Part shown: positions 1 to 64,000 of the stretch, one piece after another
Layout of the letters: the number at the start of each line of letters is the position of its first letter
Numbering within the stretch: position 1 is the first letter of the stretch
Source: Ascidia mentula
Taxonomy: Eukaryota; Chordata; Ascidiacea; Phlebobranchia; Ascidiidae
Reading direction: 5' to 3'
NCBI GenBank assembly: GCA_947561715.1
Contig: OX387203.1
Span: forward strand, 2,728,001-2,792,000
Length of the DNA: 64,000 nt
Made by a program: the position numbers and the translations under genes
The notes under the pieces: model-generated
What the model was told of the DNA's origin: nothing
Seen by the model: the letters and a program-made list of their open reading frames with translations, nothing else
Database searches by the model: none

Positions 1-61
1 TTTAGTTAAATACAATCTGCTTTTAGGCAGTCTTGAAGTGTGGTAAGTCGCAAAAGACACT

Positions 62-3000
62 TTATAAAAAGCAGTTGAAGCTGATGCAGCTAATGGAAAA
101 CGATTCAATTTTGTCGTTTCCAAATACTGTAGAAGGTAGATAACTGTCCAAGATTAGAAAGCTGTGGTTCATGATGTTGTGTGATTTTTTGCCAGCGATG
201 ACAGCAATGTTACAAAAGCACTTTATATTATATTGAGAATTTGTTTTGAAGGAAAACGTAGACACAACTGACTCGCTCAATTGTTCCTGTTCTGTGTTGC
301 TGCTCGTTCCGTACAACGTTAAGTAAAGTCTTCCTTGAATTCCGTCACTGTTGCTACCCAAATCGACTTCAACGTATGTCATATACTCTGAAATTAAGAA
401 AAAAAACACTTAAAACCTTTAAACACGGTCTGGAACCCTTTGTTTTTCACTTTCTGGGGCGAATTTCGTGTTGTTATGATTTTAGCCAACAAAGGTTTTT
501 GTTTAGTTACTGCAAAAATTATTCGTTATATCTACACCCAAAATTTAGTAACCTTATCTTGCGATTAGGTCTATTGATAATTTTGGACTCTTTTAATAGT
601 CTCCGTTTTGACTAATGCTAAAAGTTAGGTCAAGAAATTGCTATAAATATATAGCTTTTCAAAAAATACGGGATTTTCAGTTACCACAATACGGTTCCAA
701 GGATCTTGTTTCCAAGTAATAATTAGGGTCGCTGATACCTCCCGAATATGTGAAGCTCCAATAACCCATCTGAGGGCAAGTCTGAAATATCGGAGTTCAT
801 TTTTAAACTAACAATATTTAAATTCAAAATGGTAAAATTTAACGTGATAGTTACAGCGACAACGTCTTTCCGCGAATAAGTTTCTAAGATAAATTTCTCA
901 TTGCTCGAAAACATGTATGGTAAAACAAGTCTGTGGCCCCCTTACCCCAGACGAACCACAATCGTTGCATTTTCCAGCCAAGAATTCGTCGTAACTCAAG
1001 CACGGGTTTCCCACGAAAGGACAAGTTGTCGTCATGCTCTCTGTGAAGAGGTCGAGCGCCCTCAAGTGGTTGCAGGCAACGAAATTTTGCGTTCCTTGCC
1101 ACAAGCCGTCCTGGTCCAGAATCGTGGACAACGCGTTCTAAAACCCCACAAACAAGGTTTGGAAATGAAATACTACAGTTTTTGGTGCATTTTTTGAGAG
1201 AGTCTGATTGCTTTAAAAGGCAACGAGCTTTCGCGAGGTATTCCATGCTTCATCAGATGCGACAAAGATCTAGAGACTGATACGGCGTAGTGCAAAATTT
1301 GGAATTAAAAAAGGTATTTTTAAACTATGGCAAAAGGAAAAATCTTGAAAATTTGATTGCCAGAAAGCGGAAATCAGTCAAAATATGCTTATTTAACTTC
1401 AAACAGTCTTGTATGTTATGACATAAGCACCTGATCACAACCAGGCTGGGCGATACCATTGTTTGGCCAAAAGTCGATGTGTCCTGACACCTGGTTGATA
1501 CCGAACCCAAAATTCACTAGTTTCTCGGCATCCGTGTGAATGACGTCAACGTACTGGGCATCTGTGGACTCGAGGCGTACTTCGTTGGGGGTGTTCTGAT
1601 AGTATGGCCCAGCCGGGTCCAATCCTGTTTTGGGCACAAAAACACACAACTTTTGAGAACGTATACAAGGGTAACAGCTTGTGTTTTGAGTTTATTCAAT
1701 CAAAAACCATTGCAAAACAGTAAGCATGTTAACAATCACCAACGAGGTATAATGTACTGTGCTAATATTTAGTTTAAATCATTCTAGTTTTTGTGGTTCC
1801 TTCTTACCTGTAATACGATCAACTTTGGGGGAAACCTTGCCACCCAAGTAGCTGCAGGACTGGGCACCAAGACTGTGACCAATGCAATGGAAGTTTTCCG
1901 AGGACATGGTCAGGTCATACTGCGTAAAAGAGTATATGCGTTACGCTATTTGCAGCGCAATGTCTTGATAATTATTTATATGAGTAAGTTTAATCTCGTG
2001 CAATTCTTGTCGTTAGAAATAACTTGCTCCAATCAGAATATCTTGGCCTTTATAGAAAGCCTTGATTTTTTTGATGTGTTTCTATTTAAAACAAAGATCA
2101 ACGTTGAAATTTGTAAAAAAAGTTAGAGATGCACCTTCATATTGTTGATAAACACGGCAATTTCCGCACCAACGATCTGGGTGTCCGCCACACTTTGCGG
2201 ATATTGCAATGTTGTGGAACCTCCTGGCCAACTAACTCGAAAAACGTTGCAGTCTTCCACCTGGCGACAGCAAATTTTCGGGTTCAAACAGAAACACAAG
2301 CTAAAGACAGCGTATTTTTGAAAAGTATCTAATTTGTATCTAATTGAAAAGTATCGCATTTGTCATTTATAGTGAGATGCAGACAGGGCTTCTGTTTCAA
2401 TCTAATATACGTCTCATCGATGCCGCCATGGTGTGAATTAAAAAAATCTTGTCAGCTAAATAGCCGATAAACTTCCACTTTGTGTTGACTATACAGCCAC
2501 CATTAACCATTGGCAAAACATGGTATAACCCGCCAGAAACAAACCAAGATGGAAACACTGTGGCCAAGCAAAAGCTTAAACCAACAGTGCCATCAGGTTC
2601 CGTGTCACAAAAATACATGCAAAGGCAATAGAGCTTGACATTTGTTTACTTGGCAAAAGCGCTATATTGTATTCGTATCCTCGACAGTGTCAACAAATGT
2701 CTATGAAAGAAGAACGTCACCTTGCGGAGAGCGTCACTCATATCTTCTAACCACTTAGTGTCGCCGTTTTGAAGAAAGCCGTGGACGATGAATTTCGTTG
2801 GGTTATTCCGATTAAAAGTTGTCTGTCTATAGATAAAAAGACAGCCAGGCGTAAGTTAGACATTAAACTATTTCTGTTTTATGTAGACAAAATTTAACCT
2901 TTGCTAAACGTTTGCTTTTAATTATATCTCGCACCAGTTTTGCCCATGTTTACAACTTGCGTTGAGACAGATCATTTCGAGAGTTGCAATAAGTAAGATC

Positions 3001-4059
3001 ACCCGGGCCAGTTAATCGAAAACCATTTTTGGTTCTTCGCTGGCCCTTTTTCGTCTCTTCCACATGACTGTTATAAAATGTTTGCAATGATGCCGAAAAA
3101 ATATACGAATGTACGAATGTACATAGGCGTTAATTTGTGTACGTACTGAAGACCGTTCATATCGTCGTTGAAAACCTCAACATCCAATGCTTTTCTGGTG
3201 TCAAGGTAGAATCGGACATTCACTTCTTCGGGTGGGTTGGGTAAATTCTTTGTTGGTCTTTCTTCAGTCCCGCCCCACGGGTAGTCATCGGTAAAGCACC
3301 CCAAATTCCCGTAGCACACGGAGTCGCCTGTACAAAATCATGCAACGTGAAGTATCATTGTACTACTGTAACCGAAATTAATGCGACAACCGTCTGGCTT
3401 GCCACTGATTACTTTTCCCGTCAGTCCTTTAACCAATTAGCGTACCACACGTCTGCCATGCAAATACGACTGCTCAAGCGTACCAAATTAAACTGTGAAA
3501 AAGTGAAACAAATACCGATACATGCCAAATGTGCAGGAAAATAACCAAGAAAAATATATGAATTAAAGTGCGGTAAAGAGAAAACAATGAAAGCAACCAA
3601 ATATGCGTAAAACGAAACGAACAAATTCGTGTTGCTGCCATGCATATTTCAATTAAAATAGACTGATCTTCTGACATAAATTAACATAATGTATTCTCAA
3701 AAACCCTGATAAAGTCTGACAGACGAAACGCCGAGAACACAGTACATTAATTTTATGCCAGAAGATCAGTCTATTTTTAATCATAAAGTATCGTGATTAC
3801 TAGACCTAACATCGCCCGCATGTGGGCGCTGTGGGACAGTGAACCACTGTGATCAACTATCGCCTTTTTCGCCAACACAAATACGAAACAGGAAAACCAA
3901 TTAAAGATTCTTACGTAGCAAATCAACGGCTTAAATTCGGACGCCTTAAGTTTCTTTGTTGGATCCAACATACGATAATAAGGGAAAAACTTAATTCTTA
4001 CCGTTTGCAACCCCAACCAGTGCGCACGCACAAAGCAACGCTGCCAAGTAACTCTGCAT
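62..4059 (-). CDS. Pancreatic lipase-type triacylglycerol lipase, nine exons
   Basis: Secreted lipase of the pancreatic lipase / PLRP family, hydrolysing acylglycerols. Exons (minus strand): 4059-4002, 3327-3147, 2826-2721, 2260-2135, 1919-1808, 1624-1431, 1137-946, 769-685, 387-62; all joins are GT-AG and keep one frame, giving 459 aa (human PNLIP is 465). Exon 1 encodes a hydrophobic signal peptide starting MQSYLAALLCACALVG. The lipase core opens with VCYGNLGCF. The nucleophile is Ser173 in GHSLGA, with Asp197 in TGLDPAGPYY and His283 in ACNHLR, close to the human precursor numbering. The lid loop is full length, 23 residues between Cys257 and Cys281. Exon 8 supplies the MGYWSF stretch (human MGHYADKF) and exon 9 a PLAT/C2-like domain beginning YVEVDLGSNSDG, the usual colipase-binding module. 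Whether it acts on triglycerides, galactolipids or phospholipids cannot be told. The last ~25 residues are divergent, so the exact C-terminus is less sure. Confidence 0.93.
1937..1980. repeat. Dispersed repeat copy A (intron 4 of the lipase)
   Basis: The segment with tttgcagcgcaatgtcttg followed by an ATTATTTAT tail recurs almost unchanged at 4529-4570. The two copies match over about 40 bases with a few substitutions. The family and full length are unknown; flanking sequence does not obviously match. Confidence 0.5.
3653..3780. mobile_element. Short inverted-repeat element (MITE-like) in lipase intron 1
   Basis: Left arm 3653-3684 and right arm 3747-3780 are near-perfect inverted copies (core aatagactgatcttctg), separated by about 60 bp. 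The interior has a hammerhead-like string on the plus strand at 3706-3730: CTGATAAA, a GTC/GAC 3-bp stem around TGACA, then GAAACG. It is non-coding. Fold-back structure and size suit a non-autonomous element. Confidence 0.6.
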
Positions 4060-6599
4060 GATTTTTGTTCCTACAGTGAGACCTGCTGAGAATATCGGAA
4101 CAGTTATATGTTATTCCAGATTTAGAAAAAAAAAAGTTTTTCAACTACACTGTGGAGAAAACAAAAAAGTATTGCTTGTTCGTTTCTCTGTTCTTGTTAT
4201 TAAGCATCAAGCAGCTTATTTTTGTACTACTCTATCGGTTTACTTGTGAAGAGAACTAATGTATTTTAGTCCACTAACACTGACAGGGTACCTAAAATTG
4301 TCACAGCGCAGTGACGAACAACAAATGTCTGTCCATATTACGTACGTGACTAAGGCTTTTATATCCTTTTCCAACCCATGCCTCATCCTATTTTAGACAA
4401 AACATAAATAGCTTTAGCAGGTGCTTTTACGGAAAATTATTCCCATGTCAAGGGTTAAAGTTACAGGCAGTGTCCTGGAGTGTTTCCCACTCTATGGGTT
4501 CAGACGCGTTGTTTGTCGCTTGTACAAACGCTACGCCTTTGCAGCGCAATGTCTTGTTAATTATTTATCGGTGTTTTAATAAAATCTCCCACAATTCTAA
4601 TTAAAATTAAATGAAAATAAATAGCACATATCAGATACCTAGGCTGTGACGTTCGTTTTGTTCTCTTTTGGAAATCCTTTTAATTTTGTTGGCAGCGTGT
4701 TGTCAGGGTTACATGTTAACACATATTATGTTTCATTGTATAAACGTGCTTTCATTTTTAACAATGCAACATTCGATTCCATTCACACGGTTTATGTCGC
4801 AACAAACGCCCCTTGACTTACATAATACCCAACAGTTCAGTGACTTTCTAGCGGTTTTCCACCGCAAACCAGATCAAAGCGAGTCGCAGTTTATGTATCA
4901 ACTTCTCATTTCCACGTTTGTGTGCCTTTTGATCCCAAAGCAAACTAAATCCCGTAGTTCAAGTGTAATGAGCTTTGCTATAGTTTTTAAACAAAAACAC
5001 GGTGGCAGAGTGAGGCACGTGGGAGTTGACATAAAGCATTGGGCCCTGCGGTATGTTGGCATTGTTGCGTCACAAAGATGGTGGACTGTTTACCCTTATT
5101 GTCCCAGGTAAACTTTAAACCGCTCCCCTTTACACTTTTGACATGCGTTACTCACCAACCATGACGTCACTATTCCGATAAATGGAATCATTTTGAGCGA
5201 TTTTCAGTGAAAATGCTCATGTTGTGACATGACTTAACTTGCAAGCATTTAAAAACTACCCAAACGTCATGCATACGAAAAAATCAACTAAAATACGATT
5301 TTGACCGGTGTTATGGGACAACGGTTTTGTTTAATTTTAGGAAATAGTTAAAAGAGGAGTTTATTTCAACTTTTTAAACTACAACAAGCCACAAAACGCC
5401 TTGGCCTTACTGGAAAAGACTTCGAATCGAAATGGGATTGTTATGTGTCCATCTGCTTGTGAACTAAATACGTTACAAACTTATCTTAAATTTCTACAGG
5501 AATGTAAGCATCGATACATTAACAGTGAATACGTGTATCAGCTGGTCATGACACTCACATCTACATGACAAACGAAATTATCAAGTACAAAATGTATCAA
5601 AGAACAGACCATGTACAGTGTTTAAAAACTGTTGGGTAACAAAAAAATCGCAAATATCTGGGAAGCAGTTGTTTTTTGGCACGGTTTCTTCGCGTAAATC
5701 ATCGTCAAAGTTCCACCACCCGCGTCCTACATCCGCCTGGTAACCTCCATTGAGCTACTGCATCTTGGTAAAGCAAATCTTTGCTTTAAGTGGGGGGATT
5801 ATATTGTCGCGGGCCCCAGAACTGGGCACATTGACGGCAAAATCAAACGAATTCAGACAATGAAAGTCACACTGAGGGCCAGAACAAATCCGGCCTTTTC
5901 TGCCTTCCTGGGCGTCAATATTGAGCAGCAAACAAGTTGGTTTTATATCGGACAGGATCTTGGAGGTATTTCAACGACAGAAGCGTCGGCGAGGTGTCTG
6001 CTTTTGTGTACTGTTGGAAGTGTGCAGCTTGTAACTGTGGTTTACCTACGGTTTGACACTGATATCTAATTAGCGAAATTTGTTTTTGCGGTAACGATAT
6101 GTTGGAATTTGGGGTGCGATTATTTAGGACCAAAGCTAATTCGTTGAGATGAAGTCGAGAAAAACGTGCGAAACTTCCTTTTGAAAAGTGGGTTGGTGTT
6201 CGGCTGTAATACTGACTTGTCATTCAAACGCAACTTTTTATTGTTAATGAAAATATGATAAAAACGAAGGCAAAACGCAATACATGTTTTTTATAGACAG
6301 GCCATTTTTCTGCGGTTTTACCCTTTTAACCTATACATGCGTGCTCATCCGACGTCCGACTTTTGCGTTAACTTATCCGATTGTTTCTGTTTGACACGCA
6401 TGGCAGTCGCAGAAACTTACGATGACGTTTCAGCCGTGTTATTTTTTCTATACAAAACATCCACTGAGCTGTCTGTGTGATTGTTATTAAGAACCTTACA
6501 AAGAAATACATTAGGTTTAAGGCTTCGTAGCTCAGACATTGCAGCTTAGCTGGATCAGCCACTTTTTTCCGACAGGAGCAAGATCTGAAAATCTGAAAA
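4060..6599. other. Intergenic, lipase upstream region
   Basis: AT-rich sequence between the divergently oriented lipase and B-box genes, so it should contain both promoters. An open frame of 147 codons at 4668-5111 has no recognisable domain, and the splice signals and start context give no support for a gene. Apart from the repeat copy at 4529-4570 nothing definite is seen. Confidence 0.5.
4529..4570. repeat. Dispersed repeat copy B
   Basis: Second copy, same orientation, of the ~40-bp segment in the lipase intron at 1937-1980. It lies about 0.5 kb upstream of the lipase start codon. Confidence 0.5.
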
Positions 6600-6685
6600 T
6601 ATCAAGCTCCCAGTGAGGTTTGAACTCGCGACCATCAAGGCCAAGTAATGCCTTTCGCAGTGAGGCGATGCTGCCAATCATGCGA
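6600..6685 (-). repeat. tRNA-derived SINE-like sequence
   Basis: On the minus strand there is an A-box-like tggcagcatcgcc (6676-6664) and a B-box-like gagttcaaacc (6627-6617). Cloverleaf parts are visible: a D-stem GCAG/CTGC, a 5-bp anticodon stem AAGGC/GCCTT and a T-arm around TTCAAAC. The acceptor ends do not pair, so this is a tRNA-derived repeat rather than a working tRNA gene. Its 3' body beyond the tRNA-like head was not delimited. Confidence 0.45.
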
Positions 6686-6822
6686 TTGCATGAAACATAG
6701 CTGCGTTGCATAGACATACTGCATGTATTTACGTTTCACAGATAGTGAATGGCACAATAACTCAGATAATTATTTCAATATACACTAGGGTACTCGAAAA
6801 ACTGTATTCTTTCTCATCCGCA

Positions 6823-9800
6823 ATGTTCTGTGGTGTATGCGAGACAAGGCGAGACGACGAGGCGGCCAAGTTCTGCGTGCAATGCGCCAAACTCATGTGC
6901 GAGGAATGCACGCAACACCACAGTCACGTGTTTCTCAACGATACCGACTCCAGGTCACGTGACCACGAGGTGAAGGATCTCGGCGAGATTTTGAAGTTTT
7001 TTGAAGCGGAATCGAAACTCCAAGCCGCGCGAAGTAACGAAGGTGAATTATCCCGTACTGACGTCACGATTCAATGACGTGTAAGATGTTTTATCGTTAC
7101 AACAAATGTGTGGACGTTAATTGCCGGTTTAAAATTCCACACGAAACATTGCAACTAACACAAAACGTGCAAATTATTATCGGGTCTGTATGTTCGCCCT
7201 ACTATTGTATACCGAGGGGGCAAAAGTGCTTTGTTTGTTCTCAGACGAAGGTGCGTTTGTTTGCGAGTTGTGCGACGATATGAGTTGCGATAGATGCGAA
7301 GCCAGACGAAAGCGGGATAGGAGAGTTCACAGAGTGAAGAAGTACACACCGCAGATACAGAACGCGCTCGCCGGATGCCAGAAAATGATCGACTCCAAAG
7401 GTGCATTGGTTATATGTCAATGTGTCCAGTATTATAAGAGTTGCAGACAGACTGTTTCGACCTATAAGGTCTCATCAGTGCAGCTTTGTGTGAATTTCAG
7501 ACGACTTTGCCGACCACACCAAGCTGCACTAATGAGACCTTATCGGTCGAAACAGTCGCCATCTGAATGCAGATCACAGAAACTGTTATAATTATTATAA
7601 TGTCGAATAGTTTGAATCAGCGTAAGTCTAACAAAGGTCGGTTACGGCCATTCATTTCATTTTTTCTCAAGCCTAAAGAACTAAAATTTTACATCACAAT
7701 TCGCATTGGAAAGTTTTAATATAGTCTTGAATATCTTGGGTTCATTAAATTAAATTTGGGTGAAGATCCTTGGGTTTCATTCATTTATCCCATAATATTA
7801 TTTTATGGTGGAAAACGGTTCATGCACTCACTTTTATTGTAACTTTGTGGCGACAAATTTCTTGTCAAATACTAACTAACTTATATGGGCGCACAGAGTC
7901 AGAACTGCGAGATTTGTTGAACGATGTCGCACGACAGGAAAGCGAGGTAGTTGCAGCAATGAAGCGAACGGACGAGATGATTCACCAGGCAACAAACGAA
8001 ATATTGTTTCGGGTTTGTTTGAGCTTCTATATATATGTAAAAGCATCATAAGAAGGTTAAAATATGTAGCAGTGGTCCCATGATAAAAAAAAACATATTA
8101 TACAATACATCTATACCCGTCTTGTGATTCCGGACACACAACTATGCAATAGACACTTTCCAAGGCTAACTACCGCTGTCGCGTAGCTCTTCCCTGTGTA
8201 AATATATTTCTAAAATTGTACAGAAATCTTGCCACGCCAATACCAGGCGTTTTACAGTATGTAGTGGTTTACAGCTTCATTGCTTACAATTATCTTTTTT
8301 CCTAATTAACAGATAGCTACTGCGCTCCGCAAACGCGAATCGCTGCTTAAGAAAACCGCAAGAACACCTTTTCACGACCATTTGCAGCGCTGCAGGGGAG
8401 TTGCGGAAAACGCTCGAAGCTTTTTGCGGGTTTTACATTCGACACGAGATGTCGTTGCGGAGCACCGCTCGGCTGACTCAGTCCCGATGAACAAAGATCT
8501 GTTTAATCAGCTTGGCGTACTGAACAAGTATGTCATTTCTGTAACTTCGTCATTGTGTTTGAGAACCACTTCACACTTATGTCGCGTCTAGATATTTCTA
8601 AGAGTGAATAAACCTACTTGTGTTTTTATTCAGGTTAAATGTTTCATTGGTGCACGGCAACACCAATTTCAATCAGGTATTGTCAGCAAGTATGTGCGCC
8701 AAGCCTTCCGACAAAGAGGTCAACATCCTCTGCGATCAAATATTACGAGTTGTTACAGGTATGCCCAAATTTCCAGCTAACTTCATTGTAAAATGTAACT
8801 CAAGTTATTTTTATTGATAAATAAATCACAATATTTCTTGGACATAGTTTGCAGTAATATTAAATACAAAGCAACGTATAATGTTTTTAATATATTTACC
8901 TATTTTGTTGTACTTTGTTGCAACTACAGTACTTAGTACTTTGTCAACCTGTAGCAGTTTTCACGGCAATATTTTAATTTACGAACCAATAATTTCCTTA
9001 GATCACCAGGGTAGACGTCACGGATTCCGTAACCGCTTTTCGCACGTAGTGGAAGCTGATGACGAGATGAGCATTGGTGAAACAGATGAAGATTTCGGAG
9101 AATTCCACGTCACTGGGAATCCCCACTGGGTAAAAACCCATGTTGTCTGATAAATCAATGTTATCTTAACGATATCATACATATGATGTACACTAATGAT
9201 ACTTGACAATTTGCAATAGGTGAATAAAACACCAAAGCCAAGTACTGACCAGCAACGATGGGCACATGAGCCACGTTTGGCTGGCCACCACCACCATCAG
9301 GTAGATGGCGCTAGAGAGAAGCGAGGAGGGACGCCCAATACCCAGCATCGATTACATCAAAAATCGTCTAGAGATGACATGCTCCATGGAAAAGATATTT
9401 CGACTAAGGTCAGTTTGCAAGTTTATTGAGAGTATTGGACGATTTCCTTGACGAGACAACTTGGTACGTGCTAAAAGTGGCGTAATTATATACTTTTTTA
9501 TTTGATGTGATTTAATTGTTTGCGATAAAAAAAAAAATTTATATGATATAATTGTTTCTGCTACCACACTGGAATTAGAATCGAGGTTATCAGGTTTTTT
9601 ACTTGGTCTCCTATGATGTAACTGTTTATACTTTTAGCGCACAGACAGCGGCACAACGTCCTCGAGTGGACTCAGTCACAAACCCGGAAAAGTTGCCAAG
9701 TCTGCGAAAAACCACCAAAGAAAAAAGCACGTCACCATTGAGAATTCAGGTCGGATGATATTTTAACTCCTATCTTTTTTACCTATAGTGCAAATAGGCT

Positions 9801-10477
9801 TAAACTGATAAGTTAGTCTTGAAAACTCAGTGCGGTCCAATTCACACTCGGAGATTTACAATGCGACGAACGCCTCCCCCACCTCCAACGAACCTCAACA
9901 CGTGGACGACCTCAGATCACAGAGCACAGGCAATCTGGCGCACTCAACTCCAGTGGCGCGTGAGAAGGAAGCGTCACGTCCGAGCGGTCACCGTTCACGT
10001 GACCGGAGAATCGGTGACGCGACGAAGAAACAGGATCGGCCCAAATCCGGGCGTCCGTCCCCGGAAAAAAGTCACGCAAGGAACCTTGAAGTTGAGACGC
10101 CTTCTAATTCAAGCGCTTTACGCGCGCCGAAACCGAAGCCCAGGAACAGAGCCTCGCGTAACATTGACGTCACGAGCGCGGCGGCTGTGCATGACGTCAG
10201 CTGGCAACACAGTCCTCATTTGCCGAGCTTTGTGTATTTCTCCGACCTCCATCAGCAACAGGACGTGGGGAATACCCCGAACGGCACCCCCAGAAAGCTG
10301 TCCTACGTACCAAGGACTCTCCTCATGGGTAACGAATTTGATGACCGAAGAAACCGCAAGAAGTCCTTTCCCATCCAAAGACCTTCGCGGATTGAACACG
10401 TGGTACAAGACCGACATTCCAGTCGTACTGGGAGGGTTGCGTTGGACAATCCAATGTTGATTTCCACGCCATTGTGA
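6823..10477 (+). CDS. B-box zinc-finger protein with basic disordered tail, nine exons
   Basis: Exons: 6823-7042, 7245-7400, 7897-8012, 8313-8527, 8634-8758, 9002-9129, 9220-9408, 9638-9749, 9831-10477; GT-AG throughout, 635 aa. The start was chosen because it immediately precedes the zinc finger. Residues 3-35 are a B-box-type finger (Cys3, Cys6, Cys18, Cys21, Cys26, Cys29, then a His cluster). A second, half box follows at 80-102 (C-x2-C-x4-C-x2-C then His). Exons 3-5 are helical and charged, coiled-coil-like. Residues ~320-635 are rich in Arg, Lys, Ser, Pro and His (HHHH at exon 7), with no RING, NHL, SPRY or COS signature seen. Such proteins usually act as scaffolds in protein complexes; the specific role is unknown. 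A possible splice acceptor at 6741 upstream of the ATG could be a 5' UTR intron end or a spliced-leader site. Confidence 0.85.
7450..7557. mobile_element. Palindromic element with hammerhead-like core, in intron 2 of the B-box gene
   Basis: Arms 7450-7487 and 7521-7557 are inverted copies of one ~37-bp sequence. Read on the minus strand, the left arm contains CTGATGA, a 4-bp stem GACC/GGTC closing a TTATA loop, then GAAAC (7478 down to 7454). This is the catalytic-core layout of a hammerhead ribozyme. The right arm reads CTAATGA at the same place, one change off. No complete stem I/III with a cleavage triplet was found, so activity is not claimed. Confidence 0.6.
9563..9594 (-). repeat. Decayed fragment of a tRNA-derived repeat
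   Basis: The stretch accacactggaattagaatc aligns with the B-box region of the SINE-like repeat at 39285-39480, where the same place reads as a perfect Pol III B box. It lies in intron 7 of the B-box gene and is too short to say more. Confidence 0.35.
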
Positions 10478-10616
10478 TAAATCAATGTGGTCTCAGCCCT
10501 GCAACATATTGCTCAAAAGTGAAAAATTACATGGAGTCCCTTTGTACATGCGTGTGTAATAATTCCAAAGTTTTATGTAATTTATACATATTTGTTTTTA
10601 TCCGCTTACCTCTTTT

Positions 10617-10622
10617 AATAAA
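10617..10622 (+). terminator. Polyadenylation signal of the B-box gene
   Basis: AATAAA, 140 bp after the stop codon at 10477 and in the correct strand. No closer canonical hexamer was noticed. Confidence 0.5.
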
Positions 10623-11375
10623 AATATGCGTTTACTTTTATTTGAAGGCGTTTTTAACGATCGTTTTAATTCTACTTCTTCTATTGACCAGAGTGGCATA
10701 ATAAACGTAACAGGTATGAAGCCAATTCTGTCAAGACAGATGACACCTTGACAGCGTTGTATATGATGCAGTTACTACATGTTTAGTTGTTATTCATAAT
10801 GTACATTTCCTTTTCAATTGCCAACATTAAAATGCTTAGTGCACACTTGTTTGTGCTTGTACGAATTCTGATAGATTTTAGCTTTTATATAAAGATATCA
10901 TATATTTGATTTTAAGCCAAGCTTTTAGTATAAAGTAAACCCTATACACGCAGATTGTTGATAGGCTCTGACAACAATATCAAAAACCACTTCAAAGAAC
11001 AAACGAAGACACTTTGGATTTGTTTTGATCATTTAGGTATTTCCCCAATGTCTACATGATTTTCTTCCATGCGTGTCACAGGAGATATTGGCCTGAGGCA
11101 ATGACGCTTCGGTCACCAAAAATTGACTCAGTGACGTAATGCCCCCTTGGAGGTCACTATTTTATTTATTCATTATTTTGAACTTCGAAGTTTTAAATAT
11201 TTATTCAATAATATTTACAGTGTAGTATATTTGGAATTCTTTTGTTCGGGCAACAATAACTCTTAAACGGAAATAACTTAGTAAAAAGGAACTAATTGTA
11301 AAAAAAAAACTAATTTGGATCAGTTGGAACCAAGGTCGATCGCGCACCGTATCACGGTATGTATTTCTCCTTTAA

Positions 11376-11479
11376 TTCAACACAGCGATCTTGCAGACAA
11401 CAGGTCAGTTAGTTGATGTTTATAAAAATATATTTCGCCTAAAGGCATCTAGCGCGGTCTGCTAGATCGCTGTGTTGAA
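11376..11479. mobile_element. Short inverted-repeat element
   Basis: Left arm 11376-11398 (ttcaacacagcgatct...) and right arm 11457-11479 are inverted copies with about one mismatch and one shifted base, around a ~58-bp centre. It is non-coding. Size and fold-back form suit a MITE or a solo hairpin element. Confidence 0.5.
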
Positions 11480-14126
11480 CTTAAAATAGAAATAGAAAAG
11501 TAAATAAATTAGAACAGGATTTTTTGTTTTTCTTAGCTACATTGATACCTATTTGCCAAATGTGTCTCCAACATCGTGAAAATTTCTTCCACATGACACA
11601 AATTCCATACATGAATTTTCCATGTGAAAAGTTAGATACATGCAAATTATTTTCGTTATTTAATGTTCTTCTCTGAATTCAATCAGCGCCATTTTCAACT
11701 CGATGTTTCCAAGTAGTGCAGTAGTCAGGGTAGGACAGATGGAAGGAAAACAGTGCGAAGGTAGTTAAAGAGCACCTATAAACTTGGAGTCGCCTTACAG
11801 CTGCAAATAGTAACGTCGCTTTAATCTAAGCGATATCAAGTTCCATCGGCACAGATCTATAACGCCATCCGCCTCTTTAACGTAACTCGAACTACAAGGT
11901 CTTGGCACATCAAAGGGACAAGTGCCGCTGTAGAAAAACACGCTATAACGGCGTTGCGTTTGCGTCTTCAAGGGCCATAATTCTTTACCTGTTATGATGC
12001 AAGGCGTCTACGCCCCGATCCGAAATAATGTTGCCAATTTTACTTGTTTTGATTTCACTCGCGTGCTCAAATTAGGCTATTGGTTTTGGGTCTTATGGCG
12101 ATTGGCTCGTTACCCGGACATTGCTTTGATGTCGTCCTTTTGGATCTTTCGACGTGACAGTTAAGTTTGCGAGTTTAAAAGAAATGTCGTGGCAAATATT
12201 TAAAGTGAAGGAATTTGTACGCGGCCATTGACACCTACGCGATTCAAAGCTTGCGGGTCACATACACGTAAAACACATGCTTTTCCTTTCGCCAACGTTT
12301 CTTACCAATAACTTCGGCAAGCATCGTTTAAAACTGATGTGTTAATTGTTTTTAAGGTGAATGAAATAGTTCTACAAATACTGAGAGTTTTTTGATAAAC
12401 GTGATAGGTGAAATAGGATCGTTCAAACTTTCACAGTTTTCTGATAATTTAATACAAAGAATTTGCCCCTGTTTCATGTAAACTTGCGTTGGAAAAGGGT
12501 TCAAAATTGCTAATATAAAAGTATTACTTCAAGCCAGCCATTTTCTTTGCGCAATTGCATTAGTCTGAAAAATTTGTAATCGGCGAAAGTAAATCAATCG
12601 TTCACAAACATAAAGCCAAAAAAACGCAACGAAGTCCAGTCCGTCGGACGTCATCTTATATGTGCACACAAGCTAATCGTTCAATACTCGCATACGACAC
12701 AGGGGCACTTGTTGGACCACAGAGAAAACCCGGCGCATTAAAGTTTAATTTGCAACTGTAGTTATCCAATACTTTCCCATGACTATACAGTTTATGGTGA
12801 GGCGTTTTCCCGCATGCATGAGTAATGCAAGTTTTTCGTGGGCGCGAGAGCTGTTACGTTCCACAGCCTTTCTGACGTCACGGTGAGGGAACGTGTGTTT
12901 GCCCTTCGCCATTTTATGCCGTTCTGTGCACGTCTTAAGGTCGGAAAGCGGAGAGTCGAAATTCCGAAAAAGCCGTTACAGGTATACGGAATAACACCAT
13001 GCTGTATTGTTCCAAAAAATCTTTAAAAATGTTTTGATTTGTGTCGCGGGCTTGGGCTTGCATATTTCCAGTGACAACAAACACTCCATTGACTTCTTGG
13101 GGTTTCGCAAATCTTTGTAATCTGTTATTAACTTTTGTATTTTAGTAACTTAAAGCCGTGTTTGTAATGATAGAAGAGCTGCTGTTACAAATCGTCGATT
13201 GCAAGGAAAAATCTGGTTTATTACAAATTAACCCACAAACATTGGAGAAAATCCTTTTATTTTTCCACGATATCGCTTTTATGTGACAAAGCATTGAAAG
13301 TATAACATAAACCAAGAAAATAACAAAAGAATCAAGAGCAAAACAAAAAAATGAACACTTTCGTTTCCAACGTTTGTGACTTTTGGCGAGGGAGCGAGCT
13401 GATTAAGTCCAGAATATTTTATAGCGATTCCTTTATTAATTATTAAATCGAGGCGTTTTATTGCGCCCTAAATTATCCACCAACACTCCTGTATTGCGGC
13501 AAGTCGGAAACTGTAAAATGGACGCCTATTTGGAGGCGATCTGTTACAATATTTTGGTTTATCAGTTTTAAATTGGAGCTGATATAATTTAATGTGAAAT
13601 TAAACCTAAAATGGACTCGCTGCACAGTAACCATTACGCGAAAACACCAAAAAAGCGACTTACACAGAAAAAAACGAATTTTCATGGCAAAAACTTTTCT
13701 TGGTTTTCTTTTTGTGTTCACACACAAAAAAGTTTATTAGTGCTTTAAACGCTAATCTATTAACAAATTAGTCGCGGTTATACATGATGCCGGTGCAATA
13801 TTGCTGATTGTAATGATCAAAATTGACACATCAGACTCTTATTTCCAGTGCAGCTACAATGCTTCAGAAGTTCCCATGTCTTGTTTTGTGTTTTTTTACA
13901 GCATTTCGAAATATCGAAGTACTGCTGATGCCTATATAAAGCGCCTAAGTGACGAAATCTATTGCCTTTAAACCAAGTTTTACCGGATATAACAGGCGCA
14001 AACGTGTATAAAGCGTAAGAACGGCCAGAAATACGGAACTGCAGTATGAACACAGCACGACAAATCGAAAACAAATAGTTCTGTTTAGTATCGCGTGTAA
14101 CGCAACTTGATATTCAGAGGTCCCGC

Positions 14127-14142
14127 GGATTAACTTTAATCC
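14127..14142. promoter_or_regulatory. Inverted pair of K50-homeodomain (Otx/Gsc-type) sites
   Basis: GGATTA at 14127-14132 and TAATCC at 14137-14142 face each other 4 bp apart, about 0.9 kb upstream of the Dlx start codon. GGATTA is the known Otx/Goosecoid/Bicoid-class recognition core. Function is inferred from the motif and position only. Confidence 0.3.
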
Positions 14143-15033
14143 AACGCCGGGCAGTAGCGAAAGCGGAGCAGCGCAGTGTCGTTTTACGGCGGTCGACGCC
14201 GCCTTTGGCAAGCCAGGAGGTCTTGCGAGGACGAAGATGTAAGACTAGAATCGCGCACCGGCGGATTTGACCTAAAGCGCAGCGAAACGCGAGAAACTAA
14301 ATCGGTGCGCAGGACAGGGGGGTTTGCGACGCGAAAAAACGCCGCCGCGCGACGTTCGCTTATGGACGCGACCGTCAGCCAGTCAATTTAGAAACGCTCG
14401 CCCTGTAAAATCGACAAACGGCGATTGGAGAGTGGGGGTTAAATGCATAGGAGTTGCAGTGCAGTAATTGGGACATTGGCTTGATGAGGTTATTAATAAG
14501 AGATCAGTTTACATTCGTAGTTTGGATAACCCTGAGTTCAGGTTTTTCTCGGTTTAGACACGTGGTTTCTATACTGAGATTTATGTAACATTTGAGCAAA
14601 ACCTATTGCAGATCCAATGACGAAAGCAATTAAGTAAAGTTACTAAAATCATGATCGCAATATACACTCTTTGAGGTGCAGTAAACGACATTTTCTTCGT
14701 AGATATTAGTATATTTTAATTAGGATCAGTTTTTAAACAGCAGTGGAATTGTTGTACACAATAGTTTAGTAACTATGTTGGAAACAGATTTGGGATTTTT
14801 TACTGAAAGGCAAGAAAGCACAATCGTGATATCATTGGATAATTTAGTGAGAGTATTGCCGGAGAGAAGACTGCTTGACAGCATTTGATGTGTCATTGTA
14901 TTTTGTATAGAAAAACATTGTTTAGTTACCAAATTATTATCATAGATAACTCATAATAACTTGAAATTTTTAAAAGAACGTACCGATATTCAGCCGCAAA
15001 TACATTTGATTCGATTATTATTGCGATCGCGTT

Positions 15034-18000
15034 ATGGCAACGGCAACCGCTCCCTCCTCCGCTCTGCATCAGCAGGAGAGCATCGAAACCCGGACCTCCC
15101 CGGTCTCCCCATCCCCGCAGTCAACATCAGGCGCTTTGTTCTGGAATGACGTCAAACAGGAGCCAGCAGACCCGGATATTTCGTATCAAACGACAAATGT
15201 GGCCGCACATTACGAAGGAACTCTCTCGCACCAAATAGACAACACCTTTCCAAAGGATTCACTTGTTGAAACCAACACAATGTCTTACGGCAGCGGCGGA
15301 TTCGTGCAATCGTCTCTTGCGTATCCAAATTATCCAAAGCGGGAGGATGCGTATGACTCTAGTCGCAGTCCATCTTCAGGGGTTGGGCTGACAGCGATCC
15401 AACGTACGCCAAATGGTCCGGATTTCTGCGATTCCACAATGCCCGTTAGATCAACCCTTCCACGTTACTCCTTTGAATCACAGTCGCTTTCGTTTCAATC
15501 GCCGGGAGAATCGATGAATAACTTCCAGAATCGATACGGATTCTATCCCGGTAAATATTATTCCAATCACCCCATTCAGCGTCAGTTAGGTTCATTGTTT
15601 CTAACTTAATATAACTTTAGCCGCAAATAAAGACATTTTTTTCACGTTATAAATTTAATGTAAATCATTTTTCTAAGTATAATGCAACATGAAATTTTGC
15701 TTTAAGAAACTCCTAAATGCAACTTGCCATTGCTTTAACTGCCCAAAAGTAACCGCATTTCTTATATACACTCAAACAAAGAAAACTTTACATTTGCAAT
15801 TTTTACAGAAAATTTATACAAGCGATTCAAACTTCGAAAATCATCAACGTAAATTAATTGTGTTTCGGTGTGTATGCAGGTGCATCCAACTTTACGAACA
15901 TGGGCCAACAGTACGCGGCGTCAAACCGAAGCATGATGGGTCCAAACTACGGTGGCATGTTCCCCCAAAATCGATACTCATCTTATCAACCCCAACCAAC
16001 CTCAGTCAACACCGAAAAGACCTACTTTTCTTCGGAAATCGAATCCGAAAACACCCACGAACAACTCACTGAAGCGCTCTACGATGAAGCGGAATCAACA
16101 AGTGAGACAGAGTTAACTCCAGGAAGTGATCAAGGTCAAAACCCGCAACAACAACAGCAGGCTTCGAAAGAACAAAATGGCGGGACCGGGGAAAGGGCCG
16201 TACACGCGCCGCAGGTTTCAAGCAGCAAGGGAAAGAAAAACCGAAAACCCCGCACAATCTACACCAGTTATCAGTTGCAGCAGTTGGTGCGGAGATTCCA
16301 ACGAACTCAATACCTTGCACTACCGGAACGGGCCGAACTTGCGGCATCCCTAGGAGTTACACAGACACAGGTGGGGCTCGTATGTTAAAATTATGAATCC
16401 AAATCACGTTCCGGACCTAAGCCTGCTGGATTACGACGGCAGGAATCGTAGGGTGTCATTTCGGCGTGCTTTGCTACACGAAGGCAAAACACAGGTGTGC
16501 GGGCCAAGTCGGGTACAAAGCCAATTACAATTGGGTCCGGATTCTCCTAGGTTCCTTGCCACGAATTTGAAACCAAGCATTGGCACTCGCCTGTAATTGC
16601 CACATTCTAAGCTTTATATTGGTTGGTAATTATCGGGTGTAGGTTTTGACACAAAGATAGATCTTACCTGTGTTGGAACAACACGCTTACTGTTTTTCTC
16701 CAGTCTGTGGCAAAAACTACGAAAATATTCGCGTAAAATATGAATGTTTTACAAACAATTACGCACCAAACTTAATTCGAGTTATTAATTGTACTTGATG
16801 GAGACAACCTTAATCGTGCTTTCTTCCTAAATAATTTTAATACAACATACCTCACACCTGAAACATCAAAACTCTTGAACAGAGTTTTCCAATAATTTCA
16901 CTGTTATTTTCCATGTTCTGTATTGCTTAAAAATTCGTGGGATAACATCAGCTCGCTTTGCCAATTTTCTGTGACTTTCCAATCGCTATAACCTGTCAGT
17001 GTTTGCGCAAGGTCTTTTATGAGGCAGGGGGACCGAGTATATAGGGCGCTCTAAACAACATAATCAGTAAGTAATTGGTTTCTTGAGGAGGGAAGACAAT
17101 TGCGTCAATTTCTTTCCCTATTAAGACGATTTGCCTAAAACGCGCCTATTTGGCACAGACACTCACAATGGCCGATTATGGAGCCATTAAGAAAAGATGA
17201 GGGTCTTTCGACTTGTGCAAGTGGGCCCTTCTCAAATTTTCTCAAATTTGGTTTACAAATGCTGTCATTTTTTATAATGAAGAAAACTACATCGGAAGTT
17301 CCAGATTTTTTTTTATTTTAACAGTACTTTGAGGCACTTTTTGTGCTAAGTTAATTATTTTCCAAAAGTACGCTACAATATCTTTTTTGTAAGTTAAGGT
17401 ACTCTGTTAAAATAGAATTCGTGCATTTCAAATGAAATAGAACAACCTAAAAAAATCTAAATGGAAATTAATTATGAAATGTTTGTGCATAAACTTGAGT
17501 ATTTTACACATATTTTTCATGTTGCCCAAAATACGTAACATCTTCGGTTAAATTTTGTGGTCTCCTTTACCGAAGAAACGGTCGCTCGAGTCTCATAAAG
17601 AAAAGTTTTTTTAATATCGCACTTATCTCCGCTTTTAATGAATTCAATATTTAATCTTTGTGTGCAATTTTCCCATGAAACCTGAACCGTTTGCGGCAAA
17701 GTAACGAAATGGATGAGGCGTTTTAGGACAAGTTGATTGTTTCTTTCAACCTGGCTTGAGTAAATAATTTATCAATCCTTCCCCGCTCCCTCATTCCCTT
17801 CTACGCTTTTGAAGAGTCACGGACTTAACCTAGTCTTGTTTTCTTCGGCAACGCGAGGGTTTTCTTTTTATGTGACTTTCAGTTCGTCTTTCCCTCAAAC
17901 AAACATTTTTACTTTTTTGGCACAGATTTTAAAACACAGCTTTTGTTAATGTCGTTGCCCATTATCTATCAAGTTGGCTGCGCTCACTCTGCGTGTGGCG

Positions 18001-18955
18001 TTTAAACCCAATTTCACGTAAATACGCTTGACCAACACAAAAACTGAGCTACAAGCGACTTGATAAAAATACTGGGTAACCTATAAAACCCAAAATTATG
18101 CCAAAAGATGATCAATCGTCTTCTGCTTCAAGATATGTTAAACAATAAACTTATTGGCTAAAAACCTTTAAAACCTTTGGTCCTCTCAAGAATTTTTGGA
18201 TCAGCACAAGTCAGAAAAATGTAAACATGCGAGTAAGAATTACAACTGACTTATACAGGATTTACATTAATCAATGTACCCAAAATCTATGTAATTTTCA
18301 CCTGAAACATTTAAACCGATGCGAATAATATTCTCGTGCATGCATACAAAATGGCTGCAGGCTTTGGCTTTTGACTGGTTGAACTCCAGAGACAATGGTC
18401 TCGAGTCTTTCATTTGAGGGTTTTATATGATTGATACTTAATGCTTAGGTGAAAATCTGGTTCCAAAACCGTCGTTCCAAGTTCAAAAAACTTCTGAAGC
18501 AACAACTTCTCCACAAGAGCGGAGGCGAAATCATGATGGGATTTCCCCCGCTCGGACACCCACCCCCCAACCACCATTCCGGAGAACAAATCGACATGAT
18601 GACGTCATCGAACGGCGGCTATGTCAACGGGGAAATCCCCCACTGGGATATGGAAGGGGAGGCGCTCGATCCCAGGCTTTACCAGCAGCATAATGACAAC
18701 GGGGTCGGAGTGGCACAAAACCAGGGCGGAAGGGTCTGGGGGCCCCAACATCAACCGCAGCAATACGTGAGATCCTCGCCCCCGTTCGAAATGTACCCCC
18801 CAGGTGGGTCGATGGCCCCTTACCCTACAACGAACTGTTCAAATACGTCACCAGTTGCTGATACATTGGGTAAGCCCGCTGAAATGAATCACGTGCCACT
18901 TTCGGCCAATCAGCTTTGTCGGAGCGTCCCCAACATGCGTTGGTCCCAAACGTGA
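15034..18955 (+). CDS. Dlx: Distal-less/Dlx homeobox transcription factor (plus-strand partner)
   Basis: Exons 15034-15550, 15880-16370 and 18449-18955, GT-AG with phases 1 and 0, give 504 aa. The homeodomain is residues 293-352: it contains [31 protein letters not shown] and, after the intron, [17 protein letters not shown]. These are Distal-less class signatures; the [11 protein letters not shown] helix 2 is diagnostic. The intron after homeodomain position 44 (TQTQ|VKIWF) is the conserved Dlx intron; here it is 2 kb long. The rest is Ser/Gln/Pro-rich with a QQQQQ run before the homeodomain, as in activation domains. It is a nuclear DNA-binding factor; ascidian Dll genes act in ectoderm and nervous system. 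It is one of the clustered ascidian pair Dll-A/Dll-B; which one cannot be fixed from the sequence alone. Confidence 0.95.
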
Positions 18956-20887
18956 TCATCAGTCACGATTTGCGTTTTTTATTGCGAAGTATCGTTTTGG
19001 CTTGTTTGAAATCGTTCAAATTGAGACTGTGCCTTATTTGGAAATGTAAATGAAAGGGGTATCATAAATTAAATTCTGCAGTTTATACACAATTCATATT
19101 ATTGGCTCCACATTGCTTATCATAAATTAAATTGTTGTGAAGCCATCGGTAATTGAACGTGGGAACACTTTGTGATATTTTTGGCGCAGTCAAATGTGTA
19201 CATAGATTGGTTTTTCAAAAACCCGACATTAAATTACCACGCATTTCACTAACATTCACAGAAAATTTACTAACAAATCAATAATTTTTTTCAGCGACTT
19301 AAATTTATTGTTTTTTTTTCGCGTTTTTGTTATCAGCATAAAAGTGAACCAACGCAAAAGGCTTTGTTTGGTTGTTGTGGCAGCGCAGGAAAGAAATTTA
19401 CGATATTAGCTTCAAAATATCTGATAACATTTCAAGATAATGTGGGTTAAGACTTAAAGTAAACGAACGCTCCAATTGCTATGTTCTGACGCAATGTTGC
19501 GCATGTTTTTCTCACTTTAAATCGTGATCTTGTTTTAACTTTTCAGCTGCCGTGCTCGGTCTTACACATTTGCCGTATTGTTAAATTGTTGAACTTGGCG
19601 TCCATCACAAACTGTTTGTTTATTAGAGCAAATACCCACTGCGCATTAACTAATATTGTAAGGTGTGAAATAACGTCGCCGCCGACAAAACCATGGTAGT
19701 TATTAATTCATGTGCTTGTTCATGTGTTTGCATTTGAACTGGCTGCTAATTCATCAAAAAACACTTTACTGACCACCGGTAAGGATGCGACAATTTAGAA
19801 AGTGTAGGAGACAACGCTCCCAGTAACAGGCGGTTAGAATTTCGTCCTAAACTCCAGCTCAATTGTGAAATGTATACGCGGAATAACAAACGTAGCGGTT
19901 GATCCCCCAACTGCCACCCACGCCCAAGCCACCAAGTTCATATCGTATGCAGTCGTGCGCGACCGGCACAGCTGTGATTGTGTCGTCACCATTAAGCCCT
20001 CGCGGCGTAAATTGCACCCCGCAACGGCACGGTTTTAATAACAGAGACATAATAATAAGGGGTCAGCGGGCCCGGACCCATGGGTCGGATTCCATAAGCT
20101 CGGTACACTGTCATCAGTGGCAACCTGGTGCGAGTGTGACGCATGCGCGGCGCGATAAAAATATCGTCCCACGACCAATGGCACGCGATTGGGGTGCAGG
20201 GTAGGCGGGGCCTTGATGGACTCCGGTTTTTGAATGGTATCGTGGTAACAAATTATTTACAAAGTTGGTCGGGTTATGAAGAATGGGCAATTCTTTTATA
20301 TTTGTACTGCTTTTTGGGGGGAAGAGAGGGGCATTTCTAACCTCGCTTTTTAATAAATTTGCCTTTTTCTCCTTTCATATCTGACACAAAAATCGTAATA
20401 TTTGACTGTGGAGTGCCTTCGTTTTCGTTCACACAAGAGCAAGGATTTTAAATACTTGAACTACTTGCATAACGTTCTATGGCTCAGTTTCTTCTTTATT
20501 AATGCAAATGTATGCCGGTAAACTGTCAGCAGCATTCAGTAAAATGCAAAATTGCCCGTAAGGTAGATAAACACAGTGGAAAACATTGCATGCATAACGT
20601 TGAACAGTGCAGTGCGGGTGAATTTGTACAGAATGTAAGTAGCAAAAGGCAGTGAGGTGATATTGTATGGTACAAATGCTACGGTCAGAGGTCATAAGAG
20701 TAATGTTAAACAATCACGCGCATAGAAATTATGTGAAAATACTTTAATCACATTGTGTACGAACCCAAACAACACGTGGGCTTAGAAAAAAATTTGCATT
20801 GACAAAACCGCTGATGTGATAAAAGTAATCCAACAAGCATTTAAGTCTAACCACTTGACACCAGTCTTTAATGCACTTAACTAACAC
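18956..20887. other. Region between the convergent Dlx genes
   Basis: 1.9 kb between the two Dlx stop codons, holding both 3' UTRs and any shared enhancer. A GC-richer stretch at about 19900-20230 stands out from AT-rich flanks; open frames there run on both strands without domain content. In vertebrates the corresponding Dlx intergenic spacers carry enhancers, so this is the first place to look here. Confidence 0.4.
20495..20500 (-). terminator. Polyadenylation signal of the minus-strand Dlx gene
   Basis: AATAAA on the minus strand, about 390 bp past the stop codon at 20888. It is a candidate only. Confidence 0.35.
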
Positions 20888-23296
20888 TTAGTACCATGCA
20901 TTCGCCTTAAACTGCTCAAAGCCAACGTCGAGTGCTTCAGTCGGTTGCTTAGAGACCTCACCAATGACGTCATCAGAAGTGACGTCCGTGTAGTCAACTT
21001 CCTGTTCTCTCGTATCGTTGGTCGAGACATCGACTTGAGGCATGGGATAATGTGGTGTCGTTTGCGACTGAGCTGGAGTCTCAGTGGGGTTGTATGGGTA
21101 AGGAGTAGCAAGGGTTGGGGCCGCCGAAAAACTGGGGTGCTGGGGAAAGTGCTGGTGGTCCAAAAATTGGGCGTGCGGATGCTGTGCATTGTTGTAGTCT
21201 GAAATAAAATGTAATTGGTAAACTGATTGTCCTTTAAACGCACTATATTTATTTAATATTCAACAAACTAGTCTAAGGTTCAAAATTCTGCCAAAAATAA
21301 GGAACCAAATAATAGTCCAAAGTTTACGATTTTTCGTCCAATTTTCAAATATTACAGGTCATGGAAAGATGTCCAACTTACCCGGTACTGGCAAATGTTG
21401 CATATAACCAGAATGTACCATACGGGCAGAGCTGTTGTAAGGATAAGTAGCAGGGTTTACGTGTGCGGGGAACTGTTCGGTCATCATTTGTCTTTGACTT
21501 TCAGCACCATTTAACCTGATGAACAAAAAATATACTTCATTATTCACTGCTGATACTTATTTTTTAACAGGGAATGTTGTTGTTACAACGACTAAATAGG
21601 CGACTTTACCTGCCATGATTTTATCATTATTTACAACTTTAAACACAAATAATCCTCAAGTATGATAAACCACCAACTTACCCATTTGTGGGACAGTGCA
21701 TTTTGGCAGGGTTCCATGTGTCCGCTTGGTCTTCATCATCGTCGTACCTATTCCTTTTGGCTCCTCCAGCTCCGAGTCGTTGAGTGATTGCATGTTGTTC
21801 GTATTCTGGAGATTGGTTGTCCACCACAGTGTGAATTCCGATCTCGTCAAGATCTTGGACAACTCCAGTTTTGAGAAGTTTCTTAATTTTAGAACGACGA
21901 TTCTGGAACCAAACTTTCACCTGCGATATTAAAAAATATATTTGTTTATAATTGGACATTCCACAATGCCAACGCATGGTTTAAACTCAGGATAAAACGA
22001 GTTAATGAACAATTTAACAATTTTAATACAAACAAAATAGCCAATGCAATAGTCAAGAATTTTCGGCTATTTTGTTTATTGAAGATTCACAAAACCTTCA
22101 GTTATTTCCAAAACAACTTTAGTATTACATCAAGTGTTTTATCAAATGCATCAGTTTTACCTGAGTTTGTGTCAGACCGAGATTAGCTGCCAGTCGTGCT
22201 CTCTCTGGAAGGGCCAAGTACTGAACTTTCTTGAAGTAATTGTGCAATTCCTGCAGCTGGTAATTGGAGTAAACTGTTCTGGGATTGCGTTTCTTTTTGT
22301 TTTTCTTCCCCTCTAGAGTTGAGTCGCTACCTGGCGACTGCTCCTCGTCAACAGGCCCGTCGCTAGTTGGCGATACAGCGTAGGGGTCCTCAACTTGGAA
22401 TGGACTTGTACAGATTGGGGAGGGAGGAGAAGAAAGCAACAAAGAATCTGTTTGGGCATTGAAAGAGTTAGGTCGGCTTTTTTCGGAATGAATTTTGAAT
22501 GTTTTTCAGATATTTTACCTTTGTGGTCGTTCTCTTTTGGCGTTTCTGACGGCGAGTTTGCAAAATTATCGGCGGTAAGTGGAAGAATCACAGGGGACAA
22601 TTGCTCTACAACAAAACAATGTATTTACTACATCGAAAAACACAACAAAACAACGCTGACTATAATTAAGTCACCGAGCACAGATCCACAAAATAATTAC
22701 AAAACGTTACCTGGCACATCCGAAATATTTCCAGCATTTGACAATCCATCTTCAATCGATTCCTTATTGTAGGGCGAGTTACGCGATTCGACCTCCGCCG
22801 TCTCGTTCAAAGACTCGCATTCTGGTGTCGTAGGTGGTGTCTCGTTCGAACCTGTGCTTGTTTGTTGTTGCGTCACAACGTTCATGCCATAAGCTCCCAG
22901 TCCATATTTTGCCATCTGATCGTGCCCTGATATCTGCTGCACTCTAGCGGCGCCGTAAAAACTGGTGTCTTTGCCGTAAGGTGGGGGTGTCATCAACGGA
23001 TTAACTGCAGCACTTGGGTGAACGAGACTCGGGTGGGTAAAACTTTGATCGTATTTGTGAGGAAATCCGTATGAAAAGCCAGGGTAGGCCTGTGGCTGCG
23101 ACATGAAAGCATTTCTGTACATTTCGGTGAAGTTTCCACCGTATGGTGCATTGTTGTTGCCATCCCCAAGGCGACCGTCGTTGCTCTTGTTATCCACTGC
23201 GTTGGGAAGATAAGCGAACTTGCTGTATTCTGATTGCTTTTCTTCCGCTTGCTGGGGATAGTCCAGCACTGGGTGCATAGCAACTTGTGTTGACAT
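20888..23296 (-). CDS. Dlx: Distal-less/Dlx homeobox transcription factor (minus-strand partner)
   Basis: Exons 23296-22711, 22605-22519, 22393-22161, 21920-21682, 21515-21382 and 21198-20888, all GT-AG, give 529 aa. The homeodomain is residues 259-318 with [28 protein letters not shown] and [19 protein letters not shown]. The intron after position 44 is at the same place as in its partner and in Dlx genes generally. The homeodomain is more derived than the partner's (Asn at 4 where Dlx has Lys, HNYFKKV in helix 1, Ile for Phe near the end). It also has one extra intron before the homeodomain and two after it, making six exons. The C-terminal region is rich in Pro, Tyr, His and acidic residues and ends KANAWY. 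It is transcribed towards its neighbour, tail to tail, like vertebrate Dlx bigene clusters. Confidence 0.95.
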
Positions 23297-23951
23297 CTCT
23301 CAGAACTTATTTATTATTAAAAGTATGTAGTTTTAAACCTAAACAGAGAATTTAACTTTTTAAATAATATTTACGTGGCTTTCTTTACTACAGTACGAGA
23401 CCAATTGACACTCTTGCGGAATTTTCCTACCTATGGCTAAATATTTAAATTTTTTGATGCCAAGTTTCTTGAAAACTTTACGTGCAGCTAGCATCTTCAA
23501 CTGAATTACACATACTCGACTAACTATTTCCTTTTATCAATATTTGTTGCTTTACTAACAGATAATACCTATCCCTAAAAGTAATTCAGTTTGCAAAATA
23601 ATGTAGGCTTTGCCTTGGTGACGACCGCAATAGCTCTGCAGGCATTTAATTTTAAATTCCTATGTACTCGTCAACCATGCTCTCGAAGACCTGCACAAGC
23701 ACCTGCGGACAGCTGCTTACAAATGATCTACCCGCTGGACATCCCTCGCTGTTTTATGCGGGTCGGAGAAAGAACAATAACAGAAGCAGGCTGCAAAGCG
23801 CCGAGATGTAAGAGAACGGTGCTGGAACGACTTCTTTTGGGTTCCCGGCATACTATAATCCCTTAGGCCAAAAGCACGAGGTCAATGAATGCACTGACGC
23901 CTACGGCTAGCGGCGGGGCGGGCGCGCGGCAAAGGCATCGCGAAGAAATCT

Positions 23952-24048
23952 ATTGTCGGCGTTGTAAAGGCCGCGCGCTTGCATTGTCTCGCATTGTCTT
24001 AACGCGCAAGGCCGATGCATTGTTGTTGTAGCGAGATGTGAAACAAAG
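23952..24048. promoter_or_regulatory. Cluster of Sox-like sites upstream of the minus-strand Dlx gene
   Basis: Within 100 bp are ATTGTC at 23952, 23983 and 23993 (the last two in a 10-bp direct repeat of gcattgtct), ATTGTT at 24019, and AACAAAG at 24042. This is 0.65-0.75 kb upstream of the start codon, in a GC-rich patch, which makes chance A/T matches less likely. SoxB-type factors bind such cores and act in ascidian animal-hemisphere ectoderm. Enhancer function is inferred. Confidence 0.4.
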
Positions 24049-24109
24049 GAGAGCGCCCTTAGAATCGCAAGGGTGCGTTTTTGTTTGTTTTGCTCCACTG
24101 AGGTTCAAC

Positions 24110-27100
24110 TGTCAAGCATATCGTGGTTGTGATTGCAGTTTGTGTTTACGCAAGTAATCATGTTTACATTGCAGCGTTCGCCGGCAAACTAATATTGACC
24201 TTTGCTTTAGTTGACAAAACAGAGATACAACTGGTGGATTCAAAAGGCTGACTGGGTGGAACTTGGTCCCTATTGGATTGGTGATATGTAATATATAATA
24301 AAAATTATATTAAAACTACACTTCATCTCAAGCAGAAGTATTGACGGTTGTATGTGTACACATCAATTCAATTCAGTTTATTCATCATGTTCTGTATCAT
24401 TTCTACAAGACAAATGGCGTTACTGGGATATTGGATGGTTGGTAATATTTCATATTTTATTATTTGGTTATACTTTTGTTTAGAAATTATATTGTTTTTT
24501 ATTTCAACACAATTATTTGTAACATAAACAAATAATTCCTAATATACATTACTCTTTATTGTCCAAACTGAAATTCTCTGGTAGAAAATATTCATACTTT
24601 AATGATGATTTTATGACTGCACTGCATGCCATTTTTTTCACAGTTTAAAATATTTTGACTTTATCAGGACGCAGTAAAGGAGTTAGTGGACAATCTTTGG
24701 CCTGTGTTCATCTATTGTGTATTTTTCGCGTGTAAATTGAGCACAAATGGTGCCACAGTGTGCAACCCTAATAGCACTACATCAGTCGCGGTTGGCTACC
24801 GCTCGGTATTGGGAACTAGGTTTTTGAGTGTTACACTAATCCCAAGGTAATAAAAGTCACCTGTGTTCACACAAATGAAGAAACAGACTTCAAGTCCAAA
24901 CTGGATTGCTATGGAAAAATCGTGAGATAATTGTCGGGTACTGCGGCTGTCAGAGGTGGGCGTTTGCCCCGCGCTGTTCTTTTTTCTTCGCGTCGATCCG
25001 TATTTCTGATAAGGAGCGTGCACCTTCACGACCTACCTGGCCCACATTCCATGCCATTGTGTCATGCGCCAGTCGTCCAATTGTATTGTCCACCTGTACT
25101 AAATGCACACAAGTGGATTATATCAGGTGAAATCTGCTTACTTGGTAATCGCATTAATGTGCAATGCACGCGTGGCCCTTATCACAGCACGGTTCTCCCT
25201 GATAGAATTCGAAATATTGTCTGGTACTATAGCTGGCACATTTGCAAGGTTGGTTATGCCCCTACAAATAGTGTAAGTAAGGTTACTGAAGTCACCACAT
25301 GCACATTTGTGTAAAGCAGAAGTTCCCAAAGGTGATTTGCTTTAATGTTGTTGGTGCGACGCAAGCTAGCTAGTAGGCTTCAGACGAAATTATTTCCCTG
25401 ATATAAAAACACAATTTACGTGTGTCCGCAAACGCGTTCACTGAAAACACACCGTAAGAATCTTTCAAATCGGTGAACAATTTTTCACGTTCTGGTTATC
25501 ACGGTTTGTTACGCTTGGTTGTGTTACTTGTTGATGAAAGTGGGGTAGCACTTGTGTAAAGAAAGTAAAATTACGGTGCGAATGTGACAGAGTGCCCCGA
25601 GACTGCACATCCATGGCTACGTCAAAACATGAATAATTAATTGGTATTTTATGTAAATATCCTCCCAATTAAACGCGAGTTAGAACGACCAAACTTAACG
25701 CTAACGAGGACGAGGTGTGTGGTATTTATGAGCAGCGGTAGAGAAATCAAAAAGAATTGGTTACGCATCCTGATGATTTTTCGATACTTCTCTGCGGTGA
25801 CTTTGAGATTTGCAGTTAGAATAGCAGAGCGGTTGGCTGAGTTTAGCCACCACATCAATACATTTTTCACATTTACAAGCGAACATTCGCCCTTTTATTT
25901 ACGCCTTGACTTTACCCACAATATTGTAGTTGGCTTTCATTCAGTTGCTTATTACGTGTCGAAAAGTATTGATGTGAAAGTAACTTGGACGCAAATAGGT
26001 TGCGTGCAGTTTGTTGACAGCCTCGATAACCTTTTCGTACAGTCACAGTGACTCAATTAAAATGCGGAACCAAACGTTCAGTGGTGTGGAAAAGAGGAAC
26101 CGTTACCAAAGTTTCACCTCTCACCTGTAGAAGCACACCGCCACAAGCAATACAAATTCCACAGATTATGATCATTTCCTTGAAGTGTCATTCTCCCAGG
26201 CGATATACAAACGTTCACTTTACGTACTAAATAACGTTCAAACATTCTCAGTGATCTGAATTGAAGGCCAAAAACGAATAAAATAAATTATCGCCGATGA
26301 ATACGAACAACAAATAAAATGACGTGGGCACCGATAAAACCATAAGGGTTATCGAGACAGGCGCCTATACGTGAATGTAATTTCCTCAAGGGGAATCACG
26401 GTCTGTCGTAGGATCACACCCAAAAAGCCTTCTATCTTGAATGGTTTATTTCAGTACAACTAAACAGGGGTGGGACTCATGTATTGTAGCATTCGGTTTT
26501 CTCACCAACAGCATGGCATAGTAACCGCGGGAATACTGTGCTCGGAGTAAAACATAGACCTATATATACGGTTGTTGACAACCAGTTCGCTTAGGTCATC
26601 ACATGAGTATCCCCTGCCCACCTTAACAACATTTACGAACAGCAATGTATCAGTATGCCGTAACGTGAAAACTGAAAATAGGCTTTGACCACCAGGTATC
26701 ATAATGAATTATGAATCTGACGCTCTTCTGGTGGAGAACAACAAATATACACCTTTTGTTTAAAAAAGATTGTATTTTCTGACGTTTCGCCTGTAAAACA
26801 CACATGGGTTCGCTTCGCTACTGTGTTTGTTTTATTCTCTGAAGAAGCCTAGTCGTACGTACAGGCGAAACGTCAGAAAATACAATCTTTTTTAGTTATA
26901 GTTATGTCAACACACTAAAGAGGGAAGTACAAGCATAGCGACTTACGAGAACGAATGTTAAAATCAACGCAACGACATGAATCCATTAGTCAACTTGGCA
27001 TTGAGCGCATGTGTAACCGCAAGAGTTGTTGGGAAAATGTAACGGAAACCAATGACGTAATTCGTTGCGTGTCAAATTATTCGCTGCCTTTTCGCCTAAC

Positions 27101-28262
27101 CTTTTGGATTGTTTGTAGGTTTGTACGCGAAAAGGTAGCCAGTATTGCGAATGATTCAGGCACAAACAAACACATCGTTTGCTTCTTTTATCAAGCAGTA
27201 CCGTGTATAAAAACTTATTTAGCTTCTTTCTGGTTATTTGCCACGGATCATGTAACGAAATTGGGTTCTGTTGGATGCGGCATACAGTATTGATTCATGT
27301 TGGGTGAATAAATTCATTACACAGTAGTCGCACTGTCTCGGTAACATGCGGAACCAAAAAGAGGAACCGATACTAACATTCCCGCCCACCTCGTGTGTGG
27401 AGCCCAACCACAAAAAGAGGAACCATTCGCATTTAATGATGCGAATGGTGATGCGTGCAGTCGTTGGGCCGCGCACCGAACTCATTTTCAGATCCCCTTC
27501 TGAAGTTGTTTACCAGACTGCTATAAAAACTGGTAGAAGAAGTTCGTTTTCATATGTCGCTTTACTGCAGCGAATGCAACAGGTGTAGAACATCAACTAG
27601 GCTCTTGTATATTGCACTATAGGTCATACAAAAGTTGTGGAGCGTTACTAGATACGGCGTGGGGATATGAACGTGCAAACTATATGGAAAATTGAGATGC
27701 GACTCATTGAAGTATTTTGTAAGATATTGTAACTTAAATGAATGCTAAGTACTCATAAAAGTTCAGTGCATAAACAGTAGTTAGTGTTCAGTTAGGTAAA
27801 TTGTGCTCCGAGCTTGGCAACGAAATTTGACACGGCGTTGCCAAGCCCAGCGTTAGTATTATCTAGATTAGACATGAAGTAATGAGAGACCAAAGGAGCT
27901 CGTTTTGACAACATGTAGTAGATACCATTACCAACTGAAGATCAAATATCCAACGACAAGGCGTTAACCGAAATTAAAATAACAGCAAAATTTGCGAGGA
28001 TTTTTTCACTAACTTGACATTAAATGAACTCTCTCGCAATGACGACAGCAGTGTCCTGTTGAGTTACACTCAACTGGAAATAACTATGCACCATTTTGCT
28101 ACATTATGGCGTATACATTTTTTCCGGGGCAGGCCTTTACCATCGCATTGTAAGCTTGCAAATTTATTACCACAATGTAATTTTTACACCAAATGGATTT
28201 TGACCATTTTGTGCACAGATTTAACTCACCTTTTTCGTGTTACTTTTACACGAGTTAACATA
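24110..28262. other. Intergenic region
   Basis: About 4 kb with no gene I can support. It contains the inverted-repeat element at 26762-26893. Short open frames on both strands lack domains and consistent splice sites. Confidence 0.45.
26762..26893. mobile_element. Inverted-repeat element with hammerhead-like core
   Basis: Left arm 26762-26795 and right arm 26860-26893 are perfect or nearly perfect 34-bp inverted copies (tgtattttctgacgtttcgc inward). Plus strand 26839-26871 reads CTGAAGA, A, GCC ... GGC, GAAACG: core layout of a hammerhead ribozyme with position 7 (a free position) as A and one extra A before the stem. It resembles hammerhead motifs reported in Penelope-like elements. No reverse transcriptase is nearby. 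Confidence 0.6.
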
Positions 28263-29415
28263 ATGGGTGAAGTCGTAGAAAACCAACTCTGTCGTCATTT
28301 TGCCACGGTTGTGGTGCTCGGTTTAGGAGGTGTGTCAGAGCGTATCGGACGAGCCGACGCGCGCGCTTTGCGTGAAACAATTTTCGGTCTCGACTACGAA
28401 TCCTGGCGCCTGAAAATTTTCACCAACATTTCAACTGTGCTGGACGAAATGAACAAAACCCGAGACCAGGAGTTACTGCGAGAAATTATCCGGGAAGTCG
28501 TCTCGATTCCGAAAATAAGCCCTTGCGACAAAGTGAGTTTAGTAATCTTCGCTCATAGCCACGGCGCGAAAATGGTCAACGAAGCCCTACAACAGATTCG
28601 TCATGAAAAAACCCCGGAGGAGTACGACCAGATTGCGAAAAAGATGGCGATTGTAACACTCGGCGGTGTAACGTTTATTAATCCGACTATGGCCAAGGTG
28701 AGGTTTAAGAAATAAAGGAAATAGTACATTATTCTTGTAATTGTTACTACATTGTATCATAATACCCTTGAGTTCAATGATTTTGGTGTCCTCTTTGCTT
28801 CTCTGCGGTATCACAATAATATAAAGCCTTACGACCTTAATCCATGACCCTATAGCTCTAAAACACTGAGCTATACCGGTGTTGAACGATCATTTTGGAC
28901 ACTAGAGAGATTGCACTACACATAAGAGTGATATTTAACATATTGGTCTGACGCTGTCCCAGCTAAAAGCGGTTTTGATCTACACCGACCAATATCGCGA
29001 TACCTTTTGCTGTCTTCAGGTCGTTCTGAACGTCGAGAGTGAAAACGATTTGCATGCTAAAGCAGCAGTGACCGTCGGACTTGGCAGTCACAACGAAGAA
29101 TCAATGAAAGTGGGCCCATTTAAAAATCATAGATGTATGTGTTGCGTTCCAAAGGAAATGAGGCCTCCAGAACAATCACCATCCCCGCCAATCTCAAAGG
29201 CATCAAACTCAAATAGCGGTTTAGGTTTCAGGGAGATGCTCAAGTTTGTGCCCCAGTTTTTGCATTCAACCAAAGTAACGGGGCATTACATAAGTGATTA
29301 CGTGCTCTGCAAAAAATGGAGAAAAGATCTGCAAGCAAGACTTGGTGTAATCCTGCCTGGGACTTGCTCTTGCGGAGAAGAACCGCCACGGGGCGACGGA
29401 CAAACTGAACTTTAG
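28263..29415 (+). CDS. Alpha/beta-hydrolase-like protein, tandem paralog 1
   Basis: Exons 28263-28697 and 29020-29415 (GT-AG, phase 0) give 276 aa. The start at 28263 aligns the N-terminus with the downstream paralog (VVVLGLGG versus YYVAGIGG); the frame stays open for 249 bases further upstream but that part has no counterpart. The segment SLVIFAHSHGAKMV looks like a nucleophile elbow, with Ser99 in A-H-S-H-G-A (variant of G-x-S-x-G). AIVTLGGV follows as a likely beta strand, then LNVESEND with candidate Asp155, and HYISDY with candidate His234, in the order Ser-Asp-His. Cys-rich RCMCC at ~183-187 and CSCG near the end are shared in type with the paralog. No signal peptide or membrane segment is seen, so it is probably cytosolic. 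The family is not recognised and the substrate is unknown. Confidence 0.8.
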
Positions 29416-29418
29416 ATA

Positions 29419-29424
29419 AATAAA
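29419..29424 (+). terminator. Polyadenylation signal of hydrolase-like paralog 1
   Basis: AATAAA beginning 4 bases after the stop codon, giving an extremely short 3' UTR. It is the only canonical hexamer close by. Confidence 0.5.
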
Positions 29425-29764
29425 ATTTAATTTACATAGATTGCTGTCTTTGGAGTCACCTATCGTAATGCTTGCGTTTATTTCATTGTTAAACGTGAGC
29501 TGTGTCGTCATAAAATATCCAAAAATCACGCTGTGTAAATACCGCTAACAGTAAATCAAGGCTGTGTTGTGGTTCTAGTTTATAAAAAACATTTTGATGA
29601 ATCTGTTTTGTATAATGTTGTTCAGTTTTATATCGTGATTAGTACATACAAAATTCCTTTAAAAAACATTGAAAACGTTTAAATGTTTGCTCATTTTTAT
29701 CATTTTACGCGATTATCACTGTTTAATTCTGTTTCAGGTGATAGTAGTGATAACATAGCCCACA

Positions 29765-30683
29765 ATGCTTTGCAAAGGTTTCCACTGCTACTACGTGGCT
29801 GGCATCGGAGGAACGAATCCGAACGACTTTAGAAGAGAAGTTACCACAATGAGGGAGACGATATTCGGTCTAGCATGCGACGAGAGTCAAATTTCAGTTC
29901 TGACAAATAAAACCGACCCCCTCTCGGTCCTTCTATCAACACGGGATGAAGATTTGTTCAAAACAATCAAGAAAAAGGCACAAGCAAGTCGATCCTCAAA
30001 ATGCCGCGGTATAAGAATCGTGTGGTTCGCCCACAGTCACGGCGCCAAGATGGTGGTCGATGCTTACCGTGAAATGAAGAGTTTGTCGTACTTTAGGGAG
30101 ATTTGCAACGCATCCGCCATTATTACAATTGGAGGAATTTCACTAGCTGATAAATCTCTTGCCCAAGTAAGTTGTAATATGCATATCATGCCTTAAAATC
30201 TCGAAAACACTGCAGTTGCAAAGCGCTAAATGTTATACATCTCTTCTAACACAATTTGGTCAGTAAGGTTTTGACGAGCATGGAAACAAAGTAAAACAAT
30301 AACGACAAGTAGGGTCAAAACCGATTATTTTTTATTTGGCAATGCAGATCACTCTGAACGTAATGTTTAAGAACGACAAAATCGCTCAAGACACAGCGAA
30401 CGCTGTTGGAGAGACTGATGGCGACACCCTGCTAATTGGACCTTTCGAAAACGCTACTTGCAAGTGCTGTGAGAGAGGAGAACCTCGCCACAATCCCGAA
30501 AAGAAACAGATAAGCAAGACCCATCCTTTGTTTGCTTGGTCTACTATGTCTTCCACTGCATCCTCGCAGTCGGTGAAAGGAGATAAAGCAGAGGCCGCTC
30601 ATTACATTTCTGAATATCTATCTTGTCGCCATTGGAGGGCGGAGGTGCAGAAATTATTGGGAACGCCGAACTGTCGGTGTTGA
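29765..30683 (+). CDS. Alpha/beta-hydrolase-like protein, tandem paralog 2
   Basis: Exons 29765-30166 and 30348-30683 (GT-AG, phase 0, same intron site as paralog 1) give 245 aa. It shares RETIFGL and FAHSHGAKMV exactly with paralog 1, plus a TIGGIS strand, LNVMFKND, GPF, CKCC, HYISEY and a terminal Cys-rich tail (NCRC). Candidate triad: Ser91, Asp144, His219. Its middle linker is shorter. A clear acceptor (gtttcag, ending 29737) lies 28 bases before the ATG, fitting either a 5' UTR intron or the spliced-leader acceptor used by ascidian mRNAs. The gap to paralog 1 is 349 bp, long for an ascidian operon. It arose by tandem duplication; identity outside the motifs is low, so the copy is old or fast-evolving. 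Confidence 0.8.
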
Positions 30684-33449
30684 ATCAAGCATTACCTATC
30701 ACGTGGTGATCGACATTGTCCCTGTTAAGTTCATGCTAGCTAGCTAACGTATAGCAAATGTTCAATCCAAATTTATGCCATAAATATTGACTTCTGTGCC
30801 GATTTTCAATCTTTTTTAACTCGCAGCTCTTTCTTTTCTTCAAAATTGAAAGTGCAACAAAAAATTGAAATTGGTTAATCCTTCGGTTTTTAAACGATGA
30901 TAACATGTAGCAAAAACTGTCAGAATCAGTCCAAAACTGCTAGCATAGAGTATTCAAATGATATTTTGTGGTCCACATAGCTCACAATGCGTCCAACATT
31001 TTCTTTGAATGGTTTTGCCCTCTTACAGACCACCAGTTTTTGCATTTCCTGCGGCCCACTGGCGGTGAAGCCATGCTCTAAATTGTGTTTGTTCTGGAAC
31101 ATAAGCGTTTGTAATCTATAAACAACTTTCCAGTGCTAAGTGTAAATACAATGCGGCTGTTTCTGTATATTAGAAAAGGAATCTACAAGTACAGCTGCTC
31201 ACAGTCTTGCAATAATTTAGAAAACGTCATATGCACATGTGGTAATGTTAAAGCAATCTCTGAAAAAACAAATACCAATGTTTAGAACAAGGTATCTATT
31301 TTTTAGTTCTAAACATCAAACTACATCACCCAAACAACATTGCTTACAATTACTCATCTCACACAATTGGCAAATTTTATTTTCGGATTCAGGCCTTCAC
31401 AGCATACACACAAATATATTTCCATACGAATATTGCATGTGGTCCATTCAACCGGCGCTAGGCGCTGTTGCTGTGGCGAAACGTAATAGATTTTTGCGCC
31501 GAAATAATCGTGGACACCCCTGCACCAGAACTAAAGTCTACTGTTGCATTGCACTTGGAAATATTGGCGGACGGTAAGGGGTAATGGGCTTAACGCAAGA
31601 AAAATGCATTCGATTATCAATTTCATACTACAAAAACCGTTTTTACAATTAACGATGGAAAATTGTTGATGTCTCCATACGTTTTTATAAACACAAAACC
31701 CATGTTGTATAACAGTTGTGAAACGCGTATTGTGATTTTACATCAAGATATGTTTGAGGATAAGACAACGCCCATGTGTTTGTCTCTTTGTACAGTAGGC
31801 CTATACACAAAGTATAGAACGACTAAAATAATAACAGTTGAGTATGTACAGCATGTAATACGCGTGCAGAAAACATGGCATTGTTTTTAATTTCCTTGTA
31901 ATTTACAAATTAGTTATGGGTTCAGGTATTGGTGCGGATTGCTCTACGGTGTGGATGAACAAACACTTAAACACCTGTATGTCTTTGTACCAACTAGTGA
32001 TCTGAACAGCAGTGTAATACCAGTGAAACACATTTATAAGCATTTATACCAATTGTTAAAAGGTGTAGCAATCAATTGCACAAGAAATGCCTTGGGCAAG
32101 TTCAGTTATTCGTCTGGTTATCGTTTTACGTGCCAGACATTGTGAAAGCAAGAATACACAAAAGAGATTTTTTTCAGTAAAGGCAGAAAATTGACACAAG
32201 GAAGCGATTTGCAGCCAGAAAACACTGTGCATAGCTGCGGTAGATATGTACCAAAGTGATCATGTCTCTGACCGGCAAACAATATTTACAAAGAACTCGG
32301 CGCCGATATCAGTTGCTTGTGAATACAATGCCAATCTTCATTGGCGTTGTCGCCGTCCGTTGGCATGGTGACACGATGACGTCATCTGTATAAAGTAAAT
32401 TTTTATGATTAAAACGATTGTTAAAGTTTTTCATTTTCATTGCAAACCTTCCCGCCACCACTAATCAAAACAAACAATCCAACCTGTTACCAGTTTTGCT
32501 CCTTGGCGACACCTTGCGGCTGTTTTTTTAATTTTTTCATAATGCTGGTGGCGCTATGAAGCAACTTCTCCGCAGTTATGGTTGAACAGGCTACGGCGAC
32601 CGTCAATTCGAAAATGCGAGTTGGCGATAACGATAGAACGTCCACCCTACATTTCCGAATAGGCGGTCGGAAGCTCACTTTCATCACGTTTCTTCTTCAA
32701 AACGGCAACTTACTTCTGTATTACACTTGTTTGTGTCTTTTCTGGTATATATGATGGTGATATGGATGGATTTTGTGAAAATTATTGGCCTTACCCTTAT
32801 ATGGAGTTGCACATTTGTTTTTTTATGTCAGTTGTTCCAATGAAATCAAAAAATATGTAAGATAACTTTTGTAGTTGGTATAAAAGTTCTCAAAAAGTTT
32901 ATAAAACAACAAATAGGTAAGTTTGCGGAGTTTTGTTGGAAAGTAGTTTAGAACCGTTTTACACGACGTAGTGCAGTTTTTGCGGTCGAACAAAACCATG
33001 TTAGTGTGCTGCACCCACCGAAGTTAGCTGTATGTTTGAGCGCGAAGCTAACCTAGTAGATGAAGCAACCCACTTTGGCAAACATGTATATATTTTGCAA
33101 AAGTTTAATAATAAAGTTTAGTTTTTTCAGACAGGCATCTTTTTTTTATCAGGTTATAACCTATTTTTGGCAATTAGCAAAATGCTTTGTATACAGTATT
33201 TTTGAAGGACCAAGGTATGTGATAACGTTTAGACAGACAAAAGTAATAGCATCCGTTAGATTATGCTTGATACTACAGCAAACACCATTTGTATGGTTTA
33301 CATGCATTCCAGTCTAACTACTGCATGCAAACTTAACCGATTGGACGACTCTTTTCCCTCGTTTGTGTGTCGAGCTTAAAAAATGGGCACTTTTAGGGTA
33401 TTTCAAACATGAGAATGCACTAGAAAGACCTACAACCACGTGACTGCGT

Positions 33450-33482
33450 TCAGCATTGCGATTGGCCATTTGTGATCATGTG
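33450..33482 (+). repeat. Duplicated CCAAT/E-box segment, copy 1
   Basis: The segment ttgcgattggccatttgtga recurs at 33832-33866 with small differences. It includes an inverted CCAAT (attgg) and an adjacent catgtg/cacgtg E-box. The copies are 380 bp apart in direct orientation. Confidence 0.5.
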
Positions 33483-33831
33483 ATTTATCACACATCGGAG
33501 CGCAAATCATCACTACGTATAACAACTTATCATTTCAACGTCATTTACTTGAATTTAGTCTAGGTTCCGTTGGAAAGACTATTAGTCATTTTATTTCATG
33601 ATGTAAAGTTTTAAAATACTTCTTAATTTTATGTTAGAAAACCTAGCTTTGAGTTTGTTTATACTTTTTTCCTACAATGCCACCATTACTTTTTCTCTAA
33701 CACCACAAACGTCATACTTGTCAAGTTTCCAATTGCGTCTTTTCATTTCCCGTCGTGTCCTGCTTTGTGTACAAGGTTTAAACATGCCAGGTTTCACAAT
33801 AGCCGCACAACAAATTACGTCACCGTCTACT

Positions 33832-33866
33832 TTCAGTATTGCGATTGGCCATTTTGTGATCACGTG
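33832..33866 (+). repeat. Duplicated CCAAT/E-box segment, copy 2
   Basis: Second copy of the 33450-33482 segment; here the E-box reads cacgtg. Either part of a dispersed repeat or a locally duplicated regulatory module. Confidence 0.5.
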
Positions 33867-34114
33867 GTCGGTCACATACGGGTAACAGCAAGTCATCATG
33901 TTTTGTTCCCACCACCAATGCTAAGGTCACTGTTTGCGATAATTTATCGCTGGCGAATGCCAAATTTTCGTGTAGTATTACTGATGTTGGATAATCTATT
34001 AAGCTTATTGAATGATATTCATGAAACATTTAGGAATTTTGGGAAAAAATAGTTATTATCGAGTAGTTTTGGTAATTTGAATGCTTTAAATGAAAAAAAA
34101 AATAGTTTTCACTC

Positions 34115-34141
34115 CACCATCACCATCACCACCACCATCAT
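34115..34141. repeat. Trinucleotide microsatellite (CCA/TCA)
   Basis: Imperfect run of ccaccatcaccatcaccacc type triplets, about 27 bp. Non-coding context. Confidence 0.7.
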
Positions 34142-37100
34142 ATCTAATCGTCTACAAACTTCCATGCTTTTACTTCTTACCTTTTCACCAGGCTTCCCTA
34201 ACTCTGTGGGCCTTCGAGAAAAAAAAGTAGGTAAACATCTACATTGACTTTAATAAACACGAATTTGCCTTGATTTAAAAATCAGACCTATCATTGAACA
34301 TTTTTCTTTCTCGTTTTCATAAGTTTTCAGGTGGGTCAGATTGTCATCACGTTCTAAACTCATGTTCTATCCCTTCACCGTAAATCACACCACCAAACGT
34401 TATACCACAGTCTTATCGCCATCCTCCGATGAACTGTTCCTGCCACCACGAAAACAGCAACAAGGACGGGAAACCAGTAGACTGTTCGAGGGCTATCTAC
34501 AGTACAGGTTTCTTAAGTTCGATTCGCTTGGCCTGGTCGCGCTTAGGTGCGCATTTGTTTCCGCTAGCTAAACGCCGACTCAGACCAAGCATTGGGTATC
34601 TTTGCGCAGTCACTGCGATGCCTGGAAATTTACCTGGCCTCGCTGCTATAAGCGCTCTCAATGTGTCATCATCGCTCGTGTTTCAATAGTGATATCCATT
34701 TTGGCTCCCAACCAAAATATGTTTTGTGTCCTTATGTATATTATTATGTGGACACCCCTTATTAGTGACGAAAATTACGAAATTGCTGCTTTTACCAAAA
34801 AAACACGTCTTAAATCTCGATTATTTCTTTTATTTCGCTAACCCAGAAAGTGCGTGGAGCTTTCGTTAGTAATTTTCTGGGAGATAATTTGAACACAAGG
34901 ACATACTGCACCATATACAGGCCCCAAAACCTTGTTTAAAAAATAAACTAAATCTCATTTTTAAATTACTCAGTGGGTTCTAGTTCGTATTTCCGTAAAT
35001 AAGAAACCAAAGTAGAGAAAAACCCACCTTTGAAACATCAGTCATCATGGCGTCTTGCAACTTAACTTCTGATTCTCACTTGAATCATTTGCCGGACAAT
35101 TGTCGATCACATACTGCAGGTTTCTAACAGAGCTCCTATTGTGAAAAATAAGCATATTGGTCATATATTAAACAAAAAAATATACTTGCTTCCTCTGATT
35201 TTTAGTTGTGCTTTATTGCTCCAAAATAAACTATTACGCAAGAATGAAACCAATTTTATTTGTTTTACACGACCAGTGACAGAGAACTTATCAAAGACAA
35301 ACAAGCTTTGCCGACAAAATTAAAAATCCTTTTGTAATTTCGAAAAATCGGAGGCTTTGGATTGTTTTTATGTACACCTTACGTTTATTGCGTGCAGTTC
35401 TAATATTCAACTTCAACCAGCATACTTTACCACAGTCCCACCCTAACTCAACCCTAAGTCCGACGGAAAATCACAGGACCCGTGCATCGCACCACGCATC
35501 ACCCTGTCGTGTTCCCAAAACTCGTTTTTCATCCCGCGCTACATCATCAACAATAGAAGCGCGCAGAGTGGATGAGATTTGATTACGGCTCTGACGTACC
35601 GCCCTTCATTCACAGCCCGGCTGTTTTGGTAACAAGTACCCTTTGTGAGCTATCGCGTTACGTGCGTTCGTCTTCGCACGCGAAAGGAGCAGGTCCCCGA
35701 TTTTCCATTAGTTGACAAACCGAATTTCGCGCGCCCAAACTTTGGCATTGTGTCGCTGTTTTGTTGCGCCACATGCTTGTATGCTTTTCTGGCCGGTGTT
35801 TGTATGGGGAAATCAGCGCAACTGACGTTTGCTTCTGCTTCTAAAACACCACCACGTTTTGCACTGTATTATGTGCTGTCACCCAGCGCAACGTTGAATT
35901 GACCCTTATTAAAATTCTTGTTCTGTCATGCAAAGCGAGATTGTTATATATTATTGGCGCACTTGCTGCCTATTTATTTTCGCGCATTCATAATCTATGC
36001 GAAAGACGGTTTTTGCAGGTTTAAACGGAGAGAGTTTTCTTCATTTTAACCCATAGCGATTTCTGTAATTGTCTTCAATCACGTCCAGATACGTTTTGTC
36101 GGTGACTTTTGAGAAACCAATGCAAACTTACTCTCTATCAGCTGCACTAAAACACCCGCTTCGCCAACGACTCAAACCCCAGTGCTCGAAACTGTGCTCC
36201 CTCGCCGCCCGTACCTCGTCTCCGTCATTGGAGCAGAACGAGCTCGGTGTTACGTCACAACGGTGTGTCGCCGCTCCCTGATTTTCTCGAATTATATCGC
36301 TACTCGTCCTATTGTCGACGATCCCAATTTCGCGACGCAATGCGGTTTCCACGGCAACCGGAAATGGCATCTAGCGTCGTTTTTTTATCTTCGTTCTGTA
36401 TATCCTCAAAGTTTAAGGCGAGCGGTCTTGCGCGACCCGACGCCAAAAGGTGCTTTAAAAGATAGGGAACGATTCTCGATACTTCGCCGCGTTGTGACTT
36501 GTTTTGAAGCTCACCGAACCGTTAAATGCGCTTGCCCACGCACCCCCATAATTTTCCTTTTGATACGAAGTTGCGATTTTAGATGAAAAATCTCAGAAGA
36601 AAAGTAAATTGAGGGGAAAAACAGTCACTGTTGTTGAAAATTATCTTTAAATATGTAGAAAACCTCTTTAATTCAAGTCACCATCATTTTATATTCGAAA
36701 AGCGCCATTCGTGGCGGAATTTTATCATGGAAAAAATAGCACACAATTAACTACGCCAGACAATCACAAGAACGATCAATCAAATAGCGCAGGAACACAG
36801 AACTGCTTACCGCTGCTTTTTATAGCCTTATCTGGGCCTCTAAAAACAATCCCAAACAATTCAAAGGCTGAGCCATGGTCCTGCTGCACAATCAGGTGGC
36901 TTTGGGTTTAGTATTGCACTAAATCCAGCTATTGCTAAACGTAACAACAATGGCCGATCTCGCTTCGATGCGCCACTGAACAACACGCTTTTCGTCGGCC
37001 TTTGCATCGAAAATAGGTGCTTGTATCGAATTGCACCTAAGTGCACAGTAGGTCAACCAATACTGTAGCGGAATTCTTTTGTTGCGTGAAGTACCTACGC

Positions 37101-39284
37101 TGTGCACGCTGCACGTTCACAATTCTGTATCGAACTCTGCAAAATTCCTTTAATACAACACCCGTTTTTGTGGGCATTTGATTTTCTAAATTTATTTAAT
37201 TTTGTTTTATAGTTCTTTCATAAGCGGAACATCAACTAGCCCTACAAGCTGTCAGAGCGACGGTAGTGCGTTTTTTTTAAAGTGCATTGACCAAGTCCTA
37301 ATGCCATAACTGTACCTTATGTGCGAAGCCTTATAACACCTTCCGCCAATACTACAGCGTTTTTCGCCGATGAAGTCCTGACCAATCAGCGGCATCCATT
37401 ACATAACCACGTGGTAAAGACAACGGGTCGAATCATGCACTCATCTAAGCGTCGGCCTTTTTGTCGCTTACGTCTCGGTAACCTCCTAACATTTTTATAC
37501 AACATTTATTTGAAAAAACCATATACAAAGTATATTTCAATTTCACCCGGCGTTAAAGCAGTTCAAGTATATTTCATACAATTTTATTCCAGAGATTTCA
37601 AAAGAAGTAAAATACGACTGCGCCAGTGTATGATCTTTATTTTTTAACAGAAATATTTAATTTCGCCTTTTGGCATCCTCAGTTTCTCAGTCTGAATGAA
37701 TAGCAATAAAAAATAAAAAACCCACAACAAAGCTCAACAGTAAGTCCACTTTAGGGACAGCCAAGAAAAAACAGAGGCGATATAAACGATTAAACATTTC
37801 CTGCGACAAACAGCACGCTGACAACCGCAAGTACACATATATTTCATACTAAGTACATTTCAATTTCACCCGTCGTTTCCACAATAATTTGGGGGTTTCG
37901 TACTGGAAGACGGCGAACACTGCAAAGCACTAAACGTAATACGAGTTCCAGTCTACTGACACCTACTGTAAATTTGTTTCAACTAGCAGCGGCGTTCATT
38001 GTTACATATGTCCAAGAACATTCGGTCACCGATTATAAATTAGATTTCCATTGAGTTTTCGGAGGCGCATAATGAACTCAAACACTGTATAAACTAAAAT
38101 AGTTATTAATCGATATTCATTGATGGAAATAAAGATGGTCAGTAACTTGCTCAACGAAATATTGCAAAAATTTTTTCCGGCATTCGTACACTTTCGGAAA
38201 ATATAAGAAAATTACCAAGTCGCTTTGAAGTTTGGAAACAAGTTTGAAAAACACCTAATTAGAAACTCCATGCGGGATTCAGCAAATCTTGTGTTTCATA
38301 CCAACGTTCGAACCGCGCGTTTTCAGTACACGAGACTCATAGCCACATGCTGCATGGTGTTTATTCAGTCCGGCGCCTATGTCCCGACGAAATTACATAC
38401 AGGTGCATAGATTGCAACTCAGCACCCCGTCACACCTGTTTTACTACCTTTCAACAACCTACAGCGGTGTAACTCCGAAAACAGCGTTTGTTTCAAGTGC
38501 ACTTGCAAAGCAATCGTACAGCACGTTGGGTACCACAGTACTTTACATGGGAACAGGGTAAGGGACGCGGAGGCGCTGTGAGTGGCCGGGTATGTAGCAA
38601 CAGGTGGCAATGACTTGTGATAACAACACGCTAGTTAACACAACACAGGCGCACGTCAGACACGCGCATTAGAATAACATTTGTCTTCGTGGAATTTGGA
38701 ACAAGGGGTTTTTGGTCACATAATGTAAAGGTTTAGGGATGGTTGGGTGCAAACGTATATCGTATAGAGTAAAATGATAAGAAACCACCTGGATTTTGTC
38801 CCAAAAATCTTAATGCCCATTTCCTATGAACCTTACAACAAAATGTTGAGAAAAAAACTAAATCCAAGTCTTGCCCTTGCAGCAGAAGCGTTTTTGAAAA
38901 AGTACCTAACATCAACGACATTTTCCTACTAAACAACTCTTATGCCACTACTCAAGTAACAAAGGACAGTTAAGAAGGTAACTGGTGGAAAGCCTTATAA
39001 AACCGCAGTACCCAACTAAAATAAGCCTTGATAAGTGGCGGGCTTTTGTATAGATTTATATCTTTTAGTTGTACTTTTATACTCGCTTTTATGTGGGATG
39101 ACATGGGTGGGAATGCTACACGCGTTTTTGAATGGTAGCCTGTGCTTTTCCATTCATGCATCGTAAATTCCAAAAGCTTATCAACCTGTGATCACATTAC
39201 TTGATTTTTTTGCCACGTTGATCACTCTTATGCCATTTCACATGCTTTTAAATTTACGCGACTATGAAGCGTACTGTTATTAAA

Positions 39285-39480
39285 TTTTTTGTTAATTTTG
39301 CCACACTGGGATTCGAACCCTCGTTATCCTGAGTACGACTGCAAATTAATTAATGGTTAATGGTAACCGACTAACGTCATGCAGCGCGGTGTCAGGAATA
39401 CTTACCCACAGTGAAACGCCACCTGGTGAGTAAGTGTTTTGTAAAAGCTTTGTTACCCGATGGCGCTAGTGCGACTGTAA
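39285..39480 (-). repeat. tRNA-derived SINE-like repeat
   Basis: On the minus strand the Pol III B box ggttcgaatcc is perfect (39319-39309). Upstream sequence is tRNA-like but the A box is not clear. A shorter decayed relative lies at 9563-9594. Ends were not determined; coordinates are approximate. Confidence 0.4.
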
Positions 39481-42400
39481 AGTGCGACTGTTTCACTCCA
39501 ACAGTTGCATCATGCTCAAAAAAATTCAAAATAAAAAAGTGCCAATGTCCTATTTCACATTGCCTGAACTTAACTGTCGAAGAGTAAATAAATATCTTTC
39601 TGTGCTTTGTTTAGCGAAAATGGTTACCACATAGCCTTGCCAAGCATTTGTTTCCACAAGAAAACAAATTACGGAATTATTCATGTTTAATGGGTTTACA
39701 TTGACAATACGAAAGTTAAACAAATCGTAGTAGTGAATCGTACATGCAAATGTTGCCGTGTTTGTAGTACGCACAACTCCACTGTTTGTGATTTTACATT
39801 CCCACGTCATTCGATGCTAGAATGAGGGCCATTTGCCAACGTGTTCTAATCCAAACACATAGGCCTTGTCTGGACATAGTTCGATCAAGTGGATTGATAT
39901 TCATAGACTACTCTAGACGAAAATGTGGAAAGCAGACATGGAGGCAAAGTGATTACATGGTCATGTAATGTTCAGAAACACAGGTATTTACAAACGAATC
40001 AACTCCTTAACATTAAAATGTCTTTAATATTTGAGATTGTGGGAAACGTTTTATCTTTCTTTCACCGTTTTATGAAAAATAATGGCGGGTTCTATGATGT
40101 TGGTTTAGTGAGATTGTTCAAAGAAAACGTTATAATCAAACCTTCTGGGTTTATTAAAGTCTCAGACATGACGAAGAAAAATCTTGTGATAACAGCAACA
40201 AAATTTACGCCAAAATCCTAACGATACTTGCAACAAAAAAACGTATTTAGGTTTACGAAGTAGTTTTTTGGGGCGAAATACAAGGGTTTGTTTTGATTTT
40301 AGCAATTGCCTCTGCTCGGTGATTGGATTAAAAAGAATAATAGTGCGTTCCCTTACGGCCGATCTATTTTGATACTTTGTACAGTAGGTGGCACCACACA
40401 TGCATAGAGAACACGGCATTTTTGGACAAGGTTAATTCATGGTTTTAGTCGACCTTGAAGTTCTCGTAATGGGTGATATGCATTTTATTTACTTTACAGC
40501 TTCGAAACGCCTTGGAATAATAAACCTAGAAAAACATATTTTGCGGCTGTGAACGTTTATTATGCCACTTATGTTCGTCTGCGTTAAATCCAAAACATAT
40601 TTTCGATATAAATAGCGTAAAATTAAAGCAAATTTTTGCAAAATTTCTGAAGAATTTTTTTTTATTTACGGCGTAGTGAGTATCTTCGAGAACAAAGAGA
40701 CATTGCATGCACGAAAATATTCTGCAAACCATTCATCTCTAGCTGCAGTCAAGGTTGAAAGGAGTTTCACAATTTGAAGTATAGGGGCGTTTTTTACAGT
40801 CAGTTAATTACGGAAGACAGCTACTGGCGGATTGCCATTCATTTTCTGCTGCCGAGAAGCGCGCGGCAGCGGCATATTTTCTCGCTGCTCAAATGTTGAC
40901 AACAATGCTTATTTGCAATGATGTTTAGTTAAAACTGTTGTGTTGTTATTACTTCTTGCAGCACGTGCGTCGTGGAAGGTGTTGTGTTTTATGCTAAAGT
41001 TTGGTCGGCAATTCCCCCTTTTTCCTTAATGTTTTTTTTTCTCAAACTGATTGACACTGTTCCCCCATTTGACAAACCCTAGGCAGGAAACACAACAACA
41101 CACAAAGTGGTGGAAGTCAGCATCATATCAAAGTGTATTTTGTACAAACAAAAATCCGACTCTTCCCCCAAATTCAGTTCAAACTCTATGCAAATATCGT
41201 AGTTGTTGGTAAAAACCCGCACAATGCTGGGAACTCTTTCCGGCTCCTTTCACACGGCGTCTCTCACCAGAATATCTTTCTTGCAGCGAAGACAGCGGAC
41301 ATTCTTTCATCCGGGGGGCCTCTAAATGTTGGTTAAATGCTCGGAATGTTTCGCACGGATATTAATGAGTTTCGGTGGGCGATTACCTGCGCTCTGAAAG
41401 GACTGTTTGAATGTCCTGGCGCACAATCACCATTTCTTTATAACTGCAACATCCTGTTTTGCGCTAGGCGCGGCAATAGTTTTTGGCCGTTTTATTATCC
41501 GACGTATACATTACAGCAAATTGTAAACAAGAAAGAGGTTACAATATTACAATATTAAACTTTCATTTAATCGAGTGTCAGTGTACCTCGATGTCAGCAT
41601 GTGTTCCATTTCGGTTGCAACAGGTAGAGTCTTTCCTGGGATGCTATACGTAAACACTCCAATAACCTTAGCAGTACTATAAGCAACAACGACGAATACT
41701 GACCATAATATTTCAAATATCCAGTAACGCGCCACTTGATGCAGAGACACGTGTTTATACTTAGATCTATCGATGACGTCATTTTTCGGTCTTTCTAGTC
41801 AACTGGTCCAGGGCGCGGACCCCTTTTTTTCAAAAGCGTGACCCGATTTGTTTAAATGTGCCAAGTGAAGGACCCGAAATAACAGATGTTTTACGCTCAG
41901 TGTTGCGTGCCCCTGGTTTTGCGGCAGCAAATTAACTTAGTAAAAACAGAAACAACCGGAAACGAAAGGCATTCAAATGCAACCAAAGATATCACCCTTG
42001 TAACATTTGTGATAGACGACGCATGCTTTGTTCCGATAGCGATTCGAAATCACCAAAGCTGTTACGAAGCGAACTGAAGCCAACGTATGGATTTTTGTAC
42101 AGCATACCTCATATTGAATGGTTGGCTTGGTTTTACCCGAATTCTTGCCCATGGTAACTCCGTGAACCGTTATTGTTTAAACGCGTTGGTAATTTAATGC
42201 TCCACTGGTAATACTACGCCATGTAATACCACAAAACAGAAATACGTTGCAGAGAAGGATAAAATGATTGCACCTGATTTTGGTCACGCACGAGTTGCAG
42301 GACAAAAACTGCACTAAAAACGACACATGGGGAAAAAAGGTGCAATGAACTTTAACCTGTCAGTGCCGATTTTTTCGGCAGGGTTTTTGGTACCACAGAC

Positions 42401-43386
42401 AAAAAAAACACCCAGGAATTCGTGCACGTGTTGCGCTATTGTTTTACCTGAGCTTGGATCTCTGGCGCCTTGCGATGACTTGCACTTTTCTCATTCCCCG
42501 TCTCGCGAAACGTGCGGGTGTGGGAGGTACAAGGCATGGGGTAAATGCCCTCGACACGCACGTTAGTTCGCGGTTTGCGGTCAGCTGTTAGCTTTGTTAG
42601 AAACATACGCCTGCTCGGGTTAAAGGCGATGAACGTCTGGCATGTACTATGGCATGGGGCTTTCAAAATGATGGTTATGGGGGTTTAAACACATAATTAT
42701 GCAAATTGGCTTTCCCGCGAAGACGACCAGTTTTTCTGTTAGGCCACGCTCCAAAAGCACTGTGTCCAACTCGCAATTTATGATGAGTGTAATATGATAC
42801 TAGCCCTGATATACTGCTGCGGCTAAACAAGTCGTTTTGAGGCAGTTGGTCACCATTTTGTTGGCAACTACCGAGAATGTCCCTCGTGTTTGACTATTGT
42901 ATTTACAGTGACCATTAATTATTGATTTAACTCTTGGCGAAAGATTTGCTATGGTACAAAATGTTTGATGTTAAAACACAAAATTGACAAAAAGTGTGTT
43001 GACATCGTTTATTTGCACATTAAATTCACATCGCTAACTTTTTGCCATAAAATATTACATACGACCATGTAGAACAAAAAAAATCAATTCGGTTTTCTGC
43101 GATTAATTTTATAAACAAAGTTACTTCTGCTAAATGGGTTAAATTCCATGCGAGCCTTTTATTGACATATAAAAGCGATATCGTACATCTCAGACGAAGC
43201 AAAACGCGTATACGTCCGTTCAAAAAACACAAATCATTTGATTTAGGCAAGGGTTTTTTCATATCCACCTGATAAACAATGCATAAAAATTTGTTTTTTA
43301 CAACAGTAATAAATTAAATGCAATCATATGTTGGCGGTGCACTGTGAAGCAAAATGGTAGACGACGTTCAAATGTAGAGAAAATAA

Positions 43387-43406
43387 CAAACAAACAAACA
43401 AACAAA
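43387..43406. repeat. (CAAA)n microsatellite
   Basis: Five perfect CAAA units just past the stop codon of the first cysteine-rich peptide gene, so probably inside its 3' UTR. Confidence 0.8.
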
Positions 43407-43453
43407 ATTCAAACATCATTATATAAGGTCGATTTTGGTCGGTGTCTTTGAAG

Positions 43454-44993
43454 TTAGAACGGGTTAATTCCGCAGTAGTGGTAATGGCAGTATAGGCAGA
43501 GATCTGAAAAACAAATTAAAATGATTCAGTATACACCTGATTGACTTCCACCACAAAAAATTTAACAATGATTCAAATGTTATGCTGCCGAAGCATCTGC
43601 GGAATTCGTTACATCACCCTTCGGAATGCAAATAAAGACATTATCTAATAGTTGGAAATACAGGGATGTGTTTCGAAACTACGTCAGAAATAATTTGGAG
43701 CATTTCAAAATGATTAGGACGCACAGCAATTTTTTCCATTCCAAATAAGTGCCAAAAACTGTTTCTTCGTGTGAATATACAGTACATAAAAAATGATTCT
43801 ATGTGTCACTAGCCATAATAACTGAATGATAAACCACGAAGAATTTTTTTAGTCAGAAATACTCATTTTTAACAAGGAATCTACATGCTTCCTTCGAATA
43901 ATACGCTTTTGCATTTTCGTTTTCATCGGAGCAAAGTTATTTTTTTGATAATAGGCATATCATGTCAAATATTACAGCTGTAACTGAATGTTTTCCTTAC
44001 CTGTTCGTCTGACAAGGCTGCAGTTGGCCACCCAGCACATTTTTCTTTTGTTGCAAAGATTTCTGAAAAATTCCTGATCGTTCGGAGATTCCCGTTTGGA
44101 GCGGTTGTGGATTTCAGCGGCTTCGAAATGTTTTCCATTGTCTTTATAAACCTACTCAAACGAATACATAATAAAATACATACCTAAAATCAGATGAAAT
44201 ACATAATAGTGAAATGCTATATTGCTCATAGCTGTTGTTTTGTATGATTTCTAATTTCGGGAAAACGATTGAGACTTTAGGGTGTGCGAAATGTTATCAA
44301 ATTTTGTCCCAAGAAAATGTATTGTTACTGTGCATTGCTTTGGAAACTAGAACACAGAAAGGCACATACGAGAAGAAACGCAAATATTTGCAATCACAAA
44401 TATTTTGTTGCTTGGAGTTTTAGAATAAAACCTTTTCAGAAAGAGAGAATGATTTGAATGGATTTACTTACTTTTCCTTGGGGCGTTCCAATTCCTTGTG
44501 CATTTTCTTGCTCTGTTATAACAAAAATACATAACTATGAAAATAAATTGCTGTTATTTGGGATAATATGAAATATAAACATGACCAGCTCCAGTGGCCC
44601 CTAAACGCCACAATGTTATATTTTTCAGAGTTTTTCATGGATATAAACTGATATTGTTAAGCTGCTTCAGAAAACCATGTTGGTGTACAATTTTAGCATT
44701 TATAAACATTCGTTTTATGTAGCAAATAGGCCGCATGCTGTCGAAGCTCAACAAAAAAAAGCTGTTACACTGATTTTGTCAATATTGGGACTTTGTTGCA
44801 AAATAAATTTGTCCTTTCAAGAAAGAGCATGATCTGTTTTGTGTGAAACATGTAAAATTGGTACAGTACTTTTAACGAAGATTACCAATGAAATTTCACC
44901 TTGCAAAGGGTGGTTGATGTTTCTTCCACGGCAGCAGTAAAAATTCATAATAATCAGACTGATGAAAACCACCACTGCATAATTGTGCGACAT
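43454..44993 (-). CDS. Secreted six-cysteine peptide precursor, paralog 1
   Basis: Exons 44993-44900, 44512-44472, 44151-44001, 43503-43454 (GT-AG, phases 1, 0, 1) give 111 aa. Exon 1 is a signal peptide (MSHNYAVVVFISLIIMNFY). Exon 2 is a short Gln/Gly spacer. Exon 3 contains the dibasic site HNRSKR followed by NLCNKRKMCWVANC. Exon 4 encodes LCLYCHYHYCGINPF and the stop. The predicted mature part after SKR is 46 residues with cysteines C-x5-C-x4-C-x8-C-x2-C-x4-C. Unlike its paralogs it is only mildly basic because of several acidic residues near its start. The family is not recognised. Expected route: ER, furin/proprotein convertase cleavage, secretion with three disulfides. A defence or signalling role is a guess. 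Confidence 0.85.
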
Positions 44994-47660
44994 TGTTGGT
45001 TGTGAAGTTCCTCGAATTATTTTTTACCTAAACAAAATCGACATGTTAGCAGGGACACATTATTACAGCACTTCAAAGCACAAACAAAAATAAGTAAAAT
45101 CAAACTGTCCAAAAAGTTTCTTCTTTTACTGTGAAATCGCCCCAGACAAGACGACTTTAACGTAGCCCGCAATACTATAAAAATAATGCAGAACCCAGTT
45201 TACGAAGATGTTCCAGAGGAAAACAGTCACAGCAAAAAATGGCATTAACTGTTGTGGACCACATCATAACGCACACAGTAATTTTAATGAAGTAGTTCTT
45301 CACAACTTAAACCACCCGCGTTCGGATGACCTTACAGGGTGTATAACCCAGTCTCTTGACACTTTTGATTATAGTCAACACTTTCTGATACAACCAAGGC
45401 TTAAGTTCGGCCTATTTATACCTGCTGATGATGAAACAGCGGACACGTGCAACGCGTTAGGGACCCAAGGTGAAATCGGGCTTTGCCACGTGGCTGGGAC
45501 ACGGCGGAAAGTTTTTCTGGTATTTCCGCCATGCAGGTGGGCAAGTTGATTTGAAACTTGTTTCCATTCCTTAGTGAAATCACGATGACGTGATTCCCGC
45601 ATATGAGGATCTTCCTTTCACTGTTGATTAGTCGCATTATGATGCAACAAAGCGGAAGATTTTCAGATTTCTACTCCAGCGGCTGTGGGCGCGTGACGTG
45701 GTGCGCATCACATCACCTTCCAAACTATGTTCAATGTCATCACTTCAGGATAACGTTGGGTGCAATTGGATGACCTTGGGAGCGCCTATTTGGTCATGTA
45801 TATAACGCGACTCCCAGCACATGGCCATTGTCCAATGCTCACGTCGGGGGATCTCCCTGCTGACGCCGTGACACCTTTTATGAAGAGGGGTTTTGTATAA
45901 AATAGGGGCTCTGAAAAGTAATCTTGGCCATAATAAATGCCTTAATTGGTAAATGTGTTGCATTTTGAGTTGGCAACCCCTTAAAAGCCGTCGTCAAGGC
46001 GTTTGCAAGTCATTTGTTTGTCTCGTGGTTGAAGGCAAGGTGGTTTTCCACAATTAGAGGGCCCGTATTTGAAGCATATCACAGACAGGTTTGTTGCCCT
46101 TGGCGGGTACTTTCCTACCTTCCAATTTTAGAAACGCGCTGGGCATAAAATTTCGTGTTAACGTGTGTTGCTTATTTACATGCAAGAGTTTGTTGGAGCC
46201 TAAGTATCGCCACGTTACGATATTTTGATCAAAACGTAACACAGAGGGAAACAGGAACTGCTATTCTAGGACAGCATAAAGGGTAGTGCAAGGATTGCTT
46301 TTATAAATTAATCTCAATATAGACAAGAGGAAACTATACTTGTGTTCCCCCTGTTTTGAGTTTCTTGGTTAGATTTTATGTAAAAGTGATCTGACTGAAG
46401 TGATTCTATCATAGGTCGTGAAATAATACAGACCAAAATAAACAGGTCGCTTCATTTAGGGCAATATGGACATTTCCTTGTAACTAAAATAAAATTGGGG
46501 AGAGTTTTGTTGGCTATTTCATGCAAGAAGTGCGATTTGTGATGGGAAATAATTAATCCAACCGTTTTGTTATGTTTCATGTTAACTTTTGTTACAATGC
46601 TGCGCAACCAACCAATCTTTTTTTTTTGCTGCGCAACCAATCTTTTTTTGGTTTAGTTCCTGGCTGTTAGAATTAGAAAACGCACATAATTTGTCAAAAA
46701 TAGTCCTGAAAAACTTGCTCATTGACTTGATTGATAGCTGTTCTAAAAACTATTCGTTTTAATGCTATACATGTTTTTACACCAATTCCAGTAGACGGGT
46801 GCATAATGTTGCCCTGTTGGTTTTCCGAGATTCGATGTATGCAAGCATCTACGTTTACAAGTAACTTACATCAGGTCAATCGTATCTCATTGACCAAGGT
46901 TTCCATAAATGCGATTCACAGAAAGTTATATTTCCGCATAAATTTCTATGTGTATGACGTTTGGTAAATTTGGTAAGTATTGATGTCCAAGTTTTTGTAT
47001 CTGCGCAACAACACACTTGTGTCCATTTGTAAATTCCGCGGCAGAGTTTATCATCATATAAAAACTGTCAGGTTTATTACAACTGGCAGAAGGCTGACCT
47101 TTGATGGTGTTGTTCACGAAAGCAGCCACCGCAACTAGTCTCCTTTTCGCCACAGAGAAACGGTCTTGTGCGGTCGTCTGGCGGGTGTTTACCCTCGCCA
47201 AGCTTGAACCCTTCACAATGGGTTAAAAATTGCATTTGTTAAGCCCAGGTCGTGGCCTTTTGTGGTTGACAGCTCAAGTACTTTTGCTTAACAAAAAATG
47301 CCTGACACCCAGTTCTTCAAAAATCGCCAAAAAATGTTGTAATTGTAGCAATATTAAAATAAATTGAAATGGATCTTGCCGTCTAGTTTACAGTTTATTG
47401 TAGGGGAAAAACTTGTTTTCACCAGCGGAAAATGACCATAAAATCATGGTCGCTGGAATAATGTAATAGTTGTATAATTACAGCCACTACCACGTGAATG
47501 AAGATGTGCAGAAATACAATTTGAGCCCTGTTTGTTCTTTCAAAAATCACAACAAAAATCAACTGCATCCTTGTTTATTTAAAGAAAATGACGACAGAAT
47601 AAAGAAATTATTTACACATAGGTTCTCGTGGGGACGACCACTGGGAAAGGGAGATGTGCT
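44994..47660. other. Spacer between peptide genes 1 and 2
   Basis: Promoter of paralog 1 and the 3' side of paralog 2. At 45424-45460 (+) is a CTGATGA-containing stretch resembling other decayed copies in the window. A 96-codon minus frame at 46926-47216 has no family match I can name and lacks a clear exon partner. No further peptide gene was found. Confidence 0.4.
47574..47579 (-). terminator. Polyadenylation signal of peptide gene 2
   Basis: AATAAA on the minus strand 82 bases after the stop codon of the gene ending at 47661. Confidence 0.5.
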
Positions 47661-48552
47661 TTACAATATGTTCAATCCACAGGAGAAGTAATGGCAACGA
47701 AAGCATAATTTCGTATCTGCAAAAGTAAGCAACTTTTGTATCTTTGCATGTACAAGTATGTTCTGTTGCAGCAAACAAACTTTAAACAACGATATATCTT
47801 TTGTTTATGTTAAATTAAACAACGTTTGATCAACTCTAAAAAACTTCGGTTTGCGGAGAAATAACTTATTTGGACCTGAACCGAAACTGGTGTTTACTAA
47901 CATTGTTTGTTTCTTAGTCCGGCACAGGAGTGGAAACGACAGAAGATCCTCTGGCAAAGGGAGTGAAACTTTTTCTTTTTGTGGCTGGATCGGCGCAGGC
48001 GGTGCTTGGGCTCATCATCGTGCAACTGCTAAAACCCAATCAAATAGAACGTGAGGTCAAATTTTTTAATCATTAAATTTTTTTTTACAGAAAACACATC
48101 TTTCATTACGCCTCTATATATTATATCGAGCACTCCAAACCGACACATTTCCTGTTTTCCAATTTACGGCAAAGTAAAATGTATTAATTAACATTTTTTA
48201 CACATATTTACAATAAGTCTCCAATTTTTCCATGGCCAAATGCTAATATACATAGATAGATGTACATAGATAGATATAGCGATACATAGAACACGTATTA
48301 TGGACGAAAGCTTTATGTTATCGCACACGCACCTGCAATTTGTTTGGCACCGCGCGAGTCTGTTCCATCAAAGCCTGGCCAGAATGAGGCTTGACCGCAC
48401 TTACGGCTGCACCTGGTGCAAAAAATACGATACAAATGGTTGGATAGTTAGCGTTGTCATTGAAAGTGCTCACCTGTATCCACCTCATTTCCTGCGGATA
48501 AGACGATCGCAAATAGGACGAAAAACACACATATTTTCAACACAAAGATCAT
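47661..48552 (-). CDS. Secreted six-cysteine peptide precursor, paralog 2
   Basis: Exons 48552-48474, 48412-48333, 48028-47902, 47716-47661 (phases 1, 0, 1) give 113 aa. Signal peptide begins MIFVLKICVFFVLFAIVLSA. Exon 2 is a neutral spacer. Exon 3 carries the cleavage site HRLRR, a KKKK run and FHSLCQRIFCRFHSC. Exon 4 encodes KLCFRCHYFSCGLNIL. The predicted 47-residue mature peptide has the pattern C-x4-C-x4-C-x11-C-x2-C-x4-C, ten Lys/Arg and no Asp/Glu, so it is strongly cationic. The exon 3 donor is GTTAGT, weaker than the others, but the frame and the homology of exon 4 with the other genes support it. Strong basic charge plus three predicted disulfides resembles defensin-like peptides in character only; the spacing matches no class I can name. 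Confidence 0.85.
48252..48290. repeat. GATA-type microsatellite
   Basis: Imperfect repeats of catagatagatgtacatagat type in the intron of peptide gene 2. Confidence 0.6.
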
Positions 48553-51500
48553 TGCGTCGCTTGAAACCTATAGACGTTTATAAACAACCTAAAACGTAAA
48601 AAAAACATTAACGATTATGTTTTTCCATTTAAACGTTCTCCAGACGTAACACCTTCTTGCTGCTGCCCTACATCCAATACCGACTACGTGGGAATGAATT
48701 GCAAATCACGTTCGCGCTGGTAAAAAAACGGATCTGTAAAACCACCTCTAAAAAGCCACGAAAACAGCAACTGAAACATTATAGTTTGTCCACATAAAGT
48801 TCACACCCCCTACTTTGCTTGACAAAGAGGTTTTTACGTCAAAAGGTGTGAAAACTATGCGATTTCGCGATACTGATTCAGATCGCTTGCACTGAAAATT
48901 CGCCCTTTCCGCTCTGAAGCCATTGCGCGAATGCCCATACTTACGACGAATGTTCTTATACTGGCTGCTTGATTTTCCTGAAAGCATTTGTGCAAGGCTG
49001 TAAGCTCGTTGCCGCAATTGCAACAATTGCAACAAATGCAAAACCACAATTAAAAACACTTTCCGCCGTCGCATTAACTATTTATGATTGCACGCTCTTC
49101 GGTAACCATTGCATTTTTTCCTTAAAGTTAACAACCGAAAAGAGTAGCAAAGCGAAACTAATTTAAATCCAAGTCCTGGTGAGTTTCGTTGCCCACTACG
49201 TACCGCAATGTTTTTGTGCGATGGCATACGTGACCAATACGGTGAGAAAAATTTGAAACCCTCGGAAGTTAACGTGCGAAATCTTCGCGTTCCAAACGCT
49301 CGGTCGCCTGTTGAAAGTTTCCTCGTCCTTTGTTCCGCTCAAAGCCCTAAGTAGCCAACCTGTTTATTATCAAATCATTATGAGTGCGCGCGGTGGGTTC
49401 ACCGTCGATTGAACTGGCTTTGTTTGGGGGCAGAATTTCCGTTACTTGGGAAAGTTACGTTGAAAACTGGATCCGCATCACGTGGCAACAGTTAGTTTTC
49501 CACTGTATGTTCTTTTAGCACTAAACACCATCAAGAATCTATCATAAGATACCAAATCTGCAAAACACACGAATGGCGTACATTCATTCGCTTTTGCACT
49601 ACGTATTTAATTTAAAGTCACATCCGTACTGTATCTGATGAATATGCTTCAATTGAGTGGGTGGTTATTCCACACTAGCTTTCGTGAAGTAAAGAGCTCG
49701 ACATCCACACTGCAGCGTTTCATAATTGTGGTTCGTGGAAAAAAATTTTCCCCAAACCAAGAAAAATGAGGTGCTTTGAAAACTGCAACAATAAATCAAT
49801 AAACCACATTTGAATTCAGATATCAAGTAAACAAGACGAAATGGTTGGCAACTTGCACGTATTTATTCATTTGTCAGCGAAAGTCTAACTCTGAAAACCG
49901 CAGTCAGTATGGGTGCAAGAAATTACTTGACTACTGTCTTGAGGTTTCAGCTGACGGGTTTTATGGGCCCACTGAGGGGAATTTGAAGTCTGTAGCACAA
50001 AAGTATTCCGTTTAACAAAGCCTGTATCCACGGGACTAAGCAATTTTGTCGCTAACAAAGGCTTTCATCATCATTTATCAAAAATTATTCTGTGTGGTTT
50101 GTGGTATACGCAAGTAGATTTCAAGAAAAGATAGAGTATACTCAATTCAATTGTTCCAGAATTTTTGGAATGTCCGCAGAAAATTTCCCGCATGTCAGAC
50201 AACAACAAATCCTTTTATGGGCGTTTGTCATTAAACCATCGGCCACATTAGCTTGCGACTGTAATAAAGGTGATTTGGGGAATTTGTGCCTTCGCTGCAC
50301 AATGCAAAGGCCCATACATTGGGTTTGGAAAGCCCATCTACCGTCATTGATTCAGCATTGTCGTTGTTCTCTGGACACTTGTTTACTGTGGGGAGAAAGG
50401 CACCTAACGCACAGGGCAAATAAGAACGCACGAAGCTAACACAGGCTGTGGGTGATTTTAAGTTCTGAAATGTTGATGACTTGCATGCCAGGTTAATTGT
50501 CGTGTGAATATAGAATGAACAAAAATATACGAAATTTCGGCAACAATATTCTCTGCTGCTGGCATCCGCATTCATATCCACTGTAGGGTTATGATAACAT
50601 TATACAGTTGGATACAAAAGATCGAGATGTTATCGAGTCCATGTGTTCCACACACGAAACACCTGCGGTTTATGACACAGTCCCTGTTCTTAATATTTAC
50701 TTTCAAATGACAAAAGTCAACTGTTTGAATCTATACGTGTTGTTTGAATCGATGAGCGTTTGTGGTTAAACCCTTCTCTCGTGGTTGCAACGTCCGCCTG
50801 AACTTTGTACAAACAAATCGATTTCAGATTCAAATGCTTTGATTTGTGCAAATGCAGTAAATTTTATCAAAGAATTTTCTTTTTTGCAGTAGCTTTTAAG
50901 CACACCATGTTTTCATCAGGTTTTGGTGACATATAATGGCCGTAAGTTAAATAGCACGTTAAACATTGTGGACTTATCCAGGCGTGACTAGCGTGTTCTG
51001 TTTCCACATGTGCTTTATTGTGCGAAACGGTATTTCATTCGGAAAACACCAGTCCTGGAAGGATATTTTTTATGTTTTTATGTATGCTCAACCTAACCGC
51101 AATTGTTTTCCCACATAACAAGTATAGACGTAGGTATGACAGAATAGTCCCAAACCACTATACGACGTTCACATTGGTTCTTTGTGTGCCTGTTTCCCGT
51201 TTTTCCGTTTCAGTTTGTCATGGTTTAAATCATTGGAAAGGTTGCAGAAACTGGCGTCCATTAACGACACTGAGAAAACATAGCATTGACAATGTCAAGT
51301 TTAAAATTTAAATACTTACAAACTTATTAACTCTAATACGTAGTCAAACTGTATGAAAATCTAACTTGAAATCGAACCAAATTTATTTACATCACAAAGC
51401 GCGGAAGTTTTCACAGTGCCAACTATGTTTCAGAAAGGAAACCACCCAAGAAAAACGAAACAAACACAAACTTCAAATCAGAAGAGAAGAAATATCAAAT

Positions 51501-51876
51501 GTCGTTTTGTGTAAAATATGAAATTACCCGGTATGTGATGATAAAGGTAGGAAAAGGTTGGCCCACTACAGGGAGTAATACGGACAACGTAAATGTAATC
51601 GACAGGTACGTTAAAAGCAAAACTGTCATACGGCGCTTCGTATGTAATAGTAAAAGACATGGTTAAAGCAAGCACACAATTGTTCATTTACGACAAATGA
51701 TATGTATATGTGGCACGCACTCTTTTTTGTGCAGTTATGTGTGTGTTTTAAGTTTTGTGCAAGTACATGCACATCAGGCTACACAAGAGTACGGAATGGC
51801 ACTTGTGAGTGCTTCGTGTAGTCCTAGCTCCCCCGTGGAAAGCGATTTCGGACACAGAAAGTTAAAAAAACAACGT
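48553..51876. other. Spacer between peptide genes 2 and 3
   Basis: No gene supported. A minus frame at 48748-49074 begins with a hydrophobic Leu-rich run but has no matching spacer or cysteine exon. A CTGATGA-type fragment lies on the minus strand near 50918-50924. Confidence 0.4.
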
Positions 51877-52987
51877 CTATCCTCTTCTGCAGTTGCTGAA
51901 AAATAACTTGCTGGTGCACATCCCGAACTTGTGGCATACGGTGCAGGTTGTTCTGGAACGTTTTCCTGCGTTAACAAACGAAATGCATTAAAACCATAAA
52001 CTTGCGCTTCAATGCTGACATTAAAAGTACAAGGGTTACTATATGTCGAATCGCATGTTTCATTAAACTGTTAAATCCTGAATTTAGTTTTATCCATTAG
52101 ACAGAAACAATATAAACAATAGAGTACTAAAAACAAGCAAATTAAATGCGTCTACTTTGCTTTGAAGTCGATTTCTATTGCTTGCAATTTATACAAATGT
52201 TCTAATTTTTGATGTTGATATTTTTGAATAAATTTTAATAACTACCGTTTTTCAATAATTGGCAATAAATTATAGGAGTATTCTGATTTTCAACTTTGTC
52301 AAAAGCAAATTGCTTTTACCTTTTATTCCTTTGCAAGAATATCTGCAGCAGAATCCCCGTTTTTTGCAAATGCGCCGAAAATAGTTTAGACTGTCCGAAG
52401 AAGACCGCTTTGATCTGTTGTGTTCCGAGAATATCTGTGCGAATATATCGGTTATGTATATAGGATCGTATGGTTTACAATTGCGTATGCTGGCATTTGC
52501 TATTGCTTAAGATCTACTCTTTTTAATTCCATGATCGATTAACCATACGATTTTGGTACTTTAGCGGAACTATAGTGTAATAAAATTAGCTCAAAATTCC
52601 CCAAAACTTAAAAAACGTGAGATGTAAAAAAAAATTATCAACAGCGACAGCGGGAAATCCCTGGTACTTTCCCATGGGAAAACAATTATTTGTGACCTAC
52701 CTTTTCAAATTCGATGGTTCCTGTTTCTGAGTTTCGTTGGAGTTCGCTTGTTGTGGAGAATGTTTCTTCTGTAAAATAGCAAAATTGCTTTGTCAGGTGA
52801 ACGGAAACGACAACAAAATAAAGCATATTTTTGTCAAAACTACCATCCGTGCAAAGAGTTCTTCTCATAGAGCCTACACCATTTAAACAAATTTACAATA
52901 AAAATATTTTTTACCTGAAGCAACGTTCTGGAAGCAAATTATCACCAGGACAAATGAAATAGCGACGATTTGTAGAGTCAAACCCAT
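51877..52987 (-). CDS. Secreted cysteine-rich peptide precursor, paralog 3 (eight cysteines)
   Basis: Exons 52987-52915, 52768-52701, 52434-52320, 51965-51877 (phases 1, 0, 1) give 114 aa. Signal peptide MGLTLQIVAISFVLVIICF. Exon 2 is an acidic Thr/Ser/Glu spacer. Exon 3 has HNRSKR, identical to paralog 1, then YFRRICKKRGFCCRYSC. Exon 4 encodes TTCTVCHKFGMC followed by a longer tail ending SNCRRG. Mature part about 57 residues with about 15 Lys/Arg and one Asp. The six framework cysteines are kept (C-x5-C-x4-C-x11-C-x2-C-x5-C) and two more are present: one directly after the second and one near the C-terminus, which could form a fourth disulfide. The last exon is read in a different frame from the longer open frame at the same place; intron phase and cysteine pattern decide it. 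Confidence 0.82.
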
Positions 52988-55900
52988 TGTATCAGCTGTT
53001 ACAATTACTCACACTCTATTAACATCAGTTTATCAGTCTAAAAAAACGAAATACATTTATGATTATATTGATTTTTCATTTTAGATAAAATGGCGGCTCT
53101 TTTACTAACAAGTTTTCCCTGTTTGTTTGATGATATTTTATGACAGCGAGAAAATATAAGAATATGATGTTGCTTTACAGAATTGCACGATACAAAGACA
53201 AACAAATGCATCTAAATCTCAAACTTCTACGTTAGTGCTGGCCACGTCGGAATAGGTCAGTACACGTGTTGCAAACTTGTAATTTTATTGCATGGTCTAA
53301 ACCTCATTCAGTGTATATATTCACGATAGTTTGCACTGCGTCAACTAACAAGTACCCTATCTACAGCAGCAAACTGTACCGCCACATATCTAAGGTCTGT
53401 TACTGGCTGCGTAGTTTTCCGCTTTCGCAACCGATTTGAATGGCGTCCCCATTTTTACCATCGCATGTGTTGTTCAACGTCGCCTGTAGCAACTTCGCGT
53501 TCGCGATTTACATATTGTGCAACCTATTTTGCTTGGTTGATCGACCCAGAGATATTTGAACAATATTTTTGTACGAGATTAGCTTATAGGTTTTTAAGTC
53601 AACAAGCAAACAAGGGATTGTTGGGTTAAGCAGAATTTCCATTTAAAATCAAAGATTACAATTTCGAAAATGGCGAAGTAAGTTAAAAGCATGGTTGCTG
53701 CGTCACTGCAAATACTTCACACACCTATAATAGTTGTTAGGAGCCCGTATTTTTTACAACGAATGTATTTAAACCATATAGTGACATGAAACTAGTATGG
53801 ACGCATTGGCATCGATTTTGGTCGCAAAAGGTTATTTTCTCAAAGTAAAGTGTTTATTTTTCTTCTCTTTCATTCTCTGTCACGTTGGGTGGTGGCTTTC
53901 TTGCGGTTTGCGCAACCTCTTTGTGGCACATAGGCCAACCTTTTACCTGTAAAGATATCACATTGAAAGTGACTTGAAAGTTTCATTATGAATTGATAGC
54001 GATTGCTATGACTGCATAACCGCACGCGCTACTTTTGAAAAGAGTTTTTAGCACTTACTCAATGCTACGTTTTGATACAACATATCCTGTACTTTAAAGC
54101 TTATGTTTGTTGCACACAAACCCTCTGTCATGCGCCATATTTTTTCCAAACAAGAATATTAAGCTCGTCCGCCATATTTCAACGGGGCAGCAATGCGAAA
54201 CACCTTTTTTCTTCGTTTGACCTAAAGCCAATATTGGCAAAATTACATTCTCGGCAATTTTATTCCGCCCTGCACAGACTGACCACATCAACTACATAGG
54301 CTTATAATCTGAAAAAAAACTAACTTTGCATGCAAAAAGTCCGCCAAATACACCAATACACATATAGCTGCATTACCGTTCTCTCAGTATTTCTTGCCCC
54401 CTTTTTACGTTCTATCCCCGCCTAACGAAAATTGATCGCATGGTTTGGTTGGCAAACATGAGGCTTCACGTTCTGTACACCTTACACTGTGATGCCTGGT
54501 CCTGGCCTCTATGTGCCGGCCCGCCAACCGCTATAGGTTATATATGGGCGCTATGTACCCTTACTGGAAATCACGCTTTATAGCCACTCACCCGACGGAA
54601 TTTCCCAGCTTAGACATGAACTCACTTTGAAACTTGCACCTAGTTTTTTGGCTACGGAAAGCAACCGAAGCACGGTAATCACTTTAATTGATTGCTACAG
54701 ACTGAAAGGCCAATTTTCGGCATGCAGATAATAGTAGGCTAACACTTTGGATCCGCACATGTCGCTTGATTCAATCAGATAAATTTTACAAAGTTGTTTC
54801 AAAGCGCACACCGAAAAACGACCGAAGGCTGCTTTGCTGTACATGTGTTACTTTGACAACGATATTTTTAATTCACCGCTTACACAATCTTCATAATATT
54901 CAAAACTAATACTGAGAAAAAACGAACATTTGCTTCATGTTTGAAATACCTGCTTGAAATACCAACTTTAATCACTTTTCCTTATCAGTAGCTAACTGTA
55001 GAAACGACTGGTGAACGTTTTCCTCGGGCCCAATTTTTAACCGCAAATGGTTCAAGCGTGCAGCCACAGGTACTGAGTGCTTATAACTGCATTGGAGCGG
55101 CATGATGGCTTTTCCGATGACAATGTAACGAAAGCCAGCGCCTAAAATCAGTGCAGTTTGTCAATCTTATTGGAGTCGTAAGAAAAATGGACATTGCTAG
55201 GTTCCCATGCCTTGTCAAAACAAACGAACCCCATCAGGTGAGTCACGTTTGAAGCTCCGGAGATGAAAAATACTTGCTAAGCTAGACCTCGCCTCCTTTC
55301 TAACGACAACCATGAACTCATGACATTTTGACAAGGACACTGAAACCAAAAAATGGGTGTGTTTTTAGTTTCGAAACTCCGCTTTTGTTCAACGCAGACG
55401 AACGAAGACGATGAAACACAACTATGTTGCGAATTTACGCCACTTATGTTGCGTAATGTAGGTACTTAGAACTATTTAACAAAGAATTTTTCCGACCATC
55501 GTTATGCCGTCACACCAATAGTATTACGTATTGTTTCTCATACTAGCCATTGTAACACATACGCCTTTCAAAAAATGATTTGCTTGTGCTATAATCGAGC
55601 ATATTTTTCACAGAACGATTCAGCATTGTGTAATATGGCCGGCAACTAAACTAAGTTTGCAAAAATGGTCCTTTGCACAAAACTTCGTATGTTATCATCG
55701 CCAGTGAGGTATCTAGATGTGGTTAAGTCTAAATCTTTTCTTTTTGCTGTCGCTCTAGCCCCACACTGAGCTTAACCTTTATGAATAATCCTGCACAATA
55801 GTCGCCTTTTATAGGGGTTTACTGCGGCGCACCTTACAAGCAATTTTCCTAGTGGGAGCATGTGACAGTAGGCGGTCGGTGCTTCGCCCACGAGTGTGAA

Positions 55901-57918
55901 GGGTCGTCAGCTCGACGCTTTGACGCGTGTTTTGCCGCAACACAAAAACCCGTAATCTAAGGAGAAGTTTCGATCGGCGATCACTAGGCTTCCATGGTGA
56001 AAAGACATTATTTCTCGAAGGCAACGTGAGAATTCGGTGACTTATCCCCTAATCTCATTTTGAAAGAATGGGATAAGGTGCATTAGATGACAAAACTGCA
56101 AACGTTGTTGATTTATCATCTTGTCATTTCGTTGAAAGTGTGTGAATGATTTATGTGCCTGTTTTTGCCAAATTAAGCAGTGTCACCCATTTGGTATCAT
56201 AGGAAACGCATGAGTTTTGAAGATCAACAAGCCTGCCCTTATTGACGCAATCGTTGCCAGGGCAACTATCAATCCGACACAAACAGGCAGTTATTCTCGG
56301 CCCTTCGAATCTTACCCTGCGGTGACGCAATCAAAGTACAAAGGCGTGATGCAACTGTTTTCGCACCCCTTCGAAGTCACGTGACCGAACGGATGACTCA
56401 CGTCACAACATGCCTGCTCACCGAAGCGTGGCGGACTGATTCGCATCAACGGGGTAGGTATCGCATTCCACGTGGGCCTATACAATAAAACAGCGTCTTG
56501 CGCAGGCGTGTTGTGGGAATGCCTCCGGCCGTCGCGTGACTTCCGCTGGGGTATCAGGGTCGGCCGAGTGGCCTACTTGTATAAATATACCCATGCGGCT
56601 ATTTTGGCACCGTTGCCCACGTGTAGCAACGTTTGCGGTAGTTTCACGTTACAAATGTTAATACATGGTGTGGCTCGACGTGGTAACCAGACCTAACACA
56701 GCCTTGTTCGAATTTACAAATATAGAGCATTAGTGGATCATCTTTTGTCACACAGAAATAATCCCAGTTTGTAAAAATAAACGGCTCCGTTTTTCCCGCT
56801 CAGTGTTGTGACATTTCATGCGGCAAGTTTCAAGTCGACCCATTTATTTTCGTTCGTCATACTTGTTTAAGGCAACGGTTTACCATTGAGGCGACAAAAA
56901 GCAAATTGTCGACCCATTCACATCAAGGCAAGCGTCTACACTGTGCAAACAGATGTACCAGCCTTCTTCGTGGCATCGAGCAATAGAGTCTCGGTACGTT
57001 TGGGCTGATCAGAGACAAACCAAGGGATATCCTTCTGTGGTACCGTTGCTGCAAGTCGAGTTACCATTGTGATGGTTGAACTGGCGGCCGTTTTTTGTCC
57101 AATTATATGAATCTTACTTTACTTCAAAGATATAAACAGTTTCCATTACCCCGTTTATATTTTTGTATATACGATCACTAAATGGCTGATGTAAGTATCT
57201 CTGGCTGGTGTAAGTATCTCTGACTGGTTTAAGTATCTCCGCCTGGTCTAAGTATCGCCAGCTTGTTTTAAGCATCTCAAACAATTGCTTGTTCATGATG
57301 TATTAAATCTGTGAACTGAGGTTATTGGTAAGTTTGTGATAATAGCCGAACAAAAATATTTGCAAATTTTCGGCGATGTTTTATGTGGGAATATATAACC
57401 AGCAATATCCTGTTTTGCGTTACCTCGATATCTCATAATACACCAGTACGTTTTTATGCAATTGGTTTAATTAAAAACAAATACCATATGGTCAATAACT
57501 TTCTGAAAGTAAAAAGTGAAGGATCGGAAAGCACATAAAAACATCTCCTTGACAATTGTCGTCGCATATGTGAAATACGTTTAAAGATAGGTAAACAATG
57601 TCATGCGTTATTAAATAAATATAAATCCGCTCTTCAATGAATGATTTGCGCTACTCCAGAGTCTGACTTATCCCATAGTACTTATTTGCATTGGAATCAC
57701 ATGAGCAATTAAGTCATTTAATTGCTATATTTTCAATTCAAACGATAAAACGTTTTCGTTAGTCAGGGTATTTGTAAAGTGCATTTCACACACACATATT
57801 GCTTTGTTGTACTGTATAGTTATATATCATGGACATTAATGAAACACGCAACAAGGTTCAAGGTCATGGCTTCGACGTCGCAGAGGTCATCATTTGTGGT
57901 CGTTGGTCACATAACCAT
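52988..57918. other. Spacer between peptide genes 3 and 4
   Basis: About 4.9 kb with no supported gene. It contains the 19-bp minisatellite at 57185-57279. A GC-richer stretch near 56250-56600 could be regulatory. No additional cysteine exon was found on the minus strand. Confidence 0.4.
57185..57279. repeat. 19-bp minisatellite, five units
   Basis: Five head-to-tail units of consensus gctggtgtaagtatctctg, the last two more diverged. It lies about 0.7 kb past the stop of peptide gene 4. Confidence 0.85.
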
Positions 57919-59741
57919 TCACAAGTGGTTGTTGCCGAAAATGACGTAACCACAAACGAAGTAATGGCACTTGAAACACCTTCGCTTCCCTGTAAAAATA
58001 ACACAATTGTCTGGTGATTATTTGCCCCCATCTGGCCGGTTTAGCGAATTTATCAGAGGTCATTATTTCTCTGCGGAAAGGTTCAATGGTAAACCTTGTG
58101 ATCAAAACACGAGAGCTGAGATTGCCAAACGTAAAGGGCCTGCGCAGTGGGTCGATCCTGCCTTGCTATGCGAAAGCATGCTATTACTTCTCTGCCGGAA
58201 AACATGTCATTACATTTACAAATTCTTTCCTGAAGGTCGCATTGACTGGAATGTTTTTGTTTCACACACACAGAAGGTTACAGTTAGCAAATTCTCAGAA
58301 GCACGGAATTTTCCAGCATAATTAGATTCCAGTGGGTCCTTATCCACGTGCGGTCAACCGCGAAAACACACATTTAAATCCAATCATGCGTTTCAAACAT
58401 GTCAGAGCAAAACATGACGTACAAGGGCAAGGAACCCAAACAGGGCATTGACAGTCAAGTACCAACTAATGTACACACACAAACCTAATGCACCCCAACA
58501 CCACCTAATGTGCATATTCACTGTGTCCGCCTTTCAGATCCATTTGCCGCAGCCGCTAGTAAATTTTAAAACATTTACGTGAGTTTTTGAAGCACGAAAA
58601 CAGGGTCTTACATTTCTTGACATGAATTTTGGTTCTGACAGCGCACAATTCGTAGACTACTTTCATCGTTTTACACCTCGCAAAATTTGGGTTTTTCCAT
58701 TACATCCTATCGGTATCATTAGGTTTACAGGCTTCGCAACCCAGGCATTGCATCCTAGCAGGATATTTACAGAGTCATGCTACAAGGTATTTACGGAAAA
58801 CGCAGCGTTTCTTCCCAGCAAAGTGAGTGAGCTACTCGTGTTTATGCTGACTTACATTTTTGCTTTCTCACGTATCTGCAAGAATTCAACTTGCAATAAG
58901 TCCTCATACAAGCTCTTGCAAAGCGGATGCTCCGTTTTCCGACGTGGTGCTGATCGTTGTCCTGATATTATGACAGCGTTATTGTTTACTGCAGCCAATA
59001 ATGCAGAATCTAGAAGCACGTAATTTAGAGAGAACTTGCCTCGGAAATCAGAAACATTTCTTTCATTGGTGTTGCGGTTTCATTGATCATTTCAGGATGG
59101 TCATCAAACCCTTGTATTGATGAATTACTGTTTGAAGAGACTCCTTTGAAGAATTCTATTTCTTCCTTGGTTATTTCTGCGTAAAACAACAAAAACATTT
59201 CTTGTTGCAACACAATACATATGTCGTTTACATGCAAACAAAAACACTATTGTTAAAAAGTATTTGCCTCATCTGGACAGTTTAGTCGGTATTGAGGTCA
59301 ATCTTTCTCTATATATGATGTATGGCGGTATACTTGATAAACGATTGTCCATTGCCATAAATTTTCCTTTGTTAAGGGGATGTGTCGTATGTGAGTATAA
59401 TCCGACGGGATGACCATACATATTTGCCTCTGTACAGCTACCTTTTTTCCAAAGCAAACAAAAATCCCCCACCTTGCTTTATGTTGGCAATTTATAGTCC
59501 TATTATTGATGTTTGCTAGGTAGTTTTGCACGTATAACAGAAATCAAGCAATTCATTTGTTTCAGGCCTTTACTCATTATAAATACAAGTATTTATGGAC
59601 CAATGATTTTAGCTTACCACCGACTTCCTCGAGCGAGAGAGGGGCGCCTTCGCAAACCTCTTGCGATGACAAAAATACTGCGATAAGAACAGCGAAGCAG
59701 GCCATCATCATCAACTTGTTTGCTGCGGAGATCTTCGTCAT
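57919..59741 (-). CDS. Secreted six-cysteine peptide precursor, paralog 4, with a GC-AG intron
   Basis: Exons 59741-59618, 59176-59040, 58961-58856, 57989-57919 (phases 1, 0, 1) give 145 aa. The signal peptide has a hydrophobic core MMMACFAVLIAVFLSS. Exon 2 is a long acidic spacer (EITKEEIEFFKG...). Exon 3 has the cleavage site VGKR then ACMRTYCKLNSCRYVRKQK. Exon 4 encodes KRRCFKCHYFVCGYVIF and a short tail. The predicted 48-residue mature peptide is C-x4-C-x4-C-x11-C-x2-C-x4-C, with twelve Lys/Arg and no acidic residue. The second intron begins GC: the donor is GAG|GCAAGT, the standard strong GC-AG consensus, and it gives the same phase 0 as in the other three genes. If it were not spliced, translation would end four codons later without any cysteine core. 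A Lys/Arg-rich stretch between Cys3 and Cys4 could bind heparin or be a second cleavage site. Confidence 0.83.
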
Positions 59742-62700
59742 TGCTAGGATTTACTTGTCAAATTACAGGCTCAGGCATAGATATTACAAATCTGATACAA
59801 TGGTTTGAGCTGTGCAGCATATCAATGGAATGTTATTTTTTACTACTAGAAAGAATCGCTTGTGCATATATATTTCACATGAAGTTGCTGAACTATAGGT
59901 AAAGTCTTATTGTACATTTTTTGCTGCAAATAGCATCTTACATATTTTCTTAAACGTTGGGCCCAACCTGATGCAAAACTATCACTTGCATTACTGATGA
60001 TTTTCTAACACCTTACCCCCATACTACTAAACTGATTCTGTAATTGGTGCATGTAAATGCCAATAAAACTATATCTTTTTGCAGGCGAGCTTGCACTTTG
60101 CGTTTAGCACCGCAATTGCAAATTTAACCTCGAGGACAGTTTGCCTTGCAACCTGCTTATCGGCTGAGAAAGCTAGTTAGAAAGCCTAAATTGGTAACAC
60201 GGCTTGAAACGAAAACAGGCCGTGGCAAAACATCAAAGCAACACTCATGCCCATGGTGCTGTTTGTGTGCTATTGTAACCATACCTTCTTCGTGTGCGCA
60301 CTGACGCCCGTGTAAGATACGAAAACCACAAGTTCGCCTCATATACCTTTGACAACCATTTGTATTTTCAAGCCTTGTTTTTCATAACAACGTCCGCTCG
60401 GACTGAACCCCTGGCAAAAGTTAACTTTACATTTTAGGAAAAGCAATGCCATATTGGTCTCTCTTCCACTCAAAGTACCCATGCTAAACAATGCAACACC
60501 ATCTAACAGTTTCGCACGTTTTTGTCCTGAACAGACCTTTTGCAGCGCGCTAAACAAACTTACCTCACTTCACGCTAAGTCAGACAGAGTGTTTGCACAA
60601 AGCAGATTCGGCAATATTTTAACCCCGGTTTTGGGAAACTACGCCGCACAGGGAAATCCCCGTTTAATTTCGTCACCGAGCTATTCATGTGCGAAGTAAA
60701 AGTCAGCCATGTGTTGCCAATTCGATCGGTGAAACCGGTATGCTCCATCAGGGATGTTAATGTTGCTTAAATACCCTCCATTTCGTCGCGATATTTGTGT
60801 TAATTCCAAACCCCAAAACTTCACCAGGTGGGGAAATCCGGCATTTTGTGGCAGTGTCATTCGATGATGACCGTGGTATCCTTTGCATGTAAGGGCACCA
60901 CTTGCCCTTTCACGTAAGATAATGTCAACCTTTCCAAATAATACAAGGTGTTGCAACTTTTGCGGTGGCATATGAGGCAATGCGACTGGAAATCGTCACC
61001 GCATTACATCATACCAAGTTGGGTGATATTCTGTGATATCTTTGCTTTAACTACAACCTCGTGCTTTTTTTTCATGTTTATGGAAAAAACATAAAGCTAT
61101 TACTTTTAATTTGTAGGTACTGTTTCGGTTCGTCGCAATACTATCAACAGGAACAACAATTTGTTTGTCTAGTTCAAAGAATAGTGCCTTGTCGGACCCG
61201 GATCTGTGCGTAACTAAAAATAAAGATCGGCCCCCTGCGGGTAGGAAGTGAGTCTATTTGTACAAAAACTTTCCCATTTTTATTCAAAGCACGGGCTATA
61301 TTTGCACATGGCAATTTATGGTTCCTTGTAACAATGGCCAACAACATAAAAATTAAGGACAATATCATGCACCGCACACCGTTTGAAAGACCAGTCATGT
61401 TTCCAGCTTGTACGATCAAAACATAGCGATGGGATATTCCCAAATTCCCATTCATGCCGTTACGTTTTAAGTAAATTTCTATGGCGATGAATACCGATAA
61501 TTCCCCTCGGAACATACAATTCCAACTATACGCCCTTTGACGTTAAATATACCGACCTTTACGTAAGCCTCGTATTGAGAAAGGGTCAAAGTGTATAATC
61601 TTACCAGGTTTATAGCGCAAAAAAAACCTGACAAAAATCGTGCTGTGTTCGCTAAAGGGGATGTGAGTGATCGGAAATTGTGAAAATTGTGCTGACATTC
61701 GTGAAGGCCAATTTTTTTGTTCAACGTTGCCCTCGGTTCCTGTTTCGTTTCGTACTATGAAGTGATGTTGCAATCGGAAGTTTTTGTAATTTTTTGCAAG
61801 ATCAATAACGCTTTACCTATACGACCGACTAAAGGTCCGAAAAAGTAGTTTAGGTTACCTTCCAGGAATTACTGTTCGTCAAGGTTTCAATGGTGGAAGT
61901 AACATGCTGGTTTAAGAACTTGTGTTTATAGAAATTCTCTATTGACACATCCGCATTAACAAGCCTAATGCAATTAAACAACAATCATTTGATTTGTTAC
62001 ATCTTCGGTACGGCTCTGCACGTAATTCACCCGACCTTCTCGCGCAACTACGCTTTGCTGTCATGGCACATGGACGCAGCAGTCATGTGACGTCCCGCTG
62101 TACGTCATCAGTTGTATTCTACCCACAGACAATGTCGCCAAGCGGACCAACGACAGCCATGCCGGTCGCCGTGCCAGTCACGTCCATGGAACATATTTTG
62201 AGGACGGCCATGTGAATGCAACGCCTTTGTGAAGTACAATGAGATACCGCCGTGACTTGCATTTTTCTGTTGTTATGTGACACCTGATGTGAGGGATATG
62301 AAAACTGACGTAGTTATTTCAGATACGAGTCTCGTTAAAAATCTAAGGGCAAATTAAGTATATCACCATTGCGTTGTTGATTAAATTAACTACGCGAGAG
62401 TCGTGACATACCACAGTACTGCGGTAAGGTGCTATACATTTTTTGACCTTTAATCTATAACCGAAAATTTTATTATGTCGGTAATACCCAATGCAATGTG
62501 TACAAAACGTGAGACCTGAAGTCGTGCGTGAGACCTTTCCTCGACGCCAGAAAATGAATGTGGAATAAACAGAAACGCAGGGCGGTGTTAAGTGAAATGG
62601 GAATGAAAAGAAGGAGGAACGAAATATTTGCACGCCCTTCACCAGTTGTTTGAAAGCATAACACGTTAGCTGTCTCTGCTTCTGTTCATCAGAATCCAGC

Positions 62701-64000
62701 GTATTGGGTTCAAATGGATCACGAAACTCTAAACGTTAAAGAATGTTATGCAACCTTGTGTTTGATTTGGATTCGAACTCATTTCCCAACCGTTGCCGAT
62801 AAGACATTAAAATTTAAATACAAGTTTCCAGTCGGGAAATTTCTCCTTTTCGCCACGCGAACGCTCACTTAAAATTGAATGGGGATTGTTGATTTAGCAC
62901 GGAATTTTCTCTCCTTTCAAACTATGGACTGTGGAAGCCAATGGCAACATAGCACTTTACGACTCGCTATCAGTGGAATAGAAGCAAAAGGGGGAATTTC
63001 CAAAGCGTTATCGGGCTTTCATGTTCCTAGACGTATTCATGTTTCCTTTATAGTTTTTTTCAAAGAAGCAAACACATGTTTTCGCACTGTTATAATTCTT
63101 TGGCTCTATTTGTACCAATTCGGCATAGTCTTACCAACAGGCGAAAAAACATGTTTCTGTTAAAAATAAAGATCAGCATATACTTAGACCGATTACTCCT
63201 ATTGAAGTGTATGCTGAATTGGTATTACGAATATAATGTGTCTTGCGTACAATTCATGATTAACTTTACATGTTTGTTGTGAGCGCCAATAACCTGGTAG
63301 CCTGAATGGACATACGAACTCTCCTAACAACCCATCGTTTCAAAGTTGTCATCACACTCGTATTAAAAACTAGTTTTTTTTGCAACAGCATTGGACCAAG
63401 TTACAGCTACCATGTTTGTGAGGCACCTGCACCTATGTGTCCAATTACGGCAAGTTCCTTCTTTAATCAGTAGCGACATCTTGCGTGGTTACTTTTATCA
63501 GCTTCCTATCACTAAAAATTCGCCTAGAAAAACACGAAGCTCGAAGTATAACTTTTAAATTAAATTTTAGAGGAACAATTTTTGGACTATTGATACGGTA
63601 ATACCATTTTAATCATTGTTGCGTTTATCGTGTCACTAAAATGTACCAAGGTATCGGTGCTGTACGGAAATTATCTGCGATATATTAAATGACATAGATT
63701 ACCACGTACGTTTTGTACATTCCTTGTATCCTCGAACGAGCCATGATCTGTTGCAAAATTACACAACAGAAACACAAAAAAAACAAAGAAAATTTTCAAA
63801 TTATTTGTTGCTGTAGGCCTACCTCATATAACAACAGATATCTTAATCATCATAAATCATATAATCAATGCAACAAAGCAATATATGAACTTGAAAATTC
63901 AGTTGTCTGAGGTAACAGTTTCCTGCTCCTGGTACCACTGTCAAACTGAGGATTCAGTTTACTCTTGCCCGCATCTCATTTGACGTAATTATATCGACAA
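59742..64000. other. Right-hand end, no gene supported
   Basis: AT-rich sequence upstream of the peptide cluster, containing the promoter of peptide gene 4. Open frames on both strands are short and lack domains. A CTGATGA-type fragment sits on the minus strand near 62686-62692, and a tRNA-B-box-like ggattcgaactc near 62769. A further unrelated gene may begin beyond the window. Confidence 0.4.

Follow-up and report, generated by a model that had tools for sequence, protein, structure and literature searches.

Four neighbouring genes in the ascidian Ascidia mentula predicted to encode a divergent family of small cysteine-rich peptides

Four neighbouring genes on the minus strand of a 64-kb window of Ascidia mentula DNA are predicted to encode small, secreted, cysteine-rich peptides. 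The locus raises two questions: whether genes so different in sequence belong to a single family, and what the peptides that they encode would do. We call the genes A (43454-44993), B (47661-48552), C (51877-52987) and D (57919-59741). The window is the whole stretch of DNA that was analysed, positions 2728001-2792000 of its contig, in a genome of 195.8 Mb and 79 contigs.

Gene anatomy and predicted precursors

Scripted splicing placed all 16 predicted exons on the minus strand, and the four coding sequences that result are open, each with a single terminal stop, bearing out the claim of the first-pass annotation that four minus-strand genes lie between these ends. The annotation had also given every gene four exons and intron phases of 1, 0 and 1, and the predicted joins agree with this in all four cases. 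The introns span 61 to 866 bases; 11 of the 12 are GT-AG, and the remaining one, intron 2 of gene D, is GC-AG with the donor GAG|GCAAGT. An in-frame stop lies 12-33 bases 5' of the ATG in each gene.

The exons play corresponding parts in the four genes. Exon 1 (minus strand, as are all exons below; A, 44900-44993; B, 48474-48552; C, 52915-52987; D, 59618-59741) ends in phase 1 and carries the start codon and the predicted signal peptide, with a hydrophobic N-terminal core in every case (best 10-residue Kyte-Doolittle means of 3.2-3.5). Exon 2 (A, 44472-44512; B, 48333-48412; C, 52701-52768; D, 59040-59176) ends in phase 0 and would encode a propeptide spacer, which in gene D is acidic and adjoins the GC donor. 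Exon 3 (A, 44001-44151; B, 47902-48025; C, 52320-52434; D, 58856-58961) carries a cleavage motif followed by the N-terminal half of the predicted mature peptide, and ends in phase 1; the motif is R-x-[KR]-R in three genes (RSKR in A and C, RLRR in B) and KR in gene D (GKR). Exon 4 (A, 43454-43503; B, 47661-47716; C, 51877-51965; D, 57919-57989) supplies C-x2-C-H and the end of the peptide, the cysteines lying in CLYCHYHYCG in A, CFRCHYFSCG in B, CTVCHKFGMC in C and CFKCHYFVCG in D; in gene C the exon continues to an extra C-terminal cysteine and ends RRG-stop.

The mature peptides predicted from these exons are 46-57 residues long, and contain six cysteines in A, B and D and eight in C. The cysteine spacing is 5-4-8-2-4 in A and 4-4-11-2-4 in both B and D. 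In gene C it is 5-0-3-11-2-5-8, the extra cysteine of exon 3 adjoining Cys2 to form a CC pair. The first-pass annotation had described three cysteines in exon 3 (Cys1-3) and three in exon 4 (Cys4-6) throughout the family; this stands for A, B and D, and fails for gene C, which has four per exon. In all four peptides C4 and C5 are separated by two residues, with a further four (A, B and D) or five (C) before the next cysteine, and intron 3, in phase 1, falls within the C3-C4 loop.

The computed net charges of the mature peptides are +2 for A, +10 for B, +14 for C and +12 for D, in line with the earlier statement that three of the four are strongly cationic. Those of the propieces are approximately +1, -1, -4 and -12, in the same order, and the mature N-terminus of A is acidic. 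The first-pass annotation took the products to be secreted disulfide peptides, and the hydrophobic N-termini and cleavage motifs support it: judged by sequence, each product would be secreted, cleaved at its motif and held by disulfides.

Kinship of the four genes and size of the family

There is no significant DNA similarity between the four genes, exons included (best E 0.047 over 20 bases), so the duplications that gave rise to them are old. The peptides nevertheless have more in common than the first-pass annotation allowed, in which the sequences were said barely to agree outside the cysteines. Five non-cysteine positions are kept in all four mature peptides: F-x3-C1, R between C1 and C2, [FYM] directly before C2, [SN] directly before C3, and H after C5. 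In a cysteine-anchored residue shuffle test, with 400 shuffles per gene pair, five of the six pairs gave p < 0.02 (z is 4.6 for A-B and reaches 5.9 for B-D), the exception being D-C (z 1.75, p 0.06).

We scanned 264 kb, comprising the window and 100 kb on each side, for the architecture of exon 3 followed by exon 4. It recovered all four genes, plus a single additional pairing in which exon 3 of gene A is used a second time, with no further member within 100 kb either side of the window; two reversed controls yielded 0 pairs. Since the scan was designed from genes A-D themselves, the controls weigh more than the matches. First-order Markov simulations, of which 60 were run, give an expectation of 0.27 partnered exon-3 candidates per 264 kb, or 0.067 if CxxCH is required.

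For leave-one-out profiles, each gene was held out in turn and its exons were ranked with the 11,909 open stretches found in the 264 kb as background. Five exons outranked all of these background stretches (exon 3 in B and C; exon 4 in A, B and D); the number of better-scoring stretches was 7 for exon 3 of A, 11 for exon 3 of D and 277 for exon 4 of C. The margins can be narrow: exon 4 of gene A scored 15.5 bits, with the best background stretch at 14.9, and exon 4 of gene B 24.0 bits, with the top reversed-control stretch at 22.6; one reversed-control stretch (23.4 bits) outscored exon 4 of gene D (20.7). Given that at least one exon of each gene ranks first when that gene is held out, each of the four can be linked to the rest. 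Our conclusion from this set of sequence comparisons is that a four-gene family with a common architecture is confirmed as real and beyond chance, at the level of predicted genes, and that gene C is its most distant member.

The exon-4 DNA pattern C-x2-C-H-Y-x2-C-G occurs five times in 196 Mb, three of them within 14.5 kb at the cluster, and 0 times in the control. The two matches outside the cluster (L002 and L003) had no exon-3 partner when inspected by eye from roughly 900 bases upstream to 400 bases downstream. A looser pattern that dispenses with the Y does not discriminate, with 21 matches in the genome against 15 in the control; 18 of the 21 lie outside the cluster, L002 and L003 among them. 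When each mature peptide was searched against the whole genome in six frames, it found its own exons; beyond these there was one match, on contig C69, to the gene D peptide (E 0.06), which has a stop inside it and is likely due to chance. A consensus-like query matched four exons in the genome, in A, B and C only, and missed gene D. Because searches with a single peptide miss the other paralogues even within the cluster, distant members elsewhere could escape them; at this limited sensitivity, which is weak for short, split exons, the family in the 196-Mb genome appears to number four.

Comparison with known peptides

Pfam was searched at E up to 10, with HMMER's filters discarding most matches above about 0.1. 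Genes A-D gave weak matches only, none of which reached a displayed curated cut-off. The best was of one precursor to DUF3795 (E 0.01), whose score for mature B, 14.9 bits, is below the cut-off of 22.6; we judge this, and a weak match of a precursor to PARG_cat_N, to be chance. In the PDB, mature peptides A, B and C have insignificant matches only and gene D has none, and matches to parkin RING0, TROP2/EpCAM, BIG and others, at E 0.27 or worse, are likewise put down to chance. The first-pass annotation had proposed a search with a profile of the four mature regions, and when run against the PDB this found no significant match to a known family. It did match nine nerve growth factor or ovulation-inducing factor chains at E 0.14-0.3; these matches are not significant and the cysteines are not aligned, and we reject kinship with nerve growth factor and the cystine knot.

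In a collection of 5.8 billion proteins, none of 327 candidates matched at E up to 10, and a word search produced no candidate sharing three words. As a control we used a partial Distal-less protein of the same window; its best named match, at 94% and covering 16% of the query, was from Ciona savignyi. The collection therefore includes Ciona proteins, giving the empty result some weight; with exact-word seeding, relatives as divergent as these paralogues would be missed. Thus the earlier claim that the peptides have no recognised relatives is true of Pfam, the PDB and this collection, in searches that are weak for short divergent peptides. The annotation also took the family to be lineage-specific; the collection, Ciona proteins included, bears on that in part. 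The same window also contains a Distal-less pair.

Nor does the framework of the peptides correspond to that of familiar cysteine-rich families. Alpha- and beta-defensins, which are also small, cationic and secreted, have three disulfides with C5 and C6 adjacent, whereas C5 and C6 are adjacent in none of the A-D peptides, and no defensin is among their Pfam matches. Vanabins, the vanadium-binding cysteine-rich proteins of ascidians, have 18 cysteines, compared with 6-8 here; Pfam holds a vanabin model, and no vanabin appears among the matches of A-D at E up to 10, the filters dropping most above ~0.1. The ShKT domain ends C4-x3-C5-x2-C6, which differs from C4-x2-C5 followed by x4 or x5, and ShKT too is missing from the Pfam matches.

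The accessible text of the open-licence literature, including PMC12373286, PMC10608444 and PMC10884593, holds no description of this family or of a turgencin gene. We take the four genes to form a new family of predicted secreted disulfide peptides, a kind that is already well known. The closest published framework known to us for the cysteine spacing of A, B and D, one that the first-pass annotation did not bring up, belongs to two antimicrobial peptides from Synoicum turgens, a colonial ascidian: turgencins A and B, for which the accessible part of the report gives measured antibacterial activity (PMC7024374). Their spacing of 3-4-8-2-3 or 3-4-7-2-3 (PMC7024374) is similar to the 4/5-4-8/11-2-4 of A, B and D, and in both groups there are six cysteines with none adjacent, from which gene C differs with its eight cysteines and one CC pair. 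The turgencins are also cationic, like the peptides of this family (A at only +2). By NMR, the turgencin cysteines pair as C1-C6, C2-C5 and C3-C4 with helix-like tendencies in the peptide, and the authors call the motif helix-loop-helix-like (PMC7024374).

There are also differences. The turgencin motifs CXMAC and KKXGG, as given in the accessible part of PMC7024374, are absent by eye from all four mature sequences; the turgencins are described there as C-terminally amidated, whereas a terminal glycine for amidation is encoded in one of our four genes only (gene C, RRG-stop); the peptides here are longer (46-57 residues against 35-36); and the histidine after C5 is not found in turgencins. Homology with the turgencins finds no support in the sequences, with seven of the eight gene-turgencin pairs at chance level in the shuffle test, the best of the eight (gene D with turgencin A) at p 0.03 uncorrected, and an hhalign comparison of the family profile with the turgencins giving a probability of 0.1%. 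Turgencin sequences found no match in this genome, a result of little weight for split short exons. St-CRP-1 and St-CRP-2, also from Synoicum turgens, are likewise cysteine-rich ascidian peptides with six cysteines and reported antibacterial activity; according to the accessible part of their description, they are unlike A-D in having 18-19 residues, a CC-C-C-CC framework and neutral net charge (PMC13208793).

Predicted function and competing explanations

To the reading that A-D are furin-processed, disulfide-stapled host-defence (antimicrobial) peptides we give roughly even chances. On this reading, four old tandem duplicates would, where expressed, encode small secreted precursors, each laid out as a signal peptide, a short propeptide, a furin-type or dibasic site and a mature peptide. 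The signal peptide would be removed and the precursor then cut at R-x-[KR]-R or KR in the secretory pathway. The mature peptide would be oxidised to form three disulfides (four in gene C), stapling a cationic and probably helical N-terminal half to the C-terminal C-x2-C-H half, and the folded, mostly cationic peptide would disrupt or bind microbial membranes.

A charge-balanced layout of propiece and mature peptide is known for many antimicrobial peptides. Gene D, at about -12/+12, has a balance of this type, which argues for a defence role; the corresponding values are -4/+14 for C and -1/+10 for B. The cysteine spacing of A, B and D points the same way, being near that of the antibacterial turgencins, and divergent tandem genes without DNA similarity fit a fast-evolving effector family. 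Structure prediction of the mature parts, which the first-pass annotation had suggested, was carried out for half-peptides, the exon-3 halves of B and D, built without an alignment. Each was modelled as a single helix at modest confidence: exon residues 15-32 for B (mean pLDDT 69.9, pTM 0.35) and 9-34 for D (mean pLDDT 69.1, pTM 0.35), with a five-model spread of mean pLDDT of 55.3-69.9 and 44.7-69.1, respectively. Such helices would suit a defence peptide, but short cationic peptides are readily modelled as helices, which counts against the models as support. Furthermore, in an ideal alpha-helix two cysteines five or six residues apart, as C1 and C2 are here, do not point to the same side, and they suit this geometry less well than the four-residue step of the turgencins does.

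Against a defence role stand the failure to find any known antimicrobial peptide of similar sequence, and the copy number, four only with none more in 100 kb either side. Gene A is the weak point. Its mature charge of +2, propiece of +1 and acidic mature start mean that charge is not a property of the family, and gene A may be a functionally different paralogue. If the A-D peptides are inactive, this is an ordinary fast-evolving secreted family; if active, they would add disulfide-rich defence peptides to the tunicate repertoire, from which a review, in its accessible part, names linear helical peptides such as styelins and clavanins (PMC10608444).

We consider it unlikely that the peptides are instead processed signalling ligands, that is, peptide hormones or growth-factor-like cystine peptides whose divergence follows receptor specialisation. 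Hormone precursors just as typically have a signal peptide, a propeptide and a furin or dibasic site, the H and F/R positions kept while others vary resemble receptor contacts, and the profile did pick out the nine nerve growth factor and ovulation-inducing factor chains. That match is insignificant, however, with its cysteines unaligned; no Pfam ligand domain was matched; and a strong positive charge in three of four peptides, with few shared surface residues, would be unusual for one receptor family.

Rather more doubtful is a role as surface, anti-predator or gamete-recognition peptides, in which conflict of an ecological or reproductive kind, rather than microbes, would drive divergence. 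The gene anatomy and divergence fit this equally well, and chemical surface defence is suggested for one ascidian in the accessible part of PMC10884593, but nothing specific points to it, and the Pfam search found no known toxin or gamete-protein domain.

A bolder form of the defence reading, which we hold to be quite improbable, is that the turgencins and the peptides of this cluster belong to one ancient tunicate superfamily of helix-loop-helix defence peptides. The cluster would then show the genomic form of that superfamily, with exon 3 and exon 4 each encoding one disulfide-bearing helix. With a phase-1 intron in the C3-C4 loop, the two halves could have diverged until only spacing and gene structure show kinship. 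Were this true, the cluster would provide the gene-level view that the turgencin authors called missing; in the accessible part of their 2020 paper the genes are not characterised, and the evolutionary relationship is said to have to wait for that characterisation (PMC7024374). The cluster offers the full gene anatomy of a six-cysteine family beyond the reach of sequence searches, with four exons, phases of 1-0-1 and an intron within the C3-C4 loop, and thereby a signature that can be sought in tunicates, including Synoicum. The finding would be of greater interest if the turgencins prove to have the same gene anatomy.

It is very unlikely, in our judgement, that the peptides are metal- or redox-active, with the C-x2-C-H of exon 4 serving as metal ligands or a thiol-disulfide site and not only as a structural element. 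This motif is the most constant part of exon 4, present in all four genes, and vanabins, which are rich in cysteine, serve some ascidians in handling vanadium, according to the accessible part of PMC9486056. Yet there is no Pfam match to a vanabin or other metal protein, gene C deviates at the residue following the histidine, and the even cysteine counts (6, 6, 8 and 6), together with the secreted look of the precursors, favour disulfides.

Lastly, the joins, predicted from DNA alone, could be wrong or the genes decayed copies, in which case the cluster would not yield such a peptide family at all, as the GC donor of gene D intron 2 and the poor recognition of held-out gene C exon 4 (277 better stretches) might suggest, but we regard this as highly improbable given four frames open across four exons with matching phases, an architecture far above chance (0 pairs in the reversed controls, 0.27 in the simulations), and a first-ranking held-out exon in every gene.

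Putative splice signals in genes A to D

The GC-AG intron of gene D (window 58962-59039, minus strand; donor GAG|GCAAGT) is the only one of the 12 introns in genes A to D, the four minus-strand, four-exon genes for predicted secreted cysteine-rich peptides, to have a non-GT donor.

Upstream of the start codon, a pyrimidine-rich stretch with a terminal AG lies 34 bases 5' of the ATG in gene A, 36 in gene B and 50 in gene C (window 45028, 48589 and 53038, respectively, all on the minus strand). In gene D, the closest such site lies ∼100 bases 5' of the ATG. Judged from sequence, the stretches in genes A to C would fit either an intron in the 5' UTR or an acceptor for trans-splicing.

Paired matches on contig C67

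The relaxed CxxCH pattern, a looser genome-wide DNA pattern for the exon-4 motif C-x2-C-H of these genes, has two identical 29-base matches on another contig of the assembly (C67:16302796 and C67:16315822). They are spaced 13 kb apart, and are perhaps the product of a recent duplication.

Other features of the window and its right flank

The window also holds a convergent pair of Distal-less/Dlx-type homeobox genes (15010-18955, plus strand; 20881-23299, minus strand), with Pfam Homeodomain matches in exon 15858-16388 of the first and exon 22125-22505 of the second. For the second, the best match among named proteins comes from Ciona savignyi and covers 16% of the query. Two similar, neighbouring plus-strand open stretches (27978-28715 and 29759-30196) share, by eye, FAHSHGAKMV; the former matches the DUF900 alpha/beta hydrolase family below the Pfam cut-off, and the Pfam family search gave no match for the latter. 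Two B-box-like zinc-binding stretches (6694-7591, plus strand) also both score below their Pfam cut-offs.

Beyond the window's right end on the same contig, C71, a nested tandem array lies 13.6-30.4 kb away (C71:2805593-2822423), its repeats of ∼2.1-2.3 kb containing ∼153-base units. At ∼4-8 kb and 34 kb past that end are open stretches that, by eye, resemble cytochrome P450 and a rhodopsin-type receptor.
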